Part shown: positions 1-64,000 of the stretch, piece after piece
How the letters are laid out: each line of letters begins with the position of its first letter
Position numbering within the stretch: the stretch's first letter is position 1
NCBI GenBank assembly: GCA_032433765.1
Contig: JAVIAB010000101.1
Coordinates: forward strand, 64,642,640-64,706,639
DNA: 64,000 bases
Origin: Megaustenia siamemsis
Lineage: Eukaryota > Mollusca > Gastropoda > Stylommatophora > Ariophantidae
Direction: 5' to 3'
Made by a program: the position numbers and the translations under genes
The notes under the pieces: generated by a model
Databases searched by the model: none
The model's input: the letters and a program-made list of their open reading frames with translations, nothing else
What the model was told of the DNA's origin: nothing

Positions 1-903
1 TATTATCTGGCCCAGGAGCTATTCCTGCTTTCATATTGCGCAATGCGTCGTCAACTTCTTCTTCGAGTATGTCTGGTCCATCTCCATTATCTTTAATATT
101 TACTTCTGTTCGTTCATCATTATAATGATATTTAACATATTCTGACCATCGTTCGTTTATGCTTTCTTGTTCTATCAACAGGTTTCTTTCCTTTATATTA
201 AAAATCCTTTTTCGTTGATGTTTTTTTGTTCCTGTTAATTATTCATTTTGTTTGTATATTTCTTTGGCAATACCTTTTTGTTACGTTTCAATCTCCTTGC
301 ATATCTGTTTTAACCATGCTTCTTTTGCTTCATTGCAATTAATACAATTTATTTTTCTAATCGTTTATACTCTTTGATGTCCTTGTTTTTTCTTCTTTTT
401 TTTCTATTAACTGCAAAATGTTATATGTCGTCCATTTCCTTAGTGAATTTGTACTCACTGGTAGTATGAGCTCTTTTGATGTTTGTTGCATTGATTCCTT
501 TGCATTTCCCATAGTGCATTAATGATGTGTATCTTCTCTAATACATTATACCGATTCTGAATTGTGATGTTATATTTGTCTTGTAACTTCTTGTATGATT
601 TTAGTAAATCTAATTTTAACCTTATATTTACTGAGGCTCGTTTTGTTGCTTTTATTTCGACTCTATGCTTTTCCACAACTTGTACATGAGCACTATTGCA
701 ATTTGCCCCTGGTCTAGTTTTCACACAAACCAGACTGTTTCTAAATCTGTTGTTTATCATTATGCAATCAATTTGTTTACGTCCGGTGTCTCCTGGGCTT
801 TTCTTGTCCACATACGTCGTGGGTATTGCTTAAACCAGGTGTTTCCTATCATCAAGTTGTGTGTTCTTGCCCAGTCAATAAGTTTGTCACCTCTTTCATT
901 CAT
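1..903 (-). pseudogene. RTE-like LINE (family A2): endonuclease C-terminal half, linker and start of RT
   Basis: Minus-strand translation gives the end of an AP-type endonuclease (WARTHNLMIGNTWFK, then QIDCIMIN and a degraded SDH-type end, NSAHV, near 680). A basic linker follows (about 200-450), then the entry to the reverse transcriptase (LLIEQESINERW near 170, ALRNMKAGIAPGPDN near 1-60). The GIAPGPDN block is the usual start of the RT domain in RTE-type LINEs. The copy runs off the left edge. Frameshifts and stops make it a relic. Its N-terminal half lies at 2507-3110, because an I-like LINE interrupts it. The linker matches the copy at 49310, which places it in family A2. The domain call is confident and the clade name is an inference. 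Confidence 0.8.
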
Positions 904-911
904 CTCGCTTA
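904..911. repeat. Target-site duplication, left copy (CTCGCTTA)
   Basis: CTCGCTTA here is repeated exactly at 2499-2506. It flanks the I-like LINE and lies inside the endonuclease reading frame of the older RTE-like LINE, so it marks the insertion site. Confidence 0.8.
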
Positions 912-2498
912 GTTATTTAGTTATTTGCGGGTCATCATCATTGCACTCCGAACATGTCCATAGGTTCTCAGATCCCCTCCTCAGCAATTCCCTCAGCGTC
1001 CAGCGACTGACGACTCCAGTTCTATGTTGGTTGATAAGTCTTCTTACACGGCCACTAAGTGTCTCATTTCTGGCTGTGCCCAACTTAACTCCCATTTCCA
1101 TCATCCGAAGAAATGTCGTGGATATGTGTTTATCGAAGTCCTGTGCTCTTCCCACATCTCGGAGGGCATTGATGATGTCCGCCCGATCCATTGGTTGCCC
1201 GTCCTCAACGACAGCGCAGCTAGCCAACATGGCCGCTCTTTCATTTCCCCGTACTCCCGCATGTCCAGGGACATAGACAAAGGTGACCTTACGTATTTTG
1301 GATTTCTGCAACGACTCTACCCATTGCATGCGTACAGAGCCTGCCTCCACTGTTTTTAATCATGCTCATCGAATCACTCAGTATACATGCGTGGGTGTAG
1401 TCTTGTGACTCTAACCATTTTAATGCCTTGGTCACCGCCATCGCCTCCATTGTCATGCTACTCGTGGTCATGACGTATGCACCACTGTCTTCCTAGACTA
1501 TTCTGCATGCCGAACGTGCTGTAAATGCCCATGCACTTCTTTGGTGTCGTCTTACAGATCCGTCTGTATAGATGACTGCATCGGTGTTATCGCAGATGAG
1601 ACCGTTGACCTCGGCATTAACCACGACAGGGTTCTGTTCCCTACTTTTCCTGTCGAGTGTGACAAAACACGAGAAAGTTCCCTTGAATGACGTATGCACC
1701 GGTATCCACTCCTCACCAACGTTGATATTGGTAAGCCCACAGACCTGTTTGATGACATCTTCTGCTCGGCCCACCCATGATTTGCCTCTTTTTAGCCTGG
1801 TACCTTTCGCTGTGTTGAAGACGTGGTGCAATAGATGCTCTGTATCAGTACTAATTTTCAGGTATGCTCGTGCTCTCCAGATCTTGATTCTGTCATCCAT
1901 GGTTGGAAAGTCAAGAAGATACCTCATTGCTACACACGGATTGTCCCTAGTACATCCCAAGATAATGCGCATTTTGTATTTTCTCCTGCCTATCAATTTG
2001 AGTCGTACTGACACATAAGAATTGCAAGGGCATATTCGATAGGTGCGAGGACTAATCCCTGGAACAGAAGAGTAAGTAGCCTCTGCTCAATGTTGGCAGC
2101 TGCCTTGACCTTCAAGGCGGCTAATCCTTTGCGGGATTTTGTTATCACATGGTCGACGTGGTCCCGAAAACACAGGCTGCGATCAAACTTAACTCCGATG
2201 TATGTCATCAACTTGTCCCTGGTCACCTCATCAGCTCCCATTCGTACTACCGGTGTGGTCGTATTAACGATATGATTGTCAAGGGAGAACCATGAAACTG
2301 AAGCTTTATTAGGATTAACCACGGCACCTGATACCCCACACCAGGAAGAAATGCGATCGAGTTCATCTTGCATTGTGGAAGCGATTCCTGGTCTGTCTCT
2401 TCCCTGTCGATATATCATAATATCATCAGCAAAAGTCATAGTTCTTGCCATCCAGCTGTTGTTCCGTGATCGTTATTGTGTACACGTTAAATAGAACT
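912..2498 (-). mobile_element. 5'-truncated I-like LINE (RT C-terminal part and RNase H)
   Basis: On the minus strand this reads from the middle of RT (VLFNVYT; TFADDIMIY, the metal-binding ADD motif near 2420) through a connection domain to an RNase H and a short repetitive 3' tail of AATAACTA type (912-935). LINEs with a C-terminal RNase H belong to the I/R1/LOA/Ingi group, hence the name. A nearly identical copy is at 61141-62461. It is truncated at the 5' end, as is usual for LINEs, and flanked by the 8-bp duplication CTCGCTTA. Frameshifts after the ADD block and between the RNase H segments make it non-functional. It is younger than the endonuclease it interrupts. Confidence 0.85.
913..1590 (-). 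pseudogene. RNase H domain relic of the I-like LINE
   Basis: The RNase H active-site blocks are visible in order on the minus strand: VIYTDGS near 1570, SSMTMEAMAV near 1450, CILSDS near 1375, and YVPGHAGVRGNERA near 1235-1275. The last catalytic aspartate, present as NERAD in the copy at 61.1 kb, is alanine here (NERAA). There is a stop after the first block (...RIV stop) and a frameshift before the GHAG block. Together these indicate a dead domain that would otherwise degrade the RNA strand of the RNA-DNA hybrid during retrotransposition. Confidence 0.8.
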
Positions 2499-2506
2499 CT
2501 CGCTTA
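2499..2506. repeat. Target-site duplication, right copy (CTCGCTTA)
   Basis: Exact partner of 904-911. The endonuclease frame (LDCYDLSE) ends here and resumes at 904 (LSEMNERGDKLIDWA), so the two sides were once contiguous. Confidence 0.8.
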
Positions 2507-3110
2507 AGTCATAACAGTCAAGTTCTTCCTCAAATATTTCTTTTTCTACTTTTGCGTTGAGGTTCCCTAGAACTATGACATTTTAAAGTGCTTTGCATTA
2601 ATGAATCGCCATATTAAGCTCCTGGTAAAATGTATCAACTGGTTCATCTGGACTGTCTGCTGTTGGTGCATTGAGATTTATATTTATTGACTTTCCGTTT
2701 AATTTCACTAAATGGGCTCAGTCAGATATTACCCAAAACCATCTCACCGTGCCTGCTCCAAGATGATACCTACTTCTCTTTGGTGTTCAGTATTTCCAGT
2801 GTATATTATTTTATGTTCAGCAGAATATGTTTCCCCTGATCCTGTGCATCTAATTTCGCACAGTCCCAATAAATGTAAACTCAGTCTTTTCATGTTCCGT
2901 TTGATGCTTTCCAGAGTGTTCTTACATTCCAAGCACCTATCTTCAGAGTCTGTTTTATCGTTATCTTGCTTACAATAGCTTGGTGACGATCGGGTATCAC
3001 AGGGTGAACATGATATCCCGTACCGAACGAAGGTTTTCCATTGAAATCCCCCTTAACGTTGTTGTCGTGATTTCTATTATTGCGGCGATTCATGATTGTA
3101 CACATAAATT
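2507..3110 (-). pseudogene. RTE-like LINE: N-terminal half of the AP endonuclease
   Basis: The minus strand starts at an ATG near 3090 (MNRRNNRNHDNN) and reaches the endonuclease N-terminus LKIGAWNVRTL near 2960. It continues with LGLCEIRCTGSG near 2850, a degraded GNLNAKV (normally GDFNAKV) near 2555, and the AGHG-less end at the insertion site. The order of blocks is that of apurinic endonucleases of RTE-type LINEs, which nick the target for priming. Several stops and frameshifts are present. The 5'UTR fragment at 35780-36008 has the same ATGAATCGC start context. Confidence 0.75.
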
Positions 3111-3274
3111 AGACGGTGGCTTTCTAAGTAATACAATAGAGGCATAGAATAGTTGTCATTAAAGTTTTGGTTTTTTATTATTGTTGCTTCTCATTTCATA
3201 TTTATATGCTATTGAGATATATTATGAAGTATGCTAAGTAGACACAAGGTCCTTTTTTAAGCATCTCGATTATC

Positions 3275-3710
3275 AATACTTGAATCTTCTCATCATTCCT
3301 ATATGGTGCAGAAACATGGACATTAAACAGTAAAACAGAACAGAAAATTTACGCCTTTGAAGAGTGGATATAAAGAATATAGGTAGAATTGTTTGGAACG
3401 AAAAGAAAACAAACGATGAAGTTTTAAAACAACTAAAAATGAAAAGAGAACTACTAAACACAATTCAAACAAGACAAATGAGATTTTTGGGCCATGTTAA
3501 AAGACACAACAGCCTACTGAATGTAATATTGGAGGGGAAAATGCAAGATAAAAGAGGCAGAGGTAGATGAAGAATAACATGACAGAGTAACATCAAAAGA
3601 TGGACAAGTCAGCATATGACAACCTGCAACATTAAAGCAAGAGACAAAGCAGAATGGTGCTCCATATTAGCCAATCTTCGTTGCGGAGATGGCACTGAAT
3701 GATGAAGATG
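3275..3710 (+). mobile_element. 5'-truncated RTE-like LINE, family A, C-terminal tail of RT
   Basis: The plus strand encodes YGAETWTLN, then IGRIVWNEKKTNDEVLKQ, MRFLGHVKRHNSL and a basic KRGRGR stretch, as in the better copy at 16689-17372. It ends in GGAGATGGCACTGAATGATGAAGATGATAATG, the family A 3' end with a GAT-rich tail. There are stops after KRGRGR and within the 5' part. Only the region downstream of the catalytic RT motifs is preserved. Confidence 0.75.
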
Positions 3711-4114
3711 ATAATGAAAATGTTTCCCTTTCTGTACACAAATCATTCTGTCAGGGTGTAGACAGTGGTTTTCGACAATACGTAAGAAGCACTGGCCACG
3801 TGAATGAGTCTTACAGATATTGTTTCATATAGCATTGTCGTTTCTGACTGTAAAAGTGATTTTAGTCTGAAATAGTGAAATACTATAGAAACTCTGTAGA
3901 AATCAATGACATAATTAATCATACAACACACGAATTATTTAGAAGCATTGTAACATTTGGTTCCAATGCTTACGTATGTTCCATTTACACCTGTTTATTC
4001 TCCTCAAAAAAAGGGAAGAAAAACAGTGATTATTATAAGGTAAGTAAATGTAATCTATATTCAATTGCTATTACAGAGATGTTACTTAATGATGGTATAT
4101 CGGGATTTAGTTAG
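3711..4114. other. No recognised feature
   Basis: AT-rich sequence without a convincing coding segment. A GTAAGT site follows ATTATAAG at about 4040, but the acceptors before it are poor. Confidence 0.4.
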
Positions 4115-5072
4115 ATAGTTTGACTATTCTGCCTGCCGAGCGTGCTGTAAATGCCCATGCACTTCTTTGTTGTCGTATTACAGATCCGTCTGTGTACACG
4201 TTAAATAGAACTGTTGACAATGGTGAGCCTTGTGGCAGCCCTGGACAAATGGATGTTGGCTCAGAAGACCAACTTCCACATCTGAGTATCACCTTCCTCT
4301 GAAAAAGTACCGCAGGCGAATCCATCTAATGAGGAAGGGGTGCATCGCCAGTTTGAGGAGCATATGCATGAGATATTCAAATGGTACCCTGTTGGATGCA
4401 TCCTCAAGATCTATAGCAGCAGCACATGTATCCTCTCGTCTGTGGAAGCCTTCGAAGACGTCATAGGCAAATACTGCCGCATTGAGCCATGTCTCTTTGT
4501 TATATCTATAACCTCCGAGTGTGGGTGGGAACACGCGTTTCTATTCAAGGTGACAGGTGAGGACACGGGCAACTATTTTCTCCAGTAGCTTGCCCGCAGT
4601 GTTCTACATTGTGATGATTCTGTAGGCACTGATCTGAGAATGGTCCTTGTTTGGCTTCGGTAGCGGTTGTAAGTAGCTGTGTAGCCACTCCTCCTAAATC
4701 CGGCCACCCCGAATACTGGCATAAACTCATTGGCAAGTTTTGTGAAGTCTTTGTCAGCTAAATCGCCTATGTCATCGTACCGAACACCATCTGGACCAGG
4801 AGCAGTGTTGTGTGACCTTTTAAGTGTCGTGCGAATGGTATCGGTTGTGATTGCGAGATCTTCTTCACGACCTACATCCTTACACAATTTTGACAGCGAT
4901 CCCCGTATCCTCATTCTTACAGCCTTATTTCTTCGGTCCGTCTGCTCAATGTAGCGGGCAAGCAGGGCCATCCATTTGCTCTCATCAGATTTGTGCCATA
5001 TCCGGCCTGTGCTCTGAAAGTCTGGTATGCCTCTGTGTCGTGTTGTGTGGTGTTGTGTCATTCATGCTCTGA
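4115..5072 (-). pseudogene. I-like LINE fragment: RT N-terminal half, fused to start of RNase H by deletion
   Basis: From right to left the minus strand gives a linker (RIWHKSDESKWMALLARY near 4990), the RT entry (HNTAPGPDGVRYDDI near 4790) and the palm helix (CAAAIDLEDASNRVPFE, where FD is replaced by SN, near 4410). Next comes the block GLPQGSPLSTVLFNVY near 4230. The frame then jumps straight to TDGSVIRQQRSAWAF, the start of RNase H, near 4190, so the ADD active site and the connection domain are deleted. It ends at about 4115 without the family 3' tail, which is unlike the usual 5' truncation and points to a later deletion. It is dead by stops and missing motifs. Confidence 0.8.
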
Positions 5073-5199
5073 TGAAGGCGCCAGAATGTGGCGAGCGATT
5101 TTTCTAAGTACACTAAGTCAAATTAATTATTCATTTTTACAGAAGTCATCCCTCGTAGGAGGCAGGAGAGATGGACGCAGCCACCCTTGTGGAACGTAG

Positions 5200-5315
5200 A
5201 TCCTCGTATCCTCATTCTTACAGCCTCATTTCTTTGCTGACCAAAGAATGTCTTCTCAGTGTAGCGGGCATGCAGGACTTTCCCGTTGCTCTCATCAGAT
5301 TTGTGCCATATCCGA
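5200..5315 (-). pseudogene. Second copy of an I-like LINE linker segment
   Basis: This stretch repeats the linker at about 4900-5010 (RIWHKSDES, EAVRMRIRGS on the minus strand) with substitutions and a small insertion. It is therefore a separate copy, or a local duplication, of the same part of the I-like LINE. Confidence 0.7.
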
Positions 5316-5690
5316 CATGTGATGAACGTCATTTTCTGCGGAGACTTTAATGCTAGAGGATACCAGTGGGGCAACGTCATATCCAACAAGCAGGGATAAG
5401 ACCTAGAGATTGCACTGGTGTCGGCCGATTTAGTATGCTTGAATGATGGAAGGGTAACACGAATGGCCACTCGAACAGGGGACTCTGATAGTGTCATAGA
5501 CCTAGCACTTGTGTCTTCCACCTTCGTACCGGTTTGCAGGTGGAGTGCACTGGTGTTCCACGGAAGTGATCTCTATCCATGTGTCCTCCTAATTGAGAAA
5601 AACATAAATATAAGCCAGAAAAGAAAGCTCTACACATTAAACTATGAGAAAACAGACCAGTACGTCATTAGCAAAATCAGACATACGAAA
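5316..5690 (+). pseudogene. I-like LINE endonuclease C-terminal part
   Basis: The plus strand encodes the endonuclease blocks IFCGDFNARGYQWG near 5330, SDSVIDLALVSST near 5490 and HGSDLYP near 5560. In AP-type endonucleases the last block is normally SDH; here H is replaced by L. A stop interrupts the frame near 5400. It abuts the minus-strand linker at 5315, so parts of one LINE family stand head to head. This may be an inversion or two independent insertions. Confidence 0.7.
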
Positions 5691-5855
5691 CAGAGCGCCC
5701 TCGTAGGAACAGGAGATTGTTACGTGAACATAACAAGTATATTGGTAAGATGTGTTTCTGTAACAGCTGAAGGTAATTTATTCTTAATAGCACTCATGAT
5801 AGATTGCCCACAAATGTATGTGGAGCCAAATCTGCACACACACCTTAGACCGTTT

Positions 5856-5935
5856 GTCTTACGCACGGTATATCTGATGTCGTTAAATCACATTCTTCTC
5901 GGTTCGTCCCTGCCTCGTGTTCCGTTTCAAAATAG
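5856..5935 (+). repeat. Isolated unit of the 71-bp repeat
   Basis: ATGTCGTTAAATCACATTC and CTCGGTTCGTCCCTGCCTCG correspond to one unit of the array at 6881-7845, about 1 kb away. It is diverged and single. Confidence 0.75.
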
Positions 5936-6880
5936 TGGAGCGTTTTACGTTCTCTCGATCACTGCAGACAATGCATCTGGAATTTGATTAATTTCGGCTC
6001 TCTGAATGCAATTATCTGTGTTGAAATCAAAGTGATGTTCTACTTAGCAAATCAGCGTGACGAATTGGACAAATCTGCACAGGCGAGTACATACAGCAAT
6101 GTTTCTTTTTGACAAGTCAAGTATTGTAACGGCGACCTTCACCGTCTAGTGTTGACATGCGGTTTGCGTCACAGTAAGTGCTGTTTAATGGCCGACGTTG
6201 GAATTTTTGACGCAAGTTATTTACATGCTGAAACGCATTAATGGATTGATCCGTCAAGTCGACCGACAATTTTCCTCTTTGGGGATTTGCACCGTGTTTC
6301 GTTCGTTGTACGCAAACCGCAGGGTCTGTTGTTTGATGTGTGACGGGGATAATTCGACGACTAACTGTCTGTTTATATATTCGGTTGCAGTCAAGAACAA
6401 GGGTCCTAACACCATTAAGCGCTATACATTTTTTTTCTCAATATGACGATCATCATTTTCCGGAGGACGTGAACTTCCATGGTATATGGTGGATAGGCGG
6501 CGGGAACCACTGACGGCTATGTCTGAAGGATGTTCCATGTTGCAGTTTCCTCATATTCCAAGTCCGGCTTGTTGCAGGAGCTACTGAGTTAAGTAATATG
6601 TGCACACTGTGAGCTGTGTGTGTTCATCCGTTTTTATCATGTTTCAATGTCCCAATTGTTTATGATGTAGGATTATATCGTGTGACAGGGAACAGTTGAC
6701 TGTGTTCAATTTCTGCTTATGTCTTTTGGCGTGTGCTGAGACTTCTACGATGGGGACCACAGTTACCTTTCTTTGTTGGTAGATGAGTTAGTAATTCGAA
6801 TGATTCCACTGGCACGTGCGGTTGAGCAATTATGGATTTTAATTCGTTTGCAGTGATACCGTAGCCTTCCATAACCAATA
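5936..6880. other. Unassigned sequence with a 12-bp inverted repeat and a possible 24-nt microexon
   Basis: No coding similarity recognised. TGCGGTTTGCGT at 6158-6169 is mirrored exactly by ACGCAAACCGCA at 6310-6321, but no flanking duplication supports a mobile element. A pyrimidine-rich acceptor ending at 6149 lies 24 nt before an exact GTAAGT at 6174. Confidence 0.4.
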
Positions 6881-7845
6881 ACCAATATCTTCTCGGTCCG
6901 GTCCGTCCCTGCCTAGTATTATGTTGTTTTGTGCATAGGCTCACTGATGTCGTTAAACCACATTGTTCTCGGTCCGTCCCTGACTCGTCTTCTGTTGCCC
7001 TGTGCACGGTCTATCTGAGGTCGTTAAACCACATTGTTCTCGGACCTTCCCTGCCTCGTCTTCTCTTGTCATATACGCGGGTTTTCTGATGTAGTTAAAC
7101 CACATTCTTCTCGGTCCGTCCCTGACTCGTCATCTGTTGTCCTGTGCACGGTCTCTCTGATGTCGTTAAACCACATTGTTCTCTGTCCGTTCTTGCCTCG
7201 TCATCTGTTGCCCTGTGCACGGTCTCTCTGATGTCGTTAAACCACATTGTTCTCTGTCCGTCCTTGCCTCGTCATCTGTTGCCCTGTGCACGGTCTCTGA
7301 TGTCGTTAAACCACATTGTTCTCTGTCCGTCCTTGCCTCGTCATCTGTTGCCCTGTGCACGGTCTATCTGAGGTCGTTAAACCACATTGTTCTCGGACCT
7401 TCCCTGCCTCGTCTACTGTTGTCCTGTGCACGGTCTATCTGAGGTCGTTAAACCACATTGTTCTCTGTCCGTCCCTGACTCGTCTACTGTTGTCCTGTGC
7501 ACGGTCTCTCTGATGTCGTTACACCATATTCTTCTCGGTCCATCCCTGCCTCGTCTTCTATTGTCTTGTGCATGGTCTCTCTGATGTAGTTAAACCACAT
7601 TCTTCTCGGTCCGTCCCTGCCTCGTTTTCTCTTGTCTTATTCACGGTCTCTCTGATGTCGTTAAACCACATTCTTGTCAATCCGTCCCTGCCTCGTCTTC
7701 TGTTGTCTTGTACACGGTCTCTATGATGTCGTTAAAACACTTTCTCCTCGGTCCAACCCTGCCTCCTCTTCTGTTGTCTTGTGCACGGTCTCTATGATGT
7801 CGTTAACCCATATTCTTCCCGGTCTGTCCCTGCCTCGTATTTCTC
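6881..7845. repeat. 71-bp tandem array, about 14 units
   Basis: The unit starts GTTAAACCACATT and contains CTCGGTCCGTCCCTGCCTCG and GTGCACGGTCTCTCTGATGTC. It repeats with a period of 71 bp at 6952, 7023, 7094, 7165, 7236, 7304 (this step is 68), 7375, 7446, 7517, 7588, 7659, 7730 and 7801. The first and last units are the most diverged, and those at 7165-7375 are almost identical, so the array probably grew in its centre. The overlapping open frames on both strands are by-products of the repeat. Confidence 0.9.
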
Positions 7846-8010
7846 GAAAAAAAATTAGTTACATTTTGTTCCCTCCAACCAGCTGTGTGTTTTGATATGA
7901 CTAGTATTTTAATTTTCTCTGATAGATGTTGCTTATTAGCTATTTATTATGCGTGTTTATGTTATTTACTATATCTTCATTGTTTTCTTTTTCATTATCG
8001 AATGTATAAT

Positions 8011-9066
8011 TGAAGCCGTCTTCTGTACCTTCTCTTTTAGAAGCACCATTTGAAGCCGTCTTCGTTATGTGGTATTCTTTATTCAGCAAACGACATTTAA
8101 AAATCGACATTTGAAGCAGTAATTTCTGTATCAGCCGATCCTTGTAGCAGAAGATAAGAAGAAGTCTTATTTTGATGAAGCGCTATATGATCATCTGTTT
8201 CCACAGATTTCTTTGCATGATCATATATACATCACCGGATACTTGAACCACTACTGTACTTTAAGTACTTGATCCTTATAGCCTCTGGTCTTTTCACAAC
8301 CACAGGCATGCTCAAGCTTGCGGCCCTTGTAACTACAATTGGCCTGGTGCGACTGTATGGAACACCAGGGGTCAATCAATTTGCTTGTATGCCATAGGTA
8401 CTTTCTTGGGCCCCTGACCAATAGAGTGTTCCGACCTTTTGGGAACTCAAAGCACCAACTGATTCACGATCAAATCTCTCCTCCTGCGTTTCTGATAAAA
8501 CCAGGAACCCGTTCAGTGACCAGCAGATTACGCACTCTCGGTTTCGTCAGAAAGTGTATGCGAATATCATCAGCGATAGCTTCCACCATGACATCTACAT
8601 CTCACATGTCTTTTGACGATTTGTGGTTTCAACAATTAAACAAAAGGTCAACTAATTGTCTCATGTCACCCGACAAATATTAACTGTTTATTAATTTAAA
8701 GAACAATTCCAATTATAATATTTACATCAGCACTTAACAACTATCCAGCAGCACGAGACGATCATTCAGGACTTGTTAACACTGATTAACTGCCAAGGCT
8801 CTCCTTCCAAGAGCAATCCAACATCCTGACTCTCTCTTTCTGCCCACTTCTAACTGTCCTTTCTTCAACTCTCCTCCCCACTAACTAAACTGTCGTTTTT
8901 CATACGTCACCCTCCTGTCTATCCCCCGTTCCATTTGGTGCACCGTTTCTTTCGCTTTCCACTTTTGCTCGCTGTGCAACTATATTTCATTCTGACTTCT
9001 GCAACTATTTGGTCCACTGTTATACTACACATCCTGCTCTACACTACCTGCTACCTCCCTGCTTCA
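8011..9066 (-). repeat. LTR, copy A
   Basis: About 1.06 kb, the most complete of the three LTRs. It begins TGAAGC and ends GCTTCA on the plus strand. Copy B lacks about 85 bp that are present here near 8920-9015. Confidence 0.85.
8339..8683 (+). other. Antisense 114-codon open frame in LTR A
   Basis: An open frame of the same length and similar sequence is present at 11564-11908 in LTR B. In LTR C a deletion near 14877 breaks it. I do not recognise the product. Conservation in paralogous LTRs alone does not prove coding, because the LTRs are recent duplicates of one another. Confidence 0.25.
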
Positions 9067-9100
9067 CTGCCTTCTATCTTCTCCTAGTTATTAATCTATC

Positions 9101-10555
9101 CTAATAACTAACCAGTACCATCCATGTTCTACTCAATTCCTTATTTTCTTTACCTCCTATTCTGCTAATTATACCATCCATTTGTCGACCTATAATTATC
9201 ATGTCTTTGATGACCTTTCTTATCTTTCTTACATCTAAAATCATAAATGTGTCCCCTTTCCTGCGCATGTGATGTATCAAACTGATCATATTTTTTAAAA
9301 TCTATTTCCCTATTATCATCTCTACTCCTACCGTAATGTGGTTGCCTACTTTCCTCCATATCGAATATTTCCTTGAACATTCGTTCCTCTTGCTGTCTTG
9401 CCAATCTTTCTATGTCGGCTGCGGTTAATTTCCATTGACCATCCTTACTCTCAGCCTTTTGCGTGTTTTCTGTGATCTCTTCGTGCTACTTGTGGCCATT
9501 TCTTCTTAGCTATGAGTTGTCCTTGGTAACATCCGCTCCATATTGGCAGTGAATTTCTCTATCATCATTAACATTTTGTCACCACTATCTTGCGCCGGCT
9601 TTTCCATGTCCCCTTTTCCTGTTACTAATAATACGTTCTCATTAATACCATCTACATGTGTTCCCATATTTTCTGTGTCTATTTGTTTGCCTGTCATCAT
9701 TCCCCTATTCCTTGTTCCTTTCTCAACCATCCGTTTATTACTATATGTGTATTCCGATATTTCTGTTTGTATACCTTTTTCTTCTTTCCGCACTTCTCGT
9801 TCTGTTTCCTAGTTCATACCTACTCCGACATTAACATAACTTTGTATAACCCTATTTTCTAACGTTATCTGTGTCTCCTTAGTCTCATATGTCTTCTTTA
9901 CTTTCCTTACCTTCTTTAGTTTCTTACAGCCTAACTTCCGTCCTCTATTCATGTCATCTCCATCTGCTGCCAAAAACTCTTCCTTATCTGATGCATCTGT
10001 TCTTGTGTCTGTTGTCCTAATACATTTTTCATTTTGTTCCCTAATACTGCTGTTTATACTGAGACTATACAACTTATCTTTTCTTCTATTTTCTAGTCCC
10101 TCTCTTCTTCCTCTACTACTGTATCCTTAAAACGGTTTTGTCTCTAGGTTGTCTTTATGTCTTTTTTCTATGTGTCTAAACACTTCCACCTTTATCTTAT
10201 AGCTTGTTATTTTATGCCCTTGTTTTAGAATCGTATTTACTATTATACTTTTTCTATACAGTATTATGGCTTTATTTGTGCCGTCCAGTCTGCCTAGAAA
10301 TTTGCAAAACATTATTTGCCCAAATTATTCAAAATACTTCATAACTTGTTGTTCTTTAATGCCTTCCCTCAATCCTTTAACTATTATCTTACAGCTATTA
10401 GTTTCCTTGTCCTTCAACCTACATTGCCTCACTATGTGATCTAATTCCTTACATCTATGACATCTTCTACTCTCCTGCATACTATCTACTCTTCCTCTAT
10501 AGCTATGCCCCTGGTGTCTCAGTGTTGTGTGGTCCCTTCCTAACTCCTCACCCAT
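9101..10555 (-). pseudogene. Gag-like protein relic, copy A (CCHC knuckle and RRM-like domain)
   Basis: On the minus strand an ATG at 10555 opens MGEELGRDH. A zinc knuckle CHRCKELDHIVRQC (CX2CX4HX4C, near 10440) follows, then an RRM-like fold: beta strand CKIIVKGL, helix KEQQVMKYFE, strand FCKFLGR, and an RNP1-like GTNKAIILYR (near 10270). A basic stretch (GCKKLKKVRKVKKTYE near 9920), an acidic-polar segment (GDKMLMMIEKFTANMERML near 9570) and a charged C-terminus to about 9101 complete it. Knuckle plus RNA-binding domain suggests a nucleocapsid-type role in packaging RNA. At least one stop (near 10330) and several frameshifts break it; copy B is broken at other places. The reading as one protein is inferred from the two copies together. 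Confidence 0.7.
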
Positions 10556-11220
10556 TTTCTAACTGGCCTGCAATATTTACCCCTCCTGACTATTTCCTTC
10601 AATTTTCACTCTCACTCTATTATCCTGTTATCTGTTACCCTCTCTGATTCTTCTTTCTATTCCAACATACACACCCTTAACAACTGATATGAGATCTCGT
10701 ATTTTGCCTTTCAATCAACGTGTGTTGTCTGTTACCATTAATTTACAATTTCATTCAACAATGTATTATCTGTCTCATCACTTCAACACTCACTGTATAT
10801 CTCAGCCATGTGTGTTATTTGGTATAATCCTATCTGTTCTTTATCCTACTCCCTTTTCCTTCATTAATCAATTATCCCCCTGATTCTATCTAAAACAAAT
10901 TTCTAACACAAACAACTGAGATATTTTTATGTGAACTGTTACCCCTTCTTGTATACTCGTTCTAACACTCCAATTAATTTTCACAATACTATCAACAGTG
11001 CTTTCTCTCTGTAATTATTATTCTAACTAATTAATTTCACATCCATGATGATCCTTAGAAAAGCGCACAGTTTTACGATTTGTTGTCGCTGTAATTCGCT
11101 ATATGTGACCCAGCGTTGATATTCGCACCAACGTATCAATATTTGAAGCCGTATTTAGCAGAACTTGCCCTTTTTATCGCAGTTGTTTCGTACTTCGCGT
11201 CATGACCAGGTTGTCTAGTA

Positions 11221-11233
11221 GGTCACGGCGCCA
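11221..11233 (-). promoter_or_regulatory. Primer-binding-like site for internal region A
   Basis: On the minus strand TGGCGCCGTGACC starts two bases after the CA end of LTR B. TGG at this spacing is the usual mark of a tRNA-primed LTR element, and TGGCGCC would pair with a tRNA 3' end in GGCGCCA. The tRNA was not identified. Confidence 0.65.
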
Positions 11234-11235
11234 TT

Positions 11236-12194
11236 TGAAGCCGTCTTCTGTACCTTCTCTTTTAGAAGCACCAGTTGAAGCCGTCTTCGTTATACCGTAT
11301 TCTTTATTCAGCAAACGACATTTAAAAATCGACATTTGAAGCAGTAATTTCTGTATCAGCCGATCCTTGTAGCAGAAGAAAAGAATACGTCTTATTTTGA
11401 TGAAGCGCTATATGATCATCTGTTTCCACAGATTTCTTTGCATGATCATATATACATCATCGGATACTTGAACCACTACTGTACTTTAAGTACTTGATCC
11501 TTATAGCCTCTGGTCTTTTCATAAACACGGGCACGCTCAAGCTTGCGGCCCTTGTAACTACAATTGGCCTGGTGTGACTGTATGGAACACCAGGGGTCAA
11601 TCAATTTGCTTGTATGCCCTAGGTACTTTCTTGGGACCCTGACCAATACAGTGTCCCGACCTTTTGGGAACTTAAAGCACCAACTGATTCACGGTCAAAT
11701 CTCTCCTCCTGCGTTACTGATAAAACCAGGAACCCGTTCAGTGATCCGCAGATTACGCACTCTCGGTTTCGTCAGAAAGTGTATGCGAATATCATCAGCG
11801 ATAGCTTCCACCATGACAGCTACATCTCACATGTCTTTTGACGATTTGTGGTTTCAACAATTAAACAAAAGGTCAACTAATTGTCTCATGTCACCTGACA
11901 AATATTAACTAGTTATTAATTTAAAGAACAATTCCAAATATAATATTCATATCAGCACGTAACAACTCTCCAGCAGCACGAGACAATCATTCAGGACTTG
12001 TTAACACTGATTAACTGCCAAGGCTCTCCTTCCAAGAGCAATCCAACATGCTCACTCTCTTTCTGCCCACTTCTAACTGTCCTTTCTTCAACTCTCCTCC
12101 CCAGTAACTAAACTGTCGTTTTTCTTACGTCACCATCCTGTCTACTGTTATACTACACATCCTGCTCTACACTCCCTGCTACTTCCCTGCTTCA
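11236..12194 (-). repeat. LTR, copy B (shared by both units)
   Basis: TGAAGC...GCTTCA ends as in A and C. About 85 bp are missing near 12140 relative to A. It has no flanking duplication, as expected for an LTR made by recombination and not by insertion. Confidence 0.85.
11564..11908 (+). other. Antisense 114-codon open frame in LTR B
   Basis: Counterpart of 8339-8683 with the same length and a few substitutions. Product unknown and coding doubtful. Confidence 0.25.
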
Positions 12195-12228
12195 CTGCCT
12201 TCTATCTTCTCCTAGTTATTAATCTATC

Positions 12229-13690
12229 CTAATAACTAACCAGTACCATCCTTGTTCTTCTCAATTCCTTATTTTCTTTACCTCCTATTCTGCTAATTAT
12301 ACCATCCATTTGTCGACCTATAATTATCATGTATTTGATGACCTTTCTTATTTCTCTTACATCTAAAATCATAAATGTGTCCCCTTTCCTGCGCATGTGA
12401 TGTATCAAACTGATCATATTTTTAAAAATCTATTACCCTATTATCATCTCTACTCCTACCGTAATGTGGTTGCCTACTTTCCTCCATATCGGATATTTCC
12501 TTGAACATTCGTTCCTCTTGCTGTCTTGCCAATCTTTCTATGTCGGCTGCGGTTAATTTCCATTGACCATCCTTACTCTCTGTCTTTTGCGTGTTTTATG
12601 TTTTCTGTGATCTCTTCGTGCTACTTGTGACCATTTCTTCTTAGCTATGAGTTGTCCTTGGTAACATCCGCTCCATATTGGCAGTGAATTTCTCTATCAT
12701 CATTAACATTTTGTCCCCACTATCTTGCGCCGGCTTTTCCATGTCCCCTTTTCCTGTTACTAATAATACGTTCTCATTAATACCATCTACATGTGTTCCC
12801 ATATCCTCTGTGTCTATTTGTTTGTCTGTCATCATTCCCCTATTCCTTGTTCCTTTCTCAACCATCCGTATATCACTATGTGTGTATTCCGTTATTTCTG
12901 TTTGTATACCTTTTTCTTCTTTCCGCACTTTTCGTTCTATTTCCTCGTCCATACATACTCCGACATCAACATAACTTTTTATAACCCTATTTTCTAACGT
13001 TATCTGTGTCTCCTTAGTCTCATATGTCTTCTTTACTTTCCTAACCTTCTTTGGTTTCTTACAGCCTAACTTCCGTCCTCTATTCATGTCATCTCCATCT
13101 GCTGCCAAAAACTCTTCCTTATCTGATGTATCTGCTCTTGTGTCTGTTGTCCTATACATTTTTCATTTTGTTCCCTAATACTGCTGTTTATACTGAGACT
13201 ATACAACCTATCTTTTCTTCTATTATCTAGTCCCTCTCTTCTACCTCTACTACTGCATCCACAAAATGGTTTTGTCTCTAGGTTGTCTTCATGTCTCTTT
13301 TCTATTTGTCTAAACACTTCCACCTTTATCTTATATCTTGTTATTTTATCACCCTTGTTTTAGAATCGTATTTACTATTATACTATTTCTATACAGTATT
13401 ATGGCTTTATTTGTGCCGTCCAGTCTGCCTAGAAATTTGCAAAACATTATTTCCCCAAATTGTTCAAAATACTTCCTAACTTGTTGTTCTTTAATGCCTT
13501 CCCTCAATCCTTTAACTATTATCTTACAGCTATTAGTTTCCTTGTCCCTCAACCTACATTGCCTCACTATGTGATCTAATTCCTTACATCTATGACATCT
13601 TCTACTCTCCTGCATACTATCTACTCTTCCTCTATAGCTATGTCCCTGGTATCTCAGTATTGTGTGGTCCCTTCCTAACTCCTCACCCAT
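12229..13690 (-). pseudogene. Gag-like protein relic, copy B (CCHC knuckle and RRM-like domain)
   Basis: Better preserved at the N-terminus than copy A. One frame at 13349-13690 holds the knuckle CHRCKELDHIVRQC and the entire RRM-like region (CKIIVKGL, VRKYFEQFGEIMF, GTNKAIILYR). A frameshift near 13350 leads to a Cys/Arg-rich segment, and a second change near 13160 leads to a 172-codon frame (12641-13159) with the basic GCKKPKKVRKVKK stretch. The last third (MFKEISDMEESRQPHYG and onward) lies near 12230-12530. The part KGTRNRGMMTDKQIDTED (near 12840) has a clear counterpart in the gag relic of the second LTR element at 33.3 kb. Confidence 0.7.
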
Positions 13691-14355
13691 TTTCTGACTG
13701 GCCTGCCATATTTAACCCTCATGACTCATTCCTTCCATTTTCACTCTCACTCTATTATCCTGATATCTGTTACCCTCTCTGATTATTCTTTCTTTTCCAA
13801 CACACACACCCTTAACAACTGATATGAGATCTCGTATTTTGCCTTTCAATCAACGTGTGTTGTCTGTTACAATTAATTTACAATTTCATTCAAAAATGTA
13901 TTATCTGTCTCATCACTTCAACACTCACTGTATATCTCAGCCATGTGTGTTATTTGGTATAATCATATCTGTTCCTTATACTACTCCCTCTTCCTGCATT
14001 AATCAATTATCCCCCTGATTCTATCTAAAACAAATTTCTAACACAAACAACTGAGATATTTTTATGTGAACTGTGACCCCTTCTTCTATACTCGTTCTAA
14101 CCCTCCAATTAATTTTCACAATACTATCAACAGGGCTTTCTCTCTGTAATTATTATTCTAACTAATTAATTTCGCATCCATGATGATCCTTAGAAAAGCA
14201 CAACATTTTACGCTTTGTTGTCGCTGTTGTTCGTTGTATGTGACCCAGCATTGATATTCGCACCAACGTATCAATATTTGAAGCCGTATTTATCAGCACT
14301 TACCCTTTTTATCGCAGTTGTTTCGTACTTCGCGTCGTGACCAGGTTGTCTAGTA

Positions 14356-14368
14356 GGTCACTGTCCCA
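14356..14368 (-). promoter_or_regulatory. Degenerate primer-binding-like site for internal region B
   Basis: TGGGACAGTGACC on the minus strand, two bases after LTR C. It keeps TGG and GTGACC of the intact site but has changed bases between them, so this unit may not prime. Confidence 0.5.
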
Positions 14369-14370
14369 TA

Positions 14371-15401
14371 TGAAGCCGTCTTCTGTACCTTCTCTTTTAG
14401 AAGCACCATTTGAAGCCGTCTTCGTTATGTCGTATTCTTTATTCAGCAAACGACATTTAAAAACCGACAATTTGAAGCAGTAATTTCTGTATCAGCCGAT
14501 CCTTGTAGCAGAAGATAAGAAGAAGTCTTATTTTGATGAAGCGCTATATGATCATCTGTTTCCACAGATTTCTTTGCATGATCATATATACATCATCGGA
14601 TACTTGAACCACTACTGTACTTTAAGTACTTGATCCTTATAGCCTCTGGTCGTTTCACAACCACGGGCATGCTCAAGCTTGCGGCCCTTGTAACTACAAT
14701 TGGCCTGGTGTGACTGTGTGGAACACCAGGGATGAATCAATTGGCGTGTATGCCCTACGTACTTTTTTGGGAACCTGACCAATACAGTGTCCCGACCTTT
14801 TGGGAACTCAAAGCACCAACTGATTCACGGCCAAAACTCTCCTCCTGCGTTTCTGATAAAACCAGGAACCCGTTCAGTGTATGCGAATATCATCAGCGAT
14901 AACACCCACCATTACAGCTACATCTCACATGTCTTTTGACGATTTGTGGTTTCAACAATTAAACAAAAGGTCAACTAATTGTCTCATGTCACCCGACAAA
15001 TATTAACTGTTTATTAATTTAAAGAACAATCCCAACTATACTATTCCCATCAGCACGTAACAACTCTCCAGCAGCACGAGACAATCATTCAGGACTTGTT
15101 AACACTGATTAACTGCCAAGGCTCTCCTTCCAAGAGCAATCCAACATCCTGACTCTCTCTCTCTCTCTACCCACTTCTAACTGTGCTTTCTTCATCTTTC
15201 CTCCCCACTAACTAAACTGTCGTTTTTCTTACGTCACCCTCCTGTCTACCCCTCGTTCCATTTAGTGCACCGTTTCTATCGCTTTCCTTTCAATCTCTTT
15301 TGCTCGCTGCGCAACTATATTTCATTCTGACTTCTGCAACTATTTGGTCCACTGTTATACTACACATCCTGCTCTATACTCCCTGCTACCTCCCTGCTTC
15401 A
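14371..15401 (-). repeat. LTR, copy C (5' LTR of the array)
   Basis: Same ends as A and B and followed by TAAT at 15402. A deletion of about 45 bp near 14877 and a CT-repeat expansion near 15155 distinguish it. Confidence 0.85.
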
Positions 15402-16639
15402 TAATAAGGTTTTGTCCTTTACATATTGTTTCGATGAAATCAATGTTCTTCTCTTTTGTTTGCGAGATCTGCAATGATTTACAAACATGTTGATCTATTA
15501 AATGTACATACCGTCAAGAATTTCAATGTTACTGCCTTGTTGGTATTGTGCTATATGTTTTTCAAAGCGTGTAATTGTTGTGCTACTATTTCTAATTTTC
15601 TCTTGATCTCCTTTTTACAATCGCATATGTTATTTACTACCTATACCATATATTCATCGTTTTTTACTATTTTATGTCTTAATTTGCTGACGGCGATTTT
15701 GGGTTGGCAGTTTTCTTTGTCAGTTGACAATATCTTGTTTTGCTTTATATTTATATGAAATCTTTGCACTGCACTGTATTATTTAAATATGTCTTTTAGT
15801 CCCTTTGCACTCCTTAGTGAATGGCGGTCTGTTTTTTTTTTCAACCAGAATTACATGCAAGAGTTATACCTATTTCGCAATTCATATTTAAAGGAATATT
15901 TAAATGAATATTTAAATAAAATATTTCACATATATAACAAATCTAATCTCGTTTAAAAAAAGAAACTGTTGGAGATCCATGTGTTTACATTTCAATTCCG
16001 TTCTTCAAACATGTTCAGATGATCTATTGATATGTTGATACAATTAAAATGCTAATTTATTTACCAAACTGTAATTTATGTTATCAAGCCAATAAGTTAG
16101 GAAATAACAGAAAACGTGTCAAAGGTAAGTTAAGTGAACCAGTAAACTAGCGAGATAAATCAGTTGTAAAAACAATACAATACACAAGAATAAACATACA
16201 ACTGTGATAATACGGTGGATGTATTTAAAGTTCATATATGTTTATCTTTCAGCATAGCAAATTGCAGGTGCTATCATCAATTCTGGTTGAAAGTAAGAAA
16301 TACCAGTTCGGAATTCACTATATTCTACATTTACACAATTAGCAATACTAACGGCAGCTAATGATATCAACAGCTCAGATTCCATAAGCAATAAATGTGT
16401 ACCTCATTAGGTTAAAAAAAAGAGAGCTCAACAACAATGGCATCTTTCTATTCATTTCCCAAGTTGACATAAATAGTTTGCATAAACCAAGATAACATCA
16501 AAGATCATCTTTTCTATCATCACCTGGCACTAACAACATAATAGGAAGTTTACTAAAAGGCAAATAATAAAAAGTGAGCTATGCCTGTTCTGTTTTCACG
16601 ATGAAGTAGCCTTCTTCAGTTACAGCTGACAAGGATTTT
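15402..16639. other. Pre-insertion flank; possible old coding relic on minus strand, otherwise AT-rich
   Basis: Together with 7846-8010 this was contiguous before the LTR element inserted. The minus strand at 15440-15740 has helical, charged reading such as IAVSKLRHKIVKNDEYMV and EIRKIVAQQLHALKNI with two or three stops; I do not recognise it. 15790-16640 is AT-rich. A GTAAGT at 16125 follows a 24-nt stretch after a weak AG. Confidence 0.3.
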
Positions 16640-17385
16640 ACAGGAATTCTAGGGATTAACCCTATAAAGCAAAAAATATGGACTAGATATGAATATCAAA
16701 AAGACTAAAACTATGATCATAAACAAAGAAAATACTCAAAACCCACAAGTGGATATCAAAATTGAAGGAATAGACCTTGAGACAGTTCAGAACTATAACT
16801 ACCTTGGACATACTATAACCAGTGATGGAAAATGTACAACTGAAATAAACAAAAGAATAGGAATGGCAAAAAGTAATTTTAATGCCATGAAGGACATACT
16901 AACATCAAAACAAATAACACCAGAGCTAAAACTAAGAATAGCAAAATGTTACATCTTCTCAATATTCCTATATGGTGCTGAAACATGGACATTAGACAAG
17001 AAAACAGAACAGAGAATTGAAGCCTTTGAAATGTGGATATATAGAAGAATAGGTAGAATTGGATGGAAGGAAAAGAAAACAAATGACAAAGTCTTAAAAC
17101 AACTAAAAATGAAAAGAGAACTTCTGAACACAATTAGAACAAGACAAATGCGATTCTTAGGCCATGTTAAAAGACACAACAGCCTACTGAAAGTGATCCT
17201 GGAGGGGAAAATACAAGGTAAAAGAGGCAGAGGCAGACCAAGATTAACATGGACGAGTAACATCAAAAGATGGACAAACCAACCGATGACAACCTGCACC
17301 ATCAAAGCAAGAGATAGAGCAAAATGGCGCTCCATGGTAGCCAACCTTCGTTGCGGAGACGGCACTCAATGATGATGATGAACCC
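16640..17385 (+). mobile_element. 5'-truncated RTE-like LINE, family A (best copy)
   Basis: Contains the open frame 16689-17372 and ends GGAGACGGCACTCAATGATG then GATGATGAA, the family A 3' end. The 5' truncation lies just after the RT active site. The frame is uninterrupted, so this is one of the younger copies of the family. Confidence 0.85.
16689..17372 (+). CDS. C-terminal part of an RTE-like LINE polyprotein (227 codons, partial)
   Basis: The frame begins with the strand after the RT active site (MNIKKTKTMIINKEN) and the block YNYLGHTITSDGKC. It continues through YGAETWTLDKKTEQRIEAF, IGRIGWKEKKTNDKVLKQL, QMRFLGHVKRHNSLL and a basic GKRGRGRPR to a TGA after RCGDGTQ. These are RT thumb and C-terminal blocks typical of RTE-like LINEs, involved in holding template RNA. 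The ADD motif and everything upstream are missing, so the product cannot be active. The start ATG is merely the first in the truncated frame. Copies at 3275, 54093, 38208, 46866 and 59622 share the same C-terminus. Confidence 0.8.
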   Translation: MNIKKTKTMIINKENTQNPQVDIKIEGIDLETVQNYNYLGHTITSDGKCTTEINKRIGMAKSNFNAMKDILTSKQITPELKLRIAKCYIFSIFLYGAETWTLDKKTEQRIEAFEMWIYRRIGRIGWKEKKTNDKVLKQLKMKRELLNTIRTRQMRFLGHVKRHNSLLKVILEGKIQGKRGRGRPRLTWTSNIKRWTNQPMTTCTIKARDRAKWRSMVANLRCGDGTQ

Positions 17386-18179
17386 TATAAATGTTAGTTT
17401 TTCTTTTCTTTCGACGTGTCTTCTCTTTTTTATGGATCTGTCTGCTTCTTGCTTGAGTTGAGGCTTTATAGTGTGTTTCTAGAGTTGCGATCTACGGTTA
17501 TGTCTTTCCAGGCTGCAGGGTTTAAGTTCCGAGGCTTGATGTCACGCTTACACGTCTACAAATCGGAGTTTTGGGCGTCCCCTAAACCATTTATCGTTTT
17601 CTAGTTGTCCACAAAGCATTTCTTTTTATATATGACCATCATCCATACGGTGTAAGTATGGCAGTACAAGAAATTATCATAAATAATATAATACAAATGA
17701 AAGTCATAACTGTATCAAATAAAATAACGGAAAGTGCAGTAACAAGATATAGACAAATAAAGGTAGCATTGTGGCGATCTTAAATTCTTAATACAAGACA
17801 TATTATTCAATGAAGGAAAACTAGCAGGCACGGATCGACAACTGATACAAATGCAAATTGATTGTATTATATTTGTCTGTTCAGATTTCCAGAACAGACA
17901 TGTAACATTAAAGACAGTGATACCACTTTATAACAAAGTCTAGCTGCTATTGTTAGGAAACCATTATCGAACTTTAAGAATAAGTTTTACAGAAAAGCAA
18001 ATCATTACAAGAGATATGACACACATACAAATAATATTGGATATGACAGGCAACAACACAATTAATTATTGTGATATAAGAAAATAAACAAGAGTTGAAT
18101 TTATGTTGGTGATGGATTGTATAATGAAACAGTCGATTAGATAAAGGTAAAGTTTGAGTCTTGAACCGGCGTCTTAACA
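17386..18179. other. No recognised feature
   Basis: AT-rich, without repeats or coding blocks that I can assign. Confidence 0.4.
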
Positions 18180-18340
18180 CGCGAGTTTCCACCCAAAAGT
18201 GCCCATTGCTGCCAACGGCTATTTCAACCGGGGGGGGGGGGGGATTTTTTTTCAGCCACGAGTACAATTCGCACTGCTCCCAGCGGGAATCGAACACTGG
18301 TTGTCCGAACGTCCGTAGTCCAGTCGGGAGTGGATTAGAT
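18180..18340 (-). repeat. Probable tRNA-derived SINE fragment with a 14-G tract
   Basis: On the minus strand GTTCGATTCCCGC (near 18287) matches a tRNA promoter B box, with an upstream arm CTCCCGACTGGACTACGG. The body contains a homopolymer of 14 G (18230-18243) followed by A and T8 on the plus strand. No flanking duplication was identified. Confidence 0.45.
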
Positions 18341-18722
18341 AAACTGAACATGTGTTACATCTCTAGACATCATGCTGCGATCTGAGGACCAAATAAAAAA
18401 ATACGAGAAAATAGAACTTGATGTTGAATTTTCTAGCTAATGAAATATTAAACGCAATAATTGACACTCAATGAAACATAACACAAAGCACTGAAAAATA
18501 CTCGATGTTCTATCAGTAAGCAAGACAACTATGACAAACAAAAGTCAGAGAAAAGTCAAACATAATACATATCCAAGAAATGTGTTTTCTAATTTAAAAT
18601 TGTACATTTATAACTCAAGATTTTAAAAATTGCGATGGAGGTAAGTAAAATAGAACAGAACATGTTGACGTAATTACATTGTTTTAAACTCATTTTTGTT
18701 TTAACCACGAACTGCGCAATTG
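18341..18722. other. No recognised feature; possible 21-nt microexon
   Basis: AT-rich. ATTTTAAAAATTGCGATGGAG (18620-18640, 21 nt) lies between an AG and an exact GTAAGT. The acceptor is only moderately pyrimidine-rich. Confidence 0.3.
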
Positions 18723-19043
18723 GTATTGAGTTTTTGAGTTGTTAGCGGGTGATCATCATTGCACCCCGAACATGTCCACAGATGTTCAGATCCATCTTCC
18801 CAGCAAGTCCCGCAGTGCCCAGCGACTGAAGACTCCGGTTCTGTGTTGGTTAATTAGTCTACTTACTCGCCCACTAAGTTTTCTCGTTTCTGGCTGTGCC
18901 TATCTTAACTCCCATAATCTCTCTCTTTATCCGAAGGAGTGACGTGGACTCATAGTTGTCGAAATCCTGAGTCCTTCCCGGAGGGCAAGTGGTGTTGACC
19001 GCCCGATCCATTTGTTGACCGCTCTCAACAATATCGCAGCTAG
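18723..19043 (-). mobile_element. 5'-truncated I-like LINE, RNase H C-terminus
   Basis: Matches the 3' 320 bases of the copies at 912 and 62461, including the region after the GHAG block and a 3' tail with AACTCAAAAACTCAATA on the minus strand. More diverged than the other copies and not coding. Confidence 0.75.
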
Positions 19044-19747
19044 CCAGCCTGTAACAATTGGTATATAGATATTGGACAAAACTGCAGACTGCATTTGGCT
19101 CATAACTCGATCTGATGTTCTATTTACAAAGTATTTTTGTTGCGTGGATACAACTGAAAGCTATCGGGGGTTGCTTGCATCCATTGTTATTCTAAAAGAC
19201 GATCCTCCTTCCACGGCTAGCGTGTCTCAAACCCCAGGGAGGACGTTGTTGAGACCACTGCTCGTCGGTGGTTACTCTGACGATCTCATTTAAAACAATT
19301 GTATCGAATAACGTTGCGGCATGTCGTCGTTATTGAAACTTATGTAAACAAATATCTGCTAGTATCTTAGTGTACGACTTTTCCCTTGACACTTTAAATG
19401 CCCCTCTATATTTGGAGATCACTTCATAACTGAAGTCTTTGTAGAAACAATTGATAATTGTTTAGTCTTGTTCACATATGAAATTCCCTACAGAAAAGAC
19501 AATATGCTGCCTTGCTGGAAGATCGGGGACAATCACAGGCTAAGGAAAGCAAACCTGAATAAAATGATGGCTGAAATCGGATGCACTGGGCCAGAACACA
19601 GTGCAACGTTTTAACAGGCATTCAATCAGAGTGGATCAAACAGACTCTAATTATGATGTTCTGTATGTGGGATCGATCAATTCACTTAAACAGGCAGCTG
19701 TCTTCATGTGAGAGTCTGGAATCCTACTCTGATTGAGTCCTGATCGC

Positions 19748-19789
<42 letters not shown>

Positions 19790-19997
19790 AATAGAAAAAA
19801 AAACATTGTTAAGATGTCTTACGCTTACTCATTCCAAAACTCGGGAATCGTTGGGACATCACTGACAATTTTCACCCAGCCGTCCACATTTATATATATA
19901 TATATATATATCTTAAGTCATTCTTCAGTATCTTACGAGGTCGATATTATATTGTTATTTCTTTTTGTGTCTACCCGCATTTCACAGTTGTTTAGGT
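19044..19997. other. Unassigned sequence with GA and TA microsatellites
   Basis: No gene seen. (GA)n at about 19750-19786 and (TA)n at about 19890-19912 are simple repeats. Confidence 0.4.
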
Positions 19998-20553
19998 AAT
20001 TGAGTTATTGAGTTAATTGCGGGTCATTGTCATTGCACTGCAAACAATACACGATAATGTGCCCCTGAATAACGTAAGTACTGGCACCTACTCCTCGCCA
20101 GCTTTGATATTGGTATGCCCATATACCTGGTTGATGACAGCTTTGGATCGGTCCACACATGAGTTATATCTTTTTAGCCTGACACCTTTTGCTGTATTGA
20201 GCTCATGATGCAGTGGATGCTCTTTATCTGCACTTATCTTCAGGTATGTTCGAGCCGTCCAGATCTTGTTCCTGTCATCCATGGTTGGGAAGTCAAGAAT
20301 TACCTCATTGCTACACAGGGAGTGTCCCTCGTACACCCCAAGATAATGCGCATAGTTGCATTATGTATTTTCTCCAGCCTGTCAATTTGCGTTATACTGA
20401 TGCCTGATGCGATGACTAGTGCCTGGAACATAAGTGTAAGTAGCCTCTGCTCGATGTTGGCAGCTGTCATGATCTTCAAAGAGGCTAATCTGTTGCGGGG
20501 TATTTGTTATTACACGTTCCCTAAACGAGGCTGCGATCAAACTTAACTCCGAG
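19998..20553 (-). mobile_element. I-like LINE, downstream part (RNase H deleted), interrupted at 20553
   Basis: The minus strand gives the connection region (LDFPTMDDRNKIWTARTYLK near 20300) and the 3' tail with CAATAACTCAATTACC (19998-20013). The RNase H between them is missing, an internal deletion near 20040. Upstream the sequence stops at AAACTTAACTCCGAG and resumes at 24361, so it is one element split by a nested LINE. Confidence 0.8.
20539..20553. repeat. Target-site duplication, left copy (15 bp)
   Basis: AAACTTAACTCCGAG is repeated exactly at 24361-24375. The two flank the nested 3.8-kb insertion. Confidence 0.8.
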
Positions 20554-20722
20554 GTAACTTAACTGAGGCAAGATGCCGGCCTCGAGACAGAGAAGTTTCT
20601 GATTTAAATCCTGTCTGCACCGGTTGGGATATTTATTTATGATTTCTCTCTGCTGCAACCACCCCTGGTCTCATCAGCGAGGCCCGGCGTGAAATGTCAA
20701 TTACTCATCGACGGAAAAAAAA
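20554..20722 (+). repeat. Probable tRNA-derived SINE, plus strand, ending in poly(A)
   Basis: AGATGCCGGCCTCGAGAC and TGATTTAAATCCTGTCTGC look like a tRNA arm and a decayed B box (GGTTCAAATCC type). The segment ends in A13 directly before the family B LINE tail. It sits between the duplication and the LINE tail, so either it inserted into the tail or it preceded the LINE. Confidence 0.5.
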
Positions 20723-20901
20723 AAAAATCTATCTATTGACCTTTCGAGGCGTAGACCAAGATAGACCTTCTCCTATCTGAATTTTTGTTCCAGCAGATTT
20801 TTTTAAAAGATAGTTTATCAAATCTCGCCATATGGCTCTGTTCCGTGAAAGCAGTTCAATCTCATTGAGGGAGCCGAATCCTGCTGCTCTTGCCTTTCTC
20901 A

Positions 20902-22473
20902 TCAATGTTTTCTCAGTGTCTCCCTGGGTCTTCCTTCTTTTCTCTTACCTGTTGTTTCCCATATGAGGGCTTGCTTTGCTATTCGGTTATTATCTCTTCT
21001 CATCACATGTTCAACATATGACAATCGTCTTTTCTTTATTACTGAAGATATTAGTGGTTGACTGGCGATTTCTCTAATTTCCTCGTTTGTTTTGAATTCG
21101 TTGCACGCTATACCAAGTATTTTCCTATGACATTTATTTTCGAATGCGTTCAACTTTGTTTCTATATCTCTTGTTGTTTTCCAGCTTTCACACGCATACG
21201 TAAGGGTTGATAGTACATTAGATTTGAATAGTCTAAGTTTTGTGTTTGTGCTGATGAGTTTTGATTTCCACAACTTTTCAAGGCTTCTGAAAGACATTGC
21301 TTCTTTAGCTATTCTGATTCTAATTTCTTTGCTTGTATCCCCTTCTTGATCAATGTGACTCCCAAGATAGATAAAGTGATCGATCTCTTCTACTGGTTTG
21401 TTGTCCATGTATATTTTGTCATCTATTGGAATTAAACTTTTCGTGACTTTAGTCTTTTCATGATTGATTTCAAGCCCAATTTTGCTGGCTACTGATGATA
21501 GTTCATTTGTGTTTTTCTGCATTATTTTTATCTGACTGTTGATGAGAACTATGTCATCAGCAAAGTCGAGGTCCTCCAAATGGTCTCCTTGTATCCATTC
21601 GATGCCTTTATTACCAGTGCAACATTTCTTTATTATTAAGTCCATAACAATTCCAAACAACAAGGGCGATAAAATACATCCTTGTTTAACCCCAGTTTCT
21701 ATTGGGAGACTATTCCTCTGTTCGAACTGCACATGTATAACCATCATACATGTCTTTGATAATATTTATGATTTTTGATGGTAAGCCATATTGCTTCAGA
21801 AATTTCCACAAATAATCTCTATGAATAATATCAAATGCCCTTTTGAAGTCGATGGAGTTAAGTATAAAAGGTTTTTGCTTTTCAATGTGTTCCTCCAATA
21901 TAAGTCGTAGAGTGAAAATGTGGTCAAGGCCCCTTTTCTAAACCCATCCTGTTCTTAACGCATTACTGTATCTATTGAATCATTTATGCTATTAAGGATG
22001 ATTTTGTTGAATAACTTAAAGGCAACTGACAAAAGTGTCACGCCTCTCCAGTTGTTACAATCTCTAAGATTGTCCTTTTTTTGAATCTTAACAATGATTC
22101 CTTTTTTACATTTATGAGGCGTCTTCTCTGTTTTCCAAATGATGTTGAGCATTTTTTTGGAGATATATTAGATTATGACTATCAATTGCCTTGAGGATCT
22201 CAGCAGTTAACTTATCCTCTCCAGGAGCCTTGCTATTGGTCATAAAGCTTTAAGGTGGTTTCTATTTCGCTCAAGGTAAAGTCATCTAAATTTGCATCTA
22301 ATTCTGCTGCTGGTGTTTGCTTCAAAATATATTAAATTGTGGAGTAGTGGACGGTTAAGAATTTCTTTGAAGTGTTCCGCCCAACGGGCTTCTGTGTCTG
22401 CGCTTGTTGTTAGCATTAATCCAGATTTGTCTAGAATTGGTGTTCCACTGGATGTATAGGTGTTTGTCAGCAT
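20902..22473 (-). pseudogene. Reverse transcriptase domain of family B LINE
   Basis: RT blocks in order on the minus strand: DNLRDCNNWRGVTLLSVAFK near 22050, SIDFKRAFDIIHRDYLWKFL near 21840, GVKQGCILSPLLF near 21680, LDFADDIVLI near 21560 (the metal-binding ADD is intact), YLGSHIDQEGD near 21380, ACESWKTTRD near 21180 and the RRLSYVEHVMRRDNN block near 21010. The 281-codon frame at 20902-21747 covers the catalytic core to the C-terminus. Frameshifts near 21720, 21900 and 22150 separate the upstream blocks. Copies DNA from LINE RNA at the nicked target; this copy is no longer able to. Confidence 0.85.
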
Positions 22474-22981
22474 CTTTTGTACAGTATAATGAGTTCTGCT
22501 GTCTCCTGTAATTGCAGCTGTCTGCTTTCTCTGTGAAATTGTCTATATACGCTCTTGTATCTCTTCTTGCTGAACTTTTCACTTTGTTGTCTAATTCTGT
22601 GTATGTTGCTTTTGCCAGGACCTTACCAAGATCTGTCTTTATATTAGTCATGGCTCTCTTCACTTCTCTTCTTTCTTTGGTGTATTTCCATGTGGTGTCT
22701 GAGATCCGCGCTCGTTTTTCCATTTTCTTCAGTCCAGCACTTGCTTCTGCTGCTGCCATTAGTATTTTGCTCTGTGAGTCCCACATTTCATTGATATCTA
22801 AGTCTATTTCACCGAGTGCTGTATAACAATTACTTAGCTCTATGTTAAAGTTTTTGTTTATGGCTTCATCTTTCAAGTTATGGCTATCAATTGTATGTGT
22901 AGTTGACCTCTTCTGTTGGCTTCTAAATTTTAATCTTATTTTTTCCAATGCACAGGTTGTGGTCACTATTAACATCAGCAC
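22282..22981 (-). pseudogene. Linker between endonuclease and RT of family B LINE
   Basis: A long charged and alpha-helical frame (22355-22981) with KNFNIELSNCYTALGE, KTDLGKVLAKATYTELD and YTKERREVKRAM. This is the variable linker of RTE-like ORFs. It contains no catalytic motifs. A related segment is at 48820-49215. Confidence 0.7.
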
Positions 22982-23163
22982 CTCTGTATGCTCTTACATC
23001 TATTAATAATGATCTGAATTGTTGTTGAATACATATGTGGTCAATTTGATTTGAGATTCTATCATCAGGAGATATTCATGTTGTTTTGTGAATATTATTG
23101 TGTGGAAATAATGTCTCACCTATAACTAAATTGTCTATTAAACATAATTATATTAAACTTTCT

Positions 23164-24060
23164 TCATTCTGACTTCTGTTCCACTCCTGCGTTGTCTTTT
23201 CCCACTTTGGCGTTGAAATCTCCCATTACAATTAAATAATCGTGTTTGGGTATTTTGTTTATAAGTTGTTGTAGTTGGTTATAAAAATGTTCCTTAACAT
23301 CATCATCAGCTTCGTTTGTAGGCGCATAACATTGAACAATTGAAAGTCTTCCATGTTTAGTTTTGTGGCGTGTTCGTATGAGACGGCTATTTACGGGTTC
23401 CCATTTTAATAGACTTCTTGCAGCTATGTCTGTCATCATTATGCCTACTCCTTCTATTTACGGGTTCCCATTTTAATAGACTTCTTGCAGCTATGTCTGC
23501 CATCATTATGCCTACTCCTTCACTATGTCTGTCATCATTATGCCTACTCCTTCACTATGTCTGTCATCATTATGTCTACTCCTTCACTATGTCTGTCATC
23601 ATTATGCCTACTCCTTCACTATGTCTGTCATCATTATGCCTACTCCTTCACTATGTCTGTCATCATTATGCCTACTCCTTCACTATGTCTGTCATCATTA
23701 TGTCTACTCCTTCACTATGTCTGTCATCATTATACCTACTCCTTCACTATGTCTGTCATCATTATGCCTACTCCTTCACTATGTCTGTCATCATTATGCC
23801 TACTCCTTCACTTTGTCTGTCATCATTATGCCTACTCCTTCGCGGTGTTTCCCATCTTCCCTTCCAGAATAAAACTAATATTTTATTATCAATAGATCTC
23901 CTACCTGTTCCAATCCAGCTCATTTCGCTTAATCCTAAAATATCTAGATCGTATCTGTCCATCTCGCTCGCCACCTGTGCATGTTTCGTCGGTTCAGCCA
24001 TTGTACGTACATTCCAGAATCATATTTTTGTTGTTGTTTTAGGGCCGAAAAAAATATCAC
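23164..24060 (-). pseudogene. AP endonuclease domain of family B LINE, split by a minisatellite
   Basis: Endonuclease blocks: FWNVRTMAEP near 24015, LDILGLSEMSWIGTG near 23930, EGVGIMMTDI near 23845, then after the minisatellite SLLKWEPVNSRLI near 23400, IVQCYAPTNEADDD near 23330 and VMGDFNAKVGKD near 23215. The tandem 32-bp units were made from the codons for GIMMTDI and separate the catalytic halves. A stop also precedes FWNVRT. Confidence 0.8.
23430..23845. repeat. 32-bp minisatellite inside the LINE endonuclease
   Basis: About ten units with the core ATGTCTGTCATCATTATGCC (starting 23523, period 32) follow two longer partial duplications (about 67 bp each, 23400-23520). The core is the endonuclease coding sequence for GIMMTDI on the minus strand. 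The 239-, 136- and 115-codon plus-strand frames here are by-products. Confidence 0.9.
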
Positions 24061-24360
24061 TACTATCTACTGCTAATTTACACATTCTACATCTACGTTT
24101 CATTAACATCATCGTTTTTACGATAGCGGCTTGTTAAACCTCTGATCAACTGTTCTATACCAAGCCGGAGAAAAATAATTCCTCCATTTTGGAAACAACC
24201 GGAAAAAATATGAGTGCCACTAAAGTCGGAGTTATCTGCCTGTGTGGCGAGGGACCCCTGTGCACACGGCGGCCATGTAAAAACGGATTAACAAGCACAA
24301 TTCAGTTCGTAGTCTCTAGGGACTTCGTCAGAAGTAAAGCTGGCGAACGAAATAAAACAA

Positions 24361-24750
24361 AAACTTAACTCCGAGTTACGTCATCATATTGTCCCAGGTC
24401 ACCTCGCAGCTATCATTCGTACCACGGTGTTTCCGTGTTATCAATATGATTGTTAAGGGGGTACCATACAACTGCTGGTTTATAAGGATTAACCAAGGCG
24501 CCTTGTATTCCACACCAGGAAGAGATACGATCGAGTTCGCTTTTCATTGTGGAGGTGATTTCCCTTCTGTCTCTTCCCTGTAAATATACCATAGTGTCAT
24601 CTGCCAAGGTCATAGTTCTTCCCCTCCTTTCATCTGATGTTCCTTGATCGTTATTGTGTACACGTTAAATAGAACTGGTGACAATGGTGAGTCTTATGGC
24701 AGCCCTGGACAGATGTATGTTGGTTCGTATGACCAAATTCTACGAACTAG
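24361..24750 (-). mobile_element. I-like LINE, upstream part (RT centre), continues at 20553
   Basis: The minus strand gives MTLADDTMVYLQGRDRRE (ADD metal-binding motif) near 24590 and DELDRISSWCG-like sequence (SELDRISSWCGIQG) near 24510, then upstream VLFNVYT and PGLPXD-type sequence to about 24750. The first 15 bases are the right target-site duplication of the nested family B LINE. Confidence 0.8.
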
Positions 24751-24863
24751 CACATGCTGATCAATAGGTTATTAAAGTAAACAAACATGTCGTAATTTCT
24801 ATGTTGTCACATTCAATGCAGTGTATGTATATATATATACATATCGATATAGATATATACTGA

Positions 24864-25155
24864 AGTCAAAGCAAAAAGTTAGCTCATTTCCAATAGTTGG
24901 AAGAACAAATCAACATTGTTTGGCCATGTAATGGGTAATGAACAGCTGGAATATATTGTAACAATTGGGAAAAATTGAGGGACAAAGAGAGAGAGAGAGT
25001 GAAGCAAAGAGACAAAATATCAGACAGCCTAAAAGAATGGCTTAGCATAAGGTCAACAACAGAAAAAATAAATAACTGTCGCGATCGAAAGTTGTGGAGA
25101 GACAAGTCACCTGCGCCAGCAAGCCCGGTACTTGATGATGCTGATAATATGTATA
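24864..25155 (+). mobile_element. RTE-like LINE 3' end, family A2
   Basis: GAACAGCTGGAATATATTG, the GGACAAAGAGAG region and the end GCCCGGTACTTGATGATGC match the family A2 C-terminus and 3' end. Non-coding relic. Confidence 0.7.
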
Positions 25156-25289
25156 TATATATTCTTAATTCTCTAATCTGATAATCATTCTGTTATTATA
25201 GACGTCGGTAAAATCTAAGGAGTAAAATAAACTGGCTATTACTACGCCACAACGAGAATGGTCTCAGTCTACAAAGTAAGAACACTAAG

Positions 25290-25870
25290 TAAGAATGGTT
25301 ATATAGAAGAAATAGTCGTCATTATCATTCAACATAAACAATAAACAGGAGACATCTGAAACAAGACCAATGCATCAAATACTTGGGCACAATAATAACA
25401 TCACATGGAAGATACATCACGGAAATTAAAAGCAGAATAGCTCAGGCCAAAATAGTATTTCACAGAAGATGAAAAAAAAAAATGTCTCTTGCAACAAGTC
25501 TTTGTCAACGAAAGTTAGAAAGAGCGTTAAGCGGTGCTATATATAGCCTATTCTGACATATGGAAGCAAATCATGGACAGTAGACATACACATGAAAAGA
25601 CAAATAGAGGACGCGGGGATATGACTTCTGAGAATAATTTTGAAAGCGCACTGGACAGCTATAAATAATAGTGAGAACATTTTCAAAGAGAATAATACAA
25701 AAAGCTAGATCTTAAAGAAAAATAACAAAATACAAATTCAATTGTCATTTTTCGGGCAAATCACGAGAAGAAGAAAATTGGAGTACTTTGTTACAACTGG
25801 CAAAGGAGATCACGAACGACAAAGAGAGAATATACTATAAAAGGTCTACGTTGCACTGTGAACTATCAAT
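25290..25870 (+). mobile_element. Degenerate RTE-like LINE, family A2-related, RT C-terminal part
   Basis: IKYLGTIITSHGRYIT (near 25380), a PILTYGSKSWTVD-type block (near 25560) and a SFFGQIT-type block (near 25745) can be read with frameshifts. It is similar to 37062-37815 and has no intact frame. Confidence 0.65.
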
Positions 25871-25904
25871 GGTTGTAGAGAAAGTTGACACAAAGTACTT
25901 TTGA

Positions 25905-26000
25905 TTTCAGAACTGACTCTACCCATTGCCTGCGTACAGAGCCCGCTTTCACTGCTTTAACACGCTCATCGATTAACTTAGTATGCAAGCGTGAGTGTAG
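25905..26000 (-). mobile_element. I-like LINE RNase H fragment, seed of the 37-bp array
   Basis: GACTCTACCCATTGC and GTACAGAGCC...GCTCATCGATT correspond to 1313-1370 of the I-like copy. The next block, GCGTGAGTGTAGTCGTGTGA, codes on the minus strand for SHDYTHA and is the unit that is amplified. Confidence 0.75.
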
Positions 26001-26450
26001 TCGTGTGACTAAATAAGTGGTAGAAGCGTGAGTGTAGTCGTGTGACTAAATAAGTGGTAGAAGCGTGAGTGTAGTCGTGTGACTAAATGAGTGGTAGAAG
26101 CGTGAGTGTAGTCGTGTGACTAAATAAGTGGTAGAAGCGTGAGTGTAGTCGTGTGACTAAATAAGTGGTAGAAGCGTGAGTGTAGTCGTGTGACTAAATA
26201 AGTGGTAGAAGCGTGAGTGTAGTCGTGTGACTAAATGAGTGGTAGAAGCGTGAGTGTAGTCGTGTGACTAAATGAGTGGTAGAAGCGTGAGTGTAGTCGT
26301 GTGACTAAATAAGTGGTAGAAGCGTGAGTGTAGTCGTGTGACTAAATAAGTGGTAGAAGCGTGAGTGTAGTCGTGTGACTAAATAAGTGGTAGAAGCGTG
26401 AGTGTAGTCGTGTGACTAAATAAGTGGTAGAAGCGTGAGTGTAGTCGTGA
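25988..26450. repeat. 37-bp minisatellite, about 12 units
   Basis: Unit contains GCGTGAGTGTAGTCGTGTGA and CTAAATAAGTGGTAGAA, period 37 (25989, 26026 and onward). Units are almost identical, differing mainly in AAATAAG or AAATGAG, so the expansion is recent. Confidence 0.92.
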
Positions 26451-26479
26451 GACCCTAACAAGTTAAATGTTCATGAATG

Positions 26480-27310
26480 TCATTGACAGAATAACTAGTA
26501 GACTCAACTCAGTGACAGACTAATCCACAAGACTCACCACACCAACAGACAAATTATAAAGCTCAACTCACCGACACACTAATTTCGAGATTCAATTCAC
26601 TTTCAGATTAATTATGAGAGCCAATCTACTGACAGGCAATCTACGAGACTCAACTCGGACATACATACAAACTCAACTCTAACAGACTAATTACGAGGCT
26701 CAACTCTGTCACACTAATTACGATACTCAACTCTGATACACTAATTACGAGACTCAACTCTGTCACACTAATTACGAGACTCAACTCTGATACACTAATT
26801 ACGAGACTCAACTCTGTCACACTAATTACGAGACTCAACTCTGACCGACTAATTACGAGACTCAACTCTGACACACTAATTACGAGACACAACTCTGAGA
26901 CACTAATTACGAGACTCAACTCTGTCACACTAATTACGATACTCAACTCTGATACACTAATTACGAGACTCAACTCTGTCACACTAATTACGAGACTCAA
27001 CTCTGACCGACTAATTACGAGACTCAACTCTGACACACTAATTACGAGACACAACTCTGAGACACTAATTACGAGACTCAACTCTGTCACACTAATTACG
27101 AGACTCAACTCTGACCGACTAATTACGAGACTCAACTCTGACACACTAATTACGAGACACAACTCTGAGACACTAATTACGAGACTCAACTCGGACACTG
27201 ATTACGAGATTCAACTTTGGCACACTAATTACTAGACTCAACTCTGGCAGACTAACTATGAAACTCAACTTTGAGATATTAATTACGAGACTCAACTCTA
27301 ACACACTAAA
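26480..27310. repeat. 27-bp minisatellite with higher-order structure
   Basis: Unit ACTAATTACGAGACTCAACT plus CTGACAC, about 30 copies, more diverged at both ends. Because 27 is a multiple of 3, the minus strand stays open for 182 codons (26650-27198) and encodes a nine-residue repeat of the SVSELSLVI type. Four variant units (with C, S, R and T at variable positions) recur as a block, giving a 108-bp higher-order unit three times. No sign of a signal peptide or flanking exon, so I do not call it a gene. Confidence 0.9.
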
Positions 27311-27366
27311 TACGAGCATCCAGTTGCTCATTTCATCTACCCCCGGAAACCTTGCTATACATCAAT

Positions 27367-27531
27367 ATGCGTATCAAACAAAGGAGTCGAGGGTGCATAT
27401 TTTACGATGCTTTTTCTCCTGTACTCCATCTTCTTGGATATCAGAGGAAAACTGTGATGACACATCGACATCGCTTATTTACTCTCCATGCATTCACTAT
27501 TTTTATTATTGGATTATATGCTCTATGTAGG
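27367..27531 (+). CDS. Possible first coding exon of a type II membrane protein (low confidence)
   Basis: ATG at 27367 opens a frame starting MRIKQRSRGCIFYDAF, with a basic stretch KTVMTHRHR and then a hydrophobic segment LFTLHAFTIFIIGLYALC. It is followed by the potential donor TGTAG/GTAATT at 27531. A short basic N-terminus and a single membrane segment fit a type II (Golgi-type) membrane protein. It is not in any repeat family seen here. No promoter or second exon was found and I do not recognise the protein. The frame would stop three bases into the intron. Confidence 0.3.
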
Positions 27532-27534
27532 TAA

Positions 27535-28390
27535 TTGATTTTAGCGTTATTTTTGTTGGTCGTCAGCAATTTATTTAATTATCACAGCGGTTATCTCTTT
27601 ATGGATGCTGTTCTTTGAAACGACAGCTGTGGTAACACATGGTAGTAAGACAAGCTAGTACACCAACATGTTACACTTTAGTAATCCTACTTTAGTAATC
27701 CTGGATAAACTTACATATCAACAAAACACGTGTACAACAGTTTTCCTACTGAGATAAAACTGTGTGGACTTAAAAAAATCAGCTTGATGAAATGCTTTAA
27801 TGACTGATTAATTGTTTCCAAAACTTCTCTGGCAATTGCTTTCAAAAGAACTTTTAATTTCAAATTGAACCCTCGAACTATTAAAATGCATGATAACTAG
27901 AACTATGCTCTTTTGCATATGGCTTCATACTAAAGTATACGATATTTTAGTATTAGTATAATTATTCATTTATTGATAACACAAAATTGATGAGATGCCT
28001 GAGTGATTAATGCACTAGCTACAAAACATAAAAGGTCTGGTTCAAATGACGTGACGTGACTACTCTGTGCAGCTTCTCGTGGAGCAAACCACATTCTGAC
28101 ATAGACCAGGTTCAGTGGTATCTTCCCTAACTGACAAGACGTCAATCCTAAAACAACACTCTTCCAACAGAACCTGTTCTGTACTATCTTCCTTAGCTGA
28201 GACTTACAGAGACAGCAACCTCTGGACAGAAACGTCCTAGATTCGAATCCCACCACAAGCTGTGGCGATTGTTCATTTCCAAAATGATTTTCTTGTGGCT
28301 TTACCCTCAGATGATCTCTGTGTAGTGAGATCCGATGCCTAGCACTATCGGAAAAGCTGCAACAAATTGTAGGTCCCGTGAGTACTAGTT
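27535..28390 (+). other. Unassigned; contains one or two SINE-like tRNA arms
   Basis: GATGCCTGAGTGATTAATGC with GGTCTGGTTCAAAT (27990-28045) resembles A and B boxes of a tRNA-Ser or Leu type. GATTCGAATCCCACC at 28239 is a second B-box-like site. No target duplications found. The rest is AT-rich. Confidence 0.35.
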
Positions 28391-28974
28391 CTTGTTAAAT
28401 AACCCTAATAGTTGTAAGACGAACATCGTTTTTTTGTTTTTTAATGTCACATCCCGGGCAATAACTGTTAAGCAGAGCCACTAATACTGAAGAAGGTTTG
28501 AGCCTAGTCAGTGGTAGGGTGTGCTAAACACCCCAAAGTATGATGACAGCTTTACAAGGAAGGAACACAACGCGCAACTGACGTTTCGGCCAGTGGCCTT
28601 CTTCAGAATACAGGGACAACGACAACAAACGGTGAAGCACAATTATCTACAACTACATGTTAGATGATCAAGTGGAGGGCTCGGAAAGTAGGATGTAGAA
28701 ATAAGTTTGAGCTTAGTCACCGAGCGGTCTAGAAAATAGAATTTAAATATTTAAATGTGCAAGACAAAACAAACAAAATATATACATTTTGCAATACTTG
28801 GAAAAAGTGAGTAATGTTATAGAAATAATGTTTTAATCAACTATAGAAAAAGGGAACTGCTATTTGAAAGGCAAACAGAAGCATCACTTTTGTGTTACTT
28901 GGTGAGGTAATTACGAACATATGAAAATATAATGAAAAGTAAATAATGGGGAAAAATACATGTGGCCTATAATC
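28391..28974. other. Unassigned sequence
   Basis: Contains TGACGTTTCGGCCAGTGGCC followed by TTCTTCAG at 28579-28608, a phrase of the type often found in dispersed repeats; similar CTTCTTCAG is at 16610. Nothing coding. Confidence 0.35.
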
Positions 28975-29165
28975 GTCTTTTCATTTGTTTGTCTACTGTC
29001 CATGATTCGCTTACATAGTTCAGAATAGGTTTTATATAGTATCGAGGAACTCTCTTTCTCACTTCTATTTGACATAGATTTCTTGCAAAAGATATTTTCC
29101 CTTTTTTTAAATGCTATTTTGGTCAGTTATTCTGCTTTTTATTTATGTGGTTTATCTTCCATATG
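28975..29165 (-). mobile_element. RTE-like LINE fragment, family A2
   Basis: The minus strand reads YIKPILNYVSESWTVDKQM near 29020, the GAESWTL-type block. Short and degenerate. Confidence 0.6.
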
Positions 29166-29404
29166 ATGTTATTATTGTTACAAGTATTTGAGGCGTTGCA
29201 CTTGTTTCAGAATTGCCCCGTTTATTTGTATGGTCCTTGATGAGGTATACAAAAGGGAAAACAAAAGTTAATACTTGATTTATTTGTGGCGTTAGCCTTC
29301 TCATGTCTCTTGGTAATGATATATGATGTTTAACCTTCTCGGATAACGGAAACATATCAGGAGATCTCTTGTGCGATTGTGCATTTAAAGACCTCTGGGC
29401 AGTT

Positions 29405-30622
29405 ACAACAGACGAAGTTGGAGTTTGGCAGTCTTGGAGAACAGACGTGTAGTTGAGGACAGAGTGGAATATCAGTTGGAGTTTGGGAGTCTTAGAGAGC
29501 GGATGGACAGTCGTAAGCAACCGAAGAAACGCATCACTTAGAGATCAACAGCCGAAGAGAAAAGATGTAGAGATAAAACACAACAGACGAAGTTGGAGTT
29601 TGGCAGTCTTAGAGAACGGATGGAAGGTTGCAAAGGACAAAGGAGATAAAGAGTTAGAGATTGGGAGTCTTAGAGAACGGACGGACAGTCGTAGACAACG
29701 AAGATAAGCAGTTAGACATTTGGCAGTCTTAGAGAACGGATGGACAGTCGTAGACAACCGAAGAAACGCATCACTTAGAAATCAACAGCCGAAGAGAAAA
29801 GATGTAGAGATAAAACACAACAGACGACTGGCAACCGAAGGAAGCACAGAAGTAGACTCAGATATAGTAGACTCAGTGATAGTAGACTTAGAGATAGTAG
29901 AGACTCAGTGATAGTAGACTCAGTGATAGTAGACTCAGATATAGTAGACTCAGATATAGTAGACTCAGTGATAGTAGACTTAGAGATAGTAGACTCAGTG
30001 ATAGTAGACTTAGAGATAGTAGACTCAGTGATAGTAGACTTAGAGATAGTAGACTCAGTGATAGTAGACTTAGAGATAGTCACAATGGGAATCCAAGCGA
30101 AGTAGTATTGGAAGCCCAAGAGCGGCGGTCGCAACGGAAGCCTGAGAGCGACAGATCGAACATATAGAGATCAGCAGATGAACCAGAAGAATACAGTGTA
30201 AATATGACGATAGATAGGGATAGATAGATTAGGATAGTGCGTTCGATGGGAACGTACCAAAGTAGGAAAACGGCCACAAGATAGAAAAATATATTAGTTG
30301 TAGGGACGAGAGAATGAAATAGGAAGAATAGATCTTGATAATAGTAATGAGTGTGGGTTGCAATAGAAAATGACGCAGATTGTACATGTGTGAAACGAGA
30401 AAAGAAATAAAAGAAAAAAGGCTCTAATGTATAAGAGTCAGTCTTTCAGTCATCCAGGTTGTTGACGGCTTCGGGTTATTGACAACTTCCAATCAATCAC
30501 ATGGTTCAAATGTGGAAGAACGGCTTTCACATCTATTGACGCCTTGACCTTCAGTCTCATCGAAAATAAAAACATCTTAAAAATATAGATGACATCGAAA
30601 ATAAAAATAAACACATCTTACA
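29405..30622 (+). repeat. 5' LTR of element 2, with internal subrepeats
   Basis: Contains nested copies of GGCAGTCTTAGAGAACGGAT and CAACCGAAGAAACGCATCAC, then a 15-bp array and a conserved end with GTTGTTGACGGCTTCGG. It ends ...CTTACA, two bases before TGGTGCCGCG. The left boundary is uncertain because the subrepeats extend leftwards. Confidence 0.6.
29852..30080. repeat. 15-bp minisatellite in the 5' LTR
   Basis: Alternating AGTAGACTCAGTGAT and AGTAGACTTAGAGAT units, about 15 in total. The array at 34434-34575 in the 3' LTR has about nine. The open frames with VDSVIVDLEI repeats, on both strands, are by-products. Confidence 0.85.
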
Positions 30623-30624
30623 AA

Positions 30625-30637
30625 TGGTGCCGCGTGG
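30625..30637 (+). promoter_or_regulatory. Primer-binding-like site of element 2
   Basis: TGGTGCCGCGTGG two bases after the CA end of the 5' LTR. It resembles the site of element 1 (TGGCGCCGTGACC) in position and in the first seven bases, supporting kinship. Confidence 0.55.
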
Positions 30638-30811
30638 GCTAACCAACGAAGTGGGTTGTCGCGGACAGAAAATCGTGCTGGAGTAGTCCAGGAAAGTCGT
30701 GCTGAAGAAATCCTGAAAATCGTTAAGACATTCAGAAAATCCTGAAAAATCGTGAAGAAGTCCAGGAAAATCGTGCTATATTAATAGACAGAATAGAACT
30801 GTACCTAGGGA

Positions 30812-31314
30812 ATGGACGAGGAGATAGTCAAAAAGAAGGAAAAGCAGAAAAAATACACACATACAGAAATAAAAGAATGTACAATTTGCGTAGTCCTATC
30901 TGCTATATTGTACACTATACTGAGAGCATATTATTAGTGAAGGAGAAGGGGGACAAAGTATTGCAGGCGCAAGATATTGGGGACGAAATGTTAAAAATGT
31001 TACAGAAATTAACGGCCAACATAGAGAGTATGTTACCAAAGACAACTCATGGCTTGGAAGAAATAAACACAAATAATACGAAGAGGTCACAGAAAACAGA
31101 AAACAAAGAGGAGGCAGAAAGTAAGGTGAGTCTATGGAATTTAACTGCAGCTGAAATAGAGGAATGGACAAGAGAGAAAGAAGAAAGTTTATTCACGGAT
31201 TTATACGGTGAGCAAGAAAGTAGGCGACCACGTAAACGCCGGAGAAGAGAAAATAAAAGGGAAAGATATCAAAGATATGATAAATATGATACAAAATACG
31301 GAACATGCCAGTAG
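30812..31314 (+). pseudogene. Gag-like relic, copy 1 of element 2
   Basis: MDEEIVKKKEKQKKYTHTEI at 30812 corresponds to MDEEIERKVRKEEKG of element 1 (near 12950). After a frameshift, SILLVKEKGDK, GDEMLKMLQKLTANIESMLP, a polar segment, LWNLTAAEIEEW and an Arg-rich RRPRKRRRRENKRER follow, ending at a TAG after YGTCQ at 31314. The knuckle and RRM-like part found in element 1 are absent here. The basic C-terminus would suit RNA binding. The 66-bp array starts four bases after the stop. Confidence 0.65.
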
Positions 31315-31317
31315 TAG

Positions 31318-32296
31318 GAAGAGGAAGTAGAGAGGAGAGAGCCCGGAAGGGGCGAAACTGAAATGGGTAAATACAAGTAGTGGTGAGGGGAGGAAGAGAG
31401 GAGAGAGCCCGAAAGGGGCGAACCCGAAATGGGTAAATACAAGTTGTAGTAAGAGGAAGTAGAGAGGAGAGCGCCCGAAATGGGCGAACCCGAAATGGGT
31501 AAATACAAGTTGTAGTAAGAGGAAGTAGAGAGGAGAGAGCCCGAAAAGGGCGAACCCGAAATGGGTAAATACAAGTTGTAGTAAGAGGAAGTAGAGAGGA
31601 GAGCGCCCGAAATGGGCGAACCCGAAATGGGTAAATACAAGTTGTAGTAAGAGGAAGTAGAGAGGAGAGAGCCCGAAAAGGGCGAACCCGAAATGGGTAA
31701 ATACAAGTTGTAGTAAGAGGAAGTAGAGAGGAGAGAGCCCGAAATGGGCGAACCCGAAATGGGTAAATACAAGTTGTAGTAAGAGGAAGTAGAGAGGAGA
31801 GAGCCCGAAAAGGGCGAACCCGAAATGGGTAAATACAAGTTGTAGTAAGAGGAAGTAGAGAGGAGAGCGCCCGAAAAGGGCGAACCCGAAATGGGTAAAT
31901 ACCAGTAGTAGTAAGAGGAAGTAGAGAGGAGAGAGCCGGAAAGGGCGAACCCGAAATGGGTAAATACAAGTAGTAGAAAGAGGAAGTAGAGAGGAGAGAG
32001 CCGGAAAGGGCGAACCCGAAATGGGTAAATACAAGTTGTAGTAAGAGGAAGTAGAGAGGAGAGCGCCCGAAAAGGGCGAACCCGAAATGGGTAAATACAA
32101 GTTGTAGTAAGAGGAAGTAGAGAGGAGAGCGCCCGAAAAGGGCGAACCCGAAATGGGTAAATACAAGTTGTAGTAAGAGGAAGTAGAGAGGAGAGCGCCC
32201 GAAAAGGGCGAACCCGAAATGGGTAAATACAAGTTGTAGTAAGAGGAAGTAGAGAGGAGAGCGCCCGAAATGGGCGAACCCGAAATCGGCGACTAA
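31318..32296. repeat. 66-bp tandem array, about 15 units, with small hairpins
   Basis: Unit: AGTAGAGAGGAGAGCGCCCG, AAATGGGCGAACCCGAAATG and GGTAAATACAAGTTGTAGTA plus AGAGGA, period 66. Each unit carries CCCGAAATGGG or CCCGAAAAGGG twice, which can fold as CCC/GGG hairpins with a five-base loop. Two variants (AGAGCCCG and GCGCCCG) alternate. Since 66 is a multiple of 3, minus-strand frames of 189-343 codons run through it; they look like artefacts. Confidence 0.92.
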
Positions 32297-33110
32297 GAGT
32301 TAGCAGGAGTAAGTGGAAATGGAGGAGAGAAACCGAAATGGGCAGATAATTGAGTGTAGCGAAGTTACTTATCTAGAATGATTGGGCTACACAAGGAGGT
32401 TGAGATGTGGTAGCGAAGTACTAATCTAGAATGATTGGGCTACACAAGGAGGTTGAGATGTGGTAGCGAAGTACTAATCTAGAATGATTGGGCTACACAA
32501 GGAGGTTAAGATGTGGTAGCGAAGTACTAATCTAGAATGATTGGGTTACACAGGGAGGATAAGAGTAGTAGCGAAGTACTAATCTGATATGATTGGGCTA
32601 CACAGAGCAAGCAGGCAAGACCTATTTATATATGGTGCTGAAAGGTCTGCTAGTATTGAGGAATGAGATTATACAAGAGAGCCATTGTAGAGACAATAGG
32701 ACAATATTGCTGAATGCAATGTAAAGTTAAGATGTGGTAACGATACACAGAATAATCAGAGAAAAGAGAGTTGGCAGAAAGGTGGAGGAGTTGAAATGCA
32801 ATAATTTACAAGGATTCATAAGAGGGAGAAAGAAGTGAATGGTCGTTAGTTATGGCAACGACTAACACATGTTAGGGGCGAATTGTATAGCAGGGAATGA
32901 ATAGTTAGAGGTAAATAGTCGTTAGTTATGGCAACGACTAACACATGTTAGGGGCGAATGTATAGCAGAGAATGTATAGATAATTGTATATATTAGCGGG
33001 GAATTGTGTAGGGGGAATTGCACACCAAGAGTAGAAGGATGGAGAAGTATAATATTAAGCACAAACATATACAGAAGGAGAAATGATGTGGAATAGAGTT
33101 CATGACGTAG
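32297..33110 (+). repeat. Element 2 internal sequence with 53-bp and 72-bp repeats
   Basis: GTAGCGAAGTACTAATCTAG with AATGATTGGGCTACACAAGG recurs about five times with a period near 53 bp (32356-32600). GTCGTTAGTTATGGCAACGA recurs at 32842 and 32919. The segment 32600-32825 returns at 34000-34190, so a whole internal block was duplicated. Confidence 0.75.
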
Positions 33111-33126
33111 TGATAGAGAGAGGGTT

Positions 33127-33720
33127 GCAAATGGACAACGAAGGAAATTCAGTTAGAGATTGGCAGGCGAAGAGAGAGGATGTACAGTCATAGCCAAGTT
33201 GAAGATTAGCGGTCATGGAGTTAAAGATTGGCAGCCTAAGAGAGAGGATGTACAGAAAGGAACGAGGAATAGGGGAGTGATGACGGACAGACAAACAAAC
33301 ACGGAGGACAGGGAAACACAAGTGGATATTATTGAGGAGAGTATATTATTAGTGAAGGAGAAGGGGGACAAAGAATTGCAGGCGCAAGATATTGGGGACG
33401 AAATGTTAAAAATGTTACAGAAATTCACGGCCAACATAGAGAGTATGTTACCAAAGACAACTCATGGCTTGGAAGAAATAAACACAAATAATACGAAGAG
33501 GTCACAGAAAACAGAAAACAAAGAGGAGGCAGAAAGTAAGGCTGGTCTATGGAATATAACTGCAGCTGAAATAGAGGAATGCATAAGAGAGAAAGAAGAA
33601 AGTTTATTCACGGATTTATACGGTGAGCAAGAGAGTAGGCGACCACGTAAACGCCGGAGTAGAGAAAATAAAAGGGAAAGATATGATAAATATGATACAA
33701 AATACGGAACATGCCAGTAG
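33127..33720 (+). pseudogene. Gag-like relic, copy 2 of element 2
   Basis: The longest relic in this element. A stop near 33190 separates an N-terminal piece from an open frame at 33208-33720. It includes QKGTRNRGVMTDRQTNTED (counterpart of KGTRNRGMMTDKQIDTED in element 1), the SILLVKEKGDK block, GDEMLKMLQKFTANIESMLP, LWNITAAEIEECI and the Arg-rich RRPRKRRSRENKRER end. It matches copy 1 almost base for base from 33345 on. Stop at 33720 after YGTCQ. Confidence 0.7.
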
Positions 33721-34190
33721 TAGGAAGAGGAAGTAGAGAGGAGAGAGCCCGAAAGGAGCGAAACTGAAATGGGTAAATACAAGTAGTAGAAAGAGGAAGT
33801 AGAGAGGAGAGAACCCGAAAAGAGCGAACCCGAAATGGGTTATTAAGAGTTAGCAGGAGTAAGTGGAAATGGAGGAGAGAACCCGAAATGGGCATATAAT
33901 TGAATGTAGCTAAGTACTAATCTAGAATGATTGGGCTGCACACGGAGTTTGAAATGTGGTAGCGAAGTACTAATCTGATATGTTGGGCTACACAGAGCAA
34001 GCAGGCAAGACCTATTTATATATGGTGCTGAAAGGTCTGCTAGTATTGAGGAATGAGATTATGCAAGAGATCCATTGTAGAGACGATAGGAAAATATTGC
34101 GGAGGCAATGTAAAGTTAAGATGTGGTAACGATACACAGAATAATCAGAGAAAAGAGAGTTGGCAGAAAGGTGGAGGAGTCGAAATGCAA
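33721..34190 (+). repeat. Short copy of the post-gag arrays
   Basis: Two units of the 66-bp repeat (33721-33845), two of the 53-bp repeat (33895-34000), then the conserved block also at 32600-32825. The same modules as after gag copy 1, but contracted. Confidence 0.8.
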
Positions 34191-34205
34191 TAGAGATAGA
34201 GAGAA

Positions 34206-35000
34206 GGTTGCAAAGGACAACGAAGATAAAGTCAGTTAGAGGTTGGGAGTCTTAGAGATGGGATGGACAGTCGTAGACAACGAAGATAAGCAGTTAGACA
34301 TTTGGCAGTCTTAGAGAACGGATGGACAGTCGTAAGCAACCGAAGAAACGCATCACTTAGAGATCAACAGCCGAAGAGAAAAAATGTAGAGATAAAACAC
34401 AACAGACGACTGGCAACCGAAGGAAGCACAGAAGTAGACTCAGATATAGTAGACTTAGAGATAGTAGACTTAGAGATAGTAGACTCAGTGATAGTAGACT
34501 CAGTGATAGTAGACTTAGAGATAGTAGACTCAGTGATAGTAGACTTAGAGATAGTAGACGTAGAGATAGTCACAATGGGAATCCAAGCGAAGTAGTATTG
34601 GAAGCCCAAGAGCGACGGTCGCAACGGAAGCCTGAGAGCGACAGATCGAACAGTTAGAGATCAGCAGATGAACCAGAAGAATACAGTGTAAATAGGACGA
34701 TAGATAGGGATAGATAGATTAGGATGGTGCGTTCGACGGGAAGGTACCAAAGTAGGATAACAGCCACAAGATAGAAAAATATATTAGTTTTAGGGACGAG
34801 AAAATGAAATAGGAAGCATAGATCTTGTTAATAGTAATGAGTGTGGGTTGCAATAGAAAATGACGCAGATTGTGCACGTGTGAAACGAGAAAAGAAATAA
34901 AGGAAAAATGCTCCAATGTATAAGAGTCAGTCTTTCAGTCATTCAGGTTGTTGACGGCTTCGGTTTATTGACAACTTCCAATCAATCACATGGTTCAAAT
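34206..35000 (+). repeat. 3' LTR of element 2 (truncated)
   Basis: Starts TGCAAAGGACAACG after a purine-rich stretch AGAGATAGAGAGAAGG, a plausible polypurine tract. It repeats the 5' LTR to CACATGGTTCAAAT, then diverges at 35000, where LINE-tail sequence follows. Confidence 0.65.
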
Positions 35001-35049
35001 AAAGAAGAAACATCTTCAGGGAGCACCTCGTCCAGTGTGCAGTGATGGT

Positions 35050-35765
35050 CATCATCATCATCAAGTACCGGACCTGCAGGCGTAGGTGATTATGTTTCTC
35101 CACAACTTTTGATCTCGACAGTTTTTTATCATTTCTGTTGTTGACTTTCTGCCAAGCCATTCTCATAAGCTGTCTGGTATCTTTTCTCTTTGCTTCCCTC
35201 TATCTCTTCGACCCTCAATTTTTCCAGTTGTCACAATATATCCCAGTTGTTCTCTTCTCATTACATGACCAATAAAGATGCTTGTGGCTTCATAATATTA
35301 GAAATTAACTCTCTTTTTGCATTGACCTCTTTCAGAACATGTTCATTACTCTTCTTAGCTGTCCAATGTATTCTCAACATTTTCCTGCAAAGCCACATTT
35401 CTACAGAGTTCTGTTATTTTCTTGTCTGTTTTCCTATTGTCCATGAATCACATCCATATTGTTAAGACTGGCTGTACATAACAATTAAGAACTCTTTTTT
35501 CTTGTTTCTGTACATCTTTCGTCTGAGGTTAACAACGTTCCCAAATATTTAAATTCATTTACCTGTTTTAATATTGTTCCACTTGTCTTTATTTTGCACT
35601 GAGGTGATGTCACTTTTTTGTTGTTACCATTACTTCTGTCTTTTTGCTATTAAGGGTGAGTCCTGTATTTTTGCCTTCTTCTTTTTTTCACTATAATGTC
35701 CAACATGTCTTGTAAGTCATTTTCACTGTTAGCGATTAAGACTGTATCATAAGGAGTCCTGTCAG
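35050..35765 (-). mobile_element. RTE-like LINE, family A2, RT C-terminal part
   Basis: 3' end CCGGTACTTGATGATGATG (minus strand). Upstream blocks: RTLWSKV-type region, MRRTTG-type FSGHVMRRE near 35255, EHVLKEVNAKRELIS near 35330, and LTSDERCT near 35525. Several frameshifts. It lies directly after the LTR element. Confidence 0.75.
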
Positions 35766-35779
35766 GTTGAGTAATTTTA

Positions 35780-36005
35780 CCTGCTACCGTATGCAGTAAA
35801 CAGTATAGCATGTTGCTGCCCTGCTGCCTTGCAGGTAAACTCGGGAGAGTAAAAGGCTAAGGGAGGGTACCTCGAAGTAAAACAACCCCACTGCCTTGTG
35901 GGTGAGACTTTTTAGTCAAAGGCTAGCGGTGCCAACTGTAAACAAATCGACGGAAGGCAACAGAAAATCACCGTCGTAACTTATTTTTACAATCATGAAT
36001 CGCTA

Positions 36006-36008
<3 letters not shown>
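35780..36008 (+). mobile_element. RTE-like LINE 5' leader and start codon context, isolated
   Basis: CTGCTGCCTTGCAGGTAAAC, AAAGGCTAGCGGTGCCAACT and GGAAGGCAACAGAAAATCAC lead to CAATCATGAATCGC, the same start context as the endonuclease at 3090 (minus). It breaks off into (TA)n at 36009. The leader type is one I associate with RTE-like LINEs; the assignment rests mainly on the shared start. Confidence 0.55.

Positions 36009-36058
<50 letters not shown>
36009..36058. repeat. (TA)n microsatellite
   Basis: Simple repeat at the 3' side of the minus-strand LINE at 36078. Confidence 0.95.
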
Positions 36059-36060
<2 letters not shown>

Positions 36061-36077
36061 GTATGCTTGAATATATA

Positions 36078-36983
36078 TCATCATCATCATCACCATGCAC
36101 TGTGCCTACTGGCGTAGGTGTCATGTCTCTCCACAACTTTCAATCTCGACAGTTCTTTACCATTTATGTTGTTGACCTTCTGCCAAGCCATTCTCTTAAG
36201 CTGTCTCATATGTTCTCTCTTTGCTTCCCTCTATATCTTCGTCCCTTAATTGTCCCAGTTGTAACAATATATTCCAGTTGTTCCCTTCTCATTACACGGC
36301 CAAAAAAATGATGATTGTTTCTTCCTAATATTGGAAATTAGCTCTCTTTTTGCTTTGACCTCATTCATAACATGTTCATTACTCTTCTTAGCTGTCCATG
36401 GTATTCTCAACATTCTTCTGTAAAACCACATTTCTACAGGCTCCAATGATTTTCCTGTCTGTTGTCCTATTGTCCATGATTCACATCCATATGTTAGGAC
36501 TGGCCCTACATAACATTTAAGAACTCGTTTTCTTGTTTCTATTATCAAACATTGATTGCATATTATCTTCCTCATTTTCTGGAAAGCTGCTTTTGCCTGA
36601 GCCATTCTGCATCTCACCTCTTTTGTACATCTTCCGTCTGAGGTTAACAAAGTTCCAAAATATGTAAATTCATTTACCTGTTTTAATATTGTTCCACTTG
36701 TCTTTATTTTGCACTGAGGTGATGTCTTTTTCTTTGTTGTTACAATTACCTCTGTCTTTTTGCTATTAAGGCTGAGCCCTTCATTTTTGCTTTCTTTCAC
36801 TATAATGTCCAACATTTCTTGTTACTCATTTTCACTTTTAGCTATTATTCCTTTTTCATCAGCATACCTTATATTATTTATATTATGACCTCCAATTGTT
36901 ATTCCAGGCATTCCCCTTTATGGATCTTAAAATAATCTCACTATAAATATTAAACAAATCTGTTGACAGCACACATGTCTAAC

Positions 36984-36985
<2 letters not shown>
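36078..36985 (-). mobile_element. RTE-like LINE, family A2, RT second half
   Basis: The minus strand carries YADEKGI near 36860 (the RT YADD site, second D changed to E), then an open 189-codon frame (36246-36815) with SLNSKKTEVIVTTKK, FTYFGTLLTSDGRCTKEVRC, LTYGCESWTIGQQTG and MLRIPWTAKKSNEHV. The 3' end has a CAT-repeat tail on the plus strand (36078-36092). The start ATG of the frame is accidental. Best-preserved member of A2 here. Confidence 0.8.

Positions 36986-36987
<2 letters not shown>

Positions 36988-37058
<71 letters not shown>
36988..37058. repeat. (TA)n microsatellite between two opposed LINEs
   Basis: About 35 AT repeats with one interruption (ATACAT). It separates 36078-36985 (minus) from 37062-37815 (plus). 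Confidence 0.95.
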
Positions 37059-37061
37059 CCT

Positions 37062-37815
37062 TTAGAGACAGAGAATGAACTACAAGAAATGATAGACATA
37101 ATAGTAAAAGAATGCAACAAGAAAAGGTCTCAGTCTGAATAGCAAAAAAACAGAAGTAATGGTTATATCTAAGAAACAACCATCACCATCATGCAGCGTA
37201 AAATAAACAAGACAAATCTGAAACAAATGCAACGCTTTAAATACTTGGGCACACTAATAACATCAGGTGGGAAATGCACCACATAAATAAAAAGCAGAAT
37301 AGCTCAGGCTAAAATAGCATTTCAGAAAATGAAAAATATCTTATGCAACACATCTATGGAATAGAAATGAGAAAGAGCGTTCATCGGTGCTATATAGTAA
37401 CAATTCTGACCTATGGAAGCGAATCATCGACAGTAGACAAACAAATGAAAAGACGATTAGAGGCCACAGAGATGGGATTTCTCAGAAGAATGTTGAAAGT
37501 TCCCTGGACAGCTAAAAAGACCAATGAGGAAGTTCTCAAAGAGGCCAACACAAAAAGGGAGCTCTTAAAAAAACATCAGAAAGAAGCAATCAACATTTTT
37601 CGGGCGCATCATGAGAAGATCAAAGTTGGCATACTTGGTTACAACTGGCAAAATAAAAGGAAAGAGAGATCGCGGACGACAAAGAGAGAAAATACTGGAT
37701 AACTTGGTGTCATGGAATACAGTCAACAGCAGAATTGCTACGATGCACTGTAGATAGAAGATTGTAGAGGGACATGATCACCAACGCCAACCGGTATGGC
37801 ACATGGTGATGATGA
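37062..37815 (+). mobile_element. RTE-like LINE, family A2-related, RT C-terminal part
   Basis: Plus strand: NELQEMIDIIVKECNKK, FKYLGTLITSGGKCTT, LTYGSESSTVDKQMKRRLEA, MLKVPWTAKKTNEEVLKEAN and VGILGYNWQNKRKE, ending GGCACATGGTGATGATGAT. The open frame 37343-37702 covers the second half. It diverges by roughly half of residues from its opposed neighbour. Confidence 0.75.
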
Positions 37816-37834
37816 TATATATATATATATTTAT

Positions 37835-37880
<46 letters not shown>
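37816..37880. repeat. (TA)n microsatellite at a LINE 3' tail
   Basis: Begins directly after the GATGATGAT tail of the LINE at 37815. Confidence 0.95.
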
Positions 37881-38207
37881 TGCTTTCTTACAGTATCATT
37901 TGTTTTCTGTCAAAACATCAACAATGTAACCTCTTTTCCTGTCCATAATCAGATGTTTTCAGATTCATTTCCCAAGATTCAATTCATGTCAAGAATGTTG
38001 TTGTCTTACATAGAAGATAGTTTAATTATCATTAGATCAGAAATAGAGAATTAAAAATAGTTATTTTAAAACCCGAACGTTTTATTACTTGCTACGGAAA
38101 TGGGAAAGCCTGCACATTTATATATTAGATGTAACATTATCAATATCTACTTGATATCATTGATTCGAATTGTGATATACTCGTAGATACATTAAAGCTA
38201 TGTTTAC
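37881..38207. other. No recognised feature
   Basis: AT-rich, no coding or repeat signal assigned. Confidence 0.4.
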
Positions 38208-38377
38208 TCATCATCATCATTGTCATTGAGTGCCGTCTCCTCATCGAAAGTTGGCTGCCATGGAGCGCCAGGTCTCTTGCTTAGATTGTGCAGGTTATAA
38301 CAGGCTGACTTGTCCATCTTTTCATGTTAGTCGTCCTTGTTAGTCTCAGTCGGCTTTCAATTATGTTCTAACTAAAC
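38208..38377 (-). mobile_element. RTE-like LINE 3' end, family A
   Basis: GGAGACGGCACTCAATGACA with an ATGATGATGATG tail on the minus strand, and WRSMAANFR-type sequence upstream. About 170 bases only. Confidence 0.75.
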
Positions 38378-38949
38378 ACCTTTCTCCAATATCTCTGGCA
38401 TTTTTCACTCACTAATTTGATTTGCTCGTGTTATGTTAATTCCCGTTTCTAACTAAAAATTCTTTGTAGAATTGACATGTTACTCCCTTAATGCCACGTC
38501 TTTGTTCTCTACACCTGTCCTAAATTACCTGTCTTCTAAATGTTCAGTCTGTCCACAGTGTTGTGTAAACCCGCTGGTCTTTCTGTCCTTTCTTTTTCAT
38601 TACTGTCTTCCTCCTATTTTATTCACTCAAAATACTATTCCATCTTAATCTTTTCCTCGGCTTTCACATATTTCTTCTCTCATGTCACAAATAGACCATC
38701 TCGATCTGTTCACTTACATTTGTCTGCTTCACCTTCATCCCGTCATTGAAAACGACCAGTTCCAATAAATACCATGTCAAGCACGCTTCACCACATCACA
38801 AAACGGATTATCTTCAACTCTTCACCATCATTATTAACTGTATCCAGTCAAATAAATTGGCCCGAACAATAACTCATTAGTGTCAACCATTTCATTTCCA
38901 TAAAACAAGTATACTTCTTTCTCTTTTTTACTTCTACCTGTTTTAACTC
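38378..38949. other. No recognised feature
   Basis: Pyrimidine-rich on the plus strand, no homology seen to the repeats in this window. Confidence 0.4.
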
Positions 38950-39432
38950 CCAGTGGAGCATAGGTCTTCAACAAAAACTGTCCAAGTCGTTCTGCTTTTT
39001 GCCATTCTTTTAAGATCATGCCATGTCTTCATAATCATCTTTATCTTTGCTTCTATCTGTCTTCTCCAAGAATTCGTTGGTCTTCCTCTTTGTCTTTTCC
39101 CCTGGGGATTCCAAAAAAAGGGTATGTTGTGTAATACTCTGTTGGCTTCCGTATATGTGTCCTATCCAGCGCCATCGTCTTCGCTGTATCTCTTTATCTA
39201 CTGGTATGTGACAGGTACATTTCCATAATTCTATGTTAGTGATTTTGTCCTGCAATTTCCATCTGACTTGTCCATGTTTGTGAAGTTTTTTTCGGCTTTT
39301 TTTTTTACAGTATGGGATTGCCAGTTCTATGCCCAACCCTCCTTTCTCGCCTCTTACGAACATGCCTGGTAGGGTACAGCGCCGCTATTCTTTACTCCCC
39401 TTTCGGGCCCCGACAGCGCACGGACGACAGTT
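38950..39432 (-). mobile_element. LINE relic, family C (C-terminal part), with a GC-rich leader
   Basis: Minus strand: ELWKCTCHIPVDKEIQRRRW, RWIGHIYGSQQSITQHTL and a K/R-rich end, as in 40640-41150. Upstream, 39365-39432 is GC-rich (GGGTACAGCGCCGCTATTC and GGGCCCCGACAGCGCACGG) and joined to MFVRGEKGGLGIELAIPYC, which is not part of the LINE C-terminus, so two repeats may be fused. Confidence 0.65.
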
Positions 39433-39740
39433 TACTGATTACCCAATAATAATTATTGAATACATGTATTTCAATGACATGTTCTAATGTATTAACCTTA
39501 ATATCTCACTATGTCCCCAAACCTGTTATGTTTAGAATCGTTGGATTTAGACATTTTTGTTCATTTCTTGTTTTTAAATTATCAGGCAAACTTTGTATTT
39601 TAGGCTACAACCGAAGCTGATTCTATTGGCCAACATCTTCTAAACATGATGCAGGCGTGGTCTATTGACATTATGCTACACTCACGGCTCCAAACGCATA
39701 GTTTCGCCAATCCCTATGACTGACATGTCTGGTAGTTATG
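39433..39740. other. No recognised feature
   Basis: Single-copy looking sequence leading to the promoter-like region at 39741. Confidence 0.4.
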
Positions 39741-40053
39741 ATTGGTCGGTGTAAGATGTAAGGGCCATGTATATTAAGAGGTTAGATATTTAAAACAGTC
39801 TGCAGTGTAAAGTCAAATCGTTTTACAATCGGTACAACACAGAGTCAAATATTATTATCTTCCCAAGATCAGTAAGTATAATCTAAATAAATGTGTTATG
39901 TTTTCTGGCTTTAGCTAAATGTTTTATTATTAATATTACAAAATACGCTCGTTGTTCTTTATTTGCAGGCTTCATTACTTAGTAATGTACTTGTTTTAGA
40001 CATCAGTGTTTATGAAGCTGTGTACTGATGTTCATGGATTCATTCCAAATAAA
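39741..40053 (+). ncRNA. Possible short two-exon transcript (hypothetical)
   Basis: Signals in order: reverse CCAAT box ATTGG (39741), TATATTA (39770), ACAGTC initiator-like (39796), donor ATCA/GTAAGT (39871/39872), a 97-nt intron with a pyrimidine-rich end GTTCTTTATTTGCAG (39968), and AATAAA at 40048. The spliced RNA would be about 150-200 nt and has no long reading frame. No repeat family in the window covers it. Each signal alone is weak; their order and spacing are the evidence. Confidence 0.3.
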
Positions 40054-40639
40054 TTATCTAATTATTTAGCCCAGAAGACGTGTTTTATCTCACACCATTT
40101 GATTGAGGCCAGCAACAAACTTTTAAAATCAACTCTGTACAACATTCTTAATTGTAATAACCAATAATATTTTTAATTTTTTTTTAATAATATTTTTTCA
40201 TCTAAATGTACGTATTTAGCACATAAGGTTGCATACAACAGGTTGATTCAACAGAAAGCATTCGCACGACTCGGAAACGTACAACTAAACGAGGGAGCAA
40301 TGGTATGGTTATCAAATGATTCAAAAAGAAACGCTGGTTATTTTATTAGAAAAAAGAGCGACTTTTAAACTGAAAAAGAAGGATTGTTAACACAAGAGTA
40401 GGACGTACTGATGTTCTACACTTTATGTAAGAAAGTGAATACATGGATAGGTACAGACAGCAAACCTTCAAAGGCCGGACATACCCGACAAGACCTGACG
40501 TCTAGTAACCATAGCAAATAATATAAACTTCAGCGACCTACTTTTGCTATGTGTTTTGACATAGCTAAATTGGTAAAAAACAAGACAGCGCCATTAATAA
40601 AAACATCACACTAGTTTCCCAATCCACGTTGTTTAGTTT
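40054..40639. other. No recognised feature
   Basis: AT-rich, no coding or repeat signal assigned. Confidence 0.4.
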
Positions 40640-41150
40640 CTTTGCCTCTCTTCTCTCTTCTACCTCTCAGCTCCATCTGGAGTATTGGTCTTCAACTAAC
40701 ACTTTCCAAGTCGTTCTGTTTCTTGCCAATCTTTTAAGATCATTCCATAACTTCCCCATCATCTTCATCTCTGCTTCTATCTGTCTTCTCCAAGAATTCG
40801 TCGGTCTTCCTCTTTGTCTTTTCCCCTGGAGATTCCAAAAAGGGCATGTTGTGTAATACTCTCAGTTGGCTTCTGCAGTGTGCATCCTATCCAACGCCAT
40901 CGTCTTCGCTGTATGTCTTTATCCACTGTTATTTGACTGGTACATTTCCATAGATCTATATTAATGATTTTCTCCTGCCATTTCCATCCTTTTATTCTGC
41001 ATAAGCTTCCATTAATGAAAGTCTGTATCTTCATGATTGTCATTTTTGTTGCTCTCCTTGTTTCACAGCCATATAATAGGACTGACTTAACATTGGAGTT
41101 GCACATTTTTATTTTTGTATTTAACCTAATTTCTTTGGACTTCCAAATTA
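40640..41150 (-). mobile_element. LINE relic, family C, C-terminal part
   Basis: Minus strand: NSNVKSVLLYGCETRRATK, a hallmark of the region after the RT core, then LWKCTSQITVDKDIQRRRW, RWIGCTLQKPTESITQHAL and a charged end to 40777. The remainder to 40640 is the degraded 3' end. 109-codon open frame, otherwise broken. Confidence 0.75.
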
Positions 41151-41154
41151 TAAA

Positions 41155-42200
41155 CCATAGTTTCTTTTTCTCAACGGAGAAAACATTAGAGCATAATAAA
41201 ACACTATATACAGCTTTTATTGACCAAGAAAAGGCGTTCCATAGGGTGGGCAGGGAAGAACTGTGGTCCGTATTGCCCTTGTACGGAGTGAGTCACCACC
41301 TAGTAGAGCTATGAATCTCCATTAAAGTAGTCGCACTACAGTAAGATCTTCAGCAGGCTACTCTAAACATTTCACCATTAACTCCGGAGTAAGACAAGGC
41401 TGCGTGCTTTACCCTTTACTTTTCATCACATATATGGACAATATATACACATTAGCATGCCCAATCAGAGGAAGTATACCAACAAGGATGATAACAAGCG
41501 ATAACACAAATGAGAACGAAATAAACGTACCAGAAAACAGCAGAAGAGTGGAAGAAATAAATGAAATACTATTTTCAGACAACCATGTTCTGATACATGA
41601 AACAACTGTTGACCTGCAAGAACATATCAACAGGCTAAACAACACGTGTAAACAATACAAGATGAAGATCAACATAAAAAAAACCGAAGTAATGGCAATA
41701 GCGAGAAAGAAAGAAAAAACTAAACATCATAATAGATAATACAACTCTCAAGCAAGTAGACAATTTTAAATATCTAAATAGCACGTTAACACAATACCAA
41801 GAGACAGAGGCATAAGGTGTAACAAAGCATGACAAGTTATAGGCCAAGTATCAACACTATTGAAAAACAAAGCAATAGCTACGGAAGCCAAAGGGGCAAT
41901 ATACACATTTTTCTATCAACTCTGTCCTATCAGTGCCAGAATTGGACGCTGGGCTCTAGAACAATAAGATAGATAACGACCACCAAAATGAAATGTGTCA
42001 GAAGAATGACAGGAAACAGCTTAAGGGACAGATAAAAAAAACACCGACCTGAGGAAGAAACTCGAAATAGAACCAGCCATCGAATACATAAAGAAACAAT
42101 AGATACATTGGTTCGGCAACATAACAAGACAAAAATAACACACCTCCATGTTTGCGAACTGAACATGGGCACAGAGTGCAACACCATTCAGTCGCTGCGG
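41155..42200 (+). mobile_element. LINE RT relic, plus strand
   Basis: YTAFIDQEKAFHRVGREELW near 41210 (palm helix), FTINSGVRQGCVLYPLLFI near 41375-41430, an active-site region LFSDNHVLI near 41570 (ADD changed to SDN), MKINIKKTEVMAIARKK near 41660 and a FKYLNSTLTQ block near 41765. Later parts are frameshifted. It is opposed to the family C piece at 40640-41150 and could be the matching upstream half, inverted. Confidence 0.7.
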
Positions 42201-42814
42201 AAAGTGAAATAACATAAACAAGAAGACAACACAAATGAATACTTAAGAAGTAGAATATAATTAGAAACAAATGGGAAAATATAATGGATAGGAGAAGAAA
42301 CGAACACAAGAAGTAGAAAAAAGATGAGAAAAAGGTATATAGAAATAGAGAATGCAAAAAAAGCTATAATCAAACGAAATAGGCATAAAAAACACACAAC
42401 GAAGGACGCTTTGAATTAAAAAAAATAAGGATACAAAAAATGAAAAAAATCATTTCGAATATAATGTGACAGTTAGGAATATAGAAAATAGATTTTTAAA
42501 AAATAAGAACATACGAATATAAGAACGTAATGTAAAGAGATGATGAAAGAAGGGGACGAATTAAGTAGGGAATAGAGGCAGGGTTGTTTTTGTTTAGCGA
42601 ATTTTATTGGAGAGTTTTGATTAGAAGACAGAGACAAGTAAAAGAATATGCTGTGTACGATGGAGGAATAAGAAATAACTGAGACGACAAATAGAAAAAG
42701 ATAACATATAGAGAAGGAGCAATAAATATAGAGAAAAGTGTTGACGCTTTCATAAGCACAACAAAACAACGAGGAATTAAATGATGACGATGAAAGTTTA
42801 AAACAAATTGATCA
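42201..42814. other. A-rich sequence, no gene
   Basis: Purine-rich on the plus strand, with many AAGAA and AATAG words. Long minus-strand frames here (such as 41998-42357) are T-rich by-products. Confidence 0.4.
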
Positions 42815-43540
42815 ATTATCGTGCCTACAGGTGATCATGTCTCTCCACAGATTTCGACTTCGACAGTTATTTATCATTTATGCTGTTGACCTTCTGCCAA
42901 GCCATTCTCTTAAGCTGTCTGATATATTTTCTCTTTGCTTCTCTCTATCTCTTCGTCCCTCGATGTTTCCAGTTGTTACAATATATTCCAGCTGTTCCCT
43001 TCTCATTACATGACCAAAAAATGATGATTGTTTCTTCCTAATATTGGAAATTAGCTGTCGTTTACCTATAACCTCTTTCAGAAAGTATACATTACTTTTC
43101 TTAACTGATCATGGTATTCTCAACATTCTTCTGCAAAATACGTTTCTACAGCCTCCAGTGATGTTCTAGTCTGCAGTCGTATTATCTATGATTCACATCC
43201 AAATGTTAAGACTGGCTCTACATAAGATTTAAGAATTCCGTATATTGTTTCTATTGTCAAAACCTGGATTGCACAATATCTTTCTCATTTTCTGGATAAC
43301 TGCTTTTGCCTGAGAGATTCTGCATCTCACCTCTGTATATCTACCATCTGAGGTTAACAATGGTCCCTGATATTTAAATTTATTTACCTGATATATGGTT
43401 CCACTTGGCTTTACTGTGTAATGCGGTGATGACATTTTCTCTGTTGTTACCATTGCCTCTGTTTTTTTTGGGTTTTTTTTTGCTATTAATGCTGATTCCT
43501 TCTATTTTTGCTTTTTATCACAACAATGTCTAACATTTCT
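42815..43540 (-). mobile_element. RTE-like LINE, family A2, RT C-terminal part
   Basis: Same layout as 35050 and 36078: NKFKYQGPLLTSDGRYTEVR near 43360, an RRMLRIP-type block near 43110 and the CTGTAGGCACGAT end near 42820. More diverged and without the GAT tail. Confidence 0.7.
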
Positions 43541-44283
43541 TGCAACTCATTTTCACAAAGAAGAAAAGTAGAAAACAGAAAAAAAATCAGAAAATGAAAA
43601 ATAAAACTAATATGTAGAAGGTAAGAATAAGGATATACGGATGGATTGACTGAAAAGTGAGATTAAAGAGAAATGTATTAATGAAGAAATGAGAACAGCA
43701 GAAACAGAGAGATGACACAAATGAAAATGGGTAAGATCGTGGATGGAGCGAAGAAGTAAGAAGAATATAGCATTACACATGAAATCATGAAAATAAATGA
43801 AAGAAAGATAGAATGAAAATAATTTGTAATAGTTATAGAAAAGAATGATGCAAAGAAGATCACTACAAGCGATATACAGAAACAAAGTGAAAAAAAAAAG
43901 AAACGAAGATGGAAGAGAAACTAGTTTAGAAGACTAAGACTGAAGTATTATAACAAAATCAGAAATAAACGCATAATAAGAAATATTAGAAAATGAATGG
44001 CGTAAAATGTAGAAATGAAGAGTATTATTGATGGCTGAGAAGATAGAGGAGCTAAATATACATTTAAAAAAAGACAAAGTAGGGATATATATATGGATAT
44101 AAAAACCAGGACGAAAAAGAAAGAATAATTCAATTGTAAATGCTGATAACGAGAGTGAAATCTATGAAATAAAGTGAACGAGGAAAGGACAATTTGTAAA
44201 ATATTGCTAAATATGAAATGAGGACGAAAAAAAGGAAGAAAACAATAAAAGCAAAAAAAAAAAAAATAATAATAATAGTGATC
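43541..44283. other. Purine-rich, A-rich spacer
   Basis: Almost only A and G on the plus strand over long stretches, such as AGAAAACAGAAAAAAAATCA. No gene or known repeat. Confidence 0.4.
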
Positions 44284-44295
44284 ACAATGACACAA

Positions 44296-44540
44296 GCTCA
44301 GTGGTTAGAGAACTGGACTACCACGGACAAGGGTAGTGTTCGATCCCAACCGACGGCTTCCGGGTTCACCCAGCCTTAAATGGGTACCGGATTTGTTTCT
44401 GGGAAAGTAAAGCTGCATGGGCGTAATACTGACCACATTGCCTCAAAAAGCATGTGCTCAAGGTCTGTAAAATATTGGGTCACTAACACCATATTTCCCT
44501 ATACGCCACTTGGCGTGACGGGGGTACGTTACTTTTACTT
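44296..44540 (+). repeat. tRNA-derived SINE, full length, with 12-bp duplications
   Basis: GCTCAGTGGTTAGAGAACTG (A box) and GTTCGATCCCAACC (B box) form the tRNA head. The body includes GGGTTCACCCAGCCTTAAA and CGTAATACTGACCAC, the 3' end CCACTTGGCGTGACG and a T-rich tail. ACAATGACACAA at 44284-44295 recurs at 44541-44552. Relatives are at 48545 and 59080. The internal promoter serves RNA polymerase III. Confidence 0.88.
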
Positions 44541-44796
44541 ACAATGACACAAAAGTGGTAAAGAAGAAATTCAAATTTAAAAAAAAAGAACAAATGAACA
44601 GAGTGAAGAGAAAAGAAGGAAGAATAATTATCAAATGCAAAGAAGAGCATTGGGACTAGAGAATGGATATTGAGAAGAATGAAACAGAAAGATCAGGTCA
44701 TAAACAAAGGAGGAAAAGATAGAGATAAATCATAATTTAAAGTTGTGGAAATGTATGTTCCTGTATGTACTGAAATGTATGTACTGTATAAATATA

Positions 44797-46087
44797 CAGT
44801 AAAGTCTCGATTATGCGGTACTCAATAATCCGGAATTCTCAATTTAACGGACTTTTTTTTTTTTTTTTATTATTATAGGGAGAAAGCTTGAATCATGTTT
44901 TGTTCAGTTAAATTAAATGCCTTTATCCGGAAATCGAAAACGCTACAACACGGTTTGTGCGCTGCGCTTACTTCTACAGGCTCTATCATTACACAATATT
45001 GCGTTTACAATAGTGTATTTACAGTAATATACTTCAAATAGGAGCGAACATATTTTATTCAATCCAGACATTGTGTCTCCAAATATTCCAAGTAAAAGCG
45101 ACAGACAGTCTATATCTTCACTTTTTCCCCCGACTAAATGTTTTTGTCGGGAAATCTTAGTCGTGCCAAAAACACTTATCTACATGATTTTACAAATTTG
45201 CTTAATTTTCTCATAGCCTGCTTTAGATCTAAAGTTGGTCATGAATTTGTCAAAAATATGGCGTTTGACAGTCTGACCGAACATTAGAAGCAGACGTATT
45301 GTTTGTGAAAATTGAAGAACCCATAACTTTGATGATTATAAATCAAAGGTTGAGCAGCCGGCGTGCAGTGACATAGAGATGGTGAGAAGAAAGGGGGAGG
45401 GGTTCAAAAATTACCGACTGGAAATTCAAAAAGAGTAAGATACAGAGTTTGACGTTAGTTTGTCTCAGACATTTGTGCAAGCTGAAATTCGTTCCATCAG
45501 TATAAATTATACATGATATGCTATAAACGCATGTGTGCATACTTTTTAACGGAATACATTTTTGTGTTAAATAATGGCCTCTGCGAGTGCAAACCACACC
45601 TCAATTTCCCGCAAAGGTAAACGCAAGCGAACTGTATTTACACTGAACCAGAAGATTGAAATCGCTAGTAGACTTGAAAAAGGCGTTAATCGCAACGTTT
45701 TGATGACTGAATTTGGCATAGCCTCTTCAACATTATATGACATACGAAATCAAAAAGATGAGTTGTTTAAGTTTGCGTCGGAGTCTGAAAGCAGCAACAA
45801 TATACACCAGAGACGAAGTATGAAACGGCCAAAATTTGAAAAACTCGACGACGTCCTTTATGTGTGGTTTTTAGAAAGAAGAAGAAAAGGAATGCCAATA
45901 TCAGGACCCATGTTGATAGAGAAAGCTAGTGAATGTCACACGAATTTAAATATTTCTGAGCATTGCAATTTTTCAATCATGTTTTTTCATAAATTTTGAG
46001 TTTGGTTTTCTTACTCTCGATTATCCAGAAAAATTCAATTATCCAGAATGGGTTCTTCACCGAGCATTCCGGATAATCGAGACTTTA

Positions 46088-46090
<3 letters not shown>
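44797..46090 (+). mobile_element. Tigger/pogo-type DNA transposon, internally deleted
   Basis: Terminal inverted repeats CAGTAAAGTCTCGATTATGC (44797) and its complement (ending 46090) differ at about one of 22 positions. Both are flanked by TA, the target of Tc1/mariner-pogo elements. A second, subterminal motif (AATAATCCGGAATTC near 44825, ATTATCCAGAA near 46020) repeats inside. At 1.29 kb it is about half the usual length; it carries only the N-terminal part of the transposase, and the DDE catalytic domain is missing. Confidence 0.9.
45574..45999 (+). CDS. N-terminal DNA-binding part of a Tigger-type transposase (141 codons, truncated)
   Basis: MASASANHTSISRKGKRKR leads into a Pipsqueak/CENP-B-type helix-turn-helix: LNQKIEIASRLEKGVNRNVL and FGIASSTLYDIRNQKDEL (about residues 24-64). 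The beginning of the second, CENP-B-type DNA-binding motif follows (LDDVLYVWFLERRRKGMPIS, about residues 92-115), then GPMLIEKASE. After NLNIS the sequence turns into the 3' end of the element and stops, so the catalytic region was removed by an internal deletion. The frame itself is open. Such a fragment could still bind the inverted repeats, but this is only a possibility. Confidence 0.82.
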   Translation: MASASANHTSISRKGKRKRTVFTLNQKIEIASRLEKGVNRNVLMTEFGIASSTLYDIRNQKDELFKFASESESSNNIHQRRSMKRPKFEKLDDVLYVWFLERRRKGMPISGPMLIEKASECHTNLNISEHCNFSIMFFHKF

Positions 46091-46183
<93 letters not shown>

Positions 46184-46204
46184 ATGCGTGCGTGTGTGTG
46201 TGTG
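46091..46204. repeat. (TA)n then (GT)n microsatellite
   Basis: Starts at the TA duplication of the Tigger element: about 27 TA then about 22 GT units. Probably arose in or beside the target TA. Confidence 0.95.
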
Positions 46205-46389
46205 TAAACATAACAACATGATTTACAAAAATATGGAGAGCAGAGGAAGTAGATAAGTAGATACCACAGAAAAAGACAGAAGAATTGGATAATTCGAAGA
46301 AAATAGTAGGCAAAATATGAGAAATAAAATTGCCCAAGGATGAAGACAAATACTGAAGAAAATGGAAGAAGAAGCAAGAATCACAAGTA

Positions 46390-46850
46390 TAATTAATAAC
46401 GTATACGCAAATAGAACTAACAGAAATTAGGTTAAATACAAAAGTACACATTTTCAACGCCAATGTTAAGTCAATCTTAATATATGACCGTGAAAAATGG
46501 AGAACAACAAAAATGACAACCATGAAGATACAGACCTTCATTGATGGATGTTTGAGCCGAATAAAATGATGGAGATAGCAGGAAGGAATCACTAATGACG
46601 AATTATGGGAAAGTACCAGTGACATAAAAGTGGACAGAGAGATATAACGAAGACGATGATGATGGATAGGACACACACTGGGGTAGACAATAAGAGTATT
46701 ATACGGCATGCCCTTTTTTGGAATCATCAACGAAATGGAATGATCTTAAAAGTATTGCAATAAATATAATTGTTTGGAAAGTGTTTGTTGAAGACCTATG
46801 CTGCACACAGATTTAAAGGAGGAAAAGAAGAAGTAGATATAGGAAAAAAA
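46390..46850 (+). mobile_element. LINE relic, family C, plus strand
   Basis: The plus strand matches the complement of 40640-41110 and 38950-39230: GACCGTGAAAAATGGAGAAC, a DDGWDTHWG-type counterpart of RRRWRWIGH, and GCATGCCCTTTTTTGGAATC. Many stops. Confidence 0.7.
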
Positions 46851-46865
46851 AAACAAGATGATTTT

Positions 46866-47180
46866 ACATCATCATCCTCATCATTAGTGAGTACTGTCTC
46901 CGCATCAAAGTTTGGCTACCATGAAGTGCTTTATCACTCAGGCTTTGATAGAGCAGGTTGTTGTCATTGGTTGACTTGACCAGATTTTAATGTACTCGTC
47001 CGTGTTAGTCTTGGTATGCCACTGCCTCTTTTACCTTGCATTTAGTTATTCCAAGAGTACTTTTAGAAGGCTGATGTGACTTTTAACATGCCCAGAAAAG
47101 ACTTATTTATCTTGGTTGGATTGTATTTAATAGTTCTCTTTTAATATGTATTTGTTTTAAAACTACATCATATGTTTTGC
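46866..47180 (-). mobile_element. RTE-like LINE 3' end, family A
   Basis: GGAGACAGTACTCACTAATG and a GATGAGGATGATGATG tail on the minus strand, with the PRLTRTSTLKSG-like region upstream. Diverged. Confidence 0.7.
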
Positions 47181-47477
47181 ATTTTAAATAAATTTAATTA
47201 AAAGTACAGCTATTTATTGAAAGTATTAATAACTTAATAACTCAATTTAAAAGCACATGTGACCATCAATGAATCAGCTATAATGTTATCGTTATTATCA
47301 GGGACAGTGAAAACGTCAGGATTGTTGGTATCCATCGTTTCTTTAATTATAAAGCTGTGTGCTTCCTAGTTGTGTTCAGTAAAGTTCAATTAATTTCTGA
47401 GGGAAACAAATCATATTAATTTAAAAAAGAAAGGTTTCTTATCAGTGACCCATTTTAAGAATGATTCGATCGTTTAA

Positions 47478-47516
47478 TATAAAAAATATCACAGAGTAAA
47501 CAATGTTTCCTCAGAG
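47478..47516 (+). promoter_or_regulatory. TATA box and initiator of the candidate micro-exon gene
   Basis: TATAAAAAA at 47478-47486 and TCAGAGC at 47511-47517, about 35 bases apart, which suits an animal core promoter. The ATG of exon 1 lies about 60 bases further on. Confidence 0.5.
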
Positions 47517-47574
47517 CTTCACGTAGTACCAAATTCAAGGGTTCTCATATCTGTGTGTGTAGTAAACCTTTGAA

Positions 47575-47734
47575 ATGGCAAGATCAACTCTCCTGATATC
47601 ATGTATCATTGCGTGTTGTGCCTTCGCTTTGGCTTTAACCAACCCTATGCCTGATTCAAGTAAATCTGACGCAATCCTTGTTGATGAAATACCTGCTATT
47701 AAGGAAGCTAGGCGAGCTATAGGCTTACATCAAC
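47575..47734 (+). CDS. Exon 1 of a candidate secreted-peptide micro-exon gene
   Basis: ATG at 47575 has a good context (G at -3, G at +4) and an in-frame TAA 12 bases upstream, which fixes the start. The first 21 residues are a classical signal peptide: MARS, then a hydrophobic core LLISCIIACCAFALAL, with likely cleavage after ALA or ALT. A propeptide-like part (SSKSDAILVDEIPAIKE) and a dibasic ARR follow, a possible processing site. The exon ends CATCAAC with the strong donor GTGAGT (47735), in phase 1. Without splicing the frame would stop at 47740. Sixty bases upstream stand a TATA box and initiator. I do not recognise the peptide. No LINE or SINE covers this region, so it looks like host sequence. 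See the microexons at 50288, 52543, 61107 and 63461. Confidence 0.6.
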
Positions 47735-47742
47735 GTGAGTAA

Positions 47743-48544
47743 TCGTAAATGTATGCTTACTCTTTTAGTTGCAAGTGATACACGAATCGGTTAGTCTTAG
47801 TTTAGCTACTTAATTAAAGTGATCCCCCCTTAGTTGACGTCAAAAGATAGCTGTAGTATATTTCAAATATGAAATATTATCTCTATGTTCATAAATGTTC
47901 ATCACTATCAGAATGTTTATTTTTTTTTTTTTGTTTGTTCGGGGTTAGGGTCTGGGTTATTTACTTTAACAACTTCGAACAACCGAATAAGGTGCAAAGT
48001 TACTCTCCGTGACGTTACTCTTGTGAAACTGAAATAATATATGTCCCTAAACTAGGACTTTACTTGCATTCAATAAACAAATGATGTATATTTACCAACG
48101 TGTTTTTTTTCAAAATGTGTATTAGCATCGAATATTAATATAACTAAACTACACTGTATTGTTTTATATAGTGATTTATGTTTTCCAGTTATACTTTGGT
48201 TCTATGCCACACATTAATCTTTGATATTCTAATATATCAACGGTAAACTGTTTAGCATGTTATTAGATCACCTTCTTATTGATATTGTACAATACCATCG
48301 ACTCTTGAAAATGCTGCTCTATCAACAACTGCCTATTTCTCGTTAGTTTCTTCAACATGGAACCATATAACCGTATATATATATATCCCTATGTTCGATG
48401 TTCGAGTGCAATCTCATGAAACATTAACATTTTGATGTTAACAATATATATATATACTCGTATATATATATATATATCATAATACATTTTACTTATTATA
48501 TATTACATAATATGTGGCTAGCTACCTACTAGTGTAGCTAGTAC
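47743..48544 (+). other. Intron 1, first part
   Basis: AT-rich with short TA runs near 48380 and 48445. A 43-nt stretch after the strong acceptor at about 47947 is open in phase 1, but it would break the frame with the next microexon. Confidence 0.4.
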
Positions 48545-48745
48545 AATCGCCAAGTGGCGTATAGGGAATATGGTGTTAGTGATCATACATTTTACAGACC
48601 TTAGCCTTAGGCACATGATTTTTTGGGTAATCAATGTGATCGGTATTACGCCTGTGCCACTTTACTTTCCCAGAAAAAAAAATCAGGTACCCATTAAAGG
48701 CTGGGTGAACCGTCCAGTTTACTAACCACCGAGCTATTGCGACTC
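48545..48745 (-). repeat. tRNA-derived SINE, partly deleted, minus strand
   Basis: Same family as 44296: GCGCAATAGCTCGGTGGTTAG-type head (minus strand, near 48740), GGTTCACCCAGCCTTTAAT, CGTAATACCGATCAC and CCACTTGGCG at the 3' end (48551). The B-box part of the head is deleted. Confidence 0.8.
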
Positions 48746-48819
48746 CTTATAATAACATATATTTATGGTATACTCTTTAGTTATGTGAAAACAACTCAGC
48801 ATTTTAAAATTCTCCAATT

Positions 48820-49215
48820 CAAAATATATTTGTCCCGTTCATTGTATGTTGATTTTAGCAGGTCTTTCCCAAGATCTGTCTTTACAGTTATTATAACTGT
48901 TTCCATCATTCCTTTCCTGTATGTGTTTTTATATAATATCAGAAAACCCATGCCGTTCTTTATATTTTCTTAAATCCAGCACTTGCTGCTGTCGATGACG
49001 TTAGAGCTGTACTGTGGAATTATTGCATCTCATCTACGGTCATCTGGTCTTCTCGTCTAGTTCATCAAGCAATGCAAAGTGGTTATTGAGCTGTAGGAAA
49101 AGGTTGCCATTAATATCCGCGTCATTCAGTTGGTGGCTATTTATCTTCTGAGAACTCAATTTTTCTGTGTTGGATTTTCTATTTTAATTTTATCTTTCCA
49201 ATGCATGAATTTCGA
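48820..49215 (-). mobile_element. RTE-like LINE, family B, linker segment
   Basis: Complement aligns with 22610-22980: CAGGTCTTTCCCAAGATCTG, ATCCAGCACTTGCTGC and the CAATGCATGAATTTCGATCA end. Degenerate and intronic if the gene model is right. Confidence 0.65.
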
Positions 49216-49309
49216 TCATTGTAATTTACTATGTAATTTGGAATTGCCATCAACTTTATTATTCTGAAGTGCGGTGCATGTGACAAATGCATATCATTGA
49301 CGTATATAG

Positions 49310-49920
49310 TGTAAGAGATCAAATAAAGAAATTGTAATAAAATGCAATGAAGCATGGCTACAAGAGAGATGCAATGAGATTGAAATGCAACAAACAAGAG
49401 ATGATAAAGCTATACACAAGCAAATTGAAGAATTAAAAGGAAGAAAAACGCAATCAAAAACTGGATGTTTGAGATCAAGGGACGGAGAACTGTTGATTGA
49501 ACAAGAAAGCATAAGCGAACGATGCACATAGTACATTAAAGATCTTTATAATGACGAACAACCACTGGAGTCTGTAGAAATGTGATTTTACAGAAGAATG
49601 TTGAGGATACCATGGACAGCTAAGAAGAGTAATGAACATTTTCTGAAAGAGGTCAAAGCAAAAAGAGAGTTAATATCCAATATTTGGAAGAAATACTCGT
49701 CATTTTGAGAACAACTGGAATATTTTGTAACAACTGGACAAATTGAGGGACGGAGAGATAGAGGGAAGCAAAGAGAAAAAAATACCAGACAGCTTAAGAG
49801 AATCTCTTGGCAGAAGGTCAACAACAGAAATGATAAATACTGTGGAGATCGAAAGTTGTGGAGAGACATTACCACCTACACCAGCAGGCCCGGTACTTGA
49901 TGATGATGATGATGAAAACA
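49310..49920 (+). mobile_element. RTE-like LINE, family A2, internally deleted
   Basis: 49310-49560 is the linker (CNKQEMIKLYTSKL, then LLIEQESISERC as at 170). At about 49562 it jumps to the RT C-terminus (FYRRMLRIPWTAKKSNEHFL) and the end GGCCCGGTACTTGATGATGA at 49889. The whole RT core is deleted. Confidence 0.75.
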
Positions 49921-49924
49921 GCTC

Positions 49925-50287
49925 AGATAAATAAAAAAAATAAAAGAAACGTTCACGCAATTACGTATATACAACTTTATTAACAAAGAGAAAAACCAGA
50001 TATGCCAAACGTTTTACAAGTGTTAACATGATAAAACGGGAATTATTTTCATGCCGTAGGGAAATAATATAATTTCGCAGTACACGATAACATCATTTAG
50101 AAGAGAAATAGCCAGTGCTCTTTCTCGCTAGTCAGCTTTATTTTATCTAAATATGTGCATTTAATAGGGAGTTATTTGTATATTTTGCCTTTGATTAAAT
50201 AACTATTAATTTATTTCGTACATTAACTCAAATATGTGTATATAAGGTAATTAATCCTCAAAATTAATCCTCTACTTGTATTCTCAG
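49925..50287 (+). other. Intron sequence up to acceptor of microexon 2
   Basis: AT-rich; ends in a pyrimidine-rich acceptor CCTCTACTTGTATTCTCAG at 50287. Confidence 0.35.
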
Positions 50288-50303
50288 GCGAATATAACAA
50301 ATT
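50288..50303 (+). CDS. Microexon 2 (16 nt) of the candidate secreted-peptide gene
   Basis: GCGAATATAACAAATT lies between a strong acceptor (CTACTTGTATTCTCAG) and an exact GTAAGT donor (50304-50309). Entered in phase 1 it adds Arg (with C from exon 1), then EYNK and the first two bases of Phe, leaving in phase 2. Confidence 0.45.
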
Positions 50304-50514
50304 GTAAGTTACAATAGTTTGAGTTGATATTTGTTTTAAAATGATACCTATTTCAAGATAATATATGGCTCTATATAAGTATCATTGTTTAGAAAATAGA
50401 AACAATAAAAGTGCTCTATTCTCACAACCATCCCGCATCTGCTCAAAATGTATCTACGTCATACGTTTAAAAATATGAATGCACATAATAATGAATGAAT
50501 ATTATTATAGAGGG

Positions 50515-50730
50515 AAACTTCCGAGGCGATAATTCAGCGAATCATAGGAGGAAGTGGTTTGTATTACAGCACTCCGAAAAAAAAATGATAAACAACAATA
50601 ACAGAAAGAAAAAAAAACTATGAAAAATATATGGTCCGAAGTAGGATCGAATCCGTATTCCTTGGCACTGCGCCTTGCCACAGGAAGCCGAACGCTAGGG
50701 AACACTGCCACTCAAATCTTCAATCTGGCT
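50515..50730 (-). repeat. Probable tRNA-derived SINE of another family, minus strand
   Basis: GGATTCGATCCTACTTC (B box) and a GTGGCAGTGTTCCCTAGCG head on the minus strand (50640-50720); the body reaches A-rich and T-rich tracts near 50575. No duplication found. Confidence 0.5.
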
Positions 50731-51203
50731 TTCTCATCCATTCTTCAAGATATCAATAAATTGATATCACAACTTGTCCAGTGAGCGATTTATCAATCTG
50801 GATCTCTGTTTTACAAATTATTACACAGTTACACAATTATTCAAAGAAAGATCATTAGTCTTTGTGTCGATTTAGGAAAGTATTGGCCTATTAACGACAC
50901 CAGCAGCAGGGTGGTGAATTCTCACAAATCTACTTTGTATTCCGCCTAAATTCAAGCGTAATGTATTTAGATTTTTGTTTAACTTTAAACACTACATTAT
51001 TTTATGAAACAAAATAGATACTAGATTGTCGTAAATAATGGGACATTGATACCTCTACAGTTTGCTAACTTGTCATTGATATGCCAATTATTTCGTTAAA
51101 AATACATTTTTATTGCAACCATTGAATTTTACCACTCCGAAATGTCTTTATTTCAGTATTTTGACATCGTTGTTTGTTCCTCTATGAGGTCGTTCTCATT
51201 TCT
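50731..51203. other. No recognised feature (intronic in the gene model)
   Basis: AT-rich. A good acceptor-like CTTTATTTCAG ends at 51155 but has no donor within a microexon distance. Confidence 0.35.
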
Positions 51204-51302
<99 letters not shown>

Positions 51303-51304
51303 TA
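51204..51304. repeat. (TA)n microsatellite 5' of a LINE
   Basis: About 45 TA units running directly into the truncated LINE. Confidence 0.95.
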
Positions 51305-51890
51305 AGCAATGTCTTTCAGAAGCCTTGAAAAGTTGTGGAAATCAAAACTCATCAGCACAAACACAAAAATTAGACTATTCAAATCAAATGTACTATCAAC
51401 CCTTACATATGCGTGTGAACGCTGGAAAACAAGAGAGACATAGAAACGAAGTTGAACGCATTCGAAAATAAATGTCAAATGAAAATACTTGGTATAGCGT
51501 GGAACGAATTCAAAACAAACGAGGAAATTAGAGAAATCGCCAATCAACCACTAATATCTTCAGTAATAAAGAAAAGACGATGGTCATATGTAGGACATGT
51601 GATGAGAAGAGATAATAACCGAATAGCAAAGCAAGCCCTCATGTGGGAAACAACATGTAAGATGAAAAGAAGAAGACCCAGAGAGACACTGAGAAGAACA
51701 TTGATTAGAGAGGCAAGAGCAGCAGGAGTCGGCTCCCTCAAGGAGATAGAGCTGCTTGCACAGAACAGAGTCAAATGGCGACATTTGATAAGATATCTTT
51801 ATAAGAATTGAAAACTGCTAGAACAAAAATTCAAATAAGTGAAGGAGTATCTTGGTCTACGCCCTATGGGCCAGCTGCGGCTCGAAAGGT

Positions 51891-51892
<2 letters not shown>
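51305..51892 (+). mobile_element. 5'-truncated RTE-like LINE, family B
   Basis: [56 protein letters not shown] and MKRRRPRETLRRTLI follow the copy at 20902 closely. One frameshift near 51440 separates the first block from the open frame 51452-51811. The 3' end is GGCTCGAAAGGTCAATA, which runs into TA repeats instead of the ATAGATAG tail. Confidence 0.82.
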
Positions 51893-51948
<56 letters not shown>

Positions 51949-52000
51949 GTATATATATGTATATATATATATATATATAACTATATATATATGTGTGTGT
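51893..52000. repeat. (TA)n microsatellite at the LINE 3' tail
   Basis: Starts within the tail GGTCAATATAT of the family B LINE. Confidence 0.95.
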
Positions 52001-52542
52001 GTTTATATGCACACATTTTCTAACAGGAACCGCAACCAAAATGTTTAATTTTGCGACGTAGTGTCATCATCAGCCTGTTCGGACCTAATATAAAAGTTAA
52101 TGTAGCTGTTTATGTTTTACCTACATACTGGGTATCGGTCACACACTTTTGTTTGGGTGAAGTATTTTTATGTAAAGCAAATGTGCTTCTCTTTTGTTTC
52201 CATCGTTAGAATCCAGGTATACTCTCTCAGAACTTTCGAAGCTTTGACTACAAAACCGTTACAATAAATGGCACTACGTCAGGGTATCTGATGAAACTCA
52301 TATAAATGATTTAAATCTGAAGTACTTTCTCTTCCAATCGACCTGACATATCGGGCATACACTTATATCTTTCTGTGCATTACAATTCACTGATTAAACG
52401 TTTTGTTTTCTATTTTCATGCCTACATATAAGACTATATAAAATAATAACATATTGAAGCTGATGAAAGAAAGTGATGCCGTTCTATTTTATTTATTATT
52501 TTAACCGCATCGTTCTATAAATAAACTAACAATAACTTGCAG
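52001..52542 (+). other. Intron sequence up to acceptor of microexon 3
   Basis: No repeat or coding sequence recognised. Ends ACAATAACTTGCAG at 52542, an acceptable but not pyrimidine-rich acceptor. Confidence 0.35.
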
Positions 52543-52564
52543 TGTAAACGATGAGCCTCGTAAG
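52543..52564 (+). CDS. Microexon 3 (22 nt) of the candidate secreted-peptide gene
   Basis: TGTAAACGATGAGCCTCGTAAG (two more than the quoted limit when read in one piece: TGTAAACGATGAGCCTCGTA then AG) is followed by an exact GTAAGT (52565-52570). In phase 2 it completes Phe and adds VNDEPRK, leaving in phase 0. The other two phases meet a stop, so only the phase delivered by microexon 2 works. Confidence 0.42.
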
Positions 52565-52570
52565 GTAAGT

Positions 52571-53030
52571 AAATTTAATTCAGATAGCATTAGCTTCATA
52601 TGCCTAACACTTGACCATAAGGGACGGTGGATTGTATATGACGATGCGAAATAATTGTCCACGCAACACTGAATGCTGTCCCATATGAATAGCCACCGCT
52701 TTCTGTTCACATAGAAGGCTAAGTTAATAACTCTTTCTGTACAGAATATTTGCATCAATTTAGCGGTATAGATTTCAGAGACAACATGTTTCATGTTTAT
52801 TAATATTAATCTATATGTTCATTTTAAACTAAATCCTAACATATATAGTATTATTTATATAATTAAACACTTGTAAGTATATTTCACCAATACCATGATG
52901 ATACAAGACAAATAAAAAGAATATTGTTTGATGACAGTTTACACTAATCAAATTTAGAGTGACGCACTGTGCGGCTAAGCGTACATGACCAGAATCGGCA
53001 TGGTGCATGGTGTGTCTAAACGTACGGATA
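52571..53030. other. No recognised feature
   Basis: AT-rich, no repeat assigned. Confidence 0.35.
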
Positions 53031-53225
53031 GAGTTAACTATCGTTTTTGTATCCAACAAACCTGCTTTACAGCTTTTTCAAAAGAAACGCATACAGAATC
53101 TGAGGAGCTACCAAATAAATTCTATATTACAAATTAAGCCACAATTTAAAGATGGTCTTGAAGCTGTACAATCCGCTTTTATGCAAAATCTCACAGCATT
53201 GCAGGAGGACAATAGCGGAAAGTAG
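53031..53225 (+). other. Orphan open frame, possibly coding
   Basis: The frame reads QKKRIQNLRSYQINSILQI and FKDGLEAVQSAFMQNLTALQ to a TAG, with amphipathic helix character unlike the satellites and LINEs around it. A good acceptor CAACAAACCTGCTTTACAG ends at about 53069, so it could be a 3' exon of some gene. Its phase does not fit the micro-exon gene. Not recognised. Confidence 0.25.
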
Positions 53226-54092
53226 TGACAAATCTAGGTAGTGGTTATTCGAAGACCCTGATATCTCTACAAACGAATGGAGATCCATAATTGCTCAACA
53301 GCTCGTGCCAGTTAGATCACCCGTATTAACAACGAATTGAATACCTAGACAAAGAAAAGCAGTTACAGTCCACATCGTAGCAGATACAGCACACGTCAAA
53401 AGAAATAAGGAGCTTCCGCAGTGAACTGAACGCTTCTAAACTGTCTTTCGTCGTACTGTATCATCATTCATAGTAAGCAATCTGAACATAGAAACACCAT
53501 CTGGATGAAACACACAGTTCACGGTGTGCACGGGGCACGACTCAGTAGCTCCGGCATCAAGCCGGACTTGGAATATGAGGGAGCTACAACAAGGAACATT
53601 TTTCAGACATTGGCTCAACGGTTCCCTATCGCCTATACAACATACTAACCGGATGTCCAGTTGACAAGTTCAATCATGTAACCAGAACAAGTGTACATAT
53701 AAGTCATTATCGTAGAGCAGGAAAGGTCAAATGGCGTTCCGGCAGTCTGTTTGTCTTGGCGCTTGACAGCGTCAGATCATTACTACCCGTGTGGTGATGA
53801 CGTCAGATTATTTTTTCTCAGAGTGAGAGTCAGATCATTCCTAGCAGTGTGTGGCAAACGCGTCAGATCATGTATTTCCCTGTATGGTGAAAGCATCAGA
53901 TCCTTGGCTTGTAATTTACCCGCTTGACCTGGAGCACTGTCATTTCGTGGAAAAAGGTTCATGAGGTTGGAAGGAAAGAGGGTTAGGGGGAATTCGACCC
54001 AACATCTGGATTGAAAGTAAAGGTAAAAATACCTTTTACTGCTCGCCTTCATTCATTTTCATATACCCGAATACCGTCTTATTTATACTGTA
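53226..54092. other. Unassigned; short diverged repeats with GTCAGATCAT
   Basis: GCGTCAGATCATTACTACCC-type units recur four times at 53767, 53796, 53828 and 53862 and onwards with uneven spacing. TGACGTCA, a perfect CRE palindrome, is at about 53798. Confidence 0.4.
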
Positions 54093-54455
54093 TTTATAGA
54101 AGAATTCAGGAAGAATTGGATGGAAAGAAAAGAAAATAAACGATGACGTTTTTAAACAATTAAAAATGAAAAGATAACTATTAAACACAATTAGAACAAG
54201 ACAAATGACATTTTTGGGGCATGTTAAAAGACACAACAGCCTGCTAAAAGTAATATTGGAAGGGAAAATAAAGGTAAAAGAGACAGAGGCAGACCACGAC
54301 TAACATGGACGAATAGCATCAAAAGATGGACAGGTCAACCTATGGCAATCTGCACCAACAAAGCAAGAGGTAGAGTGAAATGGCGCTCCATGGTAGCCAA
54401 CCTTCGATAAGGAGACGGCACTCAATGAAGATGATAATGATGAATACTGCCTATA
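54093..54455 (+). mobile_element. RTE-like LINE 3' part, family A
   Basis: RIGWKEKK, MKR, MTFLGHVKRHNSLLKVIL and GRP blocks with stops, and the end GGAGACGGCACTCAATGAAG with a GATGATAATGATGA tail. Confidence 0.75.
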
Positions 54456-54879
54456 AGTTGACACCATAATTAGACCATAAACTGACTCCAACCTTGTTGT
54501 TTCCTACTGAATACAAAATAGAATCAACAAGAATGTAGATATACAACTGTTACCAAAACTGAAAAAAATCATCGCTCATTGTATCATAAGTGATTAGTTA
54601 TAAACTTGCAAAATCTAAACACCGGTTTGCTGATTTACGTTTTGAGAAAAATAAATGTGCAAATCAAATGGTAAAGCATTTTGCGAAAAAAAAATTGAAT
54701 CTGCACCACTATCGAAACTGTTGCCAGAAGAAAGTACGATATCAGATTGCATTTGTCTCAATGTTTATCATTTTAAATTGAAAACTCCTTCTATTTTTTT
54801 CGTTAGCGATTGATGAAAGTATTAACATCATTGGCACGAGCCAGCTTCTTATTTTTGTTAAAGCGATCTACGAGAGTTA
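54456..54879. other. No recognised feature (intronic in the gene model)
   Basis: AT-rich, nothing assigned. Confidence 0.35.
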
Positions 54880-55841
54880 AACAAGAATGTATTTTATCGC
54901 CCTTGTAATTTGGAGTAGCTATGGAAATCATAATAAAGAAATGCTGCACTGGTAACAAATACATCGAATGTATACATGGAGACTTATTGGAGGACCTCGA
55001 CTTTGTTGATGACATAAAACTCACAGGAGCCAGATAAAGACGGTGCAAGAATGCACAAATGAACTATCACCAATACTCGGCAAAATTGGGCTTGAGAACA
55101 ATTATGAAAAGCTTAAAATCATGAAGAGATTAATTCAAAAATATGAAAGGATATACATGGAAAACAAAAAGGTGGAAGATATTAATCAGTTTGTCTATCT
55201 TGGAAGCCACATTGATCGGGAAATGAATAAAAGTAAATAAATTAGAATCAGAATAGCTAAAGAAGCAATGTCTTTCAGTAGCTTTGAGTTGTGGAAATCG
55301 AAACCCATCAGTACAAAAACAAAACTTAAACTAATTAAATCAAACGTACTATTTACCCTTAAGCATGCATGAGAGAGCTGGAAAATAACAAGAGACATAG
55401 AAACATAGTGTGATGCATTTGAAAATAAATGTCTAAGGAAAATACTTGTTATAACATGGGGCGAATTCAAAACAAGGTCTGAAATGATTGAAATCGCCAA
55501 TCAAACACTAGTATCATCAGTAATCAAAACAAGACGAGGGATATACGTTAAACATGTGATGCGAAAATATATTGGCCAAATAACAAAACAAGCCCGCCTT
55601 CATGTGGGAAACAACATGTAGGACGAAAAGAGGCAAGAGAAATACGGAAAACATTGAACATTGATCATAGAGGCAAAGGCATCAGGAATCGGCTCCCTCA
55701 ATCAGATTGAGATGTTTGCACATGCAATAGATACATGGGGGAGATTTGATAACAGTTTTTTGCAAGTATTGAAACTGTTAGGAAGAAAATTTAGGGAAAG
55801 ATGATATGAATTCATGCCTATGGGTCGGCTATGGCTAGAAA

Positions 55842-55842
<1 letters not shown>
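54880..55842 (+). mobile_element. 5'-truncated RTE-like LINE, family B, leading into the GATA array
   Basis: MEIIIKKCCTGNKYIECIHG, LEDLDFVDDIKL (active site ADD changed to VDD), YLGSHIDREMNKSK, FENKCLRKIL and the PMGSAMARK-like end follow the family B order with many stops. The 3' end CTATGGCTAGAAAAATAGAT runs without break into (GATA)n. Confidence 0.8.
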
Positions 55843-56736
<894 letters not shown>

Positions 56737-56738
<2 letters not shown>

Positions 56739-56917
56739 GGATGGATGGATGGATGGATGGATGGATGGATGGATGGATGGATGGATGGATGGATGGATGG
56801 ATGGATGGATGGATGGATGGATGGATGGATGGATGGATGGATGGATGGATGGATGGATGGATGGACGGACGGATGGATGGTTGGATGGGTGGTTGGGTGG
56901 GTGGGTGAATGGATAGA
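56737..56917. repeat. (GGAT)n microsatellite
   Basis: About 33 GGAT units, then variants GGAC, GGTT and GGGT. One substitution away from the GATA array it continues. Confidence 0.95.
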
Positions 56918-56939
56918 TTTAGAGATCGATTTTATTGAC

Positions 56940-57298
56940 AATTGGTTATTAACCAATGTGGTTTATTGTTATTTGGTTATTAAACAGTGTGGCTTATTAC
57001 CATTTGGTTATAAAACAATGTGGCTTATTGTCATTTGGTTATTATACAATGTTAGTTATTGACATTTGGTTATTAACCAATTTTGTTTAATGACATTTGT
57101 TTCTTGACAATGAGGTCTATTGCCCTTTAGTCATTATACAATGTGGTTTAATGCCTTTTGGTTATTAAACAATGTGATGTATTGAAATATAGTTATTACG
57201 TAATATTATTTATGGTCATTTATGTATTAAACATTTTGCTTATTTTCGTGTAGGTATTAAACAAAATGGTTTACTGTGATTTTGGTTATTTTAAATTG
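56940..57298. repeat. 31-bp diverged minisatellite, about 11 units
   Basis: TTGGTTATTAAACAATGTGG plus CTTATTGTCA(T) recurs at 56942, 56973, 57004 and 57035 with a period of 31, then with growing divergence to 57298. Confidence 0.85.
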
Positions 57299-57369
57299 TG
57301 ACTCTTTACTATGTACCTTTTAGATTTTGTTTCTTAAGTCCTAAGTAAAAAAAAAAAAAAAAAAAATCA

Positions 57370-58745
57370 AATGCAAATGCAGCACATCCTCTGTTGTTTT
57401 TTTTCGGAAACCCATTTGAGAATCGCTTAACTATAGTTCTATTATTGGTCTCAGCCTTTTTTCCTCGATCTTGGCGTATAACTTTCCTACATGGCTGAGA
57501 AGAGATACACATCTGTATTGATTGCAGTCTCTTTTGCTTCATGTCTTTTTCCATACTGGTACGATGATTGCCTGTTGCCAGTTTTATGTGGCTTTTATTG
57601 GTGTCATGCTGCATTGAATATTCTGTGCGGTGGTGCCACTCCTGTTTCTCATGCTGCTGCTATTATTTCTATTGGTGTGTTATCTAACCCCGGTGCTTTA
57701 TTCCTTGACGCATATTTGAATACGTCTTCGATTTCCTCTTTCATGATGTTGGGTTCAGTATTTGTTCATTATTGCGTGGTTTGTGTTGCCTGATTGATAG
57801 TTGATGGCATGTTTAATAGTTCTTCAAAATATTCTGTCCATCTTGGTTGCTTATGTTGTTTATTTGATATTGTCTGTCCATCTTTGTCATTCTGGCTCTA
57901 GTGACTTTTACTGCTTTGTAGAGATTTCTTGTGGTTGTTTTGATGTCCCTGCTCATATGTTGTTTGAGTTATGTTTAATTCTTTTGTTTAGCTTCTTTGA
58001 CCAACATTTTAACTCATTTTCGAACTAAGGCATATGTTTCATATTTTTCTTGATTCTTATTCTCCCTCCAATTTTAAAACAATTTCTTTTTTTCTTTAAT
58101 TACTTCTCTAATTGCTTCGTTCCACCACAGGCTGCTCTATTTCCCTTCCTGTGTCCTTATCTTTGTACCACATACTGTTTTAGAGATCGTGGTTACTGTT
58201 TTCTTAATTTGTTTCCAACTTTCTTCTACTGTGTTTACTTCGTTAGGCAGTCTCTTGAATTGATCTTTTAGTTTTCCTTCTAGGGTTTTCCTTGATTCTT
58301 GATTTTTTATTGTATGTTCTTTTTGCTTCTGTTTTGTTTTTGTTTTCGTTTATCCTCCTTGTTTTTTGCTGTCTGGGTGTAATCATAACCATTTTCTGGT
58401 CCGTGTATACTTTAACATTAAGGATTGCTCTGCTGTCGGTTACTATTTTCTTGCTCCGTTTTCGTGTTAGTATAAAATATATATGGCTTCTGCATGTTGT
58501 GGCATTCCATTTGTACCTGGTGTTTAATTGCTACTCTCTGTGTTTGAAGAATGTGTTGGTGATAAATACATCATTTTGATTACATATTTTCAGTAGTCTG
58601 TTTCCATTTGTGTTTTTAGCTTCAGCTATTTTAACGCCATCGTATCCCAATATATATATATATATATGCTCTCATTGGTGCGTTTAGGAAGCATTCCATT
58701 GAAATCTCCCATCGCTAACACGACTTTGTTCGACTAGCACTTATT
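57370..58745 (-). mobile_element. LINE relic, family D: endonuclease end, linker and RT start
   Basis: Minus strand, from right to left: KVVLAMGDFNGMLPKRT (endonuclease GDFN) near 58690, a long linker, IMKEEIEDVFKYASRNKAPG near 57720, GLDNTPIEIIAA near 57670, and KLYAKIEEKRLRP near 57470 with SQMGF-type decay toward 57370. A run of 24 A lies at 57343. Repeated stops. The KAPGLDN block marks the RT entry as in RTE-type LINEs. Confidence 0.72.
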
Positions 58746-59055
58746 AATATGCGATGATGTGATAAAATCTGAAGAATAGAAACTCTCGGAAAGAACCATG
58801 CGATCTCGTTTAGTGATACAACTGAAGAAAGATAAATACAGCCGCTATCAATTGCGTTTCTCTATTTCTCACATGCGAGTATGCAATTTACGAGCAGTTC
58901 GGTAGCAACAGAATCAGACTTAACAATCAGTCCTCACCGTCAACTGTCATAGGTAACAGTCAATCATAACTTGACAGCCACAGTCCGCAACATCAAATGA
59001 CATAGATAACAAATACACCTGCCCTGACACTAACAGGCTGTAGCGTCTGTTATCA
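58746..59055. other. No recognised feature
   Basis: Mixed-composition sequence without repeats seen elsewhere in the window. Confidence 0.35.
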
Positions 59056-59067
59056 ACCGGTAACATG

Positions 59068-59332
59068 AAAAAAAAAAATAAATGAAGTACCGCCGACACG
59101 CCAAGTGGCATAATTTGAATATGTTGTTAATGACCATACATTTTACAGACCTTCAGCACATGATTGTTGGGGTAATGTGGTCGGTATTACGCCAGTGCCG
59201 CTTTACTGTCCCATTAAAAAAATCCAGTACCCATTAAAGGCTGGGTGAACGGGAGCCATCGGTTGGGATCCAACCCTACCTCTTATCCTTTGTAGTCCAG
59301 TTCACTAACCACTGAGCTATCTCGGCTCCCAC
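59068..59332 (-). repeat. tRNA-derived SINE, full length, minus strand, with duplications
   Basis: Head GAGCCGAGATAGCTCAGTGG (A box) and GTTGGATCCCAACC (B box) near 59330-59265, then the same body as 44296 and a tail of T's (minus strand). ACCGGTAACATG at 59056 and ACCGGTAAGATG at 59333 differ at one base and flank it. Confidence 0.85.
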
Positions 59333-59345
59333 CGGTAAGATGTAG

Positions 59346-59621
59346 TATGTAGAAATGGGTGGACATTTTCACTGTCTACTGTAGTGTGGTAACAGGAAAA
59401 CATGACCGTACAATCATAGACAGTACCGTTTTATTATTGAGCTATGGTAGACAAACATGTCCTAACTTTTTTGTCAAAATAATCGAGATACTGTTAAATG
59501 TGAAAACAAAAAAAAACATTCACGAACTAAGCGACGAAATTCTTGTCATCTCCAGTTATAGCAACATATGGAAGGTTCCAAAACGTTAAAATCAATTGTC
59601 CCTTGTACAAGTTGAGACCCA
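59346..59621. other. No recognised feature
   Basis: AT-rich. An accidental 76-codon frame at 59359 has no recognisable content. Confidence 0.35.
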
Positions 59622-60345
59622 TCATCATCAACATCCAGTGCCCTCTCCGCATGGGAGGTTGACTGCAGCGGAACTCTATTCTGCTATGTCTCTTGCATTG
59701 ATGGTTCAGGTTGTCATACGCTGTCTTGTCCATCGTTTGATGTTACTAGTCCATGTTAGACTTGGTCTGCCTCTGCCTCTAGTACCCTGTATTGTACCTT
59801 CAAATTTTACTTAGTAGTCTGTTGTGTCTTTATCTTGTCCCAAAAATGTTTATTTGTCTTGTTCTAATTGTATTTAGTAGTTCTCTTTTAATTTTTAGTT
59901 GGTTTAAAACATCATCATCTGTTCTCTTTTCTTTCCATCCAATTCTACCCATTCTGCTATAAATCCCCATTTAAAAGGCTTCAATTTGTTGTTATGTTTT
60001 CTTGTCTAGTGTCCATGTATCTGCACCATACAGAATTTTGAGAAGATATAACATTTTGCTATTCTTAGTGTTAGCCCTAGTGTTATTTGTGCTAATGTTA
60101 GTGTACGTTGCATGGCATTACAATTACTTTTTGCCATTCCTATTATTTTGTTTATTTTAGTTTTACATTTTCCATCACTGGTTATAGTATTTCCAAAGTA
60201 GTTGTAGCTCTGAACTGTCTCCAGGTCTATTCCTTTAATGTTGATATCCACTTGTAGGTGCTGAGTATTATCTTTGCTTATGGTCATAGTTTTAGTCTTT
60301 TTGATATTTATATCTAATCCATATTGTTTGCTTATCATGTTTATT
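59622..60345 (-). mobile_element. RTE-like LINE, family A, RT C-terminal part
   Basis: KQYGLDINIKKTKTMTISKD near 60330, YNYFGNTITSDGKC near 60200 and the GRMGRIGWKEKR-type block near 59950, ending AGAGGGCACTGGATGTTGAT with a GATGATG tail at 59622. Good match to 16640-17385, but with frameshifts from 60010 on. Confidence 0.8.
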
Positions 60346-61106
60346 TATATAGGTAATTGTTGAAGATCTTTAGGAGAGTTAAAGTTTAAGTTGAGACTCG
60401 TCGCCAGATATCTTGCTGAATACATCATTTATGTCTGAAGTCCCCAACAGAAGAGAGCTTGCGACTGTGAAAGAATGAATTAACGATCATCGAAACTCGC
60501 AAGAATAGGACAAATATTAATATTCTCTTACAACAAATTGTCTCTCGGAACATATGCTGTTATGGAAGAAGAGAATACAGCGTGTTGCTCCCCAAACCAA
60601 TCACAGAATTATCGAAACCAATTATCCTGACACGTACATTCTCTTACAAAGATTATATAGTGAATGTCCAGTCCATCTCAAAATATATTTCATAATCTGT
60701 TGTTCGATTGACGTTTTCTCACATATTTTTATTATTGATCATACAATCAGATTCTTTGTGGCTTTTTTTATGTTTGGCTGTGTTATTTTACTTGGCATCG
60801 ATATTTAGTAAAACGGTTTAGAACAGCAGCTCGGAAATATGGCATTAAGTTTCGATATTTTGATTGAGTAATGTGGATAAAATATCTTCCGAAAAAAATG
60901 GAGAATTATCTTGAAATAAATGTACAAGATGAAAAAGATGCACAAATAAATCCGTAAAACGAATAAAGGCAACCGCATTGACATTAATTGCGGACATTTG
61001 TTCGACAAAAAGTATAAATATGACACGTTTTAATGGAGATTTAATGTTAGAGTTAATGTTTGAAAGTGCTAGATTTCATACCTCATTTATAATGTATTTT
61101 CTGCAG
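60346..61106 (+). other. Intron sequence up to acceptor of microexon 4
   Basis: AT-rich, nothing assigned. Ends in CTCATTTATAATGTATTTTC then TGCAG (61106), a strong acceptor. Confidence 0.35.
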
Positions 61107-61124
61107 GCGGAAATAAAAAAGGAA
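61107..61124 (+). CDS. Microexon 4 (18 nt) of the candidate secreted-peptide gene
   Basis: GCGGAAATAAAAAAGGAA follows a strong acceptor and precedes an exact GTAAGT (61125-61130). In phase 0 it adds AEIKKE and stays in phase 0. An I-like LINE inserted 16 bases after the exon; its duplication begins at the second base of the donor, which remains intact. Confidence 0.45.
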
Positions 61125-61125
61125 G

Positions 61126-61140
61126 TAAGTAAATATATAC
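61126..61140. repeat. Target-site duplication, left copy (15 bp)
   Basis: TAAGTAAATATATAC recurs exactly at 62462-62476. Confidence 0.85.
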
Positions 61141-62461
61141 TCGGGACAAGTTGATGACATACATCGGAGTTAAGTTTGATCGCAGCCTGTGTTTTCGGCA
61201 CCACGTCGACCATGTGATAACAAAATCCCGCAAAGGATTAGCCGCCTTGAAGGTCATGGCAGCTGCCAACATCGAGCAGAGGCTACTTACTCTTCTGTTC
61301 CAGGGATTAGTCCTCGCACCAATCGAGTATGCCCTGGCCATTCTTACTGTCAGTACGACTCAAATTGATAGGCTGGAGAAAATACAAAATGAAGCCATGC
61401 GCATTATCCTGGGATGCACGAGGGACATGTAGCAATGAGGTATCTTCTTGACTTTCCAACCATGGATGACAGAATCAAGATCTGGAGAGCACGAGCATAC
61501 CTGAAGATTAGTACAGATACAGAGCATTCATTGCACCACGTGCTCAACACAGAGAAAGGTGCCAGGCTAAAAAGAGGCAAATCATGGGTGGGCCGAGCAG
61601 AAGATGTCATCAAACAGGTCAGTGGGCTTACCAATATCAGCGTTGGTGAGGAGTGGATACCGGTGCTCACGTCATTCAAGGGGACTTTCTCGTGTATTAT
61701 CACACTCGACAGGAAAAGTAGGGAACAGAACCCGGTCGTGGTTAATGCTGAGGTCAACGGTCTAATCTGCGATAACACCGATGAGAAAGATGCAGTCATC
61801 TATACAGACGGATCTGTAAGACGACACGAAAGAAGTGCATGGGCATTTACAGCACGCTCAGCAAACAGAATAGTCTACGAAGACAGTGGTGCATACGTCA
61901 TGACCACGAGTAGCATGACAATGGAGACGATGGCAGTCACCAAGGCATTCAAATGGTTAGAGTCACAAGACTACACCCACGCATGTATACTGAGTGATTC
62001 GATGAGCATGATAAAAGAAGTGGAGGCGGGATCTGTACGCATGCAATGGGTAGAGTCGTTGCAGAAACCCAAAATACGTAAGTTCACCTTTGTCTATGTC
62101 CCTGGACATGCGGGAGTACGGGGAAATGAAAGGGCGGACAGGTTAGCTAGCTTCGCTGTCGTTGAGGACGGGCAACCAATGGATCGGGCGGACATCATCA
62201 AGCCCTCCGAGATGTGGGAAGAGCACTGGACTTCGACAAACACAGATCCACGTCACTTCTTCGGATGATGGAAATGGGAGTTAAGATGGGCACAACCAGA
62301 AATGGGAAACTTAGTGGCCGTGTAAGAAGACTTATCAACCAACATAGAACTGGAGTCGTCAGTCGCTGGACACTGAGGGAATTGCTGAGGAGGGGATCTG
62401 AGCACCTATGGACATGTTCGGAGTGCAATGATGATGACCGGCAAATAACTCAATAACTCAA
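61141..62461 (+). mobile_element. Young 5'-truncated I-like LINE
   Basis: 1.32 kb, flanked by a perfect 15-bp duplication. Starts within RT after the ADD motif (KLMTYIGVKFDRSLCFRHHV), continues through the connection domain and RNase H, and ends in the 3' tail CAAATAACTCAATAACTCAA. Two small deletions separate the frames. The perfect duplication and the few changes relative to the copy at 912 indicate a recent insertion. Confidence 0.9.
61151..62456 (+). pseudogene. RT C-terminus, connection and RNase H of the I-like LINE
   Basis: Three open frames overlap in order: 61151-61432 (KSRKGLAALKVMAAANIEQR), 61414-62268 and 62214-62456 (RRLINQHRTGVVSRWTLREL). The RNase H set is complete: VIYTDGSV near 61800, SMTMETMAV near 61915, CILSDS near 61990, and YVPGHAGVRGNERADRLAS near 62095-62150 with the last aspartate present. 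A 7-base deletion near 61425, relative to 1945-1960, causes the first shift; loss of one base near 62200 causes the second. RT palm motifs are missing by truncation, so it cannot move by itself. Confidence 0.85.
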
Positions 62462-62476
62462 TAAGTAAATATATAC
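62462..62476. repeat. Target-site duplication, right copy (15 bp)
   Basis: Exact partner of 61126-61140. The base before it is A where the donor has G, so the copied donor is not GT-complete. Confidence 0.85.
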
Positions 62477-63460
62477 TTTTAATTTTTTGGTGAAATAAAA
62501 AAATTGAACATGAAAAAAAGTATGGACATTGAGTGTATTATCTTCTGATTTGTTCAATATGTATGGCGATGTCTATTTTTAATTTAAAAAAAAGGGATTT
62601 AAAATGATCCATGTTTAACCTCAAACACAACAGTCCCTTAAGTTATACGTCCTTTTCAGATCCATATTAATTCCACTTCCTTTAAAGATTAAAAACAAAA
62701 TTATGCATGTTACGAGTTTATCCAGAGTCAGGCTAGCATTGTCAGCGAGTATATTCGCTATTTCATTGTTGTGAATTCCATCCTGTTCTGAAGGCTTCCA
62801 TATTCAACCCACTACCCTGTCAAACATGCAGAAGATGCAAAATTTCGGTCGGTTGTAAGACACTTTGCAAGTCCGTCACTTATGTTTTGTAGTTCCTGTT
62901 TTGTGTAACGAGAAATTAAATCGACGTTGTTGCTGCTTCTATCACAATGCACATGGTGCAGACTGTAAAATGAACCAAATCGAGATAATTTAAGAAAGGG
63001 AAACTGAGGTTAATGGACATAGAACGGAATGACGCAAGACAATTTAGTAGACTTTAGTAGCAATAGGTCAATTACATTGTTAAAATACAGCAGTGGAGAT
63101 AAAACGTTGTGAAGAGTCATGACCATTTACGCCAGGAGACATGTGCTCGATGATGACGCAATGGCTTAATTTTACTGACACGTGAAGAGCGAAGTTGTAG
63201 CGTTTTTATTGGATCATATGCTTCATGTATCTTGGTCCATTATGTTGAATAGAAAACCCTTTTGAGACGTACTTGTTAAAGACAAAATCCATAATGGTAA
63301 ACTTTTACTTTGTATAAATTATGGAGTATAAGAAACTGTTGGCATAAAACAAGACGAATTTATGAACTCTTTGTAAAAATAAGCAATTGGGAATAATAGT
63401 AGAAAACTATGTATAGAAAAAGATCATTTCTAAACTATAATGCCATGCATTATCTTTCAG
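62477..63460 (+). other. Intron sequence up to acceptor of microexon 5
   Basis: No repeats or other coding sequence recognised. Ends CATGCATTATCTTTCAG at 63460. Confidence 0.35.
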
Positions 63461-63481
63461 ATTTACCTGTTGCTAAAGGGA
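63461..63481 (+). CDS. Microexon 5 (21 nt) of the candidate secreted-peptide gene
   Basis: ATTTACCTGTTGCTAAAGGG plus A lies between a strong acceptor (TTATCTTTCAG) and an exact GTAAGT (63482-63487). In phase 0 it adds IYLLLKG and stays in phase 0. The gene would continue beyond the right edge. Confidence 0.45.
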
Positions 63482-63487
63482 GTAAGT

Positions 63488-64000
63488 AACTAGAACGTTC
63501 GCGACTGTGAACTGTGAGACGTGTGTCCCAAACATTTAAGGACCAAACTGATACTTCGCCAGCCAATATTAGAATTCCACTCTCTCCCAGGTGATAGTTT
63601 ACTGCATGTGTATCGTCTCAGTGATGCCCCTTTACTGACTTGTGAAACACGTCTATAAATATGGCCATGCGTAGACGCGACCATCATGTATGTATGAAAT
63701 AAGTAAAGATGGCAGCGATATTGCAGCGAAGATAAAACTAATAGTTTAATGGGCAAGCTGGGTATAATGAATCAATGCGTGAGGGTTTCACTGATATAAA
63801 GATAGTGACACCACGAATTAAGCATAACCGTTTTAGAAGAATATACCAAAGCAGGTCAGTGTACGAGAATCTAGCAGATGGGGGATTAACATAAAAAAGG
63901 TTATCTATTTATTTTCCATTATTCTGTGTTTTTGAATGTTTGTTGTCACGTTTGTTTTCTGCGTATCAAGTTTGGTAAACAAAATGTTATAATCATTTAT
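63488..64000. other. No further exon or repeat recognised
   Basis: Searched for another acceptor-donor pair within 40 bases; none convincing before the window ends. Confidence 0.35.

Follow-up and report, generated by a model that had tools for sequence, protein, structure and literature searches.

A candidate family of micro-exon genes for secreted proteins in a gastropod genome

Micro-exon genes in flatworms and aphids

The term micro-exon gene (MEG) was coined for schistosomes and then extended to tapeworms (PMC7653826). Schistosome and tapeworm MEGs encode secreted products, contain runs of symmetric exons of 6-36 nt separated by long introns, form tandem families and change rapidly in the mature part of the protein (PMC5825161; PMC4350168; PMC7653826; PMC10526429). 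MEG variants have been discussed as a form of immune evasion (PMC5825161). Aphids possess genes of a comparable build. The bicycle genes encode secreted, fast-evolving proteins from many microexons of one phase, with almost all internal exons in phase 2, and in Melanaphis sacchari the megacycle gene packs 118 exons into about 100 kb (PMC9168663). These aphid genes are a second case, likewise in a host-manipulating animal. Among the papers on microexons and molluscs found in the open-licence PMC literature, none describes a molluscan micro-exon gene, judging by title and the beginning of the abstract.

The DNA analysed here is a window of 64,000 nucleotides from a genome of 2.59 Gb. It is predicted, with a probability of roughly 0.88, to hold the 5' part of a gastropod micro-exon gene whose product would be secreted and diversified with the reading frame preserved. 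The best reading is that gastropods have a family of micro-exon proteins that are secreted and diversify fast, apparently built like the flatworm MEGs in their symmetric exon runs, long introns, tandem copies and changing mature part, and probably of independent origin. The structural definition of a MEG sets at least seven exons and at least four microexons in a row (PMC7653826); the snail gene has 23 exons predicted from DNA, of which 20 (exons 4 to 23, in a model that runs up to 168897 without the 3' end) are consecutive, symmetric microexons.

The snail gene differs from flatworm MEGs in its molluscan host and its asymmetric exons 2 and 3. Its largest predicted introns reach 13 kb, or 17.5 kb if a duplicate exon at 98248 is unused, whereas those of S. 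mansoni measure up to about 5 kb (PMC10526429). Variant MEG proteins are reported from proteomics (PMC5825161), whereas the snail gene is known from DNA alone. The aphid genes belong to insects, not to a mollusc, and their phase 2 internal exons contrast with the phase 0 predicted throughout from exon 4 on in the snail. They also carry the CYC motif, which presumably, to judge from its name, needs cysteine, whereas the microexon peptides of the window copy contain none (20 counted and two added later).

Predicted structure of the gene

The gene model comprises exon 1 and 22 microexons of 15-36 nt, spread over 121 kb of the plus strand and extending past the end of the window, with coordinates continued from it. 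A TATA-like element (TATAAAA, 47478..47484) lies about 95 bases before the ATG of exon 1, which is preceded by an in-frame TAA. The coding part of exon 1 (47575..47734, 160 nt) encodes a predicted signal peptide, MARSTLLISCIIACCAFALALTNP..., and a dibasic RR site, and ends in phase 1 before GTGAGT. Microexon 2 (50288..50303, 16 nt) leads from phase 1 to 2 and microexon 3 (52543..52564, 22 nt) from phase 2 to 0, followed in phase 0 by microexon 4 (61107..61124, 18 nt, AEIKKE) and microexon 5 (63461..63481, 21 nt, IYLLLKG). All four are flanked by CAG and GTAAGT. Microexon 3, which was taken from the list of an earlier sequence-only reading, has the weakest acceptor of the four; it fails the pyrimidine rule of the candidate scan in the window copy (5/10) and passes it in the tandem paralogue par2.

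That reading had proposed a micro-exon gene with a signal-peptide exon, tiny in-frame exons and repeat-filled introns, a proposal that stands, with a gene larger than it described. Its coordinates, splice sites and phases for these five exons are as claimed, and their join is open over 79 codons. The TATA box and upstream stop that it reported are present, and microexon 3 does have a single open frame, the one that microexon 2 delivers.

Comparison of splice sites and of par2 adds 18 further microexons beyond the window, up to 168897. From exon 4 on, all 20 lengths are multiples of three. The 22 microexons total 696 coding bases, and the predicted chain of 232 residues, in which Ile, Ala and Asn are abundant in the microexon-encoded peptides, is stop-free in the window copy and in par2, the frame having been in view when some exons were chosen. 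Three exons (87886-87906, 141335 and 165078) were selected manually, their frame and length being known at the time. The first two are the only ones taken from 14 rows with other donors that pass the frame filter, and 165078 entered the model on account of a GTAAGT at its place in par2. Neither the 3' end nor a stop codon or poly(A) site was located; the next copy of exon 1 begins some 227 kb beyond 168897.

Rapid change of some exons between paralogues

Exon 1 occurs in at least seven places, all on contig C100: the window copy and six paralogues. The signal peptide was judged by eye in all seven family members; the dibasic site is absent from one of them, and the region around the TATA-like element aligns in six, the exception being L007. 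Microexons 2 and 3 occur with CAG and GTAAGT in all three paralogues read there. In two of these, p4 and p5, the intron sequence that could be aligned near exons 2 and 3 shares about 84-88% of its letters with the window copy, and 5/22 (p4) and 9/22 (p5) letters of microexon 3 have changed. Of p4 and p5, 20 kb each were read, and neither showed microexon 4. Between p4 and p5, the microexons differ at 27/90 positions and the flanks at 94/695 (Fisher p 1.6e-4; for one of the eight flanks the alignment covers just 16 bases), with change concentrated in the exon bodies and the splice sites kept. Synonymous divergence is also high (pS 0.27, 19 sites), a pattern that exon replacement would explain as well as positive selection.

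In par2, all 22 microexons are colinear with those of the window copy. Splice-site letters differ at 6/198 positions compared with 346/3777 in the flanks, a low value that arises partly by construction, since AG and GT were required when exons were chosen. As an alignment control, counting nested candidates, 29/43 on the plus strand match par2 with AG and GT kept, compared with 3/12 on the minus strand. Exon 4 is kept in par2, and the exons at 52543, 63461 (exon 5), 80898 and 168868 are identical in both copies. Exon divergence is far from uniform: 10/30 letters have changed at 67542 and 10/15 at 108067, both above their own flanks, whereas the other 18 exons tested change at the flank rate (38/425, with 39.7 expected). 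Some predicted exons change much faster than the introns next to them, and splice sites are kept. One exon has been duplicated along with its flanks (90519/98248, 93.9% over 424 bases), some candidate exons are present in one copy only, and the par2 chain, unlike that of the window copy, has one cysteine.

The intron after microexon 4 contains a 5'-truncated LINE with an RNase H frame on the plus strand (61143..62268, 3' end approximate). Because it is absent from par2, the LINE is younger than the duplication. A transposon origin of exon 4 was considered and rejected: the LINE starts 18 bases after the end of the exon, and par2 has the exon without it.

The rate data bear on whether the family is dying, that is, once functional and now drifting, with exon bodies changing at the neutral rate. 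For 20 microexons compared with par2, dN is 0.135 and dS 0.133 (dN/dS about 1). Together with the flank rate of most exons, this means that neither purifying nor positive selection is shown for most microexons. Donors weakened in single copies, such as the GTCAGT that par2 has at its counterpart of the exon 125829, point towards decay. Such decay is nevertheless improbable given the absence of stops in both chains, the four identical exons, the concentration of p4/p5 change in exon bodies with intact splice sites, and an exon 1 dN of 0.017 against a dS of 0.055 (from four changes only). Fast-evolving secreted proteins would leave the same picture as drift.

Instead of a variation system, the gene could encode a conventional structural protein, long and built from many small symmetric exons like a collagen or an elastic protein. 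Repeat proteins, too, can have small exons of this symmetric kind. This explanation is slightly less probable than decay: no Gly-X-Y or other strict repeat was seen by eye in the 232-residue chain, some exons are hypervariable between paralogues, and the first 79 residues match no Pfam family. The same 79 residues gave a best E of 0.49 against PDB sequences and no candidate in a protein search. For two 210-residue chains, that search gave 719 candidates, none with E <=10. No homologue, whether a known MEG or any other protein, was matched in these searches, which depend on shared 5-residue words and used a protein set that may lack MEG models; MEGs also change fast. The window gave no Rfam hits and no tRNAs.

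Host genome

The sequence-only reading had left a choice between a gene of parasitic flatworms and a similar invention in another lineage. A flatworm MEG, from a parasite genome or from a parasite contaminating a snail assembly, would explain the shared architecture, and snails do host flukes. However, the same assembly contains 71 matches to the haemocyanin beta-sandwich family, a molluscan family. The exon of functional unit d matches best 3j32 and 4bed (114 bits), then 8trz (97) and then 6r83 and 4yd9 (75-76), all presumably gastropod and squid entries. The contig measures 71 Mb. Repeats are about 92% alike beside a COX1 fragment and in the window, and at most 87% alike beside haemocyanin. 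Codes 5 and 9 both leave the COX1 fragment open, and Met at conserved sites favours code 5. In addition, the LINE after exon 4 has its best named match in a land snail (60%); next come a bacterial MAG with 45% and a sea slug with 44%. On these matches, the host genome is that of a mollusc and not of a flatworm, with a haemocyanin closest to gastropod chains. A flatworm source is therefore very improbable, and of the two lineages offered in the earlier proposal the second, a lineage other than flatworms, is the one that fits.

Proposed mode of diversification

For the gastropod micro-exon family favoured here, a TATA-type promoter would drive a long pre-mRNA of more than 121 kb. The conventional exon 1 would supply a signal peptide followed by a short stretch that includes the dibasic site, and at least about 20 microexons of 15-36 nt would follow, each adding 5-12 residues. 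Because each exon from exon 4 on is symmetric, any of them could be skipped, duplicated or swapped without a frame break, and the locus could therefore diversify its product. It could do so by duplicating whole genes, by duplicating or losing single exons, by rapidly changing exon bodies and probably by alternative splicing, the last of these possibly yielding variant proteins, as proposed earlier. The likeliest role would be in the secretion of a gland, directed at a partner that itself keeps changing, whether parasite or microbe, prey, or mate.

A broader proposal is possible but doubtful: that gastropods, independently of flatworms and aphids, evolved a system in which a few giant genes produce a shifting set of secreted peptides through the splicing of symmetric microexons, with exon bodies replaced wholesale and splice sites and introns fixed. 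If this were true and the system were used in defence, it would be a host-side counterpart to the micro-exon genes found in snail-parasitic flukes. A clear molluscan case would demonstrate that this build has evolved more than once and is not confined to parasites. Paralogues with flanking introns that differ by 9-14%, one pair colinear over more than 100 kb, offer a direct test of diversification, since exon change, loss and duplication can be read in them letter by letter. Genes of such build are probably missed by ordinary gene finders.

Splice-site tests along the gene

Taken from the window alone, the four-microexon case is suggestive, not proven, and the decisive evidence lies outside the window. 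The earlier count of four exact GTAAGT over 16 kb was too low: the plus strand of 47.7-64 kb has six, the missed ones being 52873 (TAG 24 nt upstream, pyrimidines 7/15) and 62078 (inside the LINE RNase H frame, CAG 13 nt upstream). GTAAGT is not enriched in the window (26 observed, 37 expected). By summed splice score, using generic matrices, the four microexons take ranks 1, 6, 18 and 27 when all 481 acceptor-donor pairs of the two strands are compared. A stricter rule, defined after the four exons had been seen (CAG with at least 5/10 pyrimidines, 10-30 nt before GTAAGT), finds four, compared with a shuffle mean of 0.58; four are reached in 4/1000 shuffles.

Over 116 kb of the gene, a fixed rule that makes no use of the paralogue finds 20 GTAAGT with a strong acceptor 9-36 nt upstream. 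In 18 of the 20 pairs the length is divisible by three and frame 0 is open; of these 18, the pairs at 98248 and 146379 lie outside the 22 of the model. In 300 shuffles, in-frame multiples of three average 1.08 with a maximum of 5, and the same rule on the minus strand gives 1/3. The 18 multiples of three from the candidate scan are open 18 times in frame 0, 7 times in frame 1 and 9 times in frame 2. Along the gene, GTAAGT occurs 49 times on the plus strand and 19 times on the minus strand, with a first-order Markov expectation of 32. Among candidates with other donors, lengths divisible by three are not in excess (35/119 aligned rows), and exons drawn from that class are therefore weak.

The scan gave 26 plus-strand candidates in the window copy. 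Those left out of the model are 67916 (14 nt), 73845 (52), 76027 (50), 77490 (46), 108067-108113 (47, nested), 117159 (32), 132800 (23), 146379 (36; splice sites lost in par2) and 98248, the duplicate of 90519. Unused among the 21 par2 candidates are 32587, 46493-46539 (nested), 48037, 62020, 73121 and 90501. Among the 29 aligned rows, the unused nested ones are 67509, 79063, 108067-108113, 116484, 120678, 120722 and 129084, and the other unused ones 98248, 117159, 130250, 130962 and 132800.

Chance, by which strong donor hexamers with an AG shortly before them would have been read into an artefactual chain, could accommodate the ranks within the window and the two overlooked GTAAGT but is effectively refuted by the 18 frame-0 multiples of three, by the colinear copies in par2 and by the retention of exons 2 and 3 in p4 and p5 although the introns around them have diverged.

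Extent of the predicted gene

The five exons proposed by the sequence-only reading, a signal-peptide exon (exon 1, coding part 47575-47734, plus strand) followed by four microexons, lie where it placed them, chain in the phases it assigned and give a stop-free translation when joined. Its count of four plus-strand GTAAGT motifs downstream of exon 1 was too low, the actual number being six. Statistics confined to the window are only suggestive of a microexon chain: at least four comparable exons were reached in 4 of 1000 shuffles, and the four microexons rank 1, 6, 18 and 27 of 481 by generic splice scores.

The sequence examined was extended by 110 kb past the window end (including 2500 bases of N within the gene, in 64001-74000) and by 110 kb of par2, a tandem paralogue found as a 96% copy at 65038561. 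The two copies stay colinear for over 100 kb. When scanned for GTAAGT motifs that follow a pyrimidine-rich acceptor at a distance of 9-60 nt, the window copy yielded 26 candidates and par2 yielded 21. Of these, 18 (binomial p 2e-4) and 16 (p 7e-5), respectively, were multiples of three. The resulting gene model, whose exons and splice sites are all predicted from DNA, combines matches between both copies with exon 3 of the sequence-only reading and three hand-picked exons (87886, 141335 and 165078), which were chosen with the frame in view and whose donors in the window copy are not GTAAGT. It comprises 22 plus-strand microexons of 15-36 nt. Exons 2-12 start at 50288, 52543, 61107, 63461, 65659, 67542, 79055, 80898, 87886, 90519 and 108067, and exons 13-23 at 116476, 120715, 125829, 129115, 132447, 141335, 143596, 147841, 161113, 165078 and 168868 (window coordinates continued downstream); the count of 22 runs to 168868, and the 3' end of the gene lies beyond the stretch read. 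Length is divisible by three in 20 of the 22, exons 2 and 3 being the exceptions. The 696 coding bases of the model are spread over 121,323 bases, and the predicted chain of 232 residues is stop-free in both copies. Introns measure 1.8-17.5 kb (median about 3.8 kb), the longest containing a duplicate exon, 98248, whose use would split it.

A fixed rule applied without consulting par2 returned 20 candidates, 18 of which were frame-0 multiples of three; the same rule gave a mean of 1.08 and a maximum of 5 on 300 shuffles, and one of three candidates on the minus strand. Among candidates with other donors, multiples of three showed no excess, making up 35 of the 119 rows that aligned. Part of the splice-site conservation is built in, since a match was accepted only where AG and GT were present.

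Change of exons between paralogues

Two older paralogues, p4 and p5, were read over 20 kb each. Both keep the place, length and splice sites of exons 2 and 3, and exon 3 differs from the window copy at 5 of 22 positions in p4 and 9 in p5 (7 between p4 and p5). No counterpart of exon 4 or 5 turned up in the 20 kb of either; p4 has two other phase-0 microexons, IEKAAYI and IAKNIRVPTD, as does p5, IAKDADT and TARNLHNPTG. Microexons differ between p4 and p5 at 27 of 90 bases, against 94 of 695 in the flanks (p 1.6e-4). For the window copy against par2, microexons exceed flanks only slightly (58/470 versus 346/3777; p 0.03), a difference that stems from two exons, 67542 (10/30) and 108067 (10/15), the other 18 tested changing like their flanks (38/425, with 39.7 expected). 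For the same pair, dN/dS is about 1 in the microexons and about 0.3 in exon 1, the latter on four changes. One microexon has been duplicated with its flanks inside the gene (90519 and 98248). The locus thus retains its splice sites, tolerates or favours within-exon change, and both gains and loses exons.

Relation to known microexon-rich genes

The structural definition of micro-exon genes (MEGs) in use for tapeworms and schistosomes (PMC7653826) takes in the predicted gene. The sequence-only reading had proposed a flatworm-type MEG or a similar invention elsewhere; the architecture bears this out, but the gene is not a flatworm gene, and protein searches with the predicted chains gave no match that would tie it to a known MEG. 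It also differs from the bicycle genes of aphids in two features, phase 2 and cysteines (PMC9168663). The predicted gene is thus MEG-like by architecture and probably of independent origin. Its predicted product would be secreted, given the signal peptide (judged by eye), and exon symmetry would permit, though only permit, variation in splicing.

Exon-1 family and genomic setting

The assembly comprises 2.59 Gb in 155 contigs, the window spanning 64642640-64706639 on the 71-Mb contig C100. The exon-1 protein has at least six further matches, all on C100 (identities 96, 96, 81, 79, 67 and 42%), a lower bound from a single protein query. All seven copies start with ATG, run in a common phase to GTGAGT or GTAAGT and, by eye, encode a signal peptide; a TATA-like upstream stretch is alignable in six, and the dibasic site is absent from one (L006). 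Just upstream of the gene, a plus-strand open frame (45571-45999) with CENP-B N-terminal and Tc5 DNA-binding domains is probably a pogo/Tigger-type transposase fragment. Farther along the upstream side are minisatellites with units of 71 (6899-7838), 37 (25987-26453), 27 (26573-27316) and 66 bases (31310-32286).

The intron after exon 3 holds a 1-kb ATAG tetranucleotide array (55843-56862), with a 31-base tandem array downstream of it (56931-57198). A plus-strand LINE in the intron after exon 4 (61143-62268) is 98% alike over 178 bases to a second copy on the minus strand (2042-2219), and its absence from par2 marks it as a recent insertion.

Lineage of the host genome

The three top matches of this LINE reach 65-66%. 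Among named matches the land snail Bradybaena similaris leads with 60%; a bacterial MAG comes next (45%), ahead of the sea slug Elysia chlorotica (44%). The haemocyanin beta-sandwich family, a molluscan one, has 71 matches in the assembly, clustered on C1 (about 79.3-81.1 Mb) and C101 (about 39.1-39.2 Mb), and none in 14 prokaryote controls. Scores of the functional-unit-d exon were 114 bits for 3j32 and 4bed (abalone and keyhole limpet), 97 for 8trz, and 75-76 for 6r83 and 4yd9 (the last from squid). A long stretch of COX1 containing three TGA codons (C151:10323780-10324580), probably a nuclear mitochondrial insertion, is stop-free under both invertebrate mitochondrial codes, 5 and 9; Met at conserved sites favours code 5. 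Repeats of the window and gene region share about 92% identity with those adjoining the COX1 fragment and up to 87% with those adjoining haemocyanin, so a single organism is very probably the source of these contigs. That organism is a mollusc and most likely belongs to the gastropods.

Several pairs of haemocyanin matches lie in opposite orientation with near-equal scores, as if these genes had expanded through inverted duplication.
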